From Methylobacterium organophilum (GTDB taxonomy: Bacteria; Pseudomonadota; Alphaproteobacteria; Rhizobiales; Beijerinckiaceae), in the NCBI RefSeq assembly GCF_022179465.1, contig NZ_BPQV01000005.1:62001-126000 (forward strand): a DNA stretch of 64,000 nt. Direction: 5' to 3'. The translations under genes and the position numbers were made by a program. Shown here in pieces: positions 1-64,000 of this stretch. The notes under the pieces are model-generated. The model saw only the letters and a list, made by a program, of their open reading frames with translations. It did no database searches and had not been told where the DNA came from. Numbering within the stretch: the stretch's first letter is position 1; each line of letters opens with the position of its first letter.

Positions 1-1
1 C

Positions 2-694
2 AACGCGATGCTCTCCGAACAGGAGATCGCCGATCGTCCCGACCTCGCGCCGGGGCCCTACGTGCTGGTGGCGGTGAGCGATACCGGCACGGGCATGGAG
101 CCGGCCGTGCTCGCCCATGCCTTCGAGCCGTTCTTCACCACCAAGGATGTCGGCCGGGGCACCGGCCTCGGCCTGAGCCAGGTCTACGGCTTCGTGCGCC
201 AGGCCGGCGGCTATGCCCGGCTGAAGAGCGTGCCCGGCGAGGGCACGACGGTGGAGCTCTACCTGCCCCGTTCCGCCGAAGCGGCGGCGCCCCCGCGCCC
301 GGATACGGCGATTCCTCTGCGCCGGGCGACGCAGGGCGAGGTGGTGCTCGCCGTCGAGGACGAGCCGGGCGTGCTGGAGATGGCGGTGGAGAGCCTGAGC
401 GAGCTCGGCTACCGCACCCTCACCGCGACCCATGCCGCCGCCGCCCTCGATAGGCTTCGGGGGCCCGAGCGCATCGACATCCTGTTCTCGGACGTGGTGA
501 TGCCCGGCGGCATGAACGGCGTGCAGCTCGCCGTGGAGGCCCGACGCCTGCGGCCAGGCCTGCGGGTTCTCCTGACCTCGGGCTATACCGGCGCGCCGCA
601 GAACCTGCCGGGCGACCTGCCGCTCCTCGGCAAGCCCTATCGCCGGGAGCAGCTCGCCGAGAAGCTGCGCGTGGTGCTGGAGAAGGCCAGCTGA
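2..694 (+). CDS. Hybrid sensor histidine kinase, C-terminal fragment (ATPase end plus receiver domain)
   Basis: The 5' end lies outside the window, so only the last ~230 residues are seen. The first ~90 residues are the end of a HATPase_c domain: SDTGTGM (N/G1 region), the FEPFFTTK F box and GRGTGLGLSQVYG (G2 box). A receiver domain follows from about residue 110, counting from the ATG at base 8. It has an acidic pair E117-D118, phosphoacceptor D162 in the SDVVMPGG context, T190/S191 and K209. This is the usual layout of PAS-type hybrid kinases that end in a REC domain and signal by phosphorelay. The sensory part and signal are unknown. It ends 3 bp before the stop of the convergent deformylase-like gene. 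Confidence 0.9.
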   Translation, partial: NAMLSEQEIADRPDLAPGPYVLVAVSDTGTGMEPAVLAHAFEPFFTTKDVGRGTGLGLSQVYGFVRQAGGYARLKSVPGEGTTVELYLPRSAEAAAPPRPDTAIPLRRATQGEVVLAVEDEPGVLEMAVESLSELGYRTLTATHAAAALDRLRGPERIDILFSDVVMPGGMNGVQLAVEARRLRPGLRVLLTSGYTGAPQNLPGDLPLLGKPYRREQLAEKLRVVLEKAS

Positions 695-697
695 GCC

Positions 698-1201
698 TCA
701 GCCCGCCGTTCGGCGCAGCTTGGCGTACCGCTTGAGCGCCCGCTCGCGCCGCAGCCGCGTCAGCCGCTCGATCCAGAAGACGCCGTCGAGCTGGTCGATC
801 TCGTGCTGAAGACAGGCGGCGAGGAATCCCTCCGCCTGCTCCTCCTGCGCCGCGCCGTCGAGGTCGCGGTAGCGCACCGTGACCGCGGCGGGACGCTCCA
901 CCGGCTCCATCACGCCCGGCATCGAGACGCTGCCCTCCTGATGCGACGCCGTCTCGGCTGAGGCCGCGGCGATCTCCGGATTGACGTAGAGGACGGGGGC
1001 GAGATCGGGCTGCAGGCGGATGATCGCGACCCGCTGCGGCAGGCCGAGATGCACCGCCGTCAGCCCGATTGCGGAGACCGCCGCCAGGGTCTCGAGCAGA
1101 TCGTCGGCCAAGGCGCGCAGATCGGCATCGAACCGCGTCACGGGCTGCGCGACGGCGCGCAGACGGGGATCAGGATAATAGATCAGCTCACGGGCCGGCA
1201 T
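698..1201 (-). CDS. Peptide-deformylase homologue with degenerate metal site
   Basis: 167 aa, the normal length and fold signature of Def, which removes the formyl group from nascent N-terminal fMet. The three deformylase motifs are recognisable but altered. Motif 1 reads GLTAVHLG instead of GLAAxQxG. Motif 2 reads EGSVS instead of EGCLS, so the metal-binding Cys is Ser91. Motif 3 reads HEIDQ instead of HExDH, so the second His ligand is Gln137, while H133 and the catalytic Glu134 remain. With two of three metal ligands replaced, ordinary deformylase activity is unlikely. It is probably a paralogue with another role, with a canonical def elsewhere. The bases were read on the reverse strand to confirm both substitutions. 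Confidence 0.85.
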   Translation of the reverse strand: MPARELIYYPDPRLRAVAQPVTRFDADLRALADDLLETLAAVSAIGLTAVHLGLPQRVAIIRLQPDLAPVLYVNPEIAAASAETASHQEGSVSMPGVMEPVERPAAVTVRYRDLDGAAQEEQAEGFLAACLQHEIDQLDGVFWIERLTRLRRERALKRYAKLRRTAG

Positions 1202-1339
1202 ATTGGAAGGCTCTTTCTCCGTCTGGACGAGAATCGCGCGGATCGAAAGCGGGATCAGGCTGCCCGGACATCAGTCTCCCGGGAACATCCCGACAGGCGA
1301 TGCATTGGCCTTCCGACGATGAGAAAGGAGGCAACGATT

Positions 1340-1591
1340 ATGAAGTCCATGAAGACCTTGCTCGCCGGCGCCGTTCTCGCCACTTCGATGGTGGGTGCCG
1401 GGACGATATCGGCCAGCGCGCAACAGATCTATCTGGGGCCAAACGGCCCAGGGGTGGACCTGCGCTCCCGCGCCCAGCGCGACCGCGACGATCGCCGCGA
1501 GATGATGCGCCGGGACGACGACCGCTACTACCGCCAGCAACGCTTCGGCGACCGCAGGGACCGCGGCTACCGCCGCGACTACGATTACTGA
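1340..1591 (+). CDS. Small exported basic/acidic repeat-like protein, function unknown
   Basis: 83 aa. A good Shine-Dalgarno (GAAAGGAGG) lies about 7 bases before the ATG at 1340; a second in-frame ATG follows three codons later. Residues 1-28 form a classic signal peptide (KSMKTLL, hydrophobic core, ASA-QQ cleavage site). The mature part is very rich in Arg and Asp (RDRDDRREMMRRDDDRYY, then RRDRGYRRDYDY), so it is highly charged and probably disordered in the periplasm. Small proteins of this kind are common in Methylobacterium, but I do not recognise a named family. A stem-loop with a T-run lies 40 bp downstream. Confidence 0.7.
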   Translation: MKSMKTLLAGAVLATSMVGAGTISASAQQIYLGPNGPGVDLRSRAQRDRDDRREMMRRDDDRYYRQQRFGDRRDRGYRRDYDY

Positions 1592-1630
1592 CCGGCCATC
1601 GGCGGCGTCCAGCCGTCAGGCCCTGGGAAA

Positions 1631-1655
1631 GGGGTGGGAAACCGCCCCCTTTTTC
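1631..1655 (+). terminator. Rho-independent terminator after the small exported protein gene
   Basis: GGGGTGG (1631-1637), loop GAAA, CCGCCCC (1642-1648), then CTTTTTC. The 7-bp stem has one G-U pair and a tetraloop. It lies 40 bp past the stop at 1591. Confidence 0.75.
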
Positions 1656-1685
1656 ATGCCCGCAGCCGAGCGCCGTGCCCGGCGC

Positions 1686-1988
1686 TCAGGAGGAGAGGGC
1701 CGAGAGCACGTCACGGCCCTCGGGGCTCGCCGCGTAGCGCGTGCGCTGAGTGCGGGGGTCGCGGGTCGTCACCACGATGAGGGCTGCCCCGGTCAGGGTC
1801 TCCACCGCCCGCAGCACCAGGGCATGCTCCACCCCGAAGACCCGGGCGAAGCTGCGACTATCCGCGGAGAAGCCGAGGTGAAGCCCGGCCAGGATGCCAG
1901 CTTCGAGCAAGCTCAGTTCCGGGCGCAGGGCGGAGAGCGTCTCCGCCGCCGCCAGGAAGGTCTCCGCATCGGCGGGAGGCTCACTCAT
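1686..1988 (-). CDS. Small helical protein translationally coupled to formate dehydrogenase (Fdh4B candidate)
   Basis: 100 aa, soluble. It starts inside the end of the large molybdoenzyme gene, an ATGA overlap at 1985-1988, so the two are co-translated. The body (SLLEAGILAGLHLGF, SRSFARVFGVEHALVLRAVETL) followed by LIVVTTRDPRTQRTRYAASPEG looks like a winged-helix (MarR-like) fold with a beta-hairpin wing. In M. extorquens the fourth formate dehydrogenase is described as a large subunit, Fdh4A, plus a small Fdh4B. Position and pairing suggest this is Fdh4B, but I cannot verify the identity. It could instead be a small regulator or a maturation factor. Confidence 0.6.
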   Translation of the reverse strand: MSEPPADAETFLAAAETLSALRPELSLLEAGILAGLHLGFSADSRSFARVFGVEHALVLRAVETLTGAALIVVTTRDPRTQRTRYAASPEGRDVLSALSS

Positions 1989-4294
1989 GCCGCGGCGGCG
2001 ACCGAGGCCCGCGCCCGCACGGTGACGAGCACGGATTTCGAGGTCGGCGTGTCGGAGAACTCACCGAAGGTCGAAAGCGGCACCAGGACGTTCAGCTCGG
2101 GGTAGTAGCCGGCGAGGCTGCCCCGGGGCATGTCGAAGGGCACGAGACGGAAATCCTCCGCCACCCGCTCGATTCCGTCCGCATGCAGGCCGACCACGTC
2201 GACCCGATCGCCGAACTTCGCCTTCAGGGCGGCGAGGTCGTCCGGATTGGCGAAGATCACGCGGCGCTCGCCGTAGACACCACGATAGCGGTCGTCGAGG
2301 CCGTAGATCGTGGTGTTGTACTGGTCGTGGCTGCGGAAGGTCTGAAGCACGAAGGTGTCCGGAATCCCGGAGGCGCGCTGGTGCTCGGTCTGCGCCGGCA
2401 GGGCATCGGCGGAGAAGTTGGCCTTGCCCGTCGTCGTCTCGAAAACCCGCTCGGCGGCGAGGTTGCGCAGCATGAAGCCCCGCGGACGCCGGACGCGCAG
2501 GTTGTAGCCGGAGAAACCGGGGATGGTCTTCTCGATGAGGTCGCGGATCTTGTCGTGATCGTCGGCAAGCGCCGCCCAATCGACCCGCTCCGAGCCCACC
2601 GTAGCCGCGGCCATGCCGGCGATGATCGCCACCTCGGAGCGCAGATGCGGCGAGGCCGGCTTGTTGATGCCGCCCGAGCCGTGGACCATGCTCATCGAAT
2701 CCTCGACGGTCACGATCTGGACCTTGCCCTTGCTGTTGCGGTCGATCTCGGTGCGGCCCAGGCAGGGCAGCACATAGGCGACGCGGCCCGGCAGCAGGTG
2801 CGAGTGGTTGAGCTTCGTCGCGATGTGGACGGTGAGCTCGCAGGAGGACAGCGCCTTGGCGACCAGGGCCGAATCCGGCGTGGCGCGGGCGAAGTTGCCG
2901 CCGAGGCCGATGAAGGCCCTGGACGAGCCGTCGAGCAGGGCGCCGATAGCCGCGAGCACGTTGTGGCCGTGGCGGCGAGGGACCGCGACACCGATCTCCC
3001 GCTCGAGGGCGTCGAGAAGGGCGGCCGGCGGCTTCTCGTTGATGCCGACGGTACGGTCGCCCTGCACGTTGGAATGGCCCCGCACCGGGCAGAGGCCCGT
3101 GCCGGGCCGGCCGACATGGCCGCGCAGAAACAGGACGTTGGCGATCTCGCGGATCGTCGCCACGGAATGGCGGTGCTGGGTGACGCCCATCGCCCAGGTG
3201 GCGATGACCTTGTCGGCGCCGAGATAGACCTCCGCCGCGGTCTCGATCTCCTCCCGGGTCAGGCCGGACTGATCGAGGATCGCCTCCCAGCTGGTCGCCT
3301 CGACGGCGGCGCGATAGGCCTCGTAGCCGGCGGAGTGCTTGGCCAGGAAGGAATGGTCGAGCAGCGAGGGCTTGCCGGCGGCCAGCGCCACGGCGTCCCG
3401 GGCGAAGACCACCTTCGCGATGCCCCGGAAGGCGGCCATGTCGCCGCCGAGGCGCGGCTGATAGTAGTGGCTGGCGATGGGGCGGCTCGCGCCGCGCAGC
3501 ATCTCGACGCTGTTCTGCGGATCGGCGAAGCGCTCCAGGCCGCGCTCACGCACGGGGTTGAACACGACGACGCGGGCGCCGCGCTCGGCGGCCCGGCGCA
3601 GGTCGCCCAGCATGCGCGGATGGTTGGTGCCCGGGTTCTGACCGACGCAGAAGATCGCGTCCGCCTTCTCGAAATCCTCGAGCAGCACCGTGCCCTTGCC
3701 GACGCCGATCGCCGCCTGCAGGGCGACGCCGCTCGCCTCGTGGCACATGTTGGAGCAATCGGGGAAGTTGTTGGTGCCGTAGAGGCGGGCGAAGAGCTGG
3801 TAGAGATAGGCCGCCTCGTTGGAGGCGCGGCCGGAGGTGTAGAACTCGGCCCGGTCGGGATGGTCGAGCCCGCGCAGCACCGCACCGATCTCGGCAAAGG
3901 CCTCGTCCCAGGGCACGGCGACGTAGCGGTCGAGGCCCGCATCGTAGCGCATCGGCTGGGTCAGGCGGCCCTCGCTCTCCAGCGCGTAGTCGGTCCATTG
4001 CCGCAGCTCGGAGACCGTGTGCCGGGCGAAGAACAGCGGCGTGACGCGCTTGTCGGTCGCCTCCCAGGAGACCGCCTTCACGCCGTTCTCGCAGAACTCG
4101 AAGGAGGACCCGTGAGCCGGGTCGCCCCAGGCGCAGCCCGGGCAGTCGAAGCCGTCCGGCTGGTTGGCGGAGAGCAGGGCGCGGGCACCGGAGAGGGGGG
4201 CACGGCTGCCGAGCAGATGCTTGCCGCAACTCTTCAGGGCGCCCCAGCCACCGGCGGCCGAGGAACGCTTGGGAAGCGAGGCGTTGGAGTCCAT
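1985..4294 (-). CDS. fdh4A: FdhF/YdeP-family molybdopterin oxidoreductase, probable formate dehydrogenase Fdh4A
   Basis: 769 aa, close to the usual ~760 aa of this family. It has the family's N-terminal CPGCAWGDP motif near residue 54 and the conserved FPDCSNMCHEASG segment around the molybdenum site. GQNPGTNHPRM and a C-terminal molydopterin-dinucleotide-binding region (SHDQYNTTIYGLDDRYRG) are also seen. The family holds one Mo/W bis-MGD and an Fe-S centre and oxidises formate or a related substrate. In methylotrophs it serves the final step from formate to CO2. The gene is followed, with overlap, by a 100-aa partner. A LysR gene is divergent 537 bp away and may regulate it. Equating it with FDH4 rests on family and on the two-gene arrangement. 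Confidence 0.8.
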   Translation of the reverse strand: MDSNASLPKRSSAAGGWGALKSCGKHLLGSRAPLSGARALLSANQPDGFDCPGCAWGDPAHGSSFEFCENGVKAVSWEATDKRVTPLFFARHTVSELRQWTDYALESEGRLTQPMRYDAGLDRYVAVPWDEAFAEIGAVLRGLDHPDRAEFYTSGRASNEAAYLYQLFARLYGTNNFPDCSNMCHEASGVALQAAIGVGKGTVLLEDFEKADAIFCVGQNPGTNHPRMLGDLRRAAERGARVVVFNPVRERGLERFADPQNSVEMLRGASRPIASHYYQPRLGGDMAAFRGIAKVVFARDAVALAAGKPSLLDHSFLAKHSAGYEAYRAAVEATSWEAILDQSGLTREEIETAAEVYLGADKVIATWAMGVTQHRHSVATIREIANVLFLRGHVGRPGTGLCPVRGHSNVQGDRTVGINEKPPAALLDALEREIGVAVPRRHGHNVLAAIGALLDGSSRAFIGLGGNFARATPDSALVAKALSSCELTVHIATKLNHSHLLPGRVAYVLPCLGRTEIDRNSKGKVQIVTVEDSMSMVHGSGGINKPASPHLRSEVAIIAGMAAATVGSERVDWAALADDHDKIRDLIEKTIPGFSGYNLRVRRPRGFMLRNLAAERVFETTTGKANFSADALPAQTEHQRASGIPDTFVLQTFRSHDQYNTTIYGLDDRYRGVYGERRVIFANPDDLAALKAKFGDRVDVVGLHADGIERVAEDFRLVPFDMPRGSLAGYYPELNVLVPLSTFGEFSDTPTSKSVLVTVRARASVAAAA

Positions 4295-4831
4295 CGAAGA
4301 TCCGGGACGGAAAGTCTTGAGGGGCCGGCGGGCTCGCTACGGGAAGCCGTTGCGATCCTCCGCCACAATCCCAGAAGTAGCATCTCGCATCTGCGAATTC
4401 ATTTCCGGATCGCCGCCACCGAGGCATGACAGCCATGCAACGGAAGAGGACTTTTCACCGTGAGACGGGCGCATAGGACATGTCTTCCACGACGCGGATG
4501 GGCAGCGCCAGCCGAGAGATCAAGATGTTTCCGTGTCACTTTGACGCTATACGGTCCGATATCGTACAGTCTTGGCGCCGTCTTTAACTATTGATGCAGA
4601 AGCTTGAGCATAGATCGATCCATCTTCAGCGACAGACATAACATTGCCTGAGCAACTTTCGCTGCCGATCCTTTCGATGACAAGGAAATTTTTATTTAAT
4701 TTGATTTCCGCGCACTCCTGGCGGGCCATTGACGGGCCGTCAGAATTTCAGCATTTTTACATGCATTATATCGACACAAACCCCGCCGGTCCTACAGGCC
4801 TTGGTCTCCCTTCCGGCGACTGGGAACTTGC
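4295..4831. other. Divergent intergenic region with an AT-rich core
   Basis: 537 bp between fdh4A and the lysR gene. About 4535-4780 is clearly lower in GC than the flanks (runs such as aaatttttatttaatttgat). It presumably carries both promoters. A 60-codon open frame on the minus strand (4547-4729) lies in this core but has no ribosome-binding site, and I do not call it. Confidence 0.6.
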
Positions 4832-5803
4832 ATGCCTCATCCGCAGATCCTTCGCGACATGGCGCTCTTCGTTGAAGTTGCCAAACGCAGGAGCTTCAGC
4901 CAGGCTGCGGCCGCGCTCGGGATGCCGATTTCTTCGCTCTCGCGCAGGATCACCCTGTTCGAGGCCGCGGTCGGCTTGCGTCTGCTCGATCGGACGACCC
5001 GCAAGCTGGTGCTTACCTCCTACGGCGAGGCTTATCTCGCCCAGGCCACCCGCCTCGTCGAGGAAGCCCAGAAGACCTTCGACGACATGGTCGCCGAGGC
5101 CAAGGGCCCGACGGGAATGCTCAAGATCGCCGCGCCGCCGGACTTCTGGGTGCTGCGCCATTTCTCCGGGCTGGTCACGGAATTCTCACGCAACTTCGAG
5201 CACATCCACGTCCATATCGACCTGAAGCCGGCCCCGATCGATCTGGCGGGCGAGAATTACGATCTCGCCGTCACCATCGAGGAGCCGCGCGAGACCTCGC
5301 TCATCGTTCGCAAGATCGCGGACGTGCACAACGCGCTCTTCGCCTCGCCGATCTATTTCGCCACCCGTGAGCGACCCGAGGTGCCAGGCGACCTCGCCAA
5401 CCATCAACTGGTGCTGTCCTCACCGACCGGGCTGTCGAACCTGTCGCTGGCCCGGGACAGCGAGACCGCGGAGGTGTCCGTGCGCGGGCCGATCTCGTGC
5501 AACAATCAGAGCCTTGCCCGGCGGCTGGCCATCGCGGGACAGGGCATCACGGGCGCCAACATCATCAGCGTCGACCGCGACCTCGCGAGCGGACGCCTGG
5601 AGCGGGTGCTGCCGGAATGGCGGCTGGCGCCGACGCCGGTTTATATCGTGACGACGTCGCGGCTCCTGCCGGCCAAGTCGCGGAGTTTCATCGACTTCGT
5701 GACAAAGCGCCTCGGAGCCGTCCTCGGAGCGGCCAACCGGGGCGCCTCGGGGCCGGCGGCCCACCGCCTCGAAGCGCCCGCGGTCTACGCGGTGCGCTCC
5801 TGA
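4832..5803 (+). CDS. LysR-family transcriptional regulator
   Basis: 323 aa. The N-terminal winged HTH covers residues 6-66 (MALFVEVAKRRSFSQAAAAL, then SSLSRRITLFEAAVGLRLLDRTTRKL), followed by the linker helix and a periplasmic-binding-like effector domain (GMLKIAAPPDF, then ENYDLAVTIEEP) of the CrgA/DmlR subgroup. The C-terminus is ~25 residues longer than usual and low in complexity. It is divergent from fdh4A across a 537-bp region, so it is a candidate regulator of the formate dehydrogenase. The effector is unknown. Confidence 0.88.
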   Translation: MPHPQILRDMALFVEVAKRRSFSQAAAALGMPISSLSRRITLFEAAVGLRLLDRTTRKLVLTSYGEAYLAQATRLVEEAQKTFDDMVAEAKGPTGMLKIAAPPDFWVLRHFSGLVTEFSRNFEHIHVHIDLKPAPIDLAGENYDLAVTIEEPRETSLIVRKIADVHNALFASPIYFATRERPEVPGDLANHQLVLSSPTGLSNLSLARDSETAEVSVRGPISCNNQSLARRLAIAGQGITGANIISVDRDLASGRLERVLPEWRLAPTPVYIVTTSRLLPAKSRSFIDFVTKRLGAVLGAANRGASGPAAHRLEAPAVYAVRS

Positions 5804-5807
5804 TCCG

Positions 5808-6032
5808 TCAGAGGCGGCGCGGGAACGGGCGGGGGCGGGGGCGCAGCCGCGTCGCGACCGCCAGGAGATAGGCCATCTCGGCCGCGGCGAGCAGGCCATA
5901 GAACAGGCCGCCGGCGGCGATCCAGGACAGGCCGAGGGCGACGGACAGGATCAGCGCGGCGAGCGCCGCGACCGGCATCAGCGCCACGAGGATCGGCAGG
6001 GGCGTGAGCAGCCTGTCGGGGGATCGTGTCAT
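5808..6032 (-). CDS. Small two-helix membrane protein, unknown function
   Basis: 74 aa. There are two hydrophobic segments (about residues 11-33 and 37-62) with a short turn and a basic C-terminal tail (RLRPRPRPFPRRL), which by the positive-inside rule faces the cytoplasm. It ends 5 bp from the convergent lysR stop. I recognise no family. The coding call rests on its amphipathic layout and absence of a better frame. Confidence 0.5.
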   Translation of the reverse strand: MTRSPDRLLTPLPILVALMPVAALAALILSVALGLSWIAAGGLFYGLLAAAEMAYLLAVATRLRPRPRPFPRRL

Positions 6033-6204
6033 GGCGGGCCACCGGATGCGCGATGCGGTCAGCCCGTGACGCTAAGGGGGCTTTCCTAAAGGCCGCATTG
6101 ATCTTTCGGGTTAAAAGCCACCCGTCGCCGAGACATTCCGCCGCCGGCGGGGGCGGTGATCCGGCGCCCGGGCCGGATCCCGCCTTCCCGCGGCGGCGCG
6201 CGCC

Positions 6205-7077
6205 TCAGGCGTAGACGTTGCCGGCCGATTGCGGGAACTTCTCCGCCAGCGCCCGGCGCAGCTTCTCCAGGGCGCGGTTCTCGATCTGGCGGACGCGCTC
6301 CTTCGAGATGCCGAGCCGGTGGCCGAGGGCCTCCAGCGTCGCCTGATCCTCGGCGAGGCGACGCTCGCGCAGGATGCGCAGCTCGCGCTCGGACAGGACG
6401 GTCAGCGCCTGCTTCAGCCAGATCAGCCGGCGCTCGCCGTCGACGATGGCCGAGACCGTCTCGTCGGGCAGGGCCGCGCCGTCGACCAGGAAGTCCATGC
6501 GCTCGGAGGAGGCCTCGCTCTCCTCGCCCACGGGGGCGTTGAGGGACATGTCCGGCCCCGACAGGCGGGCATCCATCAGGGCCACGTCCTCGCGGGAGAC
6601 GCCGATGGCGGTGGCGATGCGGGAATGGATCTCGTCGCCGACCTGCTCCTCGGTCGACTGCATCAGCCGGGCGCGCAGGCGGCGCAGGTTGAAGAACAGG
6701 GCCTTCTGGGCGGAGCTGGTGCCGCCGCGCACGATCGACCAGTTGCGCAGGATGTAGTCCTGGATCGAGGCCCGGATCCACCAGGTCGCATAGGTCGAGA
6801 AGCGCACGTCGCGCTCCGGCTCGAAGCGGGCGGCGGCCTCCATCAGGCCGACATGCCCCTCCTGGACGAGATCGGCCATGGGCAGGCCGTAATGGCGGAA
6901 GCGGCCGGCCAGCGCGATCACGAGGCGCATATGGGCGGAGATCAGCCGGTGGAGGGCGCGCTCGTCGCGGTTCTCCTTCCAGCGCTCGGCAAGTCCCCGT
7001 TCCTCCTCCCTCGCCAGGAAGGGCGCCTCCATCGCGGTCCGAATGAACTGACGCCGGATCCCTGCGATCTCTGCCAT
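6205..7077 (-). CDS. rpoH: RNA polymerase heat-shock sigma factor RpoH
   Basis: 290 aa, the normal length for sigma-32. Region 2 has LVQEGHVGLMEAAARFEPER and FSTYATWWIRASIQDYILRNW. The RpoH box follows directly (QKALFFNLRR), which separates RpoH from other group 2/3 sigma factors. Region 4 has the HTH LGHRLGISKERVRQIENRALEKL. I chose the ATG at 7077 because a GAAAGG lies ~9 bases upstream and the family begins at this point; the open frame continues upstream without homology. It directs RNA polymerase to heat-shock promoters. Alphaproteobacteria often have two or more RpoH paralogues. Confidence 0.93.
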   Translation of the reverse strand: MAEIAGIRRQFIRTAMEAPFLAREEERGLAERWKENRDERALHRLISAHMRLVIALAGRFRHYGLPMADLVQEGHVGLMEAAARFEPERDVRFSTYATWWIRASIQDYILRNWSIVRGGTSSAQKALFFNLRRLRARLMQSTEEQVGDEIHSRIATAIGVSREDVALMDARLSGPDMSLNAPVGEESEASSERMDFLVDGAALPDETVSAIVDGERRLIWLKQALTVLSERELRILRERRLAEDQATLEALGHRLGISKERVRQIENRALEKLRRALAEKFPQSAGNVYA

Positions 7078-7298
7078 CCCCAAACGCCTTTCTCGATCGA
7101 GCCTTATGAGGGTCCGGGCTCCGCCCAGAACAGGCGGCGGCCCCGGGCATCGGCCCCATGCCCGGCTCAGGCACAACGAAAGGGGGAGGGGGTTGTTCCG
7201 CGCGGCGCGTGGCGCCGAGGCGAGAATTATCAAGGGGGCGGCGCTTCCCCGAGGGGTTCGGGACGGTGGAGAACCCGCCCAAGGCCCGTCGCGCGCAA

Positions 7299-7330
7299 CA
7301 AAAAACCCGGCGCCAGGGGCACCGGGTTTT
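7299..7330 (-). terminator. Rho-independent terminator of carD
   Basis: On the minus strand AAAACCCGG (7330-7322) pairs with CCGGGTTTT (7310-7302) across an 11-nt loop and runs into TTTTTTGTTG. It lies 35 bp downstream of the carD stop. Confidence 0.85.
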
Positions 7331-7364
7331 CCGAAAGACACGTCTTCGCGAGGGGGAAGGCCGC

Positions 7365-7961
7365 TCAGGCGGCCTCTTCCTGCAGGTCGTCGCCCTCGCC
7401 ATCGGCGTCGGACTCGGTCTCCGCCTCGGCCTTGGCCCGGCGCGGGGACTTGGCGAGGCTCTGCTCGATCAGCTTCAGCGCCTCGGTCTCGGTGATCTTG
7501 TTGACCGACGAGATCTCGCGCACGACGCGGTCGAGGGCCGCCTCGTAGAGCTGGCGCTCGCTGTAGGACTGCTCCGGCTGCGCGTCCGAGCGGTAGAGGT
7601 CGCGCACCACCTCGGTGACGGCGATCAGGTCGCCGGAATTGATCTTCGCCTCGTATTCCTGGGCGCGGCGCGACCACATGGTGCGCTTGATCCGGGCGCG
7701 GCCGGTCAGCACGTCGAGGGCCTTCTTCACGAGCTCCGGCTCGGCGAGCTTGCGCATGCCGACGCTGTTGGCCTTCGCGGTCGGCACGCGCAGGACCATC
7801 TTGTCCTTCTCGAAGGAAACGACGAACAGCTCGAGCTTGTAGCCGGCGATCTCCTGCTCCTCGATCGCGACGATGCGGCCTACGCCGTGCGCCGGATAGA
7901 CGACCGCTTCACCCGTCTTGAAGCCTTGGCGGCCTGCCGTCGTCTTCTTGGCTGTGGTCAT
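7365..7961 (-). CDS. carD: CarD-family transcriptional regulator
   Basis: 198 aa. The N-terminal CarD_TRCF domain (GFKTGEAVVYPAHGVGRI, then LFVVSFEKDKMVLRVPTAKA) binds the RNA polymerase beta lobe. A helical C-terminal domain follows (MWSRRAQEYEAKINSGDLI, then RQLYEAALDRVVREISSVN) that contacts promoter DNA near the -10 element. An acidic tail (AEAETESDADGEGDDLQ) ends the protein. CarD stabilises open complexes, notably at rRNA promoters. The start at 7961 is preferred because GGAGG sits 10 bases before it; an in-frame start seven codons upstream has none. A terminator follows the gene. Confidence 0.93.
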   Translation of the reverse strand: MTTAKKTTAGRQGFKTGEAVVYPAHGVGRIVAIEEQEIAGYKLELFVVSFEKDKMVLRVPTAKANSVGMRKLAEPELVKKALDVLTGRARIKRTMWSRRAQEYEAKINSGDLIAVTEVVRDLYRSDAQPEQSYSERQLYEAALDRVVREISSVNKITETEALKLIEQSLAKSPRRAKAEAETESDADGEGDDLQEEAA

Positions 7962-8367
7962 GCGAGAAGGGCCTCCGATCACCGCGCGGCGTCCATCCGC
8001 GCTGTTCCACGTTTCCGGGGGCGGGACACCCGGCTCAAGCCATTGCCCGGACGCCGCTTCGGCACGCCGTCCGGTTCCCTGGCAGCCGTCCCTTCAGCCA
8101 AAGCCACCACGAACCACGAAAGGCAGATCCTTCGCGGTCGTAGTCATGCAACCCCGTTTCCACTGTCGGGAACCGCGTCGGCGCGGGCGGAGAAAGCACA
8201 TCGGGCAGGAGCGACGGCAGAGGGATGGTGTACCACAATCCGGCCGTCGAATCAAAGGATTGCCCGCGCATGCCAGCGCCCGCGCCAACGCGCATCGCGC
8301 GTTATGCACGGTCGATCCGAAACCTCGTCCGACCGGCCCGAAGGGCCGATCCGGTCCGGCGCGGCGA
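7962..8367. other. Intergenic region between carD and fdxA
   Basis: 406 bp upstream of carD. Open frames here on both strands lack Shine-Dalgarno sequences and show no conserved-looking product. I see no tRNA, terminator or clear repeat. It presumably contains the carD promoter. Confidence 0.5.
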
Positions 8368-8706
8368 TCAGTCGCCGGAGCCGGGGTTCGGCGAGAAATG
8401 CGCCTCGAGCTTGCCGGCCACGCCGTCCCATTCCTTGGCGTCGGCGGGCGCGTCCTTCTTCTGGGTGATGTTGGGCCAGCTCTTGGCGTAGTCGGCGTTG
8501 AGCTTCAGCCAGCGCTCCAGGTCGGACTCGGTGTCGGGCTTGATCGCCTCGGCCGGGCATTCCGGCTCGCAGACGCCGCAATCGATGCACTCGTCCGGAT
8601 GGATGACGAGCATGTTCTCGCCCTCGTAGAAGCAGTCCACCGGACAGACCTCGACGCAGTCCATGTACTTGCACTTGATGCAGTTGTCGGTGACGACGTA
8701 GGTCAT
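8368..8706 (-). CDS. fdxA: Seven-iron ferredoxin FdxA
   Basis: 112 aa, the usual length of alphaproteobacterial FdxA. Cluster motifs are [18 protein letters not shown] and [12 protein letters not shown]. The first group, with its wider spacing, fits the 3Fe-4S site and the second gives the 4Fe-4S site; the acidic C-terminal extension (~50 residues) is typical. It is a soluble low-potential electron carrier of cytoplasmic redox reactions. It lies downstream of an S4-domain gene on the same strand, in the order common in Rhizobiales (helicase, S4 protein, fdxA, carD). Confidence 0.95.
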
Positions 8707-8952
8707 GGGCTGCTCGGTCCTCGGATACGCTTTCCGGTCGTCTCTCTCGCTCAGGCGGCGCCGAACGTCGAGAGGATCGTCGCGTCCCGGCTCCGTTCGA
8801 GTGCTGCGCGACGCTCGCCGTCCTGCGCTGCCGTGCGCCTTAGACCTTGCCTAAAGAGCTGACAAGCGGCCCGCCCCGCCGGGGGACGTATCGGAGGGGG
8901 AAGTGTCGCTCCCCTGCCATGTTCGCCTGCGCGCTCTTCACGCGGCGCGGGC

Positions 8953-9228
8953 TCACGCCGTCTCCGGGGCGGTGTCGGCGACCTCCGCGTAGAGACCCTG
9001 GGCCTCGGGCGCCGGCCCGCGCCGCTCGCCGGGTGCGAGGACGCGCACCACGGCGGTGCGGTGGGCCACGGCGATGGTGAGCACGTCGCCGACCGCCACG
9101 GCCTTGCTCGCCGCCTCCGCCCGCTTGCCGTTGATGCGGACATGGCCGTCCGCGACGAGGCGGGCGGCGAGCGTCCGCGTCTTCGCGAAGCGGGCGAACC
9201 AGAGCCACTTGTCGAGGCGCTGCCCCCT
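8953..9228 (-). CDS. S4-domain RNA-binding protein, Hsp15-like
   Basis: 91 aa from the ATG at 9228 (an upstream GTG at 9264 would add 12 residues). The S4 domain takes up the first 60 residues: RLDKWLWFARFAKTRTLAA and VRINGKRAEAASKAVAVGD, the hallmark of heat-shock protein 15 (HslR), which binds free 50S subunits still carrying nascent peptide. The C-terminus is shorter and less basic than E. coli Hsp15. It lies between the helicase gene and fdxA. Confidence 0.85.
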   Translation of the reverse strand, partial: RGQRLDKWLWFARFAKTRTLAARLVADGHVRINGKRAEAASKAVAVGDVLTIAVAHRTAVVRVLAPGERRGPAPEAQGLYAEVADTAPETA

Positions 9229-9310
9229 CATCGCGCCCGTGCGGAGCGCGCGCGGCGGCAGCACGGATCAGCCCGGCCCGACGGCGATGCGATCGGGCCG
9301 GGCCGTGGCC

Positions 9311-12300
9311 TCAACGCTTGCGGCCCTCGGCGGATTCGAGCTGCGCCTTCAGGGCGGCGAGCTTGGCGAAGGGCGAGTCCGGATCGGGCTGGCGCTCGCG
9401 CCGCGGCGGCCGCTGGTCCTCGCGCGGACCGGCCCGGCGCTTGTCGTCGTGCCGGTCGTGGCGCGGCGGCTCGCCCCCTTCGGGACGGAAGCGGTCGCGG
9501 CGGGGACCGCCCTGGCCACGCCCTCCCTCCGGCCACTCCCGGTGCTCGCCTTCCGGCCGGTTGCCCCGGCGCTGCGGGCCGCCGGGGCCGCGGGCCTCCC
9601 GCTCGCCGCCGCGTCCCTCGCGGTTGTCGCCCCGGGGACGGCCGTGACGCTGCTGGCCGGCGGAGCGCTGGAAGCGGTGCAGATGCCAGACCTCGACGGT
9701 CTCGGGCTCGGCCGGCGCCGCCGGCTCGGCCTCCGGGGTCTCGGCGGAAGCCTCATCCGCGGCCTCGGCCGCTTCGGGGGCCGCCTCGGCGGCAAGCGCG
9801 GGCTCGGCCGGGGCCTCGACGGCGGCGGCCAGAGCGGCGGAGTCCGCCACCGGCACCGGGGCCTCGTCGGCGGCCGGCTCCGCAGCCGGCTCCTCGGCGG
9901 CGGCCACGGGCTCGGGCTGCGCCGCCTCGGCCGGGGCCGTGCCGATGGGGGCGGGCGCCACCGCATCGGCGGTCGAGCCGGGCTCGGGCGCCGAAGCCTC
10001 GGGGGCGGATGCCTCTCCGGCTTCCGCGGAAGCGTCCGCCGGAGCGGCCGCATCGGCGGCGTCCTGGGCCGGCGTCGCCGCGGAGGACACGGCCGCCTCG
10101 GGCGCCGCCTCGGCCGGCGCGCTCGGCGTCGCGGGCACGGTCGGGGCCGCGGGGACGAGCGGGACGGTGATGGCCGGTCCCGGCCGCGTCTCGGAGACGT
10201 AGCCCAGCGACTTCAGGATCGAGGCGAAATCCTCGCCCGAGCAGCCGACCAGCGAGGTCATGTTGACGGTGGCGACGAAGCCGTCGCCGTCGGCGGTCCC
10301 CGCCGGGGGCTCGCCCGGGGTGGTGCCGGGGCGATAGGCGATGGCCGGGCGGATCAGGTCGGCCAGGCGCTCCAGGATGTCGACGCGCACCGCCCGCTCG
10401 CCGCAGACGCGGAAGCCCGCGGCCCGGTAGAGCCCCTTGGCGATCTCGGGATCGACCTTGATCGAGGTGCGGCCCGAGCTCGCCAGATGGGCGATCTCGT
10501 CGAGGCCGCGCTGGTCGAGGCCGCCGTTGCGCAGGGCCCAGAGCTGGGCCGCCAGGGTGCGCGGGGCCGGCTTCAGCAGGGCCGGCAGGAAGATGTGGTA
10601 GGCGCCGAAGCGGACGCCGTGGCGGCGCAGATTCGCCCGGCCGTCCTGGTCGAGGCTCTTCATCTCGTGCCCGACCTTGGCCCGCTCCAGCACGCCGAGC
10701 GCCTCGACCACCTGGTAGCCGATGCCCTTGGCGAGGCCGGTGAGGTCCGCCGCGGTCTCGATCTCCATGAGCGGCCCGAGCAGGCGCACCACATGCGCCC
10801 GGAGCCAGGCGTTGAGTCGGACCTCGACCTTCTCGCGGGCGGAGCCGGTCAGGCCGTCATCCGCGATGAGGCGCAGGCCCGGCTCGAACAGCTTGTCGCC
10901 CGGCGTGAGCTTGGCCACGGGATCGCCCGTCCAGCGGATGATGCCGTCATGCGACAGCACCAGCGTGGAATCGGGCGTGGCCGAGAAGCGCTCGGCGCGC
11001 CCCTCGATCTCGCCGGCCAGCGCCTTCTCGGCGGCGCTGCGCAGGGTCTTGGCCTCCTGGCCTTCCGCGGCCGGGTCCGGCACGAACTGGAAGCCGTGCA
11101 GGTGACCCACGTGTTGACCCTCGACGGTGACATCACCGCCGGAGGTGATCTCGGCTTCCAGCATCACGTTCTCTCTCAGGCGTCGCATCAGGACGCTGGT
11201 GCGCCTGTCGACGAAGCGGCTCGCGAGGCGCTCGTGCAGGGCATCGGACAGCCTGTCCTCTACCCGACGCGTCTCGCCCTGCCAATGCAGAGGATCAAGC
11301 AGCCAGTCCGGACGGTTGGCCACGAAGGTCCAGGTTCGCCCCTGCGCGATGCGCTGGGACAGGGCGTCGATGTCGCCGTCGGTGCGGTCGATCATGGCGA
11401 CGTGGCGGGCGAACCAGTCGTTCGGAATGCGCCCGGCCATGCCCCGCATCAGGAAGCGATAGAGCTGTGCCACGAGATCCGCATGGGTCTGGGGATGGAC
11501 CTTGCGGTAATCGGGCAGGCCGCAGGCGTCCCAGAGGCGCTGCACGCCCGAGCGGCCCGAGGCGATGTCGCGCAGCTCCTCGTCGCGCATCAGGATTTCC
11601 AGCGCCGCCTGGTCCTCGCCCATGGGCGCGCGGGTCAGGCCCGGCTCGTCGGGATGCGCGTCGAGGCTCGCCTGCAGGGCGGTGAGCGAGGCGAAATCGA
11701 GATCCGGGTTGCGCCATTGCAGGACGCGCACGGGATCGAACTGGTGATTCTCCAGCGCCTCGACCATCTCCGGCTCGAAGGGCGGGCAGCGCCCGGTGGA
11801 GCCGAAGGTGCCGTCCGCGGTGTGGCGGCCGGCCCGGCCGGCGATCTGGCCCATCTCGGCGGCGGTGAGCTTGCGGAACCGGGTGCCGTCGAATTTCCAG
11901 TTGGCGGCGAAGGCCACGTGATCGACGTCGAGGTTGAGCCCCATGCCGACCGCGTCGGTGGCCACCAGGTAATCGACCTCGCCGGACTGGTAGAGCTCCA
12001 CCTGGGCGTTGCGGGTGCGCGGGGAGAGGGCGCCGAGCACCACCGCCGCGCCGCCGCGCTGGCGCCGGATCAGCTCGGCGATGGCGTAGACCTCCTCCGC
12101 GGAGAAGGCGACGATCGCCGTGCGCCGGGGCAGGCGGGAGAGCTTCTTCTCCCCGGCGAAGCCGAGCTGCGACAGGCGCGGCCGCGTCTGCGGCTGCACG
12201 CCGGGGATCAGCGCCTGCACCAGGGGCTGCATGGTCGAGGAGCCGATCAGCAGCGTCTCCTCGCGGCCGCGCTGGTAGAGCAGGCGGTCGGTGAAGACGT

Positions 12301-12640
12301 GGCCGCGGTCCATGTCGGCGGCGAGCTGGATCTCGTCGATGGCGACGAAGGCGACATCGAGGTCGCGGGGCATCGCCTCGATGGTGCAGATCCAGTAGCG
12401 CGGCCGGTCGGGCTTGATCTTCTCCTCGCCGGTGACGAGGGCGACCTTCTCGAGGCCGACCTTGGCCACCACGCGCAGATAGACCTCGCGGGCGAGCAGG
12501 CGCAGGGGCAGCCCGATCATCCCGGTCGGGTGCGCGAGCATCCGCTCGATGGCGAGATGGGTCTTGCCGGTATTGGTCGGCCCGAGCACCGCCGTGACGC
12601 CGCGGGCGCGGGCCTGGCGGGGGAGGGAACGGAGAGTCAT
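9311..12640 (-). CDS. SUV3-like DEAD/DEAH-type RNA helicase with long low-complexity tail
   Basis: 1109 aa. The helicase core is at the N-terminus: Walker A GPTNTGKTH (about residues 19-27), DEIQ box AIDEIQLA, and late motifs TDAVGMGLNLDV and QIAGRAGRH. This is the Suv3 subtype, known from mitochondrial RNA degradation and widespread in Alphaproteobacteria. A central helical region with SUV3_C-like features follows. From about residue 690 there is a long Ala/Glu/Pro-rich segment and then an Arg/Gly-rich tail (GGRGQGGPRRDRFRPEGG), typical of RNA-binding disordered regions. I chose the ATG at 12640, just before the core, because the longer frame would overlap the well-supported exported-protein gene at 12684. 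The Shine-Dalgarno is weak. Confidence 0.85.
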   Translation of the reverse strand: MTLRSLPRQARARGVTAVLGPTNTGKTHLAIERMLAHPTGMIGLPLRLLAREVYLRVVAKVGLEKVALVTGEEKIKPDRPRYWICTIEAMPRDLDVAFVAIDEIQLAADMDRGHVFTDRLLYQRGREETLLIGSSTMQPLVQALIPGVQPQTRPRLSQLGFAGEKKLSRLPRRTAIVAFSAEEVYAIAELIRRQRGGAAVVLGALSPRTRNAQVELYQSGEVDYLVATDAVGMGLNLDVDHVAFAANWKFDGTRFRKLTAAEMGQIAGRAGRHTADGTFGSTGRCPPFEPEMVEALENHQFDPVRVLQWRNPDLDFASLTALQASLDAHPDEPGLTRAPMGEDQAALEILMRDEELRDIASGRSGVQRLWDACGLPDYRKVHPQTHADLVAQLYRFLMRGMAGRIPNDWFARHVAMIDRTDGDIDALSQRIAQGRTWTFVANRPDWLLDPLHWQGETRRVEDRLSDALHERLASRFVDRRTSVLMRRLRENVMLEAEITSGGDVTVEGQHVGHLHGFQFVPDPAAEGQEAKTLRSAAEKALAGEIEGRAERFSATPDSTLVLSHDGIIRWTGDPVAKLTPGDKLFEPGLRLIADDGLTGSAREKVEVRLNAWLRAHVVRLLGPLMEIETAADLTGLAKGIGYQVVEALGVLERAKVGHEMKSLDQDGRANLRRHGVRFGAYHIFLPALLKPAPRTLAAQLWALRNGGLDQRGLDEIAHLASSGRTSIKVDPEIAKGLYRAAGFRVCGERAVRVDILERLADLIRPAIAYRPGTTPGEPPAGTADGDGFVATVNMTSLVGCSGEDFASILKSLGYVSETRPGPAITVPLVPAAPTVPATPSAPAEAAPEAAVSSAATPAQDAADAAAPADASAEAGEASAPEASAPEPGSTADAVAPAPIGTAPAEAAQPEPVAAAEEPAAEPAADEAPVPVADSAALAAAVEAPAEPALAAEAAPEAAEAADEASAETPEAEPAAPAEPETVEVWHLHRFQRSAGQQRHGRPRGDNREGRGGEREARGPGGPQRRGNRPEGEHREWPEGGRGQGGPRRDRFRPEGGEPPRHDRHDDKRRAGPREDQRPPRRERQPDPDSPFAKLAALKAQLESAEGRKR

Positions 12641-12683
12641 GCGGGTGGTCGGCGGTCCCTTCGACCGGAAGGCCGTCGCGGCG

Positions 12684-12995
12684 CTAGTACCGCCGGTCTC
12701 CCGGCGGCCCCGCTCCATATGGGGCGTTTGCCGGCCCGCTGCCAATCTCGCCGGGGAGACCCGGATATGCATAGATCTCGACCGGCACCGGCGGCTGCTG
12801 GGGCGCGAGGTCGGCGCAGAGCGTCTGCGGCATGGCGGTGAGCGGCCCCTTCCGGGCCGGGCGGTTCTCGACGACCTGGGCGGAGGAGAAGGCGTCGCCG
12901 CCGCAATCGGGCGGGCCGCCCGCGCTCAGCGGCTCGGCGAGGGCCGGGGCGCTCCAGAGCGTCAGGAGGAGGAGGAGGGCAGGGGGGCGCCGCAT
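12684..12995 (-). CDS. Exported protein of unknown function
   Basis: 103 aa. It has a clear signal peptide (MRRPPALLLLLTLWSAPALA-EP), then a Pro/Gly-rich mature part with two cysteines (PPDCGGDAF and TLCADLAPQQPP). It lies 43 bp upstream of the helicase start and in the same direction. No family recognised. Confidence 0.6.
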   Translation of the reverse strand: MRRPPALLLLLTLWSAPALAEPLSAGGPPDCGGDAFSSAQVVENRPARKGPLTAMPQTLCADLAPQQPPVPVEIYAYPGLPGEIGSGPANAPYGAGPPGDRRY

Positions 12996-13033
12996 CCCGG
13001 CACTCTCGGCCGGCGGGCCTTAACGAAGCCCCC

Positions 13034-13930
13034 TCACTGGCCGGTCAAATTCGCCTGGGCCACGGCCCCCGCCTCGGCGCCGGCCGCGAGGCCCGTCGGC
13101 CCCGCCCCGGCGCGGCTCCAGCGGGTCGCCTCGATGATGTTGGTGCCGATGGTGGTCAGCACGGAGATCCGCACCGGCAGCAGCACCCGCGCCCCCTCGA
13201 CCGGGGCGAGCCAGACCGACATCTCGCGGTTATCCTCCATCCACTTCACGCCGGGCCGGTCGGGCCGGTGGCCGGCGATGGCGACGTAGCGCGCGTTGCA
13301 GACGAGGACGGGGCCGCTATAGCCCGGCTTCTCCACCTGCCGGGTCTCGCCGTAGCTGAGGACCACGTTAAAGCGGGTGGCGCCGTCGAAGACGGGGATG
13401 GTGCGGTTGCAATTGGCCGGGTCGATCAGGTCGCCCCGGGCCAGCGCCGGCATCATCAAGGCGCTCGCCGGATCGACGATGCCGCGCTTCATGCCGCTGG
13501 TGACGGGCACCCGGTCGCCCATGTCGACGAGGGGCGGGGTGATCTCCGCCTGGGTGACGTTGCCGTGGGCCAGCGCCATGCGCACGGCGATGCCGGAATT
13601 GCTGGTGCGGGTGGCGATCGAGAAGGCGCCGGGCTGGGGCTGCGCCGCGACGGCGCCGCTCGCCCGGGCCGAGCCCTGGCCGCCGGTGACCGCGCCGACG
13701 AGGCCGGTGAGCCGGGCCGAGACGTCCATGCGGTAGCGGCTGCCCTCGAAGGCGCCGGAGAGCTGGGCCGTGCCGATCGGGATGCCGGCGAGGTTCACAC
13801 CGTAATCGACCGTGACCTCCGTGGCCCCCGCCTTGGGCGCCCGCTTCGCCTCGGCGGCGGGCGGCAGGGCGAAGGCGAGCGCGGCGGCGATCACGGCGGC
13901 GGTGGCGCGCGGGCGGGCGATGGCGCACAT
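13034..13930 (-). CDS. DUF3108 domain exported protein
   Basis: 298 aa from the ATG at 13930; a longer frame to 14014 would put a charged stretch before the signal peptide. Residues 1-28 (CAIARPRATAAVIAAALAFA, then LPPAAEA) form a signal peptide. The mature part (VTVDYGVNLAGIPIGTAQLSG, with RYRMDVSARLTGLVG) is the DUF3108 beta-rich fold, found in periplasmic or outer-membrane-associated proteins of unknown function. Conserved features include NCNRTIPVFDGATRFNVVLSY and YVAIAGHRPDRPGVK. It is divergent from rpmB. Confidence 0.75.
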   Translation of the reverse strand: MCAIARPRATAAVIAAALAFALPPAAEAKRAPKAGATEVTVDYGVNLAGIPIGTAQLSGAFEGSRYRMDVSARLTGLVGAVTGGQGSARASGAVAAQPQPGAFSIATRTSNSGIAVRMALAHGNVTQAEITPPLVDMGDRVPVTSGMKRGIVDPASALMMPALARGDLIDPANCNRTIPVFDGATRFNVVLSYGETRQVEKPGYSGPVLVCNARYVAIAGHRPDRPGVKWMEDNREMSVWLAPVEGARVLLPVRISVLTTIGTNIIEATRWSRAGAGPTGLAAGAEAGAVAQANLTGQ

Positions 13931-14245
13931 GGTCTCGACTCGGGGATTCCTGGACGCCGGCTCCGAGTCGGGACCGACCCCGAGCCTGACGCGTTCCGTA
14001 TCGTCCTTCCCCATGGTTAACAGACCGTTGGCGGGCCGGCCGTCTCCCGCGGAGCACAGGGAGCGCCCTTCTCGACACGCTCCGCCTTGACGGCACCCGG
14101 GAGGCTCGCCTATAGGCTCGCGCCTTCAATAGAACTCCGCTGGCATCGATTCACGCGAGGGTTTCAGGCCCGCGGTGCGCCGCGTCGGCCCTGTTTCGCC
14201 CGACGCGGTCGATTGAGTTTGCGGAACGATGACGGGATCAACGCT

Positions 14246-14548
14246 ATGTCGCGCCGCTGCGAACTGACCGGCAAGGCCGTGCAGGTCGGCCACCTCGTGA
14301 GCCACTCCAACCGCAAGACGAAGACCCGGTTCCTGCCGAACCTGTGCAACGTCACGCTCCAGTCCGACGCGCTCGCCCGCCGGGTGCGCCTGCGCATCAC
14401 CGCCCATGCCCTGCGCTCCGTGGAGCATCGCGGCGGCCTCGACGCCTTCCTGGTGAAGGCCCGCGAGGTGGAGCTGTCCCAGACCGCCCGCCTGCTCAAG
14501 CGCGAGATCGAGAAGAAGCTCTCCGAGACCCAGGCCGCCGCGGCCTGA
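14246..14548 (+). CDS. rpmB: 50S ribosomal protein L28
   Basis: 100 aa. It begins [20 protein letters not shown] and continues [13 protein letters not shown], the L28 signature, with the ~100-aa length of alphaproteobacterial L28. The start at 14246 is set by homology; the open frame extends upstream to 14087 without support. It is a structural protein of the large ribosomal subunit. Confidence 0.97.
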
Positions 14549-14664
14549 GGCCGGCCGGGCGCCGTCACGGCGCCCCCGCTTCGCTTTCCTCAATGTGAAC
14601 AAGGCCGTCGTGCGCCTCCCGGCGCACGGCGGTCTTTCGCTTGGCCGAACGCCGCAAGGCCGCC

Positions 14665-15594
14665 ATGACCGCGCTCGCCCTCATCGTCCCGATCTTCGGC
14701 CTCGTCCTGATCGGATGGGCGGCGGCGCTGACCGGCATCCTGTCCGACAAGGTCAGCGACGGGCTCTCGGAATACGTCTTCGCCCTGGCGGTGCCGGCGC
14801 TGATCGTCGGCACCCTGACGAAGCCGGGGCTCGAGGGCGAGATCGCCTGGTCGTTCTGGTTCAGCTATTTCGGCGGCGTCGCCGTCGCCTGGGGCCTCGC
14901 GAGCCTGATCGCCCGCCGCCGCCACGGCATCGACGGGCGCGGCGCGACCATCCACGGCTTCGCCGCGAGCCAGTCGAACACGATCTTCATCGGCGTGCCG
15001 ACGATCCTGCAGGCCTATGGCGAGGCCGGCGCCTTCCCGCTCTTCATGCTGCTCGCGGTGCATCTGCCGCTGATGATGGGCGCGGCGACCTTCCTGATCG
15101 AGGCGGAGGGCGGCCGCTCCTACGCGGCGCGCCTGAAGGGCCTCGGGGCGGTGCTGTTCCGCAACCCGATCTTCCTGGCGCTCGCCACCGGCCTGGCCCT
15201 GCGCGCCAGCGGCATCGGCCTCGGCGGCGTGCCGAAGGCGCTCGTCGACGCCCTGGGCGGCACCGCCTCCACCTGCGCCCTCATCGCCCTGGGGGCCGGG
15301 CTGAAGCGCTACCGGGTCGTCCACGACCTGCCCGGCGCGCTCACCGTCGCCACCCTGAAGCTCGTGGTGCATCCGCTGGCCGTGTGGCTGCTCGCCTTCC
15401 ACGTCTTCACCATGCCGCCGGCCTATGCCGGCGTCGCCACCCTGTTCGCGACCATGCCGGTGGGGATCAACGCCTACCTGCTCGCCGCCCGCTACCGGAC
15501 CGAGCAGGGGCTGGTCGCCGCCTCGGTCCTGCTCTCGACCCTGCTCGCGGCCGGGACCGTGCTGGTCTGGCTCACCGTGCTCGGCCACGGCTGA
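14665..15594 (+). CDS. AEC-family auxin-efflux-carrier-like permease
   Basis: 309 aa from the ATG at 14665 (a TTG at 14641 is an alternative). It has eight to ten hydrophobic segments in the AEC/PIN-like (BASS-fold) arrangement: ALIVPIFGLVLIGWAAALTG at the N-terminus, then FAASQSNTIFIGVPTILQAY with the polar break typical of the family, and a C-terminal repeat LFATMPVGINAYLLAARY. The family exports small organic anions or amino acids. The substrate cannot be read from sequence. It starts 116 bp after rpmB. Confidence 0.85.
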   Translation: MTALALIVPIFGLVLIGWAAALTGILSDKVSDGLSEYVFALAVPALIVGTLTKPGLEGEIAWSFWFSYFGGVAVAWGLASLIARRRHGIDGRGATIHGFAASQSNTIFIGVPTILQAYGEAGAFPLFMLLAVHLPLMMGAATFLIEAEGGRSYAARLKGLGAVLFRNPIFLALATGLALRASGIGLGGVPKALVDALGGTASTCALIALGAGLKRYRVVHDLPGALTVATLKLVVHPLAVWLLAFHVFTMPPAYAGVATLFATMPVGINAYLLAARYRTEQGLVAASVLLSTLLAAGTVLVWLTVLGHG

Positions 15595-15728
15595 GGCGGC
15601 TTTCGCGGCCGGGCGTCCAGCGCTCCACCGTCATGGCGGGCGCGGGTTTTCCCCTCCCCGCAAGCGGGGCGCGGGGATGCGCGTCGAACCGCGCGACCGA
15701 CCGGAGATGGTCGAGGAAGGGCGGCGCC

Positions 15729-17639
15729 TCAGCGCCGCCCGCCGGCCGCCCGGCGCGGGGCCTGGACCCGGCCGGCCGGGGCCGCGTCCTCCTCGAACAG
15801 CTCGGCGAGCTTTTCGGTCATCGCCCCGCCGAGCTCCTCCGCATCGACGATGGTGACGGCGCGGCGGTAGTAGCGGGTCACGTCGTGGCCGATGCCGATG
15901 GCCAGGAGCTCCACCGGCGAGCGCTGCTCGATCTCCTCGATCATGTAGCGCAGGTGGCGCTCCAGGTAGTTGCCCGGATTGACCGAGAGGGTCGAGTCGT
16001 CGACCGGCGCCCCGTCGGAGATCACCATCAGGATGCGGCGCTGCTCGGGCCGGCCGAGCAGGCGCTTGTGCGCCCAGTCCAGCGCCTCGCCGTCGATGTT
16101 CTCCTTGAGCAGGCCCTCGCGCATCATCAGCCCGAGATTCTTGCGAGCCCGGCGCCAGGGCGCGTCGGCGCTCTTGTAGACGATGTGGCGCAGGTCGTTC
16201 AGGCGGCCGGGATTGGCCGGCTTGCCGCCGGCGAGCCAGGCCTCGCGCGACTGGCCGCCCTTCCAGGCCCGGGTGGTGAAGCCGAGGATCTCGACCTTCA
16301 CGCCGCAGCGCTCCAGCGTCCGCGCCAGGATGTCGGCGCAGGTCGCCGCCACGGTGATCGGCCGCCCGCGCATGGAGCCCGAATTGTCGAGGAGCAGCGT
16401 GACGACCGTGTCGCGGAAATTCGTGTCCTTCTCCTGCTTGAAGGAGAGGGGCTGGAACGGGTCCGTCACCACGCGCACGAGGCGCGCGGGATCGAGCTGG
16501 CCCTCTTCGAGGTCGAAGTCCCAGGCCCGGTTCTGCTGGGCGAGCAGGCGCCGCTGCAGCCGGTTGGCGAGGCGGCCGACCACGCCCTGGAGATGGGCGA
16601 GCTGCTTGTCGAGATAGGAGCGCAGGCGGGCGAGCTCCTCCGCGTCGCAGAGGTCCTCGGCCTCCACCACCTCGTCGAAGCGCGGATTGTAGATCCGGTA
16701 ATCGGGGCCGCGATTCTCGTTGGTGCGGGGCGGCGGCGGGCGCCAGGATTCGGAGGCCTCCTCCGATTCCGCGTCCTCGGCCTCCTCCGGCAGCTCGCCG
16801 GAGGGCGCATCGGCGGATTCGGTCGCCCCGTCCTCCAGCTCGTCGGCGGCCTCGTCGGTCACCTCGATCTCGGCGCGGTCGCCCTGGGACTGCTCCTCGG
16901 CCTCGCCCTCGTTGGGCTGCTGCTCGTCGTCCTGGCCCTCGGCCTCCTCGTCGTCGTTCTCGTCCTCCATGTCGGCGGGCGATTCGTCGGCGAGGTCGAG
17001 GGAGGAGAGCAGCTCGCGCACGGAGCGGGCGAAGCTGCGCTGGTTCTCCAGGGCGCCGAGCAGGCCGTCGAGGTCCTTGCCCGCCCGGCTCTCGATATGC
17101 TCGCGCCAGAGCGCGACGATCTTCTCGGCGGCCTGGGGCGGCTTCTGCCCGGTCAGGCGCTCGCGCACCATCAGGGCGACGGCGTCCTCCATCGGCGCGT
17201 CGGCCCGGTCGGTGATGTCCTCGTACTTGCCGCCGCGGTGGTAGCGGTCCTCCAGCATCGCGGTGATGTTGGAGGCCACGCCCGCCATGCGGCGCGAGCC
17301 GATCGCCTCGACGCGGGCCTGCTCCACCGCGTCGTAGACGGCGCGGGCGGCGGCGTTCTCCGGCGCGAAGCGGCGGTGCAGGGCGACGTCGTGGCAGCCG
17401 AGACGGAGCGCCATCGAATCGGAATGGCCGCGCAGCACCGCCACGTCCTCGGCGGTCAGCTTGCGCGCGGGCTCGGGCAGACGGGCCTTGTCGCCGATCA
17501 GGGCCGGCCGGTCGCTGGCATAGGTGACCTCGATCTCCGAGCGCCGGGCGATGGCGCGCAGGCACCCCGCCACCGAGCGCTTGAAGGGCTCGGCCACGGG
17601 CTCGCGGCGGTCGCTCGGCTTGCGGTTCGAGATGGACAT
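15729..17639 (-). CDS. cobT: Aerobic cobaltochelatase subunit CobT
   Basis: 636 aa. The N-terminal CobT domain ([20 protein letters not shown]) is followed by a highly acidic linker at about residues 220-300 ([15 protein letters not shown]). A C-terminal VWA domain has the MIDAS motif DNSGSMRG and the later [11 protein letters not shown]. With CobS it forms the AAA+ complex that, with CobN, inserts cobalt into hydrogenobyrinate a,c-diamide in aerobic B12 synthesis. It lies 105 bp downstream of cobS in the same direction. Confidence 0.96.
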
Positions 17640-17744
17640 GCGCCTAACGCTTCATGGAATCGGGTTCGAGCGGCGGACGGGTCTCGTCCGCCGCCCCGTC
17701 GCGGATGTCCGGAGCGGCGGCCGCGCGCGCTTCCCCATGCGGGA

Positions 17745-18728
17745 TCAGCTCAGCGCGACGTTCACCGCGCTCTCCGGCAGCTCCTTGCCGAAGGCGCGCT
17801 GGTAGAACTCGGCGACCAGGGGCCGCTCCAGCTCGTCGCACTTGTTGAGGAAGCTCACCCGGAAGGCGAAGCCGACGTCGCGGAAGATGTCCGCGTTCTC
17901 GGCCCAGGTGATGACCGTGCGCGGGCTCATCACCGTCGAGAGGTCGCCGTTCATGAAGGCGTTGCGGGTGAGGTCCGCCACCCGCACCATGCGGTTGACG
18001 ACGTCGCGCCCGCCCTCGCCCCGGTAATGGGTCGCCTTGGACAGGACGATGTCCACCTCCCGGTCGTGGGGCAGGTAGTTGAGCGTGGTCACGATCGACC
18101 AGCGGTCCATCTGGCCCTGGTTGATCTGCTGGGTGCCGTGATAGAGGCCCGAGGTGTCGCCGAGGCCGACCGTGTTGGCGGTGGCGAACAGGCGGAAGGC
18201 CCCGTGCGGGCGGATCACGCGCTTCTGGTCGAGGAGCGTCAGGCGGCCCGACACCTCCAGCACGCGCTGGATCACGAACATCACGTCCGGGCGGCCGGCA
18301 TCGTACTCGTCGAAGACGAGGGCGACGTTGTTCTGCAGCGCCCAGGGCAGGATGCCGTCCTGGAAGGCGGTGACCTGCTTGCCGTCCTTGAGCACGATCG
18401 CGTCCTTGCCGACGAGGTCGATGCGCGAGACGTGGCTGTCGAGGTTGATGCGCACGCAGGGCCAGTTCAGGCGGGCGGCGACCTGCTCGATATGGGTGGA
18501 CTTGCCGGTGCCGTGATAGCCCGTGACCATCACGCGGCGGTTCCGGGCGAAGCCGGCCAGGATCGCGAGCGTCGTCTCCCGGTCGAAGATGTAGTCCGGG
18601 TCGAGCTCCGGCACGTGCTCGTCGGTCTCGGAGAAGGCGGGCACCTTGAGGTCGAGGTCGATGCCGAAGGTCTCGCGGACGGACACCTCGCGGTCGGGCA
18701 GCGAGGCGGGCTTTTCGTCAGACAGCAT
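17745..18728 (-). CDS. cobS: Aerobic cobaltochelatase subunit CobS
   Basis: 327 aa, the standard length. It has Walker [10 protein letters not shown], Walker [11 protein letters not shown] and sensor-1 [13 protein letters not shown] of a MoxR-type AAA+ ATPase. The start at 18728 is chosen for GAAGAGG six bases upstream; the longer frame to 18782 lacks support. It partners CobT in ATP-driven cobalt insertion by CobN. The order J-domain gene, cobS, cobT is common in Rhizobiales. Confidence 0.96.
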
Positions 18729-18975
18729 ACGGTACCTCTTCGGCGCGGGCTCCGGGCCGCCTCGTCGGCGCCCCTCTCGCAAAACCCGCTCTCAGTCTCA
18801 ATGCGCCAGTGTTTTCGTCCCTTCCGAGCCGGGAAACCGCGGCGCAGCGGAGGACGGTTCTCCTTAATCGCCGTGGCCGGCGGGGGCCAGGGCTTGAACC
18901 AACATATAGGCCCCGAGCCGGCAATCGACGCCCCCGGCGGCAAGCATGCCCCATGCCGACGGCAAGCAGACCGGG

Positions 18976-19650
18976 TCAGCAGAGACCGGCGGCCCGCAGG
19001 ATGTCGTGGGCGCGGATGATGTCGCGCAGCCGCTCCTCGAAGGAGCGGTCGCCGCCATTGGCGTCGGGGTGGAAGCGCTTCACCAGCACCTTGTACTGCG
19101 CCTTGATCGCCGCCTGGTCCGCGGTGTCGTCGAGGCCGAGCACGTCGAGCGCCTTGCGCACCTGGGAGGAGTAGCGCGGGCGCTTCGGCTCCGGCTCCGC
19201 CGCCTTGCGGTTCTGGCCGCCGAGGCCGTTGGCGCGCAGGATGCCGAGCGGGTCGGCATAGGCCCAGTCGCGCTCGGCCTCCGGCTTCGTCTCCGCGGTG
19301 GCGGCGCCGTGGCGGTTCACGCCCATCGACCAGGTCGGGCGGTGCCCGATGATCGCGTCCTTCTGGTAGGCCTCGACCGCGGCGTCGTTCATGCCGTCGA
19401 AGTAGTTGTAGGCCGCGTTGTAGGCGCGGACGTGGTCGAGGCAGAAATGCCAGTACTGCCCTTCCTGGCGCCGGCCCTTGGGCGCCCGGTAGAGCCCCGG
19501 ATGGGTGCAGCCGGCGCTCTCGCAGGTGATCTCGGCCGTCGCCGCGCCGGTCGTGGCCCGGCCGCCGCCGCGCCCCTTCGCGCCGGCCTTGGGGTCGTCG
19601 CAGGTCGGCTTGATGCGGATACGGTCGAACAGGGGCGAGTTGAGATCCAT
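18976..19650 (-). CDS. J-domain (DnaJ-like) protein with N-terminal Cys/His region
   Basis: 224 aa. The J domain is at the C-terminus (about residues 165-224): ALDVLGLDDTADQAAIKAQY, then KVLVKRFHPDANGGD with the essential HPD. The N-terminal ~110 residues hold a probable metal-binding pattern, C-x4-C-x2-H near ITCESAGCTH and C-x2-H at WHFCLDHVRAYNAAYNYF. This reversed layout is that of an alphaproteobacterial family often next to cobS. It should stimulate DnaK ATPase activity; the client is unknown. The start at 19650 begins the conserved region. Confidence 0.88.
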   Translation of the reverse strand: MDLNSPLFDRIRIKPTCDDPKAGAKGRGGGRATTGAATAEITCESAGCTHPGLYRAPKGRRQEGQYWHFCLDHVRAYNAAYNYFDGMNDAAVEAYQKDAIIGHRPTWSMGVNRHGAATAETKPEAERDWAYADPLGILRANGLGGQNRKAAEPEPKRPRYSSQVRKALDVLGLDDTADQAAIKAQYKVLVKRFHPDANGGDRSFEERLRDIIRAHDILRAAGLC

Positions 19651-19765
19651 GACGAGGCGATTATGAGGGGGTGAGCCCCGGTGACAAGGCCAAAGGGCCT
19701 GATGACGCATCGGGCGTTTCCGGCTTGACGGCCGGAACCCGAAACGGACGGGCAGGAGCGGGAGC

Positions 19766-20047
19766 TTGGCCGAAACCCTTAAAGATTGGATCGCGGCAAC
19801 CCTTGGCGCGGCGCTCACGCCGGCCCAGCTCGACGTGATCGACGAATCCCACCTGCATGCCGGCCATGCCGGGGCGCGGTCGGAGGGGGAAACGCATTTC
19901 CGACTGGATGTGGTCTCGGCCGCCTTCGAAGGGAAGAGCCGGGTCGAGCGCCACCGCCTCGTCAACGGCCTGCTCGAGGAGGGCTTCCGGCGCGGGCTGC
20001 ATGCGCTGGCCCTGCGCGCCCGCACCCCGGCCGAGGCCGGGATCTGA
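19766..20047 (+). CDS. BolA-family protein
   Basis: 93 aa, with a TTG start at 19766 preceded by GCAGGAGCGGGAG. It shows the BolA pattern: DVIDESHLHAGHAG, where the invariant His can coordinate an Fe-S cluster with a monothiol glutaredoxin, then GETHFRLDVVSAAFEGKSRVERHRLVN and LALRA. The family acts with glutaredoxins in iron sensing and cluster trafficking. It is divergent from the J-domain gene (116 bp apart), an arrangement frequent in Rhizobiales. Confidence 0.9.
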   Translation: MAETLKDWIAATLGAALTPAQLDVIDESHLHAGHAGARSEGETHFRLDVVSAAFEGKSRVERHRLVNGLLEEGFRRGLHALALRARTPAEAGI

Positions 20048-20083
20048 CCCGCGTCGGACGCGCCGTCCGGGAAAGGCCCTCGC

Positions 20084-20509
20084 ATGGCGCTGCACTGCAC
20101 CCCGCAGATCGTCCTCGACGAGGCGGAACTGGAGGAGAGCTTCGTGCGCGCCTCCGGCCCCGGCGGGCAGAACGTCAACAAGCTCTCGACCGCGGTGCAA
20201 CTGCGCTTCGACGTGCGCCGCTCGCCCTCCCTGCCGGATGCGGTCGCCGTGCGGCTGATGCGGCTCGCCGGCAGCCGGCTGACGGGGGAGGGGGTCCTCG
20301 TCATCACGGCCCAGCGCTTCCGCACGCAGGAGCGCAACCGGGCGGATGCCCGGGAGCGCCTCGCCGCCCTGATCGCGGAGGCGGCGGTGCCGCCGGTCCG
20401 GCGCCGTCCGACGAAGCCGACCCTGGCATCCAAGCGGCGGCGCCTCGAAGCCAAGAGCCACCGCTCCGGCGTCAAGCGCCTGCGCGGCAAGGGCACAGAG
20501 CGGGACTGA
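20084..20509 (+). CDS. arfB: Peptidyl-tRNA hydrolase ArfB (YaeJ/ICT1 type)
   Basis: 141 aa. The catalytic GGQ loop is ASGPGGQNVNKLSTAVQLRF, followed by a class-I release-factor domain 3 fold. The C-terminal basic tail (KPTLASKRRRLEAKSHRSGV, then KRLRGKG) enters the empty mRNA channel of stalled ribosomes. It rescues ribosomes on non-stop mRNAs. It starts 36 bp after the bolA-family gene and is probably co-transcribed. Confidence 0.94.
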   Translation: MALHCTPQIVLDEAELEESFVRASGPGGQNVNKLSTAVQLRFDVRRSPSLPDAVAVRLMRLAGSRLTGEGVLVITAQRFRTQERNRADARERLAALIAEAAVPPVRRRPTKPTLASKRRRLEAKSHRSGVKRLRGKGTERD

Positions 20510-20600
20510 GATCCCGCTCCGGTCAAAACAGATTATCGATGATATGATTTCTTTTGCAAAGACATCCTATATCGAAGTTTATCTCGCCACTTCAGACAGC

Positions 20601-20631
20601 AAAAAGGCCGGATCGACATCGATCCGGCCTT
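20601..20631 (-). terminator. Rho-independent terminator of the small exported-protein gene
   Basis: Thirteen-base arms, 20619-20631 and 20604-20616, pair perfectly. On the minus strand the hairpin runs into TTTTTGC, 22 bp after the stop at 20653. It also lies 92 bp past the arfB stop and could work in both directions. Confidence 0.8.
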
Positions 20632-20652
20632 CGTCGATGGGACGTCGACGGA

Positions 20653-20901
20653 TCAACGACGCGGATTGCGCTCCTCGCTGCGGTGCCGGCGATTGATCGA
20701 GCCCGTCGAGAGATCGTCGCCGCGGTTCGGCAGCAGGGTCGGAAGGGCGCGGCCCCGGCCGGTCTCGACGGTGGCGCCGGGGGCGGTCTGGGTGGGGATG
20801 CCGGCCGGGGCGGTGTAGCTCTGGGCCAGGGCGGCGGTCGCGGGCAGGCCGGCCGAGAGCGCGGCGGCGAGGGCGAGACGGGCGAGAAGGGTGGTGGACA
20901 T
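20653..20901 (-). CDS. Small exported protein, unknown function
   Basis: 82 aa. The signal peptide is MSTTLLARLALAAALSAGLP, ending ATAALA-QS, followed by a short Pro/Thr-rich mature part ending RGDDLSTGSINRRHRSEERN. The open frame extends upstream to 21009, but the signal peptide fixes the start at 20901. No family recognised. Confidence 0.6.
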   Translation of the reverse strand: MSTTLLARLALAAALSAGLPATAALAQSYTAPAGIPTQTAPGATVETGRGRALPTLLPNRGDDLSTGSINRRHRSEERNPRR

Positions 20902-21030
20902 GACGGGCTCCGATTCGTTCGATCCATGAGACGGCGCCGTTCGCGCCGCCGATGACCAAAAGATGGGGACCTCTCGCTTCCAGGAAAACCCGAAAAAACC
21001 CGATCGCAACGTTCAAGATTTTCGACAAGC

Positions 21031-21942
21031 TTACGCCGCCCAGCGCGGGGCTGACAGGGCTGTCTCCAGATAGGCGATCAAGGCCGCGACGCGGGCGGGC
21101 CGCAGGCTGCCCGGCGGCATCACCAGGTTGAGGGCGATGGGCGGCGGCGACCAGTCCGGCAGAACCCGCACGAGACGGCCGGCTTCGAGATCGTCCCAGA
21201 TCATGAAATCGGGCTGCACGGCGAGGCCGAGCCCGGCCCGGAGGGCGGGGGTGAGCGCATCGGCATTGTTGGCCCGCAGCGGCCCCTCCGGCACGACCGA
21301 GGCTTCCGCGCCGGAGACGTGAAGGAAGCGCCAGCGGTCCGGGCTCGGCAGATAGGCATAGCCGAGGCAGGCATGCCCCGAGAGCGCCTCGGGATGGGCC
21401 GGCACACCCCGCCGCTCCAGATAGGCGGGGGCGGCGACCAGCGAACGGCGGATCGGGCAGAGCCGGCGCACCCGCAGCGAGGAATCCGGCAGGGCCGCGA
21501 TGCGCAGGCCGAGATCGAAGCCGCCGCCGACGAGATCCACCAGAGCGTCGCTGAGATGCAGGTCGACGCTAACGCCCTCGTGCGCCGCGAGGAAGTCCGG
21601 CAGGAGCGGCGCCACGTGCAGGACGCCGAAGGACATCGGCGCGGCGAGCCGCACGCGGCCTCGCGGCGCGGACGCGGCGGCGCTGGCCTGGGCTTCGGCG
21701 ACCTCCCCAGCGGCCAGGATGCGCTCGGCATCCCCGCGGGCGGCGCGGCCGGCCTCCGTGAGGGCGAGGCGGCGCGAGGTGCGGCTGAAGAGCTGCGCGC
21801 CGATGCGCGCCTCCAGCCGCGCCACCGCCTTGGAGACGGTCGCCTTGGACAGGCCGAGCTCGGCCGCGGCCCGGGCGAAGGAGCCGGCCTCCGCCACCTT
21901 GGCGAAGACCGCCCAGGCCTCGAAATCGGGGAGCCGCTGCAT
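21031..21942 (-). CDS. LysR-family regulator of the adjacent dioxygenase/hydrolase genes
   Basis: 303 aa. The HTH is in residues 5-65 (WAVFAKVAEAGSFARAAAEL, then SKATVSKAVARLEARIGAQL), followed by a LysR substrate-binding domain (GRVRLAAPMSFGVLHVAPLL). It is divergent from the VOC dioxygenase gene with 141 bp between. A perfect inverted repeat lies 13 bp before its start, suiting autoregulation and control of both directions. The inducer is unknown; homologous dioxygenase/hydrolase pairs respond to quinones or electrophiles. Confidence 0.9.
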   Translation of the reverse strand: MQRLPDFEAWAVFAKVAEAGSFARAAAELGLSKATVSKAVARLEARIGAQLFSRTSRRLALTEAGRAARGDAERILAAGEVAEAQASAAASAPRGRVRLAAPMSFGVLHVAPLLPDFLAAHEGVSVDLHLSDALVDLVGGGFDLGLRIAALPDSSLRVRRLCPIRRSLVAAPAYLERRGVPAHPEALSGHACLGYAYLPSPDRWRFLHVSGAEASVVPEGPLRANNADALTPALRAGLGLAVQPDFMIWDDLEAGRLVRVLPDWSPPPIALNLVMPPGSLRPARVAALIAYLETALSAPRWAA

Positions 21943-21954
21943 GGTGCACTTCCT

Positions 21955-21978
21955 GAAACGATGAATTTCCATCGTTTC
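21955..21978. promoter_or_regulatory. Inverted-repeat operator between lysR and the dioxygenase gene
   Basis: GAAACGATG (21955-21963), spacer AATTTC, CATCGTTTC (21970-21978): two perfect 9-base arms in the divergent intergenic region. It is the most likely LysR binding site. Confidence 0.7.
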
Positions 21979-22083
21979 CATTTCACAACGGAACGGCAAG
22001 GCCCAGATTGCCCGCAACGACGCCGCCCGCAGCGCAACCCACAGTCGGGACGGGCGGCCGAAGAGCAAACCGGAGATCAGCCC

Positions 22084-23019
22084 ATGACCCGCCACGGCCT
22101 CCACCACGTCACCGCCTTTTCCGGCCCGGTCCGGCGCAACCTCGATTTCTACACGCGGGTGCTGGGTCTCCGGCTGGTGAAGAAGACCGTCAATTTCGAC
22201 GATCCGGGCACCTACCACCTCTATTACGGCGACGCCGACGGCACCCCCGGCTCGATCCTGACCTTCTTTCCGATCGAGCACGCGGCTCCCGGCCGGGCCG
22301 GCATCGGCGAGACGCAGGAGACGGGCTTCCGCGTGCCCCGGGCCGCGATCGGCTGGTGGGCGCACCGTTTCACCGAGACGGGCGTGGCCTTCGAGCCGCC
22401 GGTCCACGTCTTCGGGGACACGGTGCTCCGCTTCCGCGATCCGGACGGGATGATGCTGGCGCTGGTCGGCACCGACGACACCGGAACCGAGGCGGCCGGC
22501 GCCCCCTGGGACGGCGGCATCCCGGCCGAGCACGCGATCCGCGGCTTCCACGGGGTCACGCTGCTCCTGAAGGAGGCGGCGCCCACGGCGGCGATCCTCA
22601 CCGACGTGCTCGGCTTCGCCGAGACCGGCCGGGAGGGTTCGCTGATCCGGCTGTCCAGCGGGGCGGCGACCGGCGGTGTCGTGACGCTGCGCGCCGTCGG
22701 CGGCTTCCTGCCGGGGCGGCCGGGGGCGGGCTCCGTCCACCACATCGCCTTCCGGGCCGCCGACGACGCGGAACAGGAAGCGATGGCGGAGCGCCTGCGC
22801 AGCGTGCACGGCCTCGCCGTGACCGAGCAGCGGGACCGCAACTACTTCCGCTCGGTCTATTTCCGGGAGCCGGGCGGCGTCCTGTTCGAGATCGCCACGG
22901 ATCGCCCCGGCTTCGCCGTGGACGAGCCGGCGGAGAGCCTCGGCACGGCGCTGAAGCTGCCCGCCTTCCTCGAGCCGCATCGCGACCAGATCGAGCAGGT
23001 CCTGCCCAAGGTCGCCTGA
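22084..23019 (+). CDS. Ring-cleaving dioxygenase / glyoxalase (VOC) family, MhqO-like
   Basis: 311 aa with two VOC repeats. Repeat 1 begins GLHHVTAFSGPVRRNLDFYT and RVLGLRLVKKTVNFDDPGTYH; repeat 2 begins IRGFHGVTLLLKEAA. Metal ligands of the extradiol/glyoxalase fold are visible as H7/H8 near the start, VHHIAF in repeat 2, and Glu in the C-terminal GGVLFEIATD. The family cleaves hydroquinone-type rings or detoxifies quinones. The following gene is an MhqD-like hydrolase, the same pair as in Bacillus mhq operons, and the LysR gene is divergent. Confidence 0.87.
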   Translation: MTRHGLHHVTAFSGPVRRNLDFYTRVLGLRLVKKTVNFDDPGTYHLYYGDADGTPGSILTFFPIEHAAPGRAGIGETQETGFRVPRAAIGWWAHRFTETGVAFEPPVHVFGDTVLRFRDPDGMMLALVGTDDTGTEAAGAPWDGGIPAEHAIRGFHGVTLLLKEAAPTAAILTDVLGFAETGREGSLIRLSSGAATGGVVTLRAVGGFLPGRPGAGSVHHIAFRAADDAEQEAMAERLRSVHGLAVTEQRDRNYFRSVYFREPGGVLFEIATDRPGFAVDEPAESLGTALKLPAFLEPHRDQIEQVLPKVA

Positions 23020-23097
23020 CGCTCCTCCCCCGCCCCGGGTCACCGGGGCGGGCCGTCTTCCCGTCTTCTCCCGCCGCCTTCCCCCGCGAGGCCCGCC

Positions 23098-23709
23098 ATG
23101 TCCGCGCCGTCCTTCCACCATCGCTACGAGCCCGGCACCGATTCGGGCCGGGCGCCGCTTCTGCTGCTCCACGGCACGGGGGGCGACGAGAACGACCTGC
23201 TCCCCCTCGGCCGCACGCTGGCGCCGGGGGCGGCTCTGCTGTCCCCGCGGGGGCCGGTCCTGGAGAACGGCATGCCGCGCTTCTTCCGGCGGCTGGCGGA
23301 GGGCGTGTTCGACGAAGCGGATGTGCGCCGCCGGGCGGACGAACTCGCCGCCTTCGTCGGGCAGGCCCGGGCGGCCTACGGGCTCGGCGCGCCCATCGCC
23401 GTCGGCTTCTCCAACGGCGCCAACATCGCCGCCGCCGTGCTGATGCGGCATCCGGAGGCGCTGGCCGGCGCGGTGCTCCTGCGCGCCATGGTGCCCCTCG
23501 CGGACACCCTCGCCGCGAGGTTGCCCGGCACGCCGGTCCTGATCCTGTCGGGCGCGCAGGACCCGATCGTGCCGGCCGCCAATGCCGGCCGCCTCGCGGC
23601 CGATCTCGCCGGCGCCGGTGCCCGGGTCGAGCACCAGACCCTGCCCGCCGGCCACGGCCTCACGCAGATGGATGTCGGGCTCGCGAAGGCCTGGCTCGAC
23701 CGGCTCTGA
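23098..23709 (+). CDS. Alpha/beta hydrolase (phospholipase/carboxylesterase, MhqD/YpfH-like)
   Basis: 203 aa. It has the oxyanion region LLLHGTGGDENDLLPLGRTL, the nucleophile elbow GFSNGAN with the catalytic Ser, Asp in ILSGAQDPIVPA and His in LPAGHGLTQMD. It lies 78 bp after the VOC dioxygenase and is probably in the same operon, hydrolysing an electrophile or ester product. Its TGA directly abuts the stop of the convergent yjbQ gene. Confidence 0.9.
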   Translation: MSAPSFHHRYEPGTDSGRAPLLLLHGTGGDENDLLPLGRTLAPGAALLSPRGPVLENGMPRFFRRLAEGVFDEADVRRRADELAAFVGQARAAYGLGAPIAVGFSNGANIAAAVLMRHPEALAGAVLLRAMVPLADTLAARLPGTPVLILSGAQDPIVPAANAGRLAADLAGAGARVEHQTLPAGHGLTQMDVGLAKAWLDRL

Positions 23710-24180
23710 TCAGGCCCCCAAAGCCGCGAGCGTCAGCTCGCGGCGGTGCCCCCGATCCCGGTGCTCGATGAGATAGATCCCCTGCCAGGTGCCGAGCGCC
23801 AGCCTGCCGTCGATCACGGGGATGGTCAGCCCGGAATCGGTCAGCAGGGTGCGGATATGGGCCGGCATGTCGTCCGGCCCCTCGATCCCGTGCACGTACG
23901 AGCCGTGGCGCGGGGCGAGGCCGTCGAGGGCCGTCATCAGGTCGGTGCGCACATCCGGGTCGGCATTCTCCTGGATGGTGAGCGAGGCCGAGGTGTGCCG
24001 GCAGAACACGGCGACGAGGCCGCGGGTCAGGCCGCTCCGCGCGACGAAATCGGCCACGGCCCCGGTCACGTCGGTGAAACCCTGGCCCGGCGTCGAGACG
24101 GTGAAGCGGGCGCTCGCCTGCCGCGTGACCGCGCCGGTGGAAAAGCCCTCCAGGCCGCCGATCCTGCCCGCGCTCCTCAT
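23710..24180 (-). CDS. YjbQ / UPF0047 family protein
   Basis: 156 aa. The conserved core is GLVAVFCRHTSASLTIQENA and DPDVRTDL, then YVHGIEGPDDMPAHI and LGTWQGIYLIEHR. Members bind metal through these His residues; E. coli YjbQ shows weak thiamine-phosphate-synthase activity but the real role is unknown. Its ATG overlaps the stop of the ATP-dependent ligase gene (ATGA at 24177-24180), so it is the last gene of that operon. Confidence 0.92.
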   Translation of the reverse strand: MRSAGRIGGLEGFSTGAVTRQASARFTVSTPGQGFTDVTGAVADFVARSGLTRGLVAVFCRHTSASLTIQENADPDVRTDLMTALDGLAPRHGSYVHGIEGPDDMPAHIRTLLTDSGLTIPVIDGRLALGTWQGIYLIEHRDRGHRRELTLAALGA

Positions 24181-25913
24181 GCGTCTATCTCCAGTTCCGC
24201 GCCCGGCGCGATCTCCCGCTCGCCCCGCTCCAGGATGCGCTCCAGCGCCTCCAGCCGGTCGGCCTCCGCGGGCGGCTTGTCCCAACGGATCCGCGCCACC
24301 CGGGGAAACCGCATGGCGACGCCGGATTTGTGCCGGGTCGAGCGCTGCACGCCCTCGAAGGCGATCTCCAGCACCAGCCCCTCGTCCCGGCCATAGGCGA
24401 CCTCGCGCACGGGGCCGAAGCGCTTCACCGTGTTGTTGCGGACGTAGCGGTCGAGCTTCGCGAGCTCGGCATCGGTGAAGCCGTGATAGGCCTTGCCCAC
24501 GGGCACGAGCTCCTCCGCACCATCCGCGCCCCTCCGCCAGCAGCCGAACGTGTAGTCCGAGTAGAAGGACGAGCGCTTCCCGTGCCCGCGCTGGGCGTAC
24601 ATCATCACGGCATCGACCCGATACGGCTCGCGCTTCCACTTCCACCACGGCCCCTTGGGGCGGCCGGGCAGGTAGGCGCTGTTCACGCGCTTCAGCATCA
24701 CGCCCTCGATGGCGTCGGCATCCGCGCCGGCCCCGACCGAGGCCGGATCGGCCCGGGCCGCCGCCACCTCCGCCCAGCTCGCGAAGGGCACCAGGGGCGA
24801 GAGGTCGATGCGGGCATGGTCGAGCCGGGCGACGAAGGCTTCGAGCCGCGCCCGGCGCTCGGAGAAGGGCAGGGGGCGCAGGTCCTCCCCCTCGGCGGCG
24901 AGGAGGTCGTAGGCGCGCACATGGGCGGGGAAGTCGTCGAGCAGCTTGCCCGTCACCGCCTTCCGGTTCAGGCGCTGCTGCAGCACGTTGAAGCTCTGCA
25001 CCCGGCCCTCGCGCAGGATCAGCAGCTCGCCGTCGAGCGCCCCCTCGAAGGTGATCGCCTCGGCGAGGTCGGGGAAGGCGTGGGTGATGTCCTCGCCGGT
25101 GCGCGAATAGATCCTGCCGACCTGAAGCCCGGCCCGGTCGCGCCCGCCGGCGAGCTGCACACGGATGCCGTCCCATTTCCACTCGGCGGAGAAGGCCTCC
25201 GGCTCGAGCTTCTCGAGATCGGCCTCCTCCTCGATCGGATGGGAGAGCATCGGCGGCCGGAACGGGGCCGGGTTCAGGGTCTCCGGGCGCGCGCCCCGGC
25301 CCTCGACCCAGGCGAACAGGCTCTCATAGGGCGGCGCGAGGCCGTGCCAGACCTCTTCCACCGCATCCGCCTCGTGCCCGCCCAGCGCCCCGACCGCGGT
25401 CTTGGCGAGCCGCGCCGAGACGCCGACGCGCAGATTGCCGGTGACGAGCTTCAGGAGCGCCCAGCGCCCGGTCTCGTCGAGGGCGTCGAGCCATTCGGCG
25501 AGATGCTTGGGCAGGGTCTTCCGGGCGGTGGTGGCCAGGGTGTCCACGACCTCGGACAGGGTGGGGAGGTGGGGCGGGGGCTTGTTGTGGCCGGGGCCGG
25601 GCGCATCCCCTCGCTCCCCTGCGGGAGCGGCGGAGGCCTCGGCGGTGGGCCAGATCAGCGCAGTCGTCTCCGCGAGATCGCCGACATAGTTGTGCGAGAG
25701 GGCGAACAGCACCGGATCGACCCGCTCCTCCACCAGCCCCCGGATCAGCGCCGGCTTGGCCTCGCGGAAGCTCAGGGCGCCGGTCATGGCGGCCAGCGCG
25801 TAGCCGCGCTCCGGGTCGGGGGTGCGCGCGAAGAATTCCTGGAGCAGGCGCAGCTTGGCGGTACGGCGCGGCTCGTAGGCGAGGCGGTCGAGGAGGTGGG
25901 CGAAGTCGTTCAC
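24177..25913 (-). CDS. ATP-dependent DNA ligase, cisplatin-damage-response type
   Basis: 578 aa with a GTG start at 25913 overlapping the upstream exonuclease stop (GTGA). The N-terminal DNA-binding domain ends near residue 200. The adenylation motif EWKWDGIRVQL holds the nucleophilic Lys, and later nucleotidyltransferase motifs are SRTGEDIT, LDGELLI, EGVMLKRVNSAYLPGR and WWKWKRE. An OB-fold domain completes it. This bacterial ligase family travels with a metallo-beta-lactamase exonuclease and usually an Lhr-like helicase and the PdeM endonuclease. Only the exonuclease is here. Confidence 0.92.
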   Translation of the reverse strand: MNDFAHLLDRLAYEPRRTAKLRLLQEFFARTPDPERGYALAAMTGALSFREAKPALIRGLVEERVDPVLFALSHNYVGDLAETTALIWPTAEASAAPAGERGDAPGPGHNKPPPHLPTLSEVVDTLATTARKTLPKHLAEWLDALDETGRWALLKLVTGNLRVGVSARLAKTAVGALGGHEADAVEEVWHGLAPPYESLFAWVEGRGARPETLNPAPFRPPMLSHPIEEEADLEKLEPEAFSAEWKWDGIRVQLAGGRDRAGLQVGRIYSRTGEDITHAFPDLAEAITFEGALDGELLILREGRVQSFNVLQQRLNRKAVTGKLLDDFPAHVRAYDLLAAEGEDLRPLPFSERRARLEAFVARLDHARIDLSPLVPFASWAEVAAARADPASVGAGADADAIEGVMLKRVNSAYLPGRPKGPWWKWKREPYRVDAVMMYAQRGHGKRSSFYSDYTFGCWRRGADGAEELVPVGKAYHGFTDAELAKLDRYVRNNTVKRFGPVREVAYGRDEGLVLEIAFEGVQRSTRHKSGVAMRFPRVARIRWDKPPAEADRLEALERILERGEREIAPGAELEIDA

Positions 25914-26968
25914 GCGCGCGCCTCCTCCAGGGCCGCCGTCGCGCCCGGATCGGGCTCGGCCTCGCCGTCGTCGCCGTAGCCCAGCAGGTGCAGGGGCCTC
26001 GCCCGGATGCCCTGGCTGCCGCACCAATGGACCAGGGCGTCCTCCTGGCCATGGGTCACCCAGACCTCCTCCGCGCCGGTGTCGCGGATGGTGCGGCAGA
26101 GATCGGGCCAGTCGGAATGGTCGGAGATGACGAGGGGCAACTCGACGCCCTTCTGGCGGGCGCGGGCGCGCACCCGCATCCAGCCCGAGGCGAAGGCCGT
26201 GACCGGATCGGGGAACTTGCGCGACCACAGATCCTGGATCGCGGAGGGCGGGCAGAGCACGATGGCGCCGTGCAGGTCCTTGCGCTCGGCCGCGACCACC
26301 TTCGGCGTTTCGCCGAGCGGCACGCCCTCGCGCTTGTAGAGCGCGGTCAGCTTCTCCATGGCGCCGTGCAGGTGGATCGGCTTCTCCCAGCCCTCCTCGC
26401 GCAGGAGCGCCATCACCCGCTGCGCCTTGCCCAGCGCATAGGCGCCGACGATATGGGCGCGCTCCGGGAACAGCCGCACGGATTCGAGGAGCTTGCGCAC
26501 CTCGCCCCTCGTGTCGGGATGGCGGAAGACCGGCAGGCCGAAGGTCGCCTCCGTGATGAAGACGTCGCAGGGCACCACCTCGAAGGGCAGGCAGGTCGGG
26601 TCCTGCGCCCGCTTGTAGTCGCCGGAGACCACGACGCGGGCGCCGTCCTTCTCGATGGCGATCTGCGCCGAGCCGAGCACGTGGCCCGCCGGGGCGAAGC
26701 GCACGCTGACCTCGCCCACCCGCAGGACCTCGCCGAGGCGCGCCTCCTGCCGGTGCCGGCAAAAGTCCTCGCCGTAGCGCACGGCCATGATGCGCAGGGT
26801 CTCGGGCGTCGCCAGCACGTGGGCATGGCCGGAGCGGGCGTGGTCGGCATGGCCGTGGGTGATCAGCGCCCGCTCCACCGGCCGGGTCGGGTCGACGTGG
26901 AATCCCCCGAGGGGGCAGTAGAGGCCCTCCCGGGTGAGCGTGAGGAGATCGGAGGCGCGCATCGGCAT
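25910..26968 (-). CDS. Ligase-associated DNA-damage-response exonuclease (MBL/beta-CASP fold)
   Basis: 352 aa from the ATG at 26968 (other in-frame ATGs at 26992 and 26962; no clear Shine-Dalgarno). It shows the SNM1/Artemis-type metallo-beta-lactamase motifs: ITHGHADHARSGHAHVL (HxHxDH), FAPAGHVLGSAQI, VVSGDYK and a C-terminal LVISDHSDW. This family processes DNA ends and is coupled with the ATP-dependent ligase, whose gene overlaps its stop by four bases. It heads the three-gene operon exonuclease, ligase, yjbQ. Confidence 0.9.
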   Translation of the reverse strand: MPMRASDLLTLTREGLYCPLGGFHVDPTRPVERALITHGHADHARSGHAHVLATPETLRIMAVRYGEDFCRHRQEARLGEVLRVGEVSVRFAPAGHVLGSAQIAIEKDGARVVVSGDYKRAQDPTCLPFEVVPCDVFITEATFGLPVFRHPDTRGEVRKLLESVRLFPERAHIVGAYALGKAQRVMALLREEGWEKPIHLHGAMEKLTALYKREGVPLGETPKVVAAERKDLHGAIVLCPPSAIQDLWSRKFPDPVTAFASGWMRVRARARQKGVELPLVISDHSDWPDLCRTIRDTGAEEVWVTHGQEDALVHWCGSQGIRARPLHLLGYGDDGEAEPDPGATAALEEARA

Positions 26969-27016
26969 CGCTGCGGATATAGGGGCCGGCACAGCCGCCG
27001 CATCCGCCGGAACACC

Positions 27017-27961
27017 ATGTCACGTCAGCGCTCCTCCGGGGACCTCCTCGCCGACCGCCGCTACGCCTATGCCGCCGCCTGCCTCGCGGAGGGGGACCCC
27101 GCGGGCGCGGCGGAGATGGCGGAGCAGGCCCTCGCCCTCGCGCCGGATTACGCCCCCGCCTGGTTCCTCCTCGGCGAGGCCCGGGACGCACTCCTGCGCG
27201 CCGGCGATCCCGCGCAGGCGGCACCGGCGCGGGAGGCCTTCGCCCGGGCGCTCGCCCTCGAGCCGGAGGACGCGCTCGGCGCGCGGATGCGGCTCGCGTC
27301 CCTGGGTGAGGGGCCCGCGGACGCCGCGATCGGCCCGGCCTATATCCGTGCCCTGTTCGACGGCTACGCCCCGCGCTTCGAGCGGCATCTCGTCGGCGAT
27401 CTCGGCTATCGCGGCCCGGAGATGATCCGCGACGCGCTGCAGGCGGCCGCGCCCGATGTGCGCTTCGGCACGGCGCTCGACCTCGGCTGCGGCACCGGGC
27501 TGATGGGCGCGGCGCTTGCCGGCCGGGTCGGACATCTCACCGGAATCGACCTCTCGCCGGCCATGCTGGCGCTCGCCCGCCGCAGGGGCTGCTACGACCG
27601 CCTCCTCGAAGGCGAGCTCCTCGGCGTCCTGGCGGGGGAGCCGGAGGCGGGCGCGGACCTCGTCACCGCGGCGGACGTGTTCATCTATTGCGGGGATCTC
27701 GGGCCGGTGCTTGCGGCGATCGCGCGCGTCCTGCGTCGGGATGGATTGGCGAGCTTCACCGTTCAGTCCCCTGAGGACGACGAAACGGACACGTCCGTCC
27801 GGCTCGGGCCGGATGGACGCTACGCCCATGGCGACGGCCACCTGCGGCAGGCGATCGCCGGAGCGGGGCTCGCCATCGTCTCGGCCGAGCCTGCCGGCAT
27901 CCGGCGGCAGAACGGCCGGGCGGTCCCGGGGCGCCTTCTCGTCCTTCGACGGCCGGGGTGA
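27017..27961 (+). CDS. SAM-dependent methyltransferase with N-terminal TPR-like repeats
   Basis: 314 aa. Residues ~18-90 form TPR-like helices (AYAAACLAEGDPAGAAEMAE; ALALAPDYAPAWFLLGEA; AFARALALEPEDALGARM). The methyltransferase domain follows: motif I ALDLGCGTGLMGAALA, acidic LTGIDLSPAML, and DLVTAADVFIYCGDL. The TPR-plus-methyltransferase fusion is common in Alphaproteobacteria; the substrate is not known. It is divergent from the exonuclease gene (48 bp apart). Confidence 0.88.
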   Translation: MSRQRSSGDLLADRRYAYAAACLAEGDPAGAAEMAEQALALAPDYAPAWFLLGEARDALLRAGDPAQAAPAREAFARALALEPEDALGARMRLASLGEGPADAAIGPAYIRALFDGYAPRFERHLVGDLGYRGPEMIRDALQAAAPDVRFGTALDLGCGTGLMGAALAGRVGHLTGIDLSPAMLALARRRGCYDRLLEGELLGVLAGEPEAGADLVTAADVFIYCGDLGPVLAAIARVLRRDGLASFTVQSPEDDETDTSVRLGPDGRYAHGDGHLRQAIAGAGLAIVSAEPAGIRRQNGRAVPGRLLVLRRPG

Positions 27962-28059
27962 GATTCCTCACAACCGGGAACACTTGTGCGTGCAACCAAT
28001 AGGGAAGTGCTCCGTTGGGCCGCGACGGCCCAGCGGCGGTTCCCCGAGACGAGGTGCGG

Positions 28060-28800
28060 ATGGAGAACAAGGCATTTCCGGCGAGTTCGACCACGCGAAT
28101 CCCCTTCGCGCTGGCGCTCTCCGCCCTGGCGGGCGCAGCGGATTCCATCGGCTTCCTCGAATTCTCGCAGCTGTTCATGTCCTTCATGAGCGGCAACACC
28201 ACCCGCTTCGGCACCGCCGTGAGCCATGCCGACTGGGTGGGCACCTTCCGCTTCGGCAGCGTCATCGCGCTGTTCTGCGTCGGCGCCTTCTTCGGCACGC
28301 TGCTGGCCGCCTGGTCCGGACGCTGGCGGCTGACCGTGCTGCTGATCGCGCAGGCGGTGTTCCTCGCCATCGGCCTCTACGTGCCGAACGGGTCGGAGGC
28401 CTTCCCGCTCCACGCCTATCCGATCGTGTTCGCCCTCGGCATCCAGAACGCGACCCTGCAGGACGGGGAGGGCCGCAGCATCGCGCTCACCTATGTGACC
28501 GGCGCGGTGGTGCGCTTCGGCACGGGCCTCGCCAACATGGTGCTGCACAAGCCGGCGCCGTCCTTCTGGATCCAGGCACCGCTCTGGAGCGCCCTGACGG
28601 TCGGTGCCATCGCAGGCGGCACCTTGCACATCTATTTCGGCGAGCAGGCCTTCCTGTTCCCCGCGGCGCTCGCCGCCATCCTGTCGGCGATCGCGCTGAT
28701 CCTCACCCTGGTCGCCCCGGGCAGCGCCTATGTCTCCGGCGAATCCGCGCCGCAGCCCGACGCGCATCCCGAGGCGCGGCCGACGGCGACGTTCATCTGA
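28060..28800 (+). CDS. DUF1275 (YoaK-type) membrane protein
   Basis: 246 aa with about six membrane helices. Family markers are AGAADSIGFLEFSQLFMSFM followed by SGNTTRFG, and IQNATLQDGEGRSIALTYVT followed by GAVVRFG. The DUF1275 family is widely distributed and probably transports something small, but no substrate is established. The start at 28060 follows GACGAGG. Confidence 0.9.
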   Translation: MENKAFPASSTTRIPFALALSALAGAADSIGFLEFSQLFMSFMSGNTTRFGTAVSHADWVGTFRFGSVIALFCVGAFFGTLLAAWSGRWRLTVLLIAQAVFLAIGLYVPNGSEAFPLHAYPIVFALGIQNATLQDGEGRSIALTYVTGAVVRFGTGLANMVLHKPAPSFWIQAPLWSALTVGAIAGGTLHIYFGEQAFLFPAALAAILSAIALILTLVAPGSAYVSGESAPQPDAHPEARPTATFI

Positions 28801-28850
28801 CCGGAACGATGGGCGGGATCCCGGATCCCGCCCGCTTGCCCTTCCGCCTG

Positions 28851-29225
28851 CTACCAGCCGCGCGCGCCGTAGAACCCCTCCCGGTCGCAGTGCCAGCGAT
28901 GCGGGCGGTGGGAATAGCCGTAGCCGTACCGGTCGAAGCGCGGGCCGTCCTCGTAGGCGATCACCCGGCGCCGCTCGTAGACCGGCGCCCCATCCTCGTA
29001 CGGGCCATCGACCGGGGCGGCCTCCACGTCGTAGGGCCGCCCATAGGCGCCGTAGGCCGGCCCGGGATGGGCCTCGGCCGCGACGGCGCCGAGCAGCGCA
29101 CCCGCCGCGAGGCCGCCGATGATGCCCGCGGCGAGGGCACCGCCGCCCCGCGCCTCGGCGGCCGAGGAGGTGAGGACGCCGACGCCCATGAGCGCAGCAG
29201 CCGAGAGCGCAGCCAATCTCTTCAT
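28851..29225 (-). CDS. Small exported Gly/Tyr-rich protein, unknown function
   Basis: 124 aa. AGGGGA precedes the ATG at 29225. The signal peptide is MKRLAALSAAALMGVGVLTS, ending SAAEA-RG. It is followed by a glycine-zipper-like hydrophobic stretch (AAGIIGGLAAGALLGAVAAE) and a Tyr/Pro/Arg-rich C-terminus (FDRYGYGYSHRPHRWHCD). Such proteins are common, uncharacterised envelope proteins in Methylobacterium and Bradyrhizobium. Confidence 0.7.
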   Translation of the reverse strand: MKRLAALSAAALMGVGVLTSSAAEARGGGALAAGIIGGLAAGALLGAVAAEAHPGPAYGAYGRPYDVEAAPVDGPYEDGAPVYERRRVIAYEDGPRFDRYGYGYSHRPHRWHCDREGFYGARGW

Positions 29226-29576
29226 GACCATTCCCCTGACGGACAGGCCACTGGCCGGGCGACGACCCGGCCTCGCGGAATGCGGCGATGTCCCGGCCGC
29301 ATGGCCCGAAATTCGCACCAGCACGTTGCACACGCGCTGAATCGCGTGCACAGCTCCGGTTCAGCTTGGGCGAGTATCCTGCCCGTGTCAGAGGCTGCCG
29401 ATTCGAGCGGCACGGCGCCATGGATCTCCCGAATTCCCGCTGACCTGGATCTCGGCTCCTTCCGAGACGAGGCGACGCTGGCCCTCGGAGCCGGGATGTC
29501 GGCTGCGACTCCACGTGAGGTCGCCACACGTCGCTGGCGGCACTACAGTGGGATAATTTCCCACCGAACGACTTCG
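29226..29576. other. Intergenic region upstream of the two divergent small genes
   Basis: 351 bp. An open frame crosses it on the minus strand without a Shine-Dalgarno or plausible product. I see no RNA gene or repeat. Confidence 0.45.
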
Positions 29577-29819
29577 ATGCCCCGCTTCTTCATCGACCTC
29601 CATGACGGCGCCAATTTCGTGAAGGATAAGGTCGGCTTCGACCTTCCGGACGAACAAGCCGTGCGTGAACGCCTGGCCCGGATCATGGCCCGGGCCGCCC
29701 AGAATCTGGCGGGCGCACCCGAGCGCCAGGACGTCTTCGCCATCGTCCGCGACGAGAACCGGCAGATCGTCCTGCGCGCGCATCTGTCCTTCGACATCGA
29801 GACCGTCGAGCGGGGCTGA
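29577..29819 (+). CDS. DUF6894-type small protein
   Basis: 80 aa. It begins MPRFFIDLHDGANFVKDKVG with FDLPDEQAVRERLARIMARA, the signature of a small protein family abundant in Methylobacterium and Bradyrhizobium (typically FFDLHDG...DEEGxxLPD...A). No function is known; it is often stress-associated. The conserved N-terminus fixes the start. Confidence 0.8.
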   Translation: MPRFFIDLHDGANFVKDKVGFDLPDEQAVRERLARIMARAAQNLAGAPERQDVFAIVRDENRQIVLRAHLSFDIETVERG

Positions 29820-29841
29820 GGCGCCCGCCCGGGGAATCGAC

Positions 29842-31125
29842 TCAGCCCACCACGGTCATCGGCCGGCGCGCCTCCGTCGAGAGATCCGTGCGGAGCCCGG
29901 GCTCGGCCGGAAGCGGGGGCCAATTGGCGTTGTGGGCGGCCGTGGCGCTCGCCACGCGGTCCCGTCCCTGGGCCTTGGCGAGGTAGAGTGCCTGGTCGGC
30001 GGATTTGAGAAGATCCGGATAGGCGATGCCGAGCCAGCGGGTCGGGCCGTAGGCCGCGGTGACGCCGATGCTCACGGTCAGCCGTGCGCCCTGCGGCTGG
30101 CCCGGATGGGGGATCGCCAGCTCCGCCACGGCGGCGCGCAGGGCCTCCGCCGCCGCGCAGGCCTCGGCCAGCGTCGCCCCGGGCAGGAAGGCCGCGAATT
30201 CCTCGCCGCCGTAGCGGGCCACGAGGCCGCCGCTCGCGGCGATGGCGCCACGCAGGGCCGCCGCGACCTGGACGAGGCAACGGTCGCCCTCGGCATGGCC
30301 GGCCGCGTCGTTGAGGCGCTTGAAGTGGTCGATATCGACCAGGATGACCCCGAGCCACGCCTCCTGCCGCTCGCAGGCCTCCCAGGCCTCGTCGAGCCGA
30401 TCCGAGAAATGGCGGCGATTGGCGACGCCGGTGAGGGAATCGGTCTCGGACAGGATCCGGAGACGGGCATTCGCCTCCGCCAGGGCCTCGGCCTGGAGGG
30501 ATTCCCGCAAGCCCGCGAGGAAGACCTTCTTGGCCTCCCATTCGTTGGAATAATGGAGCTTGAGCGGCACCACGATCAGCCCCGACACCAGGAGCGGCAG
30601 CCCGTTGCCGGCCGCATCCGTGAGGCCGAAGGCGACGATCATCCCGACATAGAGGATCAGGGACGAACCGCAGAACCAGAGGCTGTGCCGGAACGGCTGC
30701 GGCGCGATGAGGCCGACCACGAGCGGCACGATCGCCGCGATGATGACGTAGGAGGCGGTGTGCGAGGCCGGCACGAGCCGGGCGCTGTTGAGGACGACCG
30801 CCAGATCGACCAGCGAGGTCGCGAGGGCCGCGCAGGACAGCCGCATCACCGTGGGGCGCCCGCGCAGGAGGACGATCGCGGTCAGCGTGACGGGACAGAA
30901 CACCCCCAGCGTCAGCACGAGCGGGACCGCGAAGGCCTCGGGGCCGAAGGCATCGTAGTCCATCGCCAGGGACAGGACGTTGAACAGCACGAAGACGCCA
31001 AGCCAGGTCTGGACATAGAGACCGTTCTGACGGGCGGTCTCGGCGCGGTAGCGCGCTTCCAGGGGGGCGGGCAGCCGGAGCCTGTACCAGGGACGGCTCA
31101 GGCCCGCTTCAATAAGACGTTGCAT
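29842..31125 (-). CDS. Membrane-bound diguanylate cyclase (GGDEF)
   Basis: 427 aa. The N-terminal ~200 residues hold six hydrophobic segments (e.g. TWLGVFVLFNVLSLAMDY, VIIAAIVPLVVGLIA). A short coiled coil (LRESLQAEALAEANARLRIL) leads into the GGDEF domain: DSLTGVANRRHF, LVDIDHFKRLND and the active-site signature RYGGEEFAAFLPG. GGEEF is compatible with synthesis of cyclic-di-GMP. No EAL domain. The ~50-residue C-terminal tail after the domain is variable. Confidence 0.93.
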   Translation of the reverse strand: MQRLIEAGLSRPWYRLRLPAPLEARYRAETARQNGLYVQTWLGVFVLFNVLSLAMDYDAFGPEAFAVPLVLTLGVFCPVTLTAIVLLRGRPTVMRLSCAALATSLVDLAVVLNSARLVPASHTASYVIIAAIVPLVVGLIAPQPFRHSLWFCGSSLILYVGMIVAFGLTDAAGNGLPLLVSGLIVVPLKLHYSNEWEAKKVFLAGLRESLQAEALAEANARLRILSETDSLTGVANRRHFSDRLDEAWEACERQEAWLGVILVDIDHFKRLNDAAGHAEGDRCLVQVAAALRGAIAASGGLVARYGGEEFAAFLPGATLAEACAAAEALRAAVAELAIPHPGQPQGARLTVSIGVTAAYGPTRWLGIAYPDLLKSADQALYLAKAQGRDRVASATAAHNANWPPLPAEPGLRTDLSTEARRPMTVVG

Positions 31126-31193
31126 GGACGTGCCGGCTCATCCTCTGGTGAGGCACCCGGCAATCTATGAGGCGATTTTTTCCCAAGCGTTAA

Positions 31194-31229
31194 GGCAATC
31201 GCCGAGATTTGCGAACATCGGCGATTGCC
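31194..31229. repeat. Perfect 12-bp inverted repeat between two minus-strand genes
   Basis: GGCAATCGCCGA (31194-31205), a 12-nt loop, then TCGGCGATTGCC (31218-31229). It lies between the stop at 31263 and the diguanylate cyclase start at 31125. Neither side has a T-run directly after the hairpin, so it is either a terminator without U-tract, a Rho-protection hairpin or an operator. Confidence 0.6.
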
Positions 31230-31262
31230 TCGCGCGCAGGTTGCACCTTTGCGCGGGGCCCC

Positions 31263-31475
31263 TCAGGCGCCCGCGTCGTCGGAATTCTGGGCGTAGCGGA
31301 CCAGCGCGTCGATCTCCCCCGGCGCACGGAACACCTGGCCATCCCCCGTCTCGACATAGACATCCGCGGCGCCGAGGCTGGAGAAGGTCATCGCCCGCTC
31401 GGCGGCGCGGACGCCGATCGCGTGCTCTTCCGCCTTGGAGCCAGAGGGCGCCGTGTAGTGAACGGTGTAGGTCAT
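31263..31475 (-). CDS. Small soluble protein of unknown function
   Basis: 70 aa from the ATG at 31475, which has AGGAGAG eight bases upstream. Sequence MTYTVHYTAPSGSKAEEHAI continues into VETGDGQVFRAPGEIDALVRY, suggesting a small alpha/beta protein. No family recognised. It is upstream of the diguanylate cyclase gene in the same direction. Confidence 0.6.
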   Translation of the reverse strand: MTYTVHYTAPSGSKAEEHAIGVRAAERAMTFSSLGAADVYVETGDGQVFRAPGEIDALVRYAQNSDDAGA

Positions 31476-31651
31476 GAAGCTCTCCTGCTGGCGGGCGAGC
31501 ATAGGCCAGGGGACCGGCACCACCAAATCGCGCCACCGGCGGAGCCTTCAGGTCCGGTTCAACCGGCGCGGCCTAGCTTGGCCCACCTCGCACGAACGGC
31601 CGCTCCATCCGGAGCCCCGCCGCCTCGGCGCGGGACTTCCGTTCGGACGCC

Positions 31652-31909
31652 ATGCTCGCCCTCCCGACCACCCCTCTCGGTGTTCCCGTCCTGCCGATCC
31701 CGCATGCCGGCGCGGGGCGAGCCGCAAGCCCGTTCCCGGGCACGCGGGCCTTCCTCCGAAGCGTCATGCCGGCCCTCGACCTCGCTTTCGGCCTCGAGGA
31801 TGTCTCGACCTACCCGGACGCGATCGTGGCGCTGATCGAACGCCTCGAAGCGGGCCCGCTGGGGCAGGCGGCGACGGCCGGCGACCGGCAAGCCGTGGCC
31901 TTCGCCTGA
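31652..31909 (+). CDS. Possible small protein of unknown function
   Basis: 85 aa. No obvious domain; the middle (FLRSVMPALDLAFGLEDVST, then YPDAIVALIERLEAG) looks like a soluble helical protein. The Shine-Dalgarno (GGACG) is weak and the opposite strand is also open, so the call is tentative. Confidence 0.4.
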   Translation: MLALPTTPLGVPVLPIPHAGAGRAASPFPGTRAFLRSVMPALDLAFGLEDVSTYPDAIVALIERLEAGPLGQAATAGDRQAVAFA

Positions 31910-32077
31910 TCGCCGGGCCGGCCCGGCACAGGCCGGCGGCCTCACGTTTCGGCGCGGCGTGAAACCCGCGGGAACCCCGACGGCCACCGATCCTCGGCGT
32001 CAGGCCGCCAAGCCTTCGCCCTCGTTCATCATGGGAACCGGATCATCTGCCGGTACAGAGGACTTGCCGTCCTTCCT

Positions 32078-32123
32078 GTCGAAAAACAGGCACCTTCTCT
32101 TCGGTCTCGCAAGACGAAGAGAA
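32078..32123 (-). terminator. Probable terminator of the tRNA-Leu transcript
   Basis: Immediately after the encoded CCA the minus strand reads TTCTCTTCGTCT, a TGCG loop, then AGACCGAAGAGAA: a 12-bp stem with one bulged C (32123-32095). A TTTTT run follows at 32085-32081. Confidence 0.6.
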
Positions 32124-32208
32124 TGGTGCGGCCAAGAGGACTCGAACCTCCACCCCTCGCGGGACTAGCACCTCAAGCTAGCGCGTCTACCAATTCCGCC
32201 ATGGCCGC
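32124..32208 (-). tRNA. tRNA-Leu (anticodon GAG)
   Basis: 85 nt including encoded CCA. The acceptor arm GCGGCCA (from 32208) pairs with TGGCCGC, with discriminator A. The anticodon stem CTAGC/GCTAG encloses loop TTGAGGT, giving anticodon GAG for CUC codons, the major Leu codon in high-GC genomes. A long variable arm (TCCCGCGAGGGGT) and GGTTCGAGTCC T-arm confirm a class II tRNA. Confidence 0.95.
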
Positions 32209-32373
32209 TCGTCGCACCCGGGGTCGGCCGAAGTGGCTGCACCGGTGGGAGCGGCGCAGCGGATAACAGATGCGATCCCGGGGCACAAGCGCTGCTTTCG
32301 CGCCGGCTGACGATTGCCGGCCCGCCGCCCCGTCGACGGCGCGCCGCAGGCCCCGTTTCCGCGCCCCGCGAGG

Positions 32374-33327
32374 TCAGGCGCGCAGGGAGGCCTCGAAATA
32401 CGCGATGGTGCGCGCCAGCCCCTCGCGCAACGGCACGGTGGGGTTCCAGCCCAGCACCGCTTGCGCCTTGGCGATGTCCGGGCGGCGTTGGCGGGGATCG
32501 TCGGGCGGGAGGGGGCGGAAGACCAGCCTGGAGGTCGAGCCCGTGAGCTCGAGCACGAGCGCGGCGAGCTCCGCGATGGTGAACTCGCCCGGATTGCCGA
32601 TGTTGATCGGCCCGGTCACCTCCGGGCCGCTCTCCATCATGGCCACGAAGCCGTCGACGAGGTCGTCCACGTAGCAGAAGGAGCGGGTCTGCCGGCCGTC
32701 GCCGTAGAGGGTGATGTCCTCGCCCTTCAGGGCCTGGACCACGAGGTTCGAGACCACCCGCCCGTCATGGGGGTGCATCCGCGGGCCGTAGGTGTTGAAG
32801 ATGCGCACCACCTTGATCGCGAGCCCGTGCTGCCGGTGGTAGTCGAAGAACAGCGTCTCCGCGCAGCGCTTGCCCTCGTCGTAGCAGGAGCGGAAGCCGA
32901 TCGGGTTCACCCGGCCCCAGTATTCCTCGGGCTGGGGATGGATCTCGGGATCGCCATAGACCTCGGAGGTCGAGGCCTGGAGGATCGGGATCTTCAGCCG
33001 CTTGGCCAGCCCCAGCATGTTGATCGCGCCGATCACGCTGGTCTTGGTCGTCTGGACGGGGTCGAACTGGTAGTGGATCGGCGAGGCCGGGCAGGCGAGA
33101 TTGTAGATCTCGTCCACCTCGACATAGAGCGGGAAGGTCACGTCGTGCCGCAGGAACTCGAAGCGCGGTTCCGGGAGCAGATGCGCGATGTTGCGCCGAC
33201 TGCCCGTGAACAGGTTGTCGACGCACAGCACCTCATGCCCGAGCCCGAGCAGCTTCTCGCAGAGATGCGACCCGAGGAACCCGGCGCCGCCGGTGACCAG
33301 AACGCGCTTCGAAATCCCACGCCGCAC
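32374..33327 (-). CDS. UDP-glucuronate decarboxylase (UXS-type SDR)
   Basis: 317 aa with a GTG start at 33327. It is an extended SDR: NAD motif [16 protein letters not shown] near residue 10, [18 protein letters not shown] (the UXS hallmark), active site [14 protein letters not shown] with YDEGKR (YxxxK), and [17 protein letters not shown]. It converts UDP-glucuronate to UDP-xylose or the 4-keto pentose for surface polysaccharide. It is 58 bp downstream of the UDP-glucuronate epimerase gene, so the two act on the same precursor. Confidence 0.92.
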
Positions 33328-33384
33328 GGGTCGGCTCCCTGACAGAGGAAGGCCTCTCGCCGGCCCCTCCCAAGGAGGCGCCCG

Positions 33385-34404
33385 TCAAGCGCCGGTCTGA
33401 GAAGCGGTATACTTGACGTACCAGTCGACGAAAGCCGCGATCCCCTCCTCGACGGGCGTCACCGGCACGTAGCCGATCAGGTCCCGCAGGAGCGCGGTGC
33501 TCGCCTCCGTCTTCTCCACGTCCCCGGGGGGCAGATCCTTCAGCACGCGGGTCGCGCTCCGCCCGAGGCTGGCCTCGAGGAGGTCGAGGATCCGCGACAC
33601 GCTGACGGGCTGGCCGCCGCCGATATTGACGAGCCGATAGGGCGCGACCGGGCTCAGGGTGTCGGCCTCGGACAGACGGGCCTGCGGGTCGGCGGCGGGC
33701 GGCTTTCCGAGGAGGCGGTGGATGCTTTCCACCAGGTCGCCGACATAGGTGAAGTCCCGCACCGCGCGGCCATGGCCGTAGACGTCGACCGGCTCGCCCG
33801 CCAGGATCTTGCGGGTGAACAGGAACAGCGACATGTCGGGCCGGCCCCAGGGGCCGTAGACCGTGAAGAAGCGGAAGGCCGTGACCGGCAGCCGCCACAG
33901 ATGCGCGTAGGTATGGGCCAGCACCTCGCCGGAGAGCTTCGTCGCCGCGTAGATGCTCATCGGCGCGGCGGAGCGGTCCGTCTCCCGGAACGGCAGCGTC
34001 GTGTTGCCGCCATAGGCCGAGGAGGTCGAGGCGAACATCACGTGCTGGATGTCGAGGCCCCGGCAGGCCTCGAACAGGTTGAACGTGCCGACGATGTTGC
34101 TCGCGATGTATTGGCGCGGCTGCTCCAGGCTGTAGCGCACGCCGGCCTGGGCCGCGAGATGGACGACGACATCCGGCCGAGTCGCCCGCATGACCGCGCG
34201 GATGCGGTCCGCATCCTCGAGCATGAATTCGTGGAACGAGAAGCGGTCGTGGGCCGAGAGATGCGCGAGCCGGGCGCGTTTCAGCGCGACGTCGTAGTAG
34301 CTGGTCATCCCGTCGATGCCGACGACCTCGACGCCGTCGGACAGCAAGCGATGCGCAAGATGAAATCCGATGAATCCTGCGGCACCGGTAACGAGAACCC
34401 GCAT
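33385..34404 (-). CDS. UDP-glucuronate 4-epimerase (NAD-dependent epimerase, GAE type)
   Basis: 339 aa, with AGGAG ten bases before the ATG at 34404. SDR motifs are MRVLVTGAAGFIGFHLAHRL, HLAAQAGVRYSLEQPRQYI (characteristic of UDP-glucuronate epimerases), active site STSSAYGG with YAATK, and RFFTVYGPWGRPDM. It should interconvert UDP-glucuronate and UDP-galacturonate. It forms a two-gene operon with the downstream UXS gene. Confidence 0.9.
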   Translation of the reverse strand: MRVLVTGAAGFIGFHLAHRLLSDGVEVVGIDGMTSYYDVALKRARLAHLSAHDRFSFHEFMLEDADRIRAVMRATRPDVVVHLAAQAGVRYSLEQPRQYIASNIVGTFNLFEACRGLDIQHVMFASTSSAYGGNTTLPFRETDRSAAPMSIYAATKLSGEVLAHTYAHLWRLPVTAFRFFTVYGPWGRPDMSLFLFTRKILAGEPVDVYGHGRAVRDFTYVGDLVESIHRLLGKPPAADPQARLSEADTLSPVAPYRLVNIGGGQPVSVSRILDLLEASLGRSATRVLKDLPPGDVEKTEASTALLRDLIGYVPVTPVEEGIAAFVDWYVKYTASQTGA

Positions 34405-34792
34405 GAATGCTGCTCCTGAGAGATTGGTTGACGCCGCAAGTTCCGTTTCGACGCGCACTCGCCTCTGCCATATCGGCATGACGCTGCGAGATCACGCACG
34501 AAATCCGCCCGCCGACGGCCGCGGCGCAGGAACAACTTCCCGGCAACCGCGCCGGAGGAGACGCCCCGGCCCGCAATGAGCCGGGGAGAGAAACCGCGCG
34601 CGCATTCGCCTTCCGGGCCGCGGCCTGCTAGGGTTGCGAAGCCTTATCCGGTGGCGATCCGCGCCCCGAGGGCTTCACGACCGCCCGTCCCCCGATCGCT
34701 CCGCCGGACACCGCGAGGAGGCCGCGAGCAAAGGGATGGCGCCGGCCCCGGGCCGGCCGCCGGGACGAGGGCGGCGCGATGGAAGACGTTCC
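34405..34792. other. Intergenic region between the sugar-nucleotide operon and small-protein genes
   Basis: 388 bp between divergent genes. Open frames here appear on several strands but none has a ribosome-binding site and a plausible start. No RNA or repeat seen. Confidence 0.45.
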
Positions 34793-35020
34793 ATGACCGA
34801 CGACATTGCCGCCAAGATCCGCGCCGAGGCGCGCGCGGAACGCGCGGAGCGCATGGCCCGCGAAGGCGCCGAGGCGATGGCGGAACACCAGGCGGCGATC
34901 CGGGCCGTCGACGAGCGTACGCTCCGCCTGCGCGCCCTCCGCCTCGCCAAGGAGGCCGAGGAGGCCGCAGAACGCGCCGCCAATCCGCCCGCGCCCAAGC
35001 GCCGGCGCACCAAGGCCTGA
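34793..35020 (+). CDS. Small charged helical protein
   Basis: 75 aa after GGAAG. Nearly all alpha-helix: AAKIRAEARAERAERMAREG, then LRLRALRLAKEAEEAAERAA, with a Pro/Arg/Lys tail (PAPKRRRTKA). Likely a single coiled coil with nucleic-acid affinity; no family recognised. It is followed 14 bp later by a BrnA-family gene and they are probably co-transcribed. Confidence 0.55.
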   Translation: MTDDIAAKIRAEARAERAERMAREGAEAMAEHQAAIRAVDERTLRLRALRLAKEAEEAAERAANPPAPKRRRTKA

Positions 35021-35034
35021 GGGAGAGGATCGCC

Positions 35035-35283
35035 ATGGCCTTCGACCGCCCCCGCCGCTCCAGCGACCCCCGCGCCGCCGCCGAAGCCGCCTTCAAGGCG
35101 GTGACTACCCGCAAGCCCGCACCCGCCCCGGCGCCGGGACCGGCCGCGGCGACGGCCGTCCCCGGTGTCCGCGAGACCGTCTCCCTGCGCCTCGACAAGG
35201 CGGTGCTGGAGCATTTCCAGAAGGACGGCCCCGGCTGGCAGGACCGCATCAACGCCGCCCTCAAGGCCGCCGCCGGGCTCTGA
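35035..35283 (+). CDS. BrnA-type antitoxin family protein without BrnT partner
   Basis: 82 aa. GGGAGAGGA precedes the ATG. The C-terminal half VSLRLDKAVLEHFQKDGPGW with QDRINAALKAAAG is the ribbon-helix-helix signature of BrnA antitoxins (V-x-LRLD...F...GPGxQ-x-RINA-x-L). In type II systems brnT lies directly upstream; here the upstream gene is a 75-aa coiled coil unlike BrnT, which is a ~90-aa beta-rich RNase. It may be an orphan DNA-binding protein or use a new partner. Confidence 0.75.
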   Translation: MAFDRPRRSSDPRAAAEAAFKAVTTRKPAPAPAPGPAAATAVPGVRETVSLRLDKAVLEHFQKDGPGWQDRINAALKAAAGL

Positions 35284-35310
35284 GGGCGGCCTTTCGGGAG
35301 GGCCAAGCGC

Positions 35311-35835
35311 TCAGGCGTGCACCGCCCGGGCGAGCTCGGCCTTCGACATGCGGGAGCGGCCGGAAATGTCTTTCGCCCGCGCCTTCTTCATCAGCTCGGC
35401 CTTGGTCTCGCCGCTCTCCGTCCGGGACGACGTCGAGCCTGTCTTGCGGGCGGAGGCGGCCTTCTTCGCCACGTCCGCGGGCTGCTTCGAATGCTGCTTG
35501 CCCTTGGCGGAATCGGCGCGCTTCTTGGCGGTGGAGCGGGCGTATTCGGACGCGCTCAGGCTCTCGCGGGCCTTCTTGGACAGGTAGCGCTCGCCGGTCT
35601 TGCCGCTCTCCTTGCCCGACTTCGTGCCCCATTCCTCGTCGGTCCATTGCTTGAGGTGGTTGTCGGACGACTTCCCGCCCTCGTAGCCACCGCCCTCCTT
35701 CTTGTACGTGCTCGTGGCCATCTGCGCCTTGCGGGCGGACCATTGCCCCGGCTTGCCGCCCTTGTCGGAGCGGGTGACCTTCGCCTTCACCTTTTCCCAG
35801 AGCTTCGGATCGGTCTTCTTGGCGCGCTCGGCCAT
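35311..35835 (-). CDS. DUF5872-like protein with SAP/Rho-N-like C-terminus
   Basis: 174 aa. The N-terminal 65 residues (DPKLWEKVKAKVTRSDKGGK; WSARKAQMATSTYKKEGGGY; LKQWTDEEWGT) match the pattern of DUF5872 proteins. A Lys/Ser-rich linker follows. The last ~30 residues (ETKAELMKKARAKDISGRSR, then MSKAELARAVHA) resemble a Rho N-terminal or SAP helix-extended-loop-helix motif that binds nucleic acid. Function unknown. Confidence 0.7.
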   Translation of the reverse strand: MAERAKKTDPKLWEKVKAKVTRSDKGGKPGQWSARKAQMATSTYKKEGGGYEGGKSSDNHLKQWTDEEWGTKSGKESGKTGERYLSKKARESLSASEYARSTAKKRADSAKGKQHSKQPADVAKKAASARKTGSTSSRTESGETKAELMKKARAKDISGRSRMSKAELARAVHA

Positions 35836-36083
35836 GATCGTGTCTCCTCGACGGGGGATTTGGCGGTCAATCGGGCGCGAGGCCCCGGCGTTCCGGCCCG
35901 CTTCGCCGCATCCTGGGGACAATCCCCCGCGCGCCGCGGGAACGGATGCGTTGACAGCGGGGCGCGAAGGTCTCACCTCGCGCGGGCATCGCTCTTCCCC
36001 GTCGCGCCACCGTCATGCTTCGGCGCCAGGAAGACCGGTGGACGAACAGGCGATGCGGGCGTGCCCGCAGCGGAGACGAAGGC

Positions 36084-37025
36084 ATGTCGGCGAACAGCGC
36101 CCCCACGGTATTCATCGACGGCGAGGCCGGGACCACGGGCCTCGGCATCCGCGAGCGCCTAGAGCGCGAGGGCCGCGTGCGCCTCGTGAGCATCCCGCAC
36201 GAGCACCGCAAGGATGCGGCCGTGAAGCGCGACCTGATCGCCGGCGTCGACCTGGTGGTGCTGTGCCTGCCCGACGACGCGGCCAAGGAGACCGTGGCGC
36301 TCGCCGACGGCCTGCCCGGCGGCGGCCCGCGCATCCTCGATGCCAGCACCGCCCACCGCGTCGCCCAGGGCTGGACCTACGGCTTTCCCGAGCTCGCCCC
36401 GGGCCAGGCGGAGGCGATCCGCGCCGCGCGCCGGGTCGCCAATCCCGGCTGCTACCCGACCGGGGGCATCGCCCTGCTGCGCCCCCTCGTCGAGGGCGGC
36501 CTGATCCCGGCCGACTTCCCCATCAGCGTGAACGCGGTCAGCGGCTATAGCGGCGGCGGCCGCTCCATGATCGAGGCCTACGAGCGCAACGAGGCGCCCG
36601 CCTTCGAGATGTACGGCCTCGGCCTCGGCCACAAGCACGTGCCCGAGCTGCAGGCCTATGCCCGCCTGACCCGGCGGCCGATCTTCGTGCCCTCCGTCGG
36701 CAATTTCCGGCAGGGCATGCTGGTGAGCGTGCCCCTGCATCTCGACAGTCTGCCCGGCCGCCCGACCCCGGGCGATCTCGAGGACGCCCTCGCCGCCTGG
36801 TACGCGGGCAGCGCCCTAGTCTCGGTGGTCAAGGGCGCGGAAGCCGGCGCCCATCGCGAGCGGATCGAGCCCGAGGCGCTCAACGACACCGACCGGCTGG
36901 AGCTGCGGGTCTTCGGCTCGGACAGCCACCGCCAGGCCGTGCTCGTCGCCCGCCTGGACAATCTCGGCAAGGGCGCCTCCGGTGCGGCGGTGCAGAATCT
37001 CGGCCTGATGCTCGGGCTCGACTGA
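36084..37025 (+). CDS. argC: N-acetyl-gamma-glutamyl-phosphate reductase, type 2
   Basis: 313 aa, the short (type 2) ArgC length. The NADP-binding start is [19 protein letters not shown]; the catalytic Cys is in [31 protein letters not shown] and GLGHKHVPE follow, with the conserved His. It reduces N-acetyl-glutamyl phosphate to the semialdehyde in arginine synthesis. The ATG at 36084 is chosen because the conserved sequence starts there. Confidence 0.95.
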
Positions 37026-37822
37026 CCACCCGGCGCCTCGGGACGACGGGGCTCCCATCGCCTCGTCGTCCGCCCCCCCCCGAGAACGAAGCCGGGGCGC
37101 CGCCGATCCGCTCGTCCGGAATCGGCCGTCGGCGCGCCCGGCGACGCGGCGCGATCCTCGATCCCAGCGATCCTTGTCCGAAGGGCCGCCCCGGCTTCGT
37201 CCGCTGGCGGCAGCCCGGTGAAGCGGTTTCCGCCCTGAGCGTGGGGACGGGCCCGGAGACCGGCGCCCTCACAACAAGCATCGTTTCAAGATACGCGCGA
37301 TGAAAATCAATTATCGTGCGCTGCAATCTTCCGCCCGCCGGTGAGCGGCGACGGCGCAGGCCGGCGCGAAACGCGGCCTGTCGCGCAGATTTGAGGGAGC
37401 GCTGCCGCAGGCCCGCAGCGCACAGGCACACGATCCACAAGATTTCGCGCATCCAGGACCCGTGATCGGCCAATGTCGACCCGGGTCGGCCGTCGACAGA
37501 AGCGATGCCTATGGCGCCCCCATCCGCAAAAGACGAGGCAAATATCTGATCCCGTGCGGGAATTTCAGATATGGGCCGCGGGATGTCTCGCGCCGGGGCC
37601 TGCGAGAAGCCTGTTTTTTCCCATCGCCCCCCATCCATCGCCACGACCGGGACGTCCCCGAGCCTGCACTCGCCTGTGCAAGAGAGGACTGGATGAAAAA
37701 CCGAAATAGCTCGGCTTTTGATCGCTCGTAATCCGAAAATTCTTTGGAAACGTCTTGCCGTGTAGTGGAGCTGAGCTTACGCTCTGGATGTCAAACGCTC
37801 CTCAAAGACGGCATTTCTTAAC
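37026..37822. other. Long intergenic region with two inverted repeats
   Basis: 797 bp upstream of the MucR-family gene. ACGAAGCCGGGGCG (37086-37099) recurs inverted as CGCCCCGGCTTCGT (37187-37200), 87 nt apart. A second palindrome lies at 37542-37572. The last ~150 bp before the gene is AT-richer, as expected of a MucR-regulated promoter. Short open frames at 37462-37731 have no ribosome-binding site. Confidence 0.5.
37542..37572. repeat. Compound palindrome upstream of the MucR-family gene
   Basis: ATATCTGA (37542-37549) and TCAGATAT (37565-37572) are perfect 8-base arms. Inside them, TCCCG and CGGGA form a second nested stem. It lies 250 bp before the gene start. Candidate operator or RNA hairpin. 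Confidence 0.55.
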
Positions 37823-38335
37823 ATGAGTGAAGATACAGCCGAGTCCGCAAGACTCATCACCCTCGCGGCGGACATCGTCTCTGCCTATGTCAGCAACAAC
37901 CATGTCCAGAGCGCAGATCTGGCGAAGCTGCTTAGCGACGTGCACGGCGCGATCCTCGGCGTCACCGCTCATGCCGCCAACGGGCAGGATTCGGGTCCGC
38001 CCAAGGCGACACCTCAGGAGATCAAGAAGTCGATCTCGCACGATTACCTGATCAGCTTCGAGGACGGGAAACCCTACAAGACCCTGCGCCGGCACCTCAC
38101 CCTGCGCGGCCTGTCGCCGGAACAGTATCGGGCGAAGTGGGGCCTCGGCCCGGACTATCCGATGACTTCGGCGAGCTATTCCGAGCAGCGCTCCGAACTC
38201 GCCCGCGCCCTCGGCCTCGGCCAGCAGCGCCGCCGGCCCGCGGCCAGCGAGCCGCCGCCCGTGGAAGCTGCCCCCCCGGCGGAGGAGCCGGCGGCCAAGA
38301 AGCCCCGGGCGCCCCGCCGCAGGAAGGAAGCCTGA
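37823..38335 (+). CDS. MucR/Ros-family transcriptional regulator lacking zinc-finger cysteines
   Basis: 170 aa. The family core is clear: KKSISHDYLISFEDGKPYKT and LRRHLTLRGLSPEQYRAKWG, then LGPDYPMTSASYSEQRSELA. In canonical Ros/MucR the segment before EDGK supplies two Cys (C-x2-C); here it reads SHDYLISFEDGK with no Cys, while RRH keeps the His. This resembles the zinc-free Ml-type proteins. The C-terminal ~45 residues are Pro/Ala/Lys-rich. The family are H-NS-like repressors of AT-rich promoters for exopolysaccharide, motility and cell-cycle genes. Confidence 0.9.
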   Translation: MSEDTAESARLITLAADIVSAYVSNNHVQSADLAKLLSDVHGAILGVTAHAANGQDSGPPKATPQEIKKSISHDYLISFEDGKPYKTLRRHLTLRGLSPEQYRAKWGLGPDYPMTSASYSEQRSELARALGLGQQRRRPAASEPPPVEAAPPAEEPAAKKPRAPRRRKEA

Positions 38336-38368
38336 GACGGGCCGCGCCCCTTCGCCCCGCGAACCGGC

Positions 38369-39370
38369 TCAGCCGGGCCGGCGGGACGGCGTGAGCCGCA
38401 CCCCCGGCGCGGGGCGCTCCAGCAGCACCTCGCGGCGAAAGCGGACGAGGCGGGCCGGGCGGCCGGCCGTCCCGCTCGTGACGGCCTCCGTCTCCTCCAC
38501 CAGACCCTGCTGGGCGACCAGCCGGCGGAAATTCTGCTTGTGCAGCCGCGTGCCCGAGAGCGCCTCGACCGTCCTTTGCAGCTGGAGCAGGGTGAAGGCG
38601 GGGGGCATCAGCTCGAACACCACCGGGCGATACTTGATCTTGCCGCGCAGGCGCCCGATCGCGGTCGCGAGGACGCGGCGATGGTCGAGGGCCATGGGCA
38701 CGCCGGTGACGGCGGCATCGGCGGGGACGGCAGCGCCGCTCTGGCCCTCCGCCTCCGGGATCAGGCCGGCCTCGAACAGAAGCTCGTAGCGTTCGAGCAC
38801 CCGTTCCTCGTTCCAGGTGCCGCCGAAATTCAGGCCGACCCGGTCCTCGCGCAGGCGGCGCAGCTTCGGGTCGGCGGCCTCCTGGACCCAGGCCATCAGC
38901 CGCGGCTCGATCGCGTCGAGGGCCGCCGGGCGCCCCTCGCGAAAATCCTCCCAGGGCAGATAGGCGTACCAGTTGCGCCAGGCCGCCTCCGCGAGGCCGG
39001 CCGGGCGCGCCTCGCGGACGAGGGCGAGATAGGCCACCGAGAGCAGGTGCACGCCCTCCGGACCGCCCGCTTTCCGGTCGCGGTCGCCGAAGGTGTAGAG
39101 CTGCTCGACATAGCCGAGGCGCTGGTGGGTCTGCTGCTCCACCCAGGCCCGCAGGCCGCGCTCCAGGGTCGTGTGCTCGGGCACCAGGGGGCCCGCCGGC
39201 AGGCCGGTCTCGCGGCCCCGCGCCTGCCCCGCCACCTGCACCGTGAGGGCGCGCGGCTCTCCGCCCGTAGCGGCCACGATCACCGCCACCAGGCCCACGG
39301 AGGAGGCACTGACGGGCAGCGGCGCGGTCTGAGAGCGGGAGTCGGCCCGGAGCGGGTCGGCCGTGGTCAT
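38369..39370 (-). CDS. NrtR-like regulator: degenerate Nudix domain plus winged HTH
   Basis: 333 aa. The Nudix-like domain has lost the catalytic Nudix box (TTLERGLRAWVEQQTHQRLG in its place) but keeps the NrtR hallmark YVEQLYTFGDRDR and SVAYLALV. The C-terminal domain VFELMPPAFTLLQLQRTVEA, then LHKQNFRRLVAQQGLVEE, is the NrtR winged helix. NrtR proteins bind ADP-ribose or similar ligands and repress NAD-metabolism genes. An insertion of ~60 residues makes it longer than typical NrtR (~220-240 aa). The start at 39370 could be five codons earlier. Confidence 0.8.
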   Translation of the reverse strand: MTTADPLRADSRSQTAPLPVSASSVGLVAVIVAATGGEPRALTVQVAGQARGRETGLPAGPLVPEHTTLERGLRAWVEQQTHQRLGYVEQLYTFGDRDRKAGGPEGVHLLSVAYLALVREARPAGLAEAAWRNWYAYLPWEDFREGRPAALDAIEPRLMAWVQEAADPKLRRLREDRVGLNFGGTWNEERVLERYELLFEAGLIPEAEGQSGAAVPADAAVTGVPMALDHRRVLATAIGRLRGKIKYRPVVFELMPPAFTLLQLQRTVEALSGTRLHKQNFRRLVAQQGLVEETEAVTSGTAGRPARLVRFRREVLLERPAPGVRLTPSRRPG

Positions 39371-39613
39371 CGTCGTCCAGAACATCCTGCGGCGGTCCCG
39401 GGACGGGACCCTCGCCGCTCCTCTACAACGATTCCGAACGGCCCGCAGGGGTCCGGAAAGGTCGGGAAGGGCGCCATCCTCCCAACACCGCCGCAGCCCT
39501 TGCCGTTCGCCGGCGCTTGAAAAGCCGGCAGGATGGCCACACAGCGTCCCGAACACGCGCGCAGCAGGGAGGAACCGCATGCACGATCGGAGCGTCGCGC
39601 CCGGAGGCACGGC

Positions 39614-40336
39614 ATGGTGAGCGTGGGACAGAGCCGTGCGGGCACCGTCCCGGTCGACCTGCGCCTCTACGGCCTCCTCGACACCGGCGTGCTCGGCGGG
39701 GACGCGGCGACCCTCGCGGCCCTTGCCGCGGAGGCGGTGGCCGGGGGCTGCACCCTGCTCCAGTACCGCGAGAAGGAGATCGCCGATGCCCGGGCCGCCC
39801 TCGCCCGCATCCGGGCGATCCGCAACGCGGTGGGGGGCCGGGTGCCCGTTCTCGTCAACGACCGGGTCGATCTCGCCCTGGCGGCGGGCGCCGAGGGCGT
39901 GCATCTCGGCCAGAGCGATCTCCACCCGGACGAGGCCCGCCGGCTGCTCGGGCCGGGGGCGATCATCGGCCTCACCGTCAAGACCGGCCACCAGGCCGAC
40001 GAGCTCTACCGCCTGCCGGTCGACTATGCCTGCATCGGCGGGGTCTTCGCCACCACGAGCAAGGACAATCCCGATCCGCCGGTCGGCCTCGACGGGCTGC
40101 AGCGGATCGTGTTCCGCGGCCGGCTGGCCCGCGGCGGCGGCTTCCCCCTCGGCGCCATTGCCGGGATCGGACGCGAGAACGCGGCCTCCGTGATCGCGGC
40201 CGGGGCGGACGGGGTCGCGGTGATCACGGCCTTGTTCAGCGGCGGCGACACCCGCGGCAAGGCGCGCGACTTGCGCGGGCGCATCGACGCGGCGTTGAAT
40301 GCACGCGGGGATGGAAAAGGGGAGGGGACGCCATGA
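39614..40336 (+). CDS. thiE: Thiamine-phosphate synthase
   Basis: 240 aa; GGAGG precedes the ATG at 39614, and the upstream open frame is unsupported. TIM-barrel motifs are CTLLQYREKEIADARA (YREK), VPVLVNDRVDLALAAGAEGV followed by HLGQSDL, GGVFATTSKDNP and GIGRENAASVIAAGADGVAV. It joins HMP-PP and thiazole phosphate to thiamine monophosphate. Its stop overlaps the thiD start by four bases (ATGA at 40333), so the pair is translationally coupled. Confidence 0.93.
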   Translation: MVSVGQSRAGTVPVDLRLYGLLDTGVLGGDAATLAALAAEAVAGGCTLLQYREKEIADARAALARIRAIRNAVGGRVPVLVNDRVDLALAAGAEGVHLGQSDLHPDEARRLLGPGAIIGLTVKTGHQADELYRLPVDYACIGGVFATTSKDNPDPPVGLDGLQRIVFRGRLARGGGFPLGAIAGIGRENAASVIAAGADGVAVITALFSGGDTRGKARDLRGRIDAALNARGDGKGEGTP

Positions 40337-41148
40337 CGGCGCGCACGGCCATCGCGGTGACCATCGCCGGCTCGGATTCGAGCGGCGGCGCCGGCATCCA
40401 GGCGGATCTCAAGACCTTCGCCGCCCTGCGCGTCTACGGCGCCAGCGTGATCACCGCGCTGACGGCGCAGAACACCACCGGCGTCCAGGCCATCCACGAC
40501 GTGCCCGCCGACTTCGTGAGCGCGCAGATCGAATCCGTCTTCTCCGATCTCGCGGTCGGCGCGGTGAAGATCGGCATGCTCTCGAGCCCGGGCACCATCC
40601 GCGCCGTCGCCGAGGGCCTGCGCCGCCACGCCGGCGGGATCCCGATCGTGCTCGACCCGGTCATGGTCGCCACCAGCGGCGACCGCCTGATCTCCGAGGA
40701 GGCGGTCGCGACCCTGCGGGAGACGCTGATGCCCCTTGCCGTCGTCGTGACGCCGAACCTGCCCGAGGCGGCCACGCTGCTGGGCGAGCCCACCGCCGCC
40801 ACCGAGAACGAGGCCGTGGCCCAGGCCCGCCGCCTGCGCGCCGCCGGCGCCAAGGGCGTGCTCATCAAGGGCGGGCATGCGGAGGGCACCGAGAGCGTCG
40901 ACCACCTGCTGACCGAGGACGGCCCCCTGCGCCGCTTCGCGGCCCCGCGGGTCGCCACCCGCAACAGCCACGGCACCGGCTGCACCCTCTCGGCGGCGGT
41001 GGCCGCGGGCCTCGCCCGCGGGCTCGACCTCAACGCCGCCGTCGCCCAGGCCAAGGCCTACATCACCGCCGCCATCGCCGCGGCGGATTCCCAGCCCGTG
41101 GGCAAGGGACACGGGCCGGTGCACCATTTCCACGCACTCTGGGGTTGA
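40333..41148 (+). CDS. thiD: Hydroxymethylpyrimidine (phosphate) kinase
   Basis: 271 aa. Ribokinase-family motifs: IAGSDSSGGAGIQADLKTFA at the N-terminus, VLDPVMVATSGDRLI, VVTPNLPEA, and the C-terminal anion hole NSHGTGCTLSAA with its catalytic Asp replaced at that spot by Thr/Cys as usual for ThiD (GTGC). It phosphorylates HMP twice to HMP-PP, the substrate of the ThiE encoded just upstream. Confidence 0.95.
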   Translation: MTARTAIAVTIAGSDSSGGAGIQADLKTFAALRVYGASVITALTAQNTTGVQAIHDVPADFVSAQIESVFSDLAVGAVKIGMLSSPGTIRAVAEGLRRHAGGIPIVLDPVMVATSGDRLISEEAVATLRETLMPLAVVVTPNLPEAATLLGEPTAATENEAVAQARRLRAAGAKGVLIKGGHAEGTESVDHLLTEDGPLRRFAAPRVATRNSHGTGCTLSAAVAAGLARGLDLNAAVAQAKAYITAAIAAADSQPVGKGHGPVHHFHALWG

Positions 41149-41220
41149 ACCGCCCGGGACCGTGCCCGGCGACCCGAATGTTCGCCCTGCGTTCCGCCTG
41201 TGCGGGTTGCGCTTCCGACG

Positions 41221-41261
41221 CGTTTGCGTTTGAATTAGCAAACGTCCGTTCGGATAACGGA
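41221..41261. promoter_or_regulatory. Tandem operator-like palindromes before the XRE-cupin gene
   Basis: CGTTTG-AATTAG-CAAACG (41227-41244) has perfect 6-base arms, and a further CGTTTG precedes it at 41221. TCCGTT-CGGAT-AACGGA (41245-41261) follows directly. They end 27 bp before the gene start, suiting autoregulation. Confidence 0.6.
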
Positions 41262-41287
41262 ACGACGAGTCACGGGTCAGCGCGGTC

Positions 41288-41917
41288 ATGCAGGACATCA
41301 CGACGAGCCTCGAGCGGGTGCGGCAGAAGGATCTCGTGAGCGGCGCGCAGGTGCTCTCCGGCCAGCTCGGCAAGACCATCCAGCGCCTGCGCAAGGCCTA
41401 CAATCTCTCCCTGTCGGAGCTCGCCGAGCAATCGGGCGTGGCGAAGTCGATCATCAGCCAGATCGAGCGCAACGAGACCAACCCGACGCTCGCCACCATC
41501 TGGCGCCTGAGCCAGGCTCTGGACGTCTCGATCGAGCGGGTCCTCGCCACCTCGGACGAGGAGCACTTCATCGAGAAGTCCTCCCGGGCCGACACGCCGA
41601 GCCTGCTCTCCGAGGACGGCAAGGTGCGGCTCGCCATCATCGGCTGGATCAAGACGGTCGAGTGGCTGCAATGGTACGACGTCACGGCCGAGCCCGGCGG
41701 CGTGCTCGATTCCGACCCGCACCAGCGGGGCTCGGTGGAATCGCTCTCCGTCATGGAAGGGCAGTTCGAGGTGGACGTGGCCGGCGAGGTGCAGCGCGCC
41801 GCCGCCGGCGAGACCCTGCGCTACCGCTGCGACCGCCCGCACACCGTGCGCTGCCTCGGCGACAAGCCGGGCCGGGCGACCATGGTGGTGATCATGAAAG
41901 CCGCGGTGATGGAGTGA
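41288..41917 (+). CDS. XRE-family regulator with C-terminal cupin sensor domain
   Basis: 209 aa. The HTH is at residues ~28-82 (IQRLRKAYNLSLSELAEQSG, then VAKSIISQIERNETNPTL). A cupin domain follows from ~110 (ESLSVMEGQFEVDVAGEVQR, then RCDRPHTVRCLG). This PuuR/SutR-like layout usually senses small amine, amino-acid or sulfur metabolites. The gene is convergent with the permease operon, overlapping the 3' end of its last gene by 26 bp, so it may regulate that operon, but this is inference. Confidence 0.9.
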   Translation: MQDITTSLERVRQKDLVSGAQVLSGQLGKTIQRLRKAYNLSLSELAEQSGVAKSIISQIERNETNPTLATIWRLSQALDVSIERVLATSDEEHFIEKSSRADTPSLLSEDGKVRLAIIGWIKTVEWLQWYDVTAEPGGVLDSDPHQRGSVESLSVMEGQFEVDVAGEVQRAAAGETLRYRCDRPHTVRCLGDKPGRATMVVIMKAAVME

Positions 41918-42179
41918 GGCGCTCCGCCCGCGCCTGGTCGAGCCGGGCGCAGCGATAGGCGTCGGGCAGGGACAGCGCCCAGACGAAGAACCCCGCCGCG
42001 TGACGCCCGACGAAGCTCGCTTCCGGGCTCGCGAATTTCGCGCAGAGCCAGCCCCCGACGAGGGTGAACAGGGCAAAGCCCAGGCCCCGGGCGGCGCGGC
42101 CCGCCCAGACATGGCCCATCCCGGGCAGGAGCGCGGCGACGAGCAGGACCCTGCGCGGGTCAGGCGGCGAGACGGGCAT
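41892..42179 (-). CDS. Small membrane protein at the end of the permease operon
   Basis: 95 aa with two hydrophobic stretches (RVLLVAALLPGMGHVWAGRA, containing a Gly-rich turn, and LGFALFTLVGGWLC, then RHAAGFFVWALSLPDAYRCA). Its start overlaps the upstream gene by 20 bp. The pattern LPGMGHVWAGRAARGL resembles small TM2-type membrane proteins. Function unknown. Confidence 0.6.
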   Translation of the reverse strand: MPVSPPDPRRVLLVAALLPGMGHVWAGRAARGLGFALFTLVGGWLCAKFASPEASFVGRHAAGFFVWALSLPDAYRCARLDQARAERLTPSPRLS

Positions 42180-42825
42180 CGGGCGGCTCCGAGAGGACGA
42201 GGGCGAGGTCGCGCGCCGCCTCCAGCCCGAGGCGCAGGGTCTCGGGCGGGATCCGCTCCAGAGGGAAGCGGCTGCCGCGCAGGAGCAGATAGGCCCCGCG
42301 GGTCCCCTCGCTCGCCTGGAGCACGAGGCGCAGGCCCTTCGGCGTCAGCAGCACCTCCTTCACCCGCGGATCGGCCAGGATCGTGTCCAGGGCCGGCGCG
42401 GCCCGGGCGAGCAGCGCCTCGGCACCCCGCGTACCGCGCACCAGGGTGTCAGCGGGCCAGCCCGGCGGCGCGGGAAAGCGGGTCGGGAGGTCGTCGGGGG
42501 CGTAGAACTCGGCGCCCGCCGGCCGGCGCAGGACGTCGAGGGTCATGCCTGCCGGCAGCGGCGCCCGCAGGGTCACCGAGAGCCAGAGCTGGGGCAGGCG
42601 GCGGAAGACCAGCGCCTCCGGGATCAGCCGCAGGCGCGCCTCGAAGGCCCCGAAGCGGCCTTCGAGGGTGGCGAAGCCGGCCCGGTCGCGACCGAGGCGC
42701 GCGGCGCGCAGGAGGCGCGTCCCGTCCGACAGCAGCCCCGCCCGCCAGGCGGCCGCCGCCCGGTTCTGCGACCAGCAGAACCCGGCGGCGGCGAGGGCGA
42801 TCAGGCCGGCGAGGGCGGCGAGCAT
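42160..42825 (-). CDS. Membrane-anchored protein of unknown function in the permease operon
   Basis: 221 aa. An N-terminal helix (MLAALAGLIALAAAGFCW) anchors a soluble domain (LRLIPEALVFRRLPQLWLSV, PAGAEFYAPDDLPTRFPAPP). No family recognised. It starts 6 bp after the permease stop, so it is almost certainly co-transcribed. Confidence 0.7.
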   Translation of the reverse strand: MLAALAGLIALAAAGFCWSQNRAAAAWRAGLLSDGTRLLRAARLGRDRAGFATLEGRFGAFEARLRLIPEALVFRRLPQLWLSVTLRAPLPAGMTLDVLRRPAGAEFYAPDDLPTRFPAPPGWPADTLVRGTRGAEALLARAAPALDTILADPRVKEVLLTPKGLRLVLQASEGTRGAYLLLRGSRFPLERIPPETLRLGLEAARDLALVLSEPPDARLAA

Positions 42826-42831
42826 GGCGCC

Positions 42832-44301
42832 TCAATAGCCCCGGGGCTTGGGCCAGGGCATCGTGAACTGGTCGCCCCGGCGGACATACTTGTAGCGGTG
42901 CAGCACGAACCAGGCGGAGGCGGTGATGTAGAAGGCCATCATCGCGACGAGCTGCGTGCCGTAGCCGAGGAAGACCGCGAGATAGGTCACCACGCAGAGC
43001 AGGAGCAGCAGGATCGCCGGCAGCGGGTGCAGCGGGTGCACGTAGCCGCGCTGGATCGAGCCCAGCGGCCATTTCCGGCGGAACAGCATGATCGAGAGCG
43101 CCATCAGCGTGTAGCCGAGCAGGCCCGACAGGATCGAGAAGGTGATGGTCTGGTCGAGCGGCGTCGAGACGGCGAACAGGATCGCGATCGGCACGAAGAA
43201 CACGATCGCGCGGTAGGGCGTGCGGTAGGTCGGGTGCACGGCGCCGAACCAGACCGGCATGTAGCGGTCTCGGCCCATGGCGAACCAGGCGCGGGAGGCG
43301 TCGTTGATGCAGCCATTGGCCGAGGCCACCGTGGCGAAGAGCGTGCCGAGGAAGAGGAAGGCCTCCAGCCAGCGGCTGCCGGTGAGCCGGGCCGCGTCGT
43401 AGAGCGGCGTCACCGCCTGGCCGAGATATTCCCAGGGCATCAGGCCGGTCGAGACGTACCAGGTCAGGGTCGCCGCGATCAGCAGGGTCATCATGCCGGT
43501 CATGGTGCCGAGCGGCAGGGCTCGGGCGGGGGAGCGCACTTCCTCCGCGGCCTGGGTCGTGCCCTCGATGCCGAGATAGAACCACAGGCCGAAATGCATG
43601 GCCGCGAGGATGCCGAGCGAGCCGTAGGGCAGATCGACGAGCAGCCCCTTGTGCTGGAGCACGGCGCCGGGCGCCCAGGGCTGGGACGCCACGAACAGCA
43701 CCACGATCGCGGCGAAGGCCGCCGCGGTGATGACGAGGTTCAGCGTCAGGGTGGCGAGCACGCCGCGATAGTTGAGGAAGGCCAGCGCCACCACGGTGAG
43801 CACCATGAAGGCGCGCTTGTCGATCGCGCCCTCCAGGCCGAGGCTCTGGGCGAAGGCCTCGATCAGGTCGCCGGCCACGATCGCGTTGGAGACCTCGAGC
43901 ATGGTGTAGGCCATGACGAGGTAGAGGCCGACATTGAAGGCCGCGAGCGGCCCGATGATGTGCTTGGCCTGGGCGTATTGCCCGCCCGCGGCGGCGACCG
44001 TCGAGGTGATCTCGGAATCGATCATCGCGACGCAGGTATAGAGGATGCCGGCGAGCCAGCAGGCGGCGAGGGCGGCCACGGGCCCGCCTTTGCCGACCGC
44101 GAAGTTCCAGCCCATGAACTCGCCGACGAGCACGATGCCGACGCCGAGCGCCCAGACATGGCCCGGCCCGAGCACCCGGAGCAGGGCGATCCGCGTGTCC
44201 GCCCCGGCGGCGGGCGCCGCGGCGGGGGCGCCCGCGAGGGGCACCGGCGCGGCGGGGGAGGGGGACAGGGAAGACGTGGGCAGGGATTGCGTCACGGGCA
44301 T
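42832..44301 (-). CDS. APC-superfamily amino-acid/amine permease
   Basis: 489 aa, 12 membrane helices. The APC consensus is seen in GIVLVGEFMGWNFAVGKGGP (helix 1 break), MIDSEITSTVAAAGGQYAQA, GIEGTTQAAEEVRSPARALP and FATVASANGCINDASRAWFA. It resembles ethanolamine or amino-acid permeases. The ATG at 44301 overlaps the stop of the preceding 56-aa gene (TGATG), so translation is coupled. It is one of two APC permeases in the window; the other (54470-56215) is only distantly similar. The substrate is unknown, and an amine is a reasonable guess. Confidence 0.88.
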   Translation of the reverse strand: MPVTQSLPTSSLSPSPAAPVPLAGAPAAAPAAGADTRIALLRVLGPGHVWALGVGIVLVGEFMGWNFAVGKGGPVAALAACWLAGILYTCVAMIDSEITSTVAAAGGQYAQAKHIIGPLAAFNVGLYLVMAYTMLEVSNAIVAGDLIEAFAQSLGLEGAIDKRAFMVLTVVALAFLNYRGVLATLTLNLVITAAAFAAIVVLFVASQPWAPGAVLQHKGLLVDLPYGSLGILAAMHFGLWFYLGIEGTTQAAEEVRSPARALPLGTMTGMMTLLIAATLTWYVSTGLMPWEYLGQAVTPLYDAARLTGSRWLEAFLFLGTLFATVASANGCINDASRAWFAMGRDRYMPVWFGAVHPTYRTPYRAIVFFVPIAILFAVSTPLDQTITFSILSGLLGYTLMALSIMLFRRKWPLGSIQRGYVHPLHPLPAILLLLLCVVTYLAVFLGYGTQLVAMMAFYITASAWFVLHRYKYVRRGDQFTMPWPKPRGY

Positions 44302-44471
44302 CACGACCTCGCTGCGGTTTCGCCGACCTCGGAATCCACGATCTCGCCCTCCTCCGAGGAGAGCAGGTAGGTCTCGTCATACGTTCGGTTGGTGCGCAGG
44401 AGATCGAACCCCATCCAGAGGGCGAGGACGGTCGCGAGCGCCCAGGCGCCCCAGTTCATGATGGCCACCAT
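44301..44471 (-). CDS. 56-residue single-pass membrane protein coupled to the permease
   Basis: 56 aa, starting at the ATG at 44471 with GGGGAAG six bases upstream. One transmembrane helix (NWGAWALATVLALWMGFDLL) is followed by a polar acidic tail (YDETYLLSSEEGEIVDSE). Its TGA overlaps the permease ATG. The strong ribosome-binding site, operon position and overlap argue that it is real. It could be a small subunit or stabiliser of the permease. Confidence 0.75.
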   Translation of the reverse strand: MVAIMNWGAWALATVLALWMGFDLLRTNRTYDETYLLSSEEGEIVDSEVGETAARS

Positions 44472-44538
44472 GACAGGCTTCCCCGGCTTGAGGACGAAGG
44501 GGGATGGATCGTGACGCGGACGCGCGGGCGCCGCCGCG

Positions 44539-44952
44539 TCAGGGGCGCGGGCGCCCCTCGCCGTCGAAATGCTCGGCGATCACCTCGCGGTACTCCCGGT
44601 CGGAGTAGCGGAACATGAAGACGAAGTAGCCGACGATGATGATCGCGGTGAGCGCCACGGCGCCCCAGTTGAAGGCGTAGTCGAAGCGCGTGCCGACGAT
44701 GGCGGCGGCCTTCTCGGGGGCGAAGCCGAGCTTCTCCCACTGCGCCGCCATGGTCGGGTTCTGGCCCAGGCTCTCCCAGGTCGCGTTGGGATATTCGGTG
44801 GTGGTGGTGCCCCCGCCCGCGAGCTTCAGGAGCAGGGGCAGGTAGAGGGTGATGAAGACCAGCACCAGCATCAGCACGGCGTCGAAGATCTGGCCGGCGA
44901 CCGACTGCACCGGCGGCTCGTAGGGTTTGCGGGATCCCGTCTGCAAGGCCAT
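44539..44952 (-). CDS. Two-helix membrane protein in the permease operon
   Basis: 137 aa. Helices are at about residues 22-46 (IFDAVLMLVLVFITLYLPLL) and 93-115 (WGAVALTAIIIVGYFVFMFR), with an extracytoplasmic loop of ~45 residues (GGGTTTTEYPNATWESLGQN). The cytoplasmic tail is RYSDREYREVIAEHFDGEGR. It starts 3 bp after the upstream gene. No family recognised. Confidence 0.75.
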   Translation of the reverse strand: MALQTGSRKPYEPPVQSVAGQIFDAVLMLVLVFITLYLPLLLKLAGGGTTTTEYPNATWESLGQNPTMAAQWEKLGFAPEKAAAIVGTRFDYAFNWGAVALTAIIIVGYFVFMFRYSDREYREVIAEHFDGEGRPRP

Positions 44953-44955
44953 GGC

Positions 44956-45249
44956 TCAGGCTCCCCGGTTGCGGCGCAGGGCCCGCAGGCGATCGAGATA
45001 GTAGAGGTCCATGCCGTAGATCGCGGCCCGGTCCTCGCTGTAGTGGCGGATCATCGCCACGATCGCGGCGGTATTGAGCAGGACGACGCAGATCCCGAGC
45101 ACGACCATCAGCGCGGTGACGTGCGAATCCGCGAAGGCCTGCCGCATGGTCCAGAAGGTGAAGGCGTAGACCAGCCAGACGATGACGACGGCGAGGAGGG
45201 CCGCCGCGCGGTCGCGGCCGAACATGGCAGAGACCCGGGGATCCTGCAT
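44956..45249 (-). CDS. Two-helix membrane protein, first gene of the permease operon
   Basis: 97 aa from the ATG at 45249 (GGAGAG upstream). Helices are at about 17-36 (ALLAVVIVWLVYAFTFWTMR) and 45-68 (ALMVVLGICVVLLNTAAIVA). The tail IRHYSEDRAAIYGMDLYYLD is Tyr-rich, like the tail of the next gene product. It begins an operon of six genes. A palindrome lies 32 bp upstream. Confidence 0.75.
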   Translation of the reverse strand: MQDPRVSAMFGRDRAAALLAVVIVWLVYAFTFWTMRQAFADSHVTALMVVLGICVVLLNTAAIVAMIRHYSEDRAAIYGMDLYYLDRLRALRRNRGA

Positions 45250-45280
45250 GGCATCTCTCCTCCCAAGGAGACCATTCTTC

Positions 45281-45295
45281 ACGGGAATTTCCCGT
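45281..45295. promoter_or_regulatory. Palindrome upstream of the permease operon
   Basis: ACGGGAA-T-TTCCCGT is a perfect 7-1-7 palindrome 32 bp before the first gene of the operon. A second inverted repeat TTTCTTC-N5-GAAGAAA lies at 45375-45393. The 306-bp gap 45250-45555 otherwise shows no gene. Confidence 0.55.
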
Positions 45296-45555
45296 TCTTG
45301 GAAGGAAATATCCTGCCACGCCGAACGTGCGTCAAGCAGGAAACGTCGCTGCGGCGCAGCAATGTTGCAGAATTTTTCTTCTTCCCGAAGAAATCATGCC
45401 GATCCAGGGACGGGACCGGCGCCCTCAACCACGTCCTTTCGAGAAGACCCCGCCTGGAGGCGGCGCGCGGTCTTGGGACATCTTTCGCGGCGGGAGGCCT
45501 CGCTCTCCCGCGCATCGTGCCGGAAGCGGATCGCGGCGAGCCGCCGCGACCGGAT

Positions 45556-45801
45556 TCAATGCTTCATCAGGCCTTCCACGCTCTCGTCGAGCGGGACTTG
45601 GCCGGCGAAGCGGGCGATGCGGCTGAGGCTCGGCTCCGAGAGGCCGCCCGCATTGGCGAAGGTCGCCAGGGCGAAGCTCACCAGCAATTCCGCCTCCTCC
45701 TGGGTCATGGCGCGCCCGCTGAGGGTGCTGGCCGCCCCCTTCACGGCCAGGACGGCCTGACGAAAGGCGGGATCCGACTTGAGCTCGGCCAGACGCTGCA
45801 T
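45556..45801 (-). CDS. Small soluble helical protein, unknown function
   Basis: 81 aa; the start at 45801 has a strong GGAGGAAA seven bases upstream. All-helical: LAELKSDPAFRQAVLAVKGA, then MTQEEAELLVSFALATFANA. No family recognised. The open frame extends far upstream but only this part has a ribosome-binding site. Confidence 0.65.
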   Translation of the reverse strand: MQRLAELKSDPAFRQAVLAVKGAASTLSGRAMTQEEAELLVSFALATFANAGGLSEPSLSRIARFAGQVPLDESVEGLMKH

Positions 45802-45995
45802 GGTTTCCTCCGGTGGTCCTTCTGCGCCTCGCGCGGCGCCCGAAGGGGGGTGCTTCCCTCGGCCCCGGTGGAGCGGCGGGAGCGTCACGCGAGACGGTGA
45901 TCCTGTGCTGGCGATGCCATGGCGGGGCGGGGCGAGTCGAGGCAGGCGCGCTTGCCCCGGGCGACAATCGGCCCGCATCGTCCGGGACCGCCCGC

Positions 45996-46358
45996 TCAGC
46001 GGCCGGAGGCGACGGAGGAACCAACCTCCCCGTGGCCCCGCGCGGCGGCCTGCCGGTTGACCCGGCCGAAGCGGAGCACCGCCTCCTCCAGATAATCGAG
46101 GGCGCGGACGAGATGGCGCCGCGCCACCGCGACCGCCTCCTCGTCGTCCATGGGCGTCTCGGCGAGCTTCACCGCGGCGATCAGCACCCGGTCGCGCTCG
46201 TCCTCGATCCGGCGGTCCCGCTCGACATGGCCGCGGATCTCGGCGTCGAAGGCCTCGATGACCTTCCAGGGCAGGGCCTCCTTCGATCCGCCGTCGAAGG
46301 CTTCGGCGTGGCGGCGGCCGCGGGCGGCGGCCTCCTTGAGCAGGGTTTCGAGGGACAC
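45996..46358 (-). CDS. Helical protein of unknown function
   Basis: 120 aa with a GTG start (GGAGG ten bases upstream). Mostly charged helix: VIEAFDAEIRGHVERDRRIE, then DEEAVAVARRHLVRALDYLE. Probably soluble. It lies 194 bp upstream of the 81-aa gene. No family recognised. Confidence 0.55.
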   Translation of the reverse strand: MSLETLLKEAAARGRRHAEAFDGGSKEALPWKVIEAFDAEIRGHVERDRRIEDERDRVLIAAVKLAETPMDDEEAVAVARRHLVRALDYLEEAVLRFGRVNRQAAARGHGEVGSSVASGR

Positions 46359-46496
46359 GGTCGAGCGGCCTCCGGAGCGGGCAGGGCGGTACGGGGCAAC
46401 CCCGCAGGCGGCGATCCGTGCCGTGGAAATCCGCGCCTGTCACCGGAGACGGGCGCCGCCGACGCCGGGCGAGGGCCGCGCGTCTGCGTGCATACA

Positions 46497-46523
46497 GAAA
46501 AGGCCGGCTCCGAAGAGCCGGCC
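46497..46523 (-). terminator. Rho-independent terminator of the porin gene
   Basis: On the minus strand GGCCGGCTC (46523-46515), loop TTCG, GAGCCGGCC (46510-46502), then TTTTCTGT. The 9-bp stem lies 32 bp after the stop at 46555. Confidence 0.85.
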
Positions 46524-46554
46524 CGAACCGATGTTCGACGGAAGAACCGCAGGC

Positions 46555-47541
46555 TTACTTGAAGAAATCCAGGATGCCGCCCGGCTCCGCATAGACGCCC
46601 GGGGCCGCGGTCGAGGCCTGCCAGGTGATGGTGCCGATGAAGGCCGAGCCGCACCAGCGAGAGGTGCCGCCGTTCAGGAAGCCGCGGTAATCGCCGGTGA
46701 AGGTGAAGCACTCGGACGGCGTCAGGTCGGTGTCGTGGTAGCGCACGTCGAGCAGCAGGTTCTTGTAGGCATAGGAGATGCCGACGTTGCCGTAGAGGTA
46801 GCTCGACAGGTTGACCGAGGGGAAGCGGCCGGTGACCGGGTTGAACGGGCCGGTCGCCGAGGTCCGCGCGGCGCCGAGGGTGAAGTAGCCGAGCTCGCCC
46901 GAGATCGAGAAGCCGCCGGCATAGGCCTCGGGCAGGAACGAGAACAGGGAGGCGGGCAGGGTGTAGGCCGCTGTGCCCGAGGCGTAGGTGCCGACCGCAT
47001 GCGTGCCGAAGAAGTTCGGCGTGTGGTAGACGTTCGCGCCGAGCACCAGGGCGTCCGTCGCCTGGTAGAGGACCTTGGCCGCCCCTTCGTAGAAGTCGGA
47101 ATTCGCCTGCGTGATCGGGAAGGGATTGTTGACGGCGTCGAAGCCGTAGATCCGCTTCTCGTTCGGGTAGAAGTAGTAGAGGATGCCGAGGTCGAAGGTG
47201 AACTTGTCCCAGGTCGGCCGGATGCCGGCCATCAGGTCGAACTCGAAGTCCGGCTGGGTCGGCAGGCGCGTCTGGAGCGTCGCGAAGGCCGTGTAGAAGA
47301 AGTTATTGAAGAAGTTGACCTCGAAATAGGTCTGATAGCTGCCCTGCAGATTGGACTGCGACACGCCGCGGAAATTGTAGTCCGTGGCGTAACGCGAGAA
47401 GAACGAGAAGCCGATCAGGTTGTCGGCCGCCTTCGCCTCGGCCGGCATCTCCTTCGGGGCGGCGAGATCGGCCGCCTCGGCCTGGGCGCAGAGAAGTGTC
47501 CCGGCCGCGACCAGAGCACGGGTGAAGGATTGTCTCTTCAT
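46555..47541 (-). CDS. TorF-family putative outer-membrane porin
   Basis: 328 aa. A signal peptide (KRQSFTRALVAAGTLLCAQA, cleaved near EAADL) precedes a beta-strand-rich mature protein: FSFFSRYATDYNFRGVSQSN is the opening signature of the TorF/Gcw_chp family. Alternating aromatic strands and a C-terminal TITWQASTAAPG complete it. Such porins were named from tor-linked outer-membrane proteins and probably pass small solutes. Adjacent amine-oxidation genes could suggest methylated amine or TMAO uptake, but this is inference. Confidence 0.85.
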   Translation of the reverse strand: MKRQSFTRALVAAGTLLCAQAEAADLAAPKEMPAEAKAADNLIGFSFFSRYATDYNFRGVSQSNLQGSYQTYFEVNFFNNFFYTAFATLQTRLPTQPDFEFDLMAGIRPTWDKFTFDLGILYYFYPNEKRIYGFDAVNNPFPITQANSDFYEGAAKVLYQATDALVLGANVYHTPNFFGTHAVGTYASGTAAYTLPASLFSFLPEAYAGGFSISGELGYFTLGAARTSATGPFNPVTGRFPSVNLSSYLYGNVGISYAYKNLLLDVRYHDTDLTPSECFTFTGDYRGFLNGGTSRWCGSAFIGTITWQASTAAPGVYAEPGGILDFFK

Positions 47542-47765
47542 AAGGGCAACTCCGGCGCAAAGATCAGTGCAGCCCCTCGATCGACCCCGGCCGACCTGTC
47601 ACTGCTGCTAAAACGATTTTCTCAGAAGGCAAACAATCATCTCAAGGATAAAATGAAGGCAAATGCCGCGCTTTTGTTTGCTGAGGCGCTTTGGAAGCGC
47701 GGTGTCACAACTTTGCAACGTCCCGGGTTTTGCTCATCACTGCCGGGATTAGCCAAGACGGAATG

Positions 47766-47796
47766 CCCGCCAGCCTGATCGCTCCAGGCTGGCGGG
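47766..47796. repeat. Strong hairpin between the tdm stop and the porin promoter
   Basis: CCCGCCAGCCTG (47766-47777) and CAGGCTGGCGGG (47785-47796) are perfect 12-base arms with a 7-nt loop. It lies 58 bp downstream of the tdm stop. No U-tract follows on either strand, so it may end or protect the tdm transcript. The rest of the 312-bp gap (47542-47853) shows no gene. Confidence 0.6.
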
Positions 47797-47853
47797 TCTC
47801 AAATTCCGATCGGGACAAGCCCCGACGATTCGCGTCGGGTCAGAGGTCGGGGT

Positions 47854-50229
47854 TCAGGCGGGGATGCCCGCCGTCGCCACCGTGTCGGCGGCCGAGGCCG
47901 GGGGCGGCGGGGGCGCGGCCGTGTCCGCCTCGGCCCGCACCCGGGTCTTCTTGGGGTCGTAATGCGGGAAGGGCACGACGGTCGCCGCGAGCCGCTTCTG
48001 GTGGCCGTCGAGCTTGCCGATCTCCACCGCCGTCCCGTCCTCCGCGGCACTGACGTCGAGCCGGGCGAGGGCGATGGTCTTGCGCAGGATCGGCGACTTC
48101 AGGGCGCTGGTGATCACGCCGACCTGCCCGCGCCCGACATAGACCGGGTCGCCATGGCCGACCGCCTCGTTGCCGGCGACGTCGAGGCCGACGAGGCGGC
48201 GATGCGGCGCCGCCCGGCGGCGCTCCAGGGCCTCCTTGCCGATATAGGGATCGGCCTTCGCCGTCGCCACGGCGAAGCCAATGCCCGCCTCGAACGGGTC
48301 GGTCTGGTCGCAGAACTCGTAATCCGCGAAGACGAGGCCCGCCTCGATGCGCAGCATGTCGAGGGCGGCGAGGCCCGCCGGGGTGAGGCCGTGCGGCGCC
48401 CCCGCCTCCATGATCGCGTCCCAGACCGCGACCGCCTGGGAGGGATGGCACCAGACCTCGTAGCCGAGCTCGCCGGTATAGCCCGTGCGCGAGACCACCA
48501 CCGGCACGCCGGCGAGGCGGCCGACGGTGAAGCGGAACCATTTCAGCTCCGACAGGCTCGGCTGATGCGGCGGCGTCACCAGGAGGGGCGCGAGGATGCC
48601 CCGGGCCCGGGGCCCCTGGACGGAGAGGTTGTGGAGCTGGTCGGTCGATTCCTTGACCCAGACCTTGAAGCCGTTCCGCTCGGCGAGCTGGCGCAGCCAC
48701 AGGCCGCAATACTCGTCGCCGCAAATCCAGCGGAAGTTGGTCGGGCCGAGACGGAACAGCGTGCCGTCGTCGATCATGCCGCCATGTTCGTAGCACATCG
48801 CCGCATAGACGATCTGGCCGACCGCGAGCTTGCGCACGTCGCGGGTGAGCGCGAGCTGCATCAGCGCCTCGGCATCCGGGCCGATCACCTCGAACTTGCG
48901 CAGGGCCGAGAGGTCCAGCACCACCGCGCGCTCGCGGCAAGCCCAGTATTCGGCGATCGGTCCGGCAGAGGAGAAGCAGCTCTGCAGCCAGAAGCCGCGA
49001 TAATCCTCCATCTTGCGGGTGAGGGACGAGGTACGGGGGTGGAAACCCGTCTCGCGGGTCAGGCGCGGCTCGGAATCGGGCGTCATGCGGTGGCTCATCC
49101 CACGGGGAAAGGCACAGGCGGCGTCGTAGACGCGCACATGGATGTCGGTCGGGAACCAGCCATTGGCCGGGTCGATGTCGTCGGCGCAGGAGGAGGCGGC
49201 GCAGACGAGATCGGTCAGCGCTCGCAGGAGCACGTAGTCGCCCGGCCGCGACCAGGGCTCGTCCATGTCGATCCGGTCGTTCGCGCCGGGAATCGTGTTG
49301 TAGAAGAAGTTGATCGCCGGCCAGCCCTTGCGCGACGCGATGCCGTGCGGCGCCAGCACCGCGTTGAAATTGTCGGTGCAGTTGGAATGGCCGGGATAGC
49401 CCATGTCTTCATAGTATTTCGCCGAGCAGGCGAGCATGAAGGTGTCGTGGCGCCCGACCGTGTCCTGCACCACCTCGACGAGGGGCACCATCCGCGCGTC
49501 GAAATACTTGGCGTGCAGGCCCGGCTTCGGCGAGGACGTGCCCATCAGCGTATGCGTCGTGGTGGCGTCGAGCCCGCATTCGCGGCCCTGCGCCAGTTCG
49601 GCGGCATCGAAGGCCAGGAAGTCGGCGCATTGGCGCCCGTCCACGTCGATGATCTGGATGTATTGTCCGGCCTTCACCGTGAAGGCGCGGGCCGTCGCCG
49701 CGTCGACGCGCAGATCCTGCAGCGGCGGGGCGAGGGGAGGGGGCGCCTGCCCGACGATCGAGGCGGCGGGCCGGATCACCAGCCGCAGCTCGGTCGGCGG
49801 ATTCTGCGCCTCGGGCGCCATCGGCGCGCCCGGGGCGACCAGAACGCAGAACGAGGCTTGCGCGGCGACGCCCTCCCAGGCGGCGCCGGCCGCATGCTCC
49901 CCGTCGAGGATCACGAGACCGGCGAGGTCCGAGGGACCGATCCCGCCCGCGTCCAGGGCGGACCGCGCCGCCGCGGCCGCGCCGAGGCCGTCCTCGAGCA
50001 GGGCGGCGAGCGCCGGCGGCGGCCCGGCCGATCCCGCCTCGAAGGTGCCGGGCAGGGCGTAGAGCAGCCCCCCCTGCAGCCCCTCCGGGTCGACGACGCG
50101 TAAGGCGTCACCGGCCGAGACCGCGAAGACGCAGCACCGGCCCCCCGGCACACGGATCGAGCGCTCCCGGGGCGGCAGCGTCGCGCCGCCCCCCGGCTGC
50201 AGGGCAGGCTGAAACCAGATCTGGTTCAT
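47854..50229 (-). CDS. tdm: Trimethylamine N-oxide demethylase (DUF1989-GcvT fusion)
   Basis: 791 aa, near the length of Methylocella Tdm. The N-terminal ~385 residues are a tandem DUF1989-type region: a degenerate first repeat (VPGGRCCVFAVSAGDALRVV) and a full second repeat (VKAGQYIQIIDVDGRQCADF; GRHDTFMLACS; HSNCTDNF; AASSCADDID) that supply metal-binding Cys, His and Asp. From about 400 to 760 is a GcvT-like folate-binding domain (SRTGYTGELGYEVWC, then RIEAGLVFADYEF). Tdm converts TMAO to dimethylamine and formaldehyde, the folate domain accepting the C1 unit. It starts 44 bp after tmm, which makes its substrate. Confidence 0.88.
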   Translation of the reverse strand: MNQIWFQPALQPGGGATLPPRERSIRVPGGRCCVFAVSAGDALRVVDPEGLQGGLLYALPGTFEAGSAGPPPALAALLEDGLGAAAAARSALDAGGIGPSDLAGLVILDGEHAAGAAWEGVAAQASFCVLVAPGAPMAPEAQNPPTELRLVIRPAASIVGQAPPPLAPPLQDLRVDAATARAFTVKAGQYIQIIDVDGRQCADFLAFDAAELAQGRECGLDATTTHTLMGTSSPKPGLHAKYFDARMVPLVEVVQDTVGRHDTFMLACSAKYYEDMGYPGHSNCTDNFNAVLAPHGIASRKGWPAINFFYNTIPGANDRIDMDEPWSRPGDYVLLRALTDLVCAASSCADDIDPANGWFPTDIHVRVYDAACAFPRGMSHRMTPDSEPRLTRETGFHPRTSSLTRKMEDYRGFWLQSCFSSAGPIAEYWACRERAVVLDLSALRKFEVIGPDAEALMQLALTRDVRKLAVGQIVYAAMCYEHGGMIDDGTLFRLGPTNFRWICGDEYCGLWLRQLAERNGFKVWVKESTDQLHNLSVQGPRARGILAPLLVTPPHQPSLSELKWFRFTVGRLAGVPVVVSRTGYTGELGYEVWCHPSQAVAVWDAIMEAGAPHGLTPAGLAALDMLRIEAGLVFADYEFCDQTDPFEAGIGFAVATAKADPYIGKEALERRRAAPHRRLVGLDVAGNEAVGHGDPVYVGRGQVGVITSALKSPILRKTIALARLDVSAAEDGTAVEIGKLDGHQKRLAATVVPFPHYDPKKTRVRAEADTAAPPPPPASAADTVATAGIPA

Positions 50230-50273
50230 GGCATCCCTCGTTCCTCGGGATCGGTTCGCGGACGGGACCGGGC

Positions 50274-52795
<2,522 letters not shown>

Positions 52796-53173
52796 GTCGT
52801 CTGCCCCTTCTCTCGCGGAGGTGGTCTCGACCGGACACGGGGGATTGGCCCGCGCAGCGTCGGGTCATCAGGCGGCCGGCACGCGGCCCGGCTGATGAAG
52901 GGCCGCCGGGCGTGCCGGCCGGCGAGGGGATTGCGCCCTCCTCGCCGGACATCTTTCTTGTCGGGAAAATTTTTAGACCTCGCCGGAACGGCGGAGCAAT
53001 GGTGACTGTTGGCACCATCGGCCCGGCCCGGGGGCGGAGATCATCGCGACAGGAGGGGAAAGCACGGTCCCCGCACGATCCTTGCCTACGGAAGATCCTT
53101 GCGTCCGGCGCCGTCAGCACAGAAAGTTGTTCGGTCGGCGACAATCAGGACGTGCGAATAGAGGCCTTTTCCC
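52796..53173. other. Divergent intergenic region between the tmm operon and the LuxR gene
   Basis: 378 bp. It should hold both promoters. I found no copy of the TTCTC-N3-GAGAA motif here and no open frame with a good start. Confidence 0.5.
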
Positions 53174-54301
53174 TTGCTGCCTTCGCCTTCCGCGACGTTC
53201 GGCTTCGAGCCCGATGACAAGCCTCGGCGGATCGCCCCCCGCGTGAGCGAGGCTCCGCGCAGCGTCGACCCCGTCCGGCTGACCGACGGCGAATGGTTCG
53301 CGCAGCTCGGCGAGGTCGCCGCCTCGATCGGGACGGACAGCTTCCATCGCAAGTTGCTGCATCTGGCCGGGCTCTGCATCCGGCACGATTCGAGCTGGAT
53401 CATCCGCTATTCGCGGGTCGCGCCCCCCGACGTGCTCTACACCGCGGGCGTGCCGGACGAGATCGTCGCCTTCTACGACGAGAAGGGGCAGTATCTCGAT
53501 CCATTCTCCGCCCGCTGGCGCCGCACGGGGCAGCCGGGGGTGCTCACCCTCTCGGAGATCGCCGCGGAGGGCCCGGAAGCGATTCTCTACAAGCAGATCT
53601 TCACACCGACGGCCAAGATCGCCGATGAGATCGGGATGTTCTTCTCCACCGTCGGGCATTGCTGCTTCGGCCTGTTCCTGGAGCGCGAGCGGGGCAGCTT
53701 CTCGAAGGCGGATATCGAGCGGGCCAAGCTGATCTTCCCGGCGCTGGAGGGCTATCACCGCAGCCATCTCGGGCAGCTCTTCAACCACCTGCGCTACACG
53801 AGCGGGGCGGCCAGCGGCGGCCTCGTCAGCCGCCCGACCCTGATCCGCGACCGGCACGCCGTGGAGGTGTTCTCGAACGCCTCCTGGCGCGAGGCGGTGG
53901 CGGCGGATGCCTCGATCCTGCCCCTGATCGCCGCCTTCGGCAGCGCGGAGGGCCTGACGACGCTGCAGGGGCGGGACTACGTCCTGAAGACCGAGCCCTT
54001 CGACCGAGACTTCCCCCTGGCGCCCGGCGGCCGGATCTTCACCCTGGAGGCCCGCGCCGCGGCGCAGGAGGATTCGGTGGATTACCGGGCCGCCGCCCAG
54101 ATCCTGCAGGCGCTCACCCCGCGGGAGCGCGACATCCTCAGCCTGACGATGAAGGGGCAGGCCACGGGGCAGATCGCGCAGGCCCTGGCGATCAGCAAGG
54201 GCACGATCAAGAACTGCAAGCTGCGCATCTACCGCAAAGCCGAGGTCTCCTCGGAGCGCGACCTCGTGAAGAAGTTCAGCCCGTTCTTCCCCTCGACCTG
54301 A
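53174..54301 (+). CDS. LuxR-type HTH transcriptional regulator of the methylated-amine cluster
   Basis: 375 aa from a TTG at 53174; the true start is uncertain, with an in-frame GTG 23 codons later. The C-terminal LuxR HTH is clear (LTPRERDILSLTMKGQATGQ, then IAQALAISKGTIKNCKLRIY). The N-terminal ~300 residues are a helical/alpha-beta sensor region (FAQLGEVAASIGTDSFHRKL; HCCFGLFLERERGSFSKADI) without a recognisable response-regulator or autoinducer domain. It sits between the tmm operon and the permease/dmm genes, so it likely controls one or both. Confidence 0.85.
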   Translation: MLPSPSATFGFEPDDKPRRIAPRVSEAPRSVDPVRLTDGEWFAQLGEVAASIGTDSFHRKLLHLAGLCIRHDSSWIIRYSRVAPPDVLYTAGVPDEIVAFYDEKGQYLDPFSARWRRTGQPGVLTLSEIAAEGPEAILYKQIFTPTAKIADEIGMFFSTVGHCCFGLFLERERGSFSKADIERAKLIFPALEGYHRSHLGQLFNHLRYTSGAASGGLVSRPTLIRDRHAVEVFSNASWREAVAADASILPLIAAFGSAEGLTTLQGRDYVLKTEPFDRDFPLAPGGRIFTLEARAAAQEDSVDYRAAAQILQALTPRERDILSLTMKGQATGQIAQALAISKGTIKNCKLRIYRKAEVSSERDLVKKFSPFFPST

Positions 54302-54415
54302 TTCCCGCGGCCTGAGCGGTCGGGCGCGTCGGTGCCGGGGCGCCCCTCGCCCCGCAGGCCGGGAGAGGGGGAGGCTTCCCGCGCCGTCTTCCGGCCGCCC
54401 CGCCTGACAAAGCAC

Positions 54416-54446
54416 AAAAACCCGGCGCGGGTGTCCCCGCGCCGGG
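54416..54446 (-). terminator. Rho-independent terminator of the second permease gene
   Basis: CCCGGCGCGG and CCGCGCCGGG form a perfect 10-bp stem (54421-54430 with 54437-54446) and a 6-nt loop. On the minus strand TTTTTGTGC follows. It lies 24 bp past the permease stop. Confidence 0.88.
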
Positions 54447-54469
54447 CCGTTCTCGGGATCAAGCCGGTC

Positions 54470-56215
54470 TCAGAGCGTGAAGAACCAGTTCGAGATCAGC
54501 AGCACCGCCACGCCGGCGACGAGGGTGAGGTAGGGCAGGATCCCGGCCCGCTTGGCGCTGACGGCGCCCTCCGGACCGACATGAAGGTCCTCGAAGGTCT
54601 CGTGCGGGAACTTGCCGCCGTCCTGCACATAGTGGCGGAACAGGAAGACCGGGATGATCAGGGCCGCGGTGATCAGCCCCGCCCAGAGGGCGACCGGGTT
54701 CCACACCTTCGCGCCCGCGCCCATGAAGACCACGTTCACGAAGGCGAAGAGGCCGCCCAGCACCAGCACGAAGGTCGGCGCCCGGTAGGGACGCGGCACG
54801 CGGGCCGAGTCGATGCGGTGGATCCAGGCCGCGTTCAGGTTGAGGAAGTTGAAGATGATGTAGCCGCAATTCGACACGGCGAGGATGAAGAAGAAGCTCG
54901 TCGCGTCGGCGCAGGCGATCGCCAGCACCAGCAGGTTCACGCCGAGATCGGTCCACATCGCCGCCGTCGGGGCGCCGTGCGCATTGGCATGGCTGAGATA
55001 GCGCGGCAGCCAGCCATCGACCGAGCCCTGGTAGAGCGTGCGCGAGGAGCCGGCCATCGCGGTCATGATGCACAGGATCAGGGCGAGGATCATCAGCATC
55101 ACCAGGACGCTCTCGATCACCGGGCCGCCGCCGACCATGTGGGCGAGGGCCGCCGCGACGCCCGAGCCGTCGACCACGGAGGGCTCCAGCATGCCCTCGA
55201 CGCCGAGCATGCTCTGGAAGGTGAAGGGCACCAGGGTGAACAAAGCGAGGCAGAGCAGGCCCGAATAGAAGATCGCCTTGAAGGTGTCGCGGCTCGGATC
55301 CTTGAACTCGCTGGTGTAGCAGATCGCAGTCTCGAAGCCGTAGGTCGACCAGGCGGCGATGAACATGCCGCCCAGCACCAGCGTCCAGCCGGTGATGTTC
55401 CAGGCGCCGGGCTCCGGCGCGGCGGGGGCGGCGAGCGGCACCAGCGGCGTGAAGTTGCCCCAGTTCACCCCGTGCAGGAGCAGGGGCACCACGCCGACGA
55501 TGAACATCGGCACGATGACGAGCAGGCCGATCCACTTCTGCACGTTGGCCGTGCCGAGGATGCCCCGGTGCTGCACGGCGAAGACCGCGAGCATCAGCAC
55601 CGCGCCGATGAAGAAGGCGGCGTTGAGCGAGAACGAGACCGGCCCGAGGGCGGTCGAGAACAGGGTCCAGGTCCGCAAGGTCGGCGAGACTGCCGCCACC
55701 GCCGCGGCGAGCTTTTCCGCCTCCGTGCCCTGGAGGGCGGCGCCGTGGGCGGCGAGCCACTGCACCACGGCCGGCGAGGTCGCCGTGGGCGCCGGCGCGA
55801 GCGCGTTGATGATGTAGGAGGCGGCGATCGAGCAGCCGAGGGAGAGCACCGGGCTCCAGGCGAACCAGTTGCACCAGACCGAGAGCGGCGCGATCAGCTT
55901 CGAGTAGCGCACCCAGGCGGCCGCGCCATAGACCGAGGCGCCGCCGGACTTGTTCGGGAACAGGCCCGCGATCTCGGCGTAGCTGAAGGACTGGATGAAG
56001 CCCATCAGCATGGACAGCGTCCAGATCACGAAGGCGAGCTTGCCGGTATTGCCGGCGATGCCGCCCACCGAGAACAGCACCAGGGCCGGCACGCCGCTCG
56101 CGACCCAGAAGGCGCCCGTCCAGTTGATGCTGCGGTGAAGCTGGCCCTGGTCCACGCCGGTGGCGATGGGGACGGCCGGCGAGACCGGCGTCGTCGAACT
56201 GATTCCGACACTCAT
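54470..56215 (-). CDS. APC-superfamily permease of the methylated-amine cluster
   Basis: 581 aa, 12 or more membrane helices, with GGGAGA before the ATG at 56215. Features are WTGAFWVASGVPALVLFSVG, SYAEIAGLFPNKSGGASVYG, then STYGFETAICYTSEFKDPSR and MTAMAGSSRTLYQGSVDGWL. The loop after helix 4 (PAVVQWLAAHGAALQGTEAE) is unusually long. Between the LuxR gene and dmmA, it may import trimethylamine, TMAO or dimethylamine, although an amino-acid substrate cannot be excluded. It is divergent from dmmA. Confidence 0.85.
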   Translation of the reverse strand: MSVGISSTTPVSPAVPIATGVDQGQLHRSINWTGAFWVASGVPALVLFSVGGIAGNTGKLAFVIWTLSMLMGFIQSFSYAEIAGLFPNKSGGASVYGAAAWVRYSKLIAPLSVWCNWFAWSPVLSLGCSIAASYIINALAPAPTATSPAVVQWLAAHGAALQGTEAEKLAAAVAAVSPTLRTWTLFSTALGPVSFSLNAAFFIGAVLMLAVFAVQHRGILGTANVQKWIGLLVIVPMFIVGVVPLLLHGVNWGNFTPLVPLAAPAAPEPGAWNITGWTLVLGGMFIAAWSTYGFETAICYTSEFKDPSRDTFKAIFYSGLLCLALFTLVPFTFQSMLGVEGMLEPSVVDGSGVAAALAHMVGGGPVIESVLVMLMILALILCIMTAMAGSSRTLYQGSVDGWLPRYLSHANAHGAPTAAMWTDLGVNLLVLAIACADATSFFFILAVSNCGYIIFNFLNLNAAWIHRIDSARVPRPYRAPTFVLVLGGLFAFVNVVFMGAGAKVWNPVALWAGLITAALIIPVFLFRHYVQDGGKFPHETFEDLHVGPEGAVSAKRAGILPYLTLVAGVAVLLISNWFFTL

Positions 56216-56560
56216 CGTGAGATCTCCCAAACAGGATTTGCGGGGTGATGCCGTTCGATTCGGGAAAACAAAGATCCGAATCCGCTCATTCGAGATCACG
56301 CGGCCGGTTCGGCCACGGAAAAACAGGCACATCGCGTCCGTCCGCGGAACGCGGCGGGACGTCATTCCTGTCTCGTCTCCGCCTTCAGGCGGTTGTGCTA
56401 TGGAGATTCGATCGCATGGGGCCGCTTCACTTCGTATTGGCTGCTGAGCATGGCTCAGAATCGAAGATCGACGAGATATCGCCTCAGACAGAGACAATCC
56501 GTGCGTCGGCGGCCCTTCATTCCGGACGCTCGGACCGCGACGGGGCGCATCCCGCCTCGG

Positions 56561-56573
56561 TTCTCGATGAGAA
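56561..56573. promoter_or_regulatory. TTCTC-GAT-GAGAA palindrome, copy 1
   Basis: Perfect 5-3-5 palindrome, 346 bp upstream of the permease start. The same motif recurs twice near dmmA. Confidence 0.55.
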
Positions 56574-56645
56574 TATTCATTTCCCTGGGGGGATGGGCTG
56601 TCAAGCAGAATCCTGCTCGCCAAACCGGCAATGCTCGAATTATGC

Positions 56646-56661
56646 CGTGATTTTGATCACA
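56646..56661. promoter_or_regulatory. CRP/FNR-superfamily-like site
   Basis: CGTGA-TTTTGA-TCACA matches the CRP consensus TGTGA-N6-TCACA except for the first base, and its core TGAT-N4-ATCA also fits FNR/FixK sites. It lies 354 bp before dmmA and 431 bp before the permease gene. Confidence 0.5.
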
Positions 56662-56885
56662 ATGAAGAATTTTAGTGCATTATGCCCGTCAAGCGGGCGC
56701 TCTGCGGCGGGAGCGTGGCACCGAGTCATGCCCGGCATCGTGGGCCGGCGCGCCGGCGAATCCGGCCGACTTTGAGATTTCCCCTTTTTCATCAGGATGT
56801 TGGCGACGCCCGCGAGCGAGGCCGCCGCAACGGGGGAGATTCGCCACGTCCTCCAGATCCCGCACACGCCCCGATTGACAATGTT

Positions 56886-56920
56886 ATTCTTGATGAGAAA
56901 GTATCGTTCTCATCGAGAAT
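56886..56920. promoter_or_regulatory. Paired TTCTC-N3-GAGAA motifs upstream of dmmA
   Basis: ATTCTTGATGAGAA (56886-56899), 7-nt spacer, TTCTCATCGAGAAT (56907-56920): a 14-base inverted repeat with one mismatch. Each arm is itself the short palindrome found at 56561. It lies 94 bp before the dmmA start, a plausible activator site. Confidence 0.65.
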
Positions 56921-57014
56921 TCGGCCTGCGGGACGCGACAGGATCCGCCCGAGGCCCGCCCAAGCTCCGGCGCCGATGCCGGGCCGATGCACACCCTTTC
57001 CTCCCGAGGTGACG

Positions 57015-57584
57015 ATGACCGATCAGGGCATCAAGAGCCGACCGATCTATGCCGCCCTGCGCCGCGACTCGTCCGGGCGGCGCCATCTCTACGTCTCCGC
57101 CGGATCGGAGCCGCCGCCTCCCGCCCTGGCGGACGGTCCCCTCGAGAGCTGGACCGTCGCGCCGGCGAGCGCGGAGGGCACCCTCGAACGCCCGCAGGGG
57201 GAGGGGGAGCGCCGCTTCCGCTCCGCCCGCCAGCTCATGGAGACCCTGGGCCGGCGCCTCGCCTCCGAACGGATGGGCCTGCGCCTCTATGCCGAGGGCC
57301 CGGAGGATTTCCTCTGGGACGTGTTCGGGATCGCCCAGGCCCATGGCCTCGGCCGGCAGGAGGTCTTCCTGAAGCAGTCCGGCACCCTGGCCCGCCGGGT
57401 CCAGTGCGTCCATTGCAAGACCTTCAACGAGGGCGTCACCACCACGATCGTGCGCTGCGCCGGCTGCGGCGCGAATCTGTTCGTACGCGACCACTTCTCG
57501 CGCCGGCTCTCGGCCTTCCAGGGCGTCAAGGTCGACGCGGAGCAACCGGGCGACGTCCCGCAGGCGGAACGGGCCTATCCATGA
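57015..57584 (+). CDS. dmmA: Dimethylamine monooxygenase subunit DmmA-like protein
   Basis: 189 aa. The start at 57015 follows GAGGTGACG. The N-terminal part (SRPIYAALRRDSSGRRHLYV; RQLMETLGRRLASERMGLRL; DVFGIAQAHGLGRQEVFLKQ) is not a known enzyme fold. The C-terminus is a zinc ribbon, C-x2-C (CVHC) and C-x2-C (CAGC), ending in LFVRDHFSRRLSAFQGVK. The layout fits DmmA-family proteins found with dimethylamine monooxygenase. Its stop overlaps the next start by four bases. Letter assignments differ between reports. Confidence 0.75.
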   Translation: MTDQGIKSRPIYAALRRDSSGRRHLYVSAGSEPPPPALADGPLESWTVAPASAEGTLERPQGEGERRFRSARQLMETLGRRLASERMGLRLYAEGPEDFLWDVFGIAQAHGLGRQEVFLKQSGTLARRVQCVHCKTFNEGVTTTIVRCAGCGANLFVRDHFSRRLSAFQGVKVDAEQPGDVPQAERAYP

Positions 57585-58525
57585 TCCTCGACGGCACCCT
57601 CCCGGCCCGCGTGGCCGGCATCGAGTCCTTGAGCCCGACCCTGAAGCGCTTCCGCTTCGAGCCGGAGCGGGGATCCTTCCCGACCGCCGCGCCGGGGGCG
57701 CATATCCTCGTGACCCTGCGCGGGCCCGAGCGCGTCTGGAAGAACGCCTATTCCCTGGTCACGCCGCCGGAGGCGCGCGACGCCTACGCGATCATCGTGC
57801 GCCGGGTGGAGGCGTCGCGGGGCGGCTCGCATTTCCTGCACGACCATCTTCGCATTGGCGACCGCGTCGAGATCGGGGCGCCGGCGAGCCTGTTCCCCAT
57901 CGCCAGCCTGGCCCGCCGCCACATCCTGATCGGCGGCGGCATCGGGCTCACGCCTTTCCTGTCCTTCCTGCCGGTCCTGCGCGCCCGGGGCGCGGCCTTC
58001 GAGCTGCATCAATACTGCACCGACGCGGAGACGGAGACCTTCGGGCAGCTGCTCGCGGAAGCGGGCGGCGCCGTCACCATCCATGGCAGCGCCTCCCGGC
58101 GCTCGGTCGCCGAGATCCTCGCCGACCAGCCGCTGGGCACGCATGTCTATACCTGCGGCCCGGAGCGCCTGATGGCAGCGGTCGAGCAGGCGGCGCTCGA
58201 TCTCGGCTGGCCGAGCCATTCCATCCACAAGGAGAGCTTCGGCGGGGCCGAGGGCGGCAAGCCCTTCACCGTCAGGCTCGCCCGCTCGGGGCGCAGCATC
58301 GCCGTCTCCGAGACGCAGAGCCTGCTCGAAGCCCTGGAGGCGGCGGGGGTCGAGGCGCCCTGCCTGTGCCGCGGCGGCGCCTGCGGCGTCTGCCTCACGG
58401 GCGTGATCGACGGCGCGGTGGAGCATCGCGACCACGTCCTCACCGAGGCGGAGCGGGCCGACGGCAAGCTGATCGCGACCTGTGTGTCACGGGCCCGCTC
58501 CGACGCGCTCGTGCTCGACCTGTAA
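57581..58525 (+). CDS. PDR/VanB-type reductase of the dimethylamine demethylase
   Basis: 314 aa. The FMN/FAD-binding ferredoxin-reductase domain has AYSLVTPPEARDAY (FMN-binding RxYS-type), NAD-binding LIGGGIGLTPFLSF and YTCGPERLM. The C-terminal plant-type 2Fe-2S domain has CLCRGGACGVC plus a later Cys in IATCVS. It passes electrons from NAD(P)H to the haem subunit encoded next. It is translationally coupled to dmmA (ATGA) and 18 bp before the DUF3445 gene. Confidence 0.9.
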   Translation: MILDGTLPARVAGIESLSPTLKRFRFEPERGSFPTAAPGAHILVTLRGPERVWKNAYSLVTPPEARDAYAIIVRRVEASRGGSHFLHDHLRIGDRVEIGAPASLFPIASLARRHILIGGGIGLTPFLSFLPVLRARGAAFELHQYCTDAETETFGQLLAEAGGAVTIHGSASRRSVAEILADQPLGTHVYTCGPERLMAAVEQAALDLGWPSHSIHKESFGGAEGGKPFTVRLARSGRSIAVSETQSLLEALEAAGVEAPCLCRGGACGVCLTGVIDGAVEHRDHVLTEAERADGKLIATCVSRARSDALVLDL

Positions 58526-58543
58526 GATCAAGGAGGGACCCCG

Positions 58544-59608
58544 ATGGGCATTCAGTTCCGCAAGGACGAGCGGTTCCGCGAGAGCTTCTCCTACGTCAAC
58601 AGCGACGCGGGCGTACTGCGCTTTCCCTTCCCGTTCGGGGAGGACCGCTACATGTACTCGGTCAATATCGAGCCCCATACCCGCGGCGGCCCGACCCCGG
58701 CCTTCGCCCACCCCTTCGACATCGACGAGCATTACATCGCCGAGTGCCAGGAGCGCGCCCTGGTGCTCGCCGACGATCCCGGCCGCTGCCAGGTGCTGCC
58801 GCACATGATGCCGGCGCAATGGGACACGCTCGAACTGCTGATGGAGAGCCTCGCGGCGGACTATCCCGAGCATTTCAGCTTGGAGAAGGACGGCGACACC
58901 TGGCGCTGGATCAACCGGCCCCTCGGCATCGATCAGAGCTTCGTCTTCGGCAAGCCGGAGACGCTGCCCTGCGAGCCCTTCGAATACATCACCCGCCAGG
59001 CCCAGGGCGACTTCACCCTGCAGGATCAGCGCGACGACAATCTCTTCGTCGATGGCGGCATGGTGACGACCCAGGCCGACTGGTCCCTCGATTTCGACAT
59101 CGGCATGTCCTTCCACGAATGGCACGGGCCGGTGCCGCTCGCCCACGACATCGGCGTGTTCGACCGGGCGCTGCGCTTCCTGCTGCGCCTGCAATACGGC
59201 CATCCGGTCCGGCGCCTGAACTGGACCATGACCATCAATCCCCGCCTCGACACCTCGCCGGAGAACTATCCCGATTGGGGGCCGGACCGGACCACGGTGA
59301 CGCCGGAGAACGTCGCTGAGAAGGTGCATCTGCGGGTCGAATTGCAGACCCTGTTCCGGCTGCCGCGCTCCAACGCGATCCTGTTCGGCATCCGCTGCTA
59401 CCTGCTCAGCCTCAAGGACATCGAGCGCGTGGAGAAGTGGCGCAAGCGCCTGAACCGGGTGCTGACGACGCTGCCGCCCGAGCTCGCGGAGTACAAGGGC
59501 CTCACCCGCTACCGCGAGACCATCCTCGCGCGCCTCGCGCCGCAGGACGACGGGGCCGAGCTCTCGCTCGGCATCCAGCCGGACCAGACGGTCCTGCCGC
59601 CGGCCTGA
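58544..59608 (+). CDS. Haem-dependent oxidative N-demethylase alpha subunit (DUF3445)
   Basis: 354 aa; AAGGAGGG lies before the ATG. The DUF3445 family is the catalytic haem-PAS subunit of HODM, the oxygen-dependent dimethylamine demethylase described from Pseudomonas mendocina. Family features are FPFGEDRYMYSVNIEPHT, FSLEKDGDTWRWINRPLG, MVTTQADWSLDFDIGMSFHE, HRVELQTLFRLPRSNAI (positions ~262-280, first residue Leu) and LLSLKDI. It oxidises dimethylamine to monomethylamine and formaldehyde with electrons from the preceding reductase. The conserved WSLDFDIGMSFHEWHGPVP segment should contact the haem. Confidence 0.9.
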   Translation: MGIQFRKDERFRESFSYVNSDAGVLRFPFPFGEDRYMYSVNIEPHTRGGPTPAFAHPFDIDEHYIAECQERALVLADDPGRCQVLPHMMPAQWDTLELLMESLAADYPEHFSLEKDGDTWRWINRPLGIDQSFVFGKPETLPCEPFEYITRQAQGDFTLQDQRDDNLFVDGGMVTTQADWSLDFDIGMSFHEWHGPVPLAHDIGVFDRALRFLLRLQYGHPVRRLNWTMTINPRLDTSPENYPDWGPDRTTVTPENVAEKVHLRVELQTLFRLPRSNAILFGIRCYLLSLKDIERVEKWRKRLNRVLTTLPPELAEYKGLTRYRETILARLAPQDDGAELSLGIQPDQTVLPPA

Positions 59609-59677
59609 CCGCCGGTCCCGGCGGCGGCGCCACCGGGAGGTTCCGCACGGGCTGGCCTTCCCGCCAGCCCGCCGGCT

Positions 59678-59953
59678 TCACGCCGCCTTGGCGACGGGCG
59701 AGGGCGCGTCCATGGCGCGCAGATAGACCTCGAGCAGGCTCTCCTGCTCGTCGCGCTCGTCCTTGTCCTGCTTGCGCAGCTTCAGGATCTCCTTGAGCAC
59801 CTTCACGTCGAGCCCCTCGCCCTTGGCCTCGGCGAAGATCTCCTTCTTGCCCTCCATCAGGGCCTTGATCTCCTCCTCGACCTGCTCGACCCGCTCGATG
59901 ATGGAGCGGATGCGCGCGCCCGCGACGCCTACCGTGTCCGTGGTCTCGGTCAT
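59678..59953 (-). CDS. gapR: GapR-family (DUF2312) nucleoid-associated protein
   Basis: 91 aa from the ATG at 59953. The family core RIRSIIERVEQVEEEIKALM, then EGKKEIFAEAKGEGLDVKVL and KEILKLRKQDKDERDEQESL, is the coiled-coil of Caulobacter GapR, which encircles overtwisted AT-rich DNA ahead of polymerases and stimulates topoisomerases. It is convergent with the DUF3445 gene (69 bp). Confidence 0.95.
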   Translation of the reverse strand: MTETTDTVGVAGARIRSIIERVEQVEEEIKALMEGKKEIFAEAKGEGLDVKVLKEILKLRKQDKDERDEQESLLEVYLRAMDAPSPVAKAA

Positions 59954-60188
59954 GCCTTCCTCGTGCTCACCTGAGGCGCCCACCCTCGGCGGCCACGGTA
60001 AGCGGAGGGTTAAGGCCCGGATGCGCGCGGCCACGGAGAATCGCCCTGGCATGCGCCACGCCCTGGCCGGCGCCGGGACGAATCCGAGGCGTCGAGGATA
60101 GCGGACAAACTGCCTCTTCAAGCAACATTCGGATTAAAAACGCATCACGAGCACGATTCAATTTGCGCAATCCGGTCCTGATCTCGGA

Positions 60189-60217
60189 TTGACCGTCGCC
60201 GTGCCGCCTCGATAAAA
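60189..60217 (+). promoter_or_regulatory. Sigma-70-type promoter of the guanidine riboswitch
   Basis: -35 TTGACC (60189-60194), 17-bp spacer, -10 ATAAAA (60212-60217). Transcription would begin near 60224, just before the aptamer. Confidence 0.65.
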
Positions 60218-60230
60218 TTCTTGCCGAGTT

Positions 60231-60335
60231 GACCGCTAGGGTTCCGGCATCGCACCGATGCGTCTGGTCCGAGAGCGGTCTCCGGCGCGGGAGACATCCG
60301 CCCGGATGCACGGCGGGACAAAAGCCCGGGAGACC
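60231..60335 (+). ncRNA. Guanidine-I (ykkC) riboswitch aptamer
   Basis: The conserved ykkC elements occur in order: CTAGGGTTCCG (60236-60246), CTGGTCCGAGAG (60264-60275), then ACGGCGGGACAAAAGCCCGG (60310-60329) and GAGAC. The first domain closes with GACCGC (60231-60236) against GCGGTC (60275-60280). The class senses guanidinium and turns on its downstream genes. It precedes a carboxylase/DUF1989 operon, the known guanidine-degradation set. Expression-platform pairing is discussed in the findings. Confidence 0.9.
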
Positions 60336-60575
60336 TCACTGGCCAGGGATGGCGAGCGAAGGTCGTGCGCAATCCCTTTCTCGGATGGAAGGGATCAGAT
60401 GACTCGCCCGATCCACACACCGCCCGTCCCGAAGCGCCCGCCGCCCCGCGGCGCGCGCTCACGCGCGTCGTGAGCGCCGGCGCGCAACCTCCCCCGATCC
60501 GCCCCGCCGGGACGACCCGGCCTCGACGGGCTCCGTGAGACCGGGACGACCCGGCCGATCCCGAAGGAGACGGAC
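60336..60575 (+). promoter_or_regulatory. Riboswitch expression platform with short leader ORF
   Basis: ATCCCTT (60372-60378) can pair with AAGGGAT (60389-60395), which is the Shine-Dalgarno of a 24-codon ORF (60399-60473; Pro/Arg-rich, starts MTRPIHTPPVPKR). The same ATCCCT can instead pair with AGGGAT (60345-60350), directly after the aptamer. No U-tract terminator was seen, so control is probably at translation or Rho access. Confidence 0.5.
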
Positions 60576-61388
60576 ATGTCCCGGACAGAGGCGACGATCG
60601 CCGAGAACCGCCGGCGCTACGAGGCCCTGAAGCAGGCGGCCCAGGGCCACACGGCGCGGACCCTGCCGCCGCCGAGCCCGCGCGGGGCGCCCCCGCTCGC
60701 GGCGGAGGCGGTGATCCACCGCGAGGTCATCCCCGGCGGCTGGTACTGGGCCACGCCGCTGAAGGCCGGCGAGGGCCTGCGGATCGCCCTGGAGGAAGGG
60801 CCGTCCAGCGTCGCCCTGGTGGCCTGGAGCGCGCGGGATCCCAGCGAGCGCCTGAACTACGCCGACACGGTCAAGATCCAGTGGACCGCGGCCCTGGGCA
60901 AGGGCCGGGTCCTGTTCTCGGACATGGGCCGGGTGATGCTCTCCCTGATCGAGGATTCCTGCGGCGCCCACGACGCCCTGACCGGCGGCTCCACCGCCGC
61001 CTCGAACGCGGGGCGCTATCCCGGCGGGCCGCACCGCAACACCCGCGACAACCTCCTGCTCGCCGCCCTGAAGCACGGGCTCGACCGGCGCGACCTGCCC
61101 CCCTGCCTCTCCTTCTTCGCCCCCGTTCAGGTGGGCGCGGAGGGCCGCTTCGCCTGGAACGCCGCCGGCCGCCGCGGGGGCGACTTCGTCGACCTGCGCG
61201 CCGAGATGGACCTCCTCGTCGCCCTGTCGAACTGCCCCCATCCCCTCGATCCGGCCCCGGACTACGCCCCCCCTCCCGTCGCGGCGACGCGCTTCCGCGC
61301 CCCCGCGCCGCAGGCGGACGATCTCTGCCGCACCGCCACCCTCGAGGCCGTGCGCGGCTTCGAGAACAACGCCGCCGCGTGCCTGTGA
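60576..61388 (+). CDS. DUF1989 protein, carboxyguanidine deiminase subunit (UAAP1 type)
   Basis: 270 aa; GAAGGAGA lies before the ATG. The DUF1989 core is GWYWATPLKAGEGLRIALEE, NYADTVKIQWTAALGKGRVL, IEDSCGAHDALTGGST and LSNCPHPLDP, with metal-binding Cys and His residues. Formerly named urea-amidolyase-associated protein 1, it is one of two DUF1989 subunits (CgdA/CgdB) that deiminate carboxyguanidine to allophanate in guanidine use. It is the first gene after the riboswitch; no transporter genes intervene. Confidence 0.88.
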   Translation: MSRTEATIAENRRRYEALKQAAQGHTARTLPPPSPRGAPPLAAEAVIHREVIPGGWYWATPLKAGEGLRIALEEGPSSVALVAWSARDPSERLNYADTVKIQWTAALGKGRVLFSDMGRVMLSLIEDSCGAHDALTGGSTAASNAGRYPGGPHRNTRDNLLLAALKHGLDRRDLPPCLSFFAPVQVGAEGRFAWNAAGRRGGDFVDLRAEMDLLVALSNCPHPLDPAPDYAPPPVAATRFRAPAPQADDLCRTATLEAVRGFENNAAACL

Positions 61389-61399
61389 GGGAGGCCCCC

Positions 61400-62026
61400 A
61401 TGACCGAGACCAGCACCGGCGCCATCCTGCGCGACGAACTTGTGCCCGCCGAGGCGCCCTGGTCGGGCCTCGTGCGCCGCGGCCAGACCCTGCGCATCAC
61501 CGATAGCGAGGGCTGCCAGGCCGTCGACACCCTGTTCTACCGGGCCGACGACATGGGCGAGCGCTACTCCGCGCAGGACACCCTGCGGATGCAGGGCTCC
61601 GCCTACGTCACCACCGGCACGCGGGTGATCTCCAACGAGGGCCGGGTGATGCTGACGGTGACCGCCGACAGCTGCGGCCGCCACGACACCTCCGCCGGCG
61701 CCTGCTCCTGCGAGAGCAACACGGTGCGCTTCGGCCACGCGACCAAGTACCTGCATGCCTGCCGCGAGAACTTCGCCCTGGAGGTCGCGAAATACGGCCT
61801 GTCGAAGCGCGACATCGTGCCGAACATCAACTTCTTCATGAACGTGCCGATCGAGCAGGACGGCACGCTCGCCATCGCCGACGGCGTCTCGAAGCCGGGC
61901 GACCATGTCGAGCTGCGGGCGGAGATGGACGTGATCTGCGTGATCTCGAACTGCCCGCAGATCAACAATCCCTGCAACGGCTTCAACCCGACGCCGATCC
62001 GCGTGACCATCCGGGACGGGGCCTGA
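61400..62026 (+). CDS. DUF1989 protein, carboxyguanidine deiminase subunit (UAAP2 type)
   Basis: 208 aa. The DUF1989 core is RGQTLRITDSEGCQAVDTLF, MLTVTADSCGRHDTSAGACS with a Cys-rich metal site, and VISNCPQINNPCNGFNPTPI. It starts 11 bp after the UAAP1-type gene and 5 bp before the carboxylase. It forms the heterodimeric deiminase with the previous gene product. Paralogous to that protein and to the N-terminal half of Tdm in this window. Confidence 0.88.
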   Translation: MTETSTGAILRDELVPAEAPWSGLVRRGQTLRITDSEGCQAVDTLFYRADDMGERYSAQDTLRMQGSAYVTTGTRVISNEGRVMLTVTADSCGRHDTSAGACSCESNTVRFGHATKYLHACRENFALEVAKYGLSKRDIVPNINFFMNVPIEQDGTLAIADGVSKPGDHVELRAEMDVICVISNCPQINNPCNGFNPTPIRVTIRDGA

Positions 62027-62031
62027 GGCGC

Positions 62032-64000
<1,969 letters not shown>

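What the first reader, a model, noticed from the sequence alone, without database searches (positions are those of the whole stretch)
47854..59608. Complete oxygen-dependent trimethylamine-to-methylamine pathway in one 12-kb locus
Seen: tmm, a DUF1989-GcvT fusion of Tdm size, a separate GcvT-like gene, a LuxR regulator, an APC permease, and a DmmA / reductase / DUF3445 operon. Known families: Tmm (TMA to TMAO), Tdm (TMAO to DMA plus formaldehyde), HODM/Dmm (DMA to MMA plus formaldehyde). Inference: the cluster supplies formaldehyde and MMA nitrogen; two GcvT-fold proteins would capture the C1 units on folate, with the formate dehydrogenase at 2-4 kb serving the last step. No NMG/GMA methylamine genes are in the window.
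Basis: partly seen in the sequence, partly recalled or inferred. Interest (0 to 1): 0.72.

Follow-up and report, generated by a model that had tools for sequence, protein, structure and literature searches.

The report
Trimethylamine pathway with unreported LuxR regulator
A Methylobacterium-type bacterium carries the already known gene set that strips methyl groups from trimethylamine, and beside it sits a LuxR-type regulator with a conserved palindromic DNA site that looks like the switch for this pathway in several groups of land and plant bacteria.

The parts
47854..50229 (-). tdm, trimethylamine N-oxide demethylase (DUF1989 + GcvT fusion, 791 aa)
   Evidence: NF053776 1268 bits (cut-off 1100); PDB 9q59 over residues 18-766; metal residues conserved
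50274..51629 (-). tmm, trimethylamine monooxygenase (451 aa)
   Evidence: NF058570 835 bits (cut-off 675); PDB 8b2d, 2xve, 6kbw, 5ipy
51665..52795 (-). DmmD-like stand-alone GcvT-fold protein (376 aa), first gene of a probable dmmD-tmm-tdm operon (gaps 35 and 44 bp)
   Evidence: GCV_T + GCV_T_C; below the curated cut-off of the GcvT models it hits; same neighbours in Methylocella tundrae
52964..52978 (-). A/T-rich block about 20 bp from the palindrome towards dmmD, possible -10 region (inferred)
   Evidence: flanks of 17 palindromes printed; clear in the Methylorubrum/Methylobacterium rows, not clear in the others; judged by eye
52999..53018 (.). palindrome ATGGTG-ACTGTTGG-CACCAT, candidate operator in the dmmD/luxR divergent intergenic region
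   Evidence: the extended pattern has only this match at <=2 mismatches in the own genome
53243..54301 (+). LuxR-family regulator (352 aa from GTG at 53243; alternative TTG start 53174): VqsR-like sensor domain, middle domain, GerE helix-turn-helix
54470..56215 (-). tmoP, TMAO permease family (APC superfamily, 581 aa)
   Evidence: NF053774 872 bits (cut-off 690)
57015..57584 (+). dmmA, dimethylamine monooxygenase subunit (189 aa)
   Evidence: PF22289, PF22290, NF041259 above cut-off
57581..58525 (+). dmmB, flavin/[2Fe-2S] reductase subunit (314 aa), overlaps dmmA by 4 bp
   Evidence: Fer2, FAD_binding_6
58544..59608 (+). dmmC, haem-dependent oxidative N-demethylase-type subunit (354 aa)
   Evidence: PF11927 241 bits; PDB 5lte 483 bits; only PF11927 hit in the genome
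46555..47541 (-). TorF-like putative outer-membrane porin downstream of tdm, a possible accessory part of the locus
   Evidence: PF09694 above cut-off; TIGR02001 below cut-off (40 of 47 bits); beside tdm also in L079-L081

Best explanation
The locus is a soil-methylotroph trimethylamine catabolic cluster of the Methylocella silvestris type. TmoP imports TMAO; Tmm oxidises TMA to TMAO with O2 and NADPH; Tdm splits TMAO into DMA and formaldehyde; DmmABC oxidises DMA to methylamine and formaldehyde with O2 (reactions from established knowledge of the families). The DmmD-like protein probably helps handle formaldehyde. Methylamine is then probably used through GMA synthetase and NMG synthase candidates encoded elsewhere in the genome, and formaldehyde mainly through Fae. 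The cluster is controlled by the LuxR-type protein between the dmmD-tmm-tdm operon and tmoP. Its VqsR-like domain binds a small amine-derived ligand (most likely DMA or TMAO), and its GerE domain, as a dimer, binds the 20-bp palindrome ATRGTGCC-N4-GGCACYAT and activates the divergent dmmD-tmm-tdm promoter. Enzyme identities rest on curated families. The regulator-operator pairing rests on comparative genomics. Ligand, binding and activation are inferred.
Against: No experiment. Only one good site exists in the own genome, so tmoP and dmmABC either have weaker sites or other control. 8 of 18 tmm-bearing genomes of the family sample lack a close LuxR, so it is not universal. Of 10 plasmid-borne distant relatives scanned, 7 have no <=2-mismatch site. 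Two distant relatives in other families (L141, L142) have neither amine genes nor a site. The consensus was derived from most of the loci counted, the genomes are related, so the Fisher value is not a true probability, and open frames overlap several sites.
Confidence: 0.72

Rival explanations
1. The palindrome is bound by some other regulator, for example a general nitrogen or carbon regulator, and the LuxR gene acts elsewhere.
For: No binding data; the own genome has only one site while the cluster has at least two divergent intergenic regions.
Against: The site tends to follow the LuxR, not the enzymes: 0 of 8 tmm clusters without a close LuxR have it inside the cluster, while some LuxR relatives in non-TMA settings do (L040 three sites, L042 one). 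A general regulator would be expected to have many sites per genome, not one (inference).
Confidence: 0.15
2. Ordinary reading: a known TMA cluster with a LuxR passenger such as an orphan quorum-sensing receptor, no special link.
For: The sensor fold resembles AHL receptors and VqsR; orphan LuxR genes are common in general (recalled).
Against: 13 of 14 family genomes keep it beside amine genes, and 24 of 26 named loci have one within the flank, despite changes in gene order; no Pfam match other than helix-turn-helix/sigma models and chance-level hits in 12 members.
Confidence: 0.12
3. The enzymes mainly serve other N-methyl compounds (for example DMA released from dimethylformamide), with TMA a side substrate.
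For: On pLVM1 of Methylobacterium sp. DM1, a strain with a dimethylformamidase (PMC11381386, passage), related LuxR genes sit with tmoP, dmmABC, a dmmD-like gene and mau genes but without tmm/tdm in the 31 kb read; a formamidase lies beyond the window.
Against: tmm and tdm pass equivalog cut-offs and form a close operon with the dmmD-like gene here.
Confidence: 0.12

Closest known systems
Methylocella silvestris TMA cluster (dmmD = Msil_3605, dmmABC = Msil_3607-3609, PMC5520151; tdm, tmm and permease numbers only by recall)
   Same: Same set tdm, tmm, dmmD, TMAO permease, dmmABC; the names of NF053776 and NF053774 carry 'Msil'
   Different: The LuxR and palindrome are not mentioned in the passages read; the original 2014 paper was not held. 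A relative, Methylocella tundrae, has both (L089)
Ruegeria pomeroyi TMA cluster with TmaR and TmoR (PMC13390433)
   Same: Same three enzymatic steps; a dedicated transcriptional regulator
   Different: TmoR is GntR family; the TmaR tree uses AraC as outgroup. The regulator here is LuxR/GerE family with a VqsR-like sensor; the GmaS candidate is not in the cluster
DmfR of Paracoccus aminophilus plasmid pAMI2 (PMC4543880, passages)
   Same: LuxR-family activator of an N-methyl compound pathway (dimethylformamide)
Pseudomonas aeruginosa VqsR (PDB 5xhx)
   Different: Host and, as far as known, target genes; the model here also has a middle domain (199-270), not covered by 5xhx

Membership tests
Trimethylamine monooxygenase (Tmm) | passes the curated equivalog model | tested here: met
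   NF058570 835 bits vs 675
Trimethylamine monooxygenase (Tmm) | N-oxygenates TMA | not testable with these tools
   needs enzyme assay
TMAO demethylase (Tdm) | DUF1989-GcvT fusion passing the equivalog model | tested here: met
   NF053776 1268 vs 1100
TMAO demethylase (Tdm) | Zn/Fe residues of M. silvestris Tdm | tested here: met
   C263, H276, C279, C343, D346, D198 correspond to 268, 281, 284, 348, 351, 203
Dimethylamine monooxygenase (DmmABC) | three adjacent subunit genes: DmmA, flavin/2Fe-2S reductase, PF11927 subunit | tested here: met
   dmmA/dmmB overlap
Dimethylamine monooxygenase (DmmABC) | converts DMA to MMA | not testable with these tools
   needs an expression assay as done for R. 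pomeroyi (PMC5520151)
TMAO permease (TmoP) | passes the curated equivalog model | tested here: met
   NF053774 872 vs 690
Folate-dependent GcvT aminomethyltransferase (stand-alone gene) | passes a GcvT model cut-off and keeps the folate-contact Arg (E. coli R223) | tested here: not met
   below cut-offs; Leu at that position in Tdm and in the stand-alone protein
Formate dehydrogenase (gene 1985-4294) | passes the FDH-alpha equivalog | tested here: not met
   TIGR01591 209 bits vs 666; TIGR01701 FdhF/YdeP 931 vs 582
AHL quorum-sensing LuxR receptor | autoinducer-binding domain recognised by Pfam (domain name recalled) | tested here: not met
   no such match in 12 of 12 members at E<=1; the fold is related and no ligand was tested
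VqsR-like LuxR regulator | VqsR-like ligand-binding fold plus C-terminal GerE domain | tested here: met
VqsR-like LuxR regulator | orphan, no partner luxI gene | not tested
   no luxI search of the genome was made
DmfR family | sequence kinship with DmfR of pAMI2 | not tested
   record GQ410978 not in the collections; paper not held
TmaR / TmoR regulators | TmoR: GntR family; TmaR: AraC type by its outgroup (PMC13390433) | tested here: not met
   the only DNA-binding family above its Pfam cut-off is GerE/LuxR

The most novel reading that the evidence does not exclude
A VqsR-fold LuxR regulator family, read out by one palindrome (ATRGTGMC-N4-GKCACYAT), is a widespread alphaproteobacterial sensor of small amines and amides. 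In Methylobacteriaceae, Beijerinckiaceae and Acetobacteraceae it is the dedicated switch for TMA-to-methylamine catabolism, separate from the marine TmaR/TmoR system, and elsewhere it controls other amine or amidase operons with the same operator.
Probability: 0.5. Interest if true: 0.6.

Novelty: new variant of a known kind. Interest (0 to 1): 0.42.

Why it matters
In the papers I could search, control of TMA breakdown is worked out only in a marine Roseobacter (TmaR, TmoR); for soil and plant methylotrophs with the same enzymes I found no regulator described. A regulator with a one-site genome-wide operator gives a direct, cheap test, and would yield a methylated-amine-responsive genetic switch. 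It would also show that a LuxR protein with a quorum-sensing-like fold can be a metabolic sensor rather than a cell-density receptor.

Tried and rejected
Formate dehydrogenase in the window: rejected. Methylamine dehydrogenase: no mauA in the own genome, with a positive control on plasmid pLVM1 (the first try had no working control). Type III GS just beyond the window (L031/L036): near formamidase and urea carboxylase, so not taken as the methylamine enzyme; the copy on contig C3 follows three glutamate-synthase-like genes in the order of mgsABC (the mgs reading is by domain and recalled gene order, no NMG-specific model was hit). Contig C8 has soxB and soxA genes above cut-off and a soxG-like gene below it (soxD not checked), next to a GbdR-like regulator gene below cut-off; whether they are NMG dehydrogenase or sarcosine oxidase was left open. 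A second palindrome in the tmoP-dmmA interval was not followed. Kinship with DmfR could not be tested. The search for VqsR's own DNA site gave only a listing that was not read further. The site in G223 lies inside a transporter gene and was taken as chance. The second permease at 42832-44304 is not assigned. The source organism is inferred from nearest relatives, not given.

Not in print: searches of the held open-access library showed no LuxR regulator of tmm/tdm/dmm in their listings or in the passages read; the key 2014 paper on M. silvestris was not held, so prior mention cannot be excluded.
Full report
What is there. Nine genes between 46.5 and 59.6 kb are open without internal stops. Reading left to right: a TorF-like porin, tdm, tmm and a stand-alone GcvT-fold gene on the minus strand, a LuxR gene on the plus strand, a TMAO permease gene on the minus strand, and dmmA-dmmB-dmmC on the plus strand. 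The minus-strand genes dmmD-like, tmm and tdm are separated by 35 and 44 bp, so they probably form one operon with the GcvT-like gene first. Curated models confirm Tdm, Tmm and the permease above their equivalog cut-offs, and DmmA and DmmC above family cut-offs. Solved relatives are Tdm (9q59), Tmm-type FMOs (8b2d, 6kbw, 5ipy) and the haem N-demethylase (5lte). The Tdm metal residues discussed in PMC12560246 (passages read) are conserved at a constant offset.

What is known already. PMC5520151 (first fifth of the text and passages read; [quoted passage not shown] The names of the NCBI models for Tdm and the permease carry 'Msil'.

Corrections. The gene at 2-4 kb is a FdhF/YdeP-type oxidoreductase, not a recognised formate dehydrogenase. 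The stand-alone GcvT-fold protein and the Tdm C-terminal domain both have Leu where E. coli GcvT has its folate-contact Arg, so capture of formaldehyde on folate is a hypothesis. PMC5520151 does argue for a folate role of DmmD, and its dmmD disruption in R. pomeroyi abolished growth on TMA, TMAO and DMA, though dmmD alone did not complement it. The genome has three Fae homologues, no mauA by a search with a working positive control, a type III GS gene behind three glutamate-synthase-like genes on contig C3, read here as gmaS and mgsABC candidates, and soxB/soxA genes on contig C8 that may belong to NMG dehydrogenase or sarcosine oxidase. Tdm is described as O2-independent in the title of Zhu et al. 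2016 (seen only in a reference list).

The regulator. The LuxR protein was searched in 298 genomes of the same family: 14 have a relative at E<=1e-10. Thirteen of them, at 42% identity or more, lie beside tmm, tdm, dmmD, tmoP or dmmABC; the fourteenth (about 31%) does not. tmm itself is in 18 of the 298: 10 with the close LuxR, 8 without (one of these 8 has the distant relative elsewhere); 3 genomes have the LuxR with dmmD-like and tmoP genes but no tmm. Within the genus, 7 of 25 genomes have tmm and all 7 have the LuxR, while none of the other 18 has either. In named genomes 28 loci were returned; two match only in the helix-turn-helix and were dropped. Of the 26 left, 24 have at least one methylated-amine gene within the fetched flank: Methylorubrum/Methylobacterium, Methylocella tundrae, Xanthobacter, Methylovirgula, another Beijerinckiaceae bin, Acetobacter and Nguyenibacter. 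Two of the 24 are weak cases: L097 has only a 51%-identical permease about 4.5 kb away, and L098 a tdm fragment about 8 kb away. The remaining two are on contigs of 6.1 and 3.8 kb. On plasmid pLVM1 of Methylobacterium sp. DM1 two tandem LuxR genes adjoin tmoP, dmmABC, a dmmD-like gene and the mau cluster. In a sample of 385 genomes of the class only 4 have a relative at E<=1e-25, two of them in the genus and two in other families without amine genes nearby. A maximum-likelihood tree holds 27 rows together with support 100/98, 26 from amine loci and one (L096) from a short contig, apart from the other 8 rows; several branches are long, so joins are unsure.

The operator. The interval between luxR and the divergent gene holds a palindrome, ATGGTG-ACTGTTGG-CACCAT, at 52999-53018, 203 bp from the dmmD start and 224 bp from the luxR GTG. 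Across the loci it reads ATRGTGCC-N4-GGCACYAT, with some paired changes in the two arms (ATGGTG/CACCAT against ATAGTG/CACTAC, the last base unpaired). It lies between luxR and dmmD in the Methylorubrum type of the window, between luxR and tmm in most other Methylobacterium, between luxR and tmoP in Methylocella, between luxR and tdm in three Acetobacter, and before tmm, tmoP, tdm or dmmA in others. 21 of 26 named loci have it at <=2 mismatches and 24 at <=3, outside the mapped genes, though open frames, some of them 5' extensions of neighbours, overlap several sites. L092 has a 4-mismatch copy before tmoP; L093 has only 4-mismatch matches elsewhere. Five Markov shuffles of the 64-kb window gave 0 matches at <=2, 1 at 3 and 19 at 4. 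Because the consensus came from these loci, three further tests were made. First, a scan of the 298 whole genomes with the extended pattern CAATRGTGNCNNTTGGCACYAT found <=1 mismatch in 11 genomes: 10 of the 13 luxR-bearing ones, each at the luxR locus, and one other inside a transporter gene. At <=2 mismatches 35 of 298 genomes match: 13 of 13 luxR-bearing and 22 of 285 others, against 8 genomes for the reversed control pattern, so that looser threshold is noisy. The own genome has one match at <=2. The Fisher value (2e-15) ignores relatedness. Second, none of 8 tmm clusters without a close LuxR has a <=2-mismatch site inside the cluster; one locus (L071) has such a site about 6 kb away. Third, ten distant plasmid-borne relatives not used for the consensus were scanned: 3 have a <=2-mismatch site (Mesorhizobium with three copies, Salipiger and Sulfitobacter with one each), 7 do not. 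The palindrome therefore tends to follow the regulator rather than the enzymes. An A/T-rich block lies about 20 bp from the palindrome on the dmmD/tmm side in the Methylorubrum/Methylobacterium rows (by eye), which would fit an activator site just upstream of a promoter; this is inference.

Verdict. The added value is a candidate regulator-operator pair for TMA catabolism in non-marine Alphaproteobacteria, well supported by comparative genomics, untested at the bench, and not found in the open-access papers searched.

Noticed in passing
window 60576-62026 and L036: UAAP1/UAAP2 DUF1989 pair leading, past the window end, into urea carboxylase, a type III glutamine synthetase, an amidase-like gene (by eye), formamidase FmdA and an ABC transporter (by eye): an amide/urea nitrogen island beside the amine cluster. 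The DUF1989 half of Tdm is related to UAAP2.
   Followed up: partly
window 1985-4294: FdhF/YdeP-type molybdopterin oxidoreductase that can be mistaken for a formate dehydrogenase.
   Followed up: yes
window 46555-47541: TorF-like porin beside tdm, also in L079-L081; possible outer-membrane route for TMA/TMAO.
   Followed up: partly
L039 (plasmid pLVM1) 13859-15996: Two tandem LuxR relatives (36% and 39% identical to the window's) next to tmoP-dmmABC-dmmD and the mau cluster on a plasmid typed as conjugative.
   Followed up: partly
L040 9155, 12450, 12557: Three copies of the palindrome (1 mismatch each) near SDR, BetI and NAD(P)-binding oxidoreductase genes on a Mesorhizobium plasmid, with a 32%-identical LuxR and no annotated TMA genes in the stretch.
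   Followed up: partly
window 56892-56914 (in the tmoP-dmmA interval): A different perfect inverted repeat, GATGAGAA-N7-TTCTCATC, upstream of dmmA; possible site of a second regulator.
   Followed up: no
L072, L073, L075, L076: Two kinds of DmmD-like GcvT gene exist: one in dmmDABC order (38-40% identical to the window's) and the permease- or tmm-linked kind seen here (60-96%).
   Followed up: no
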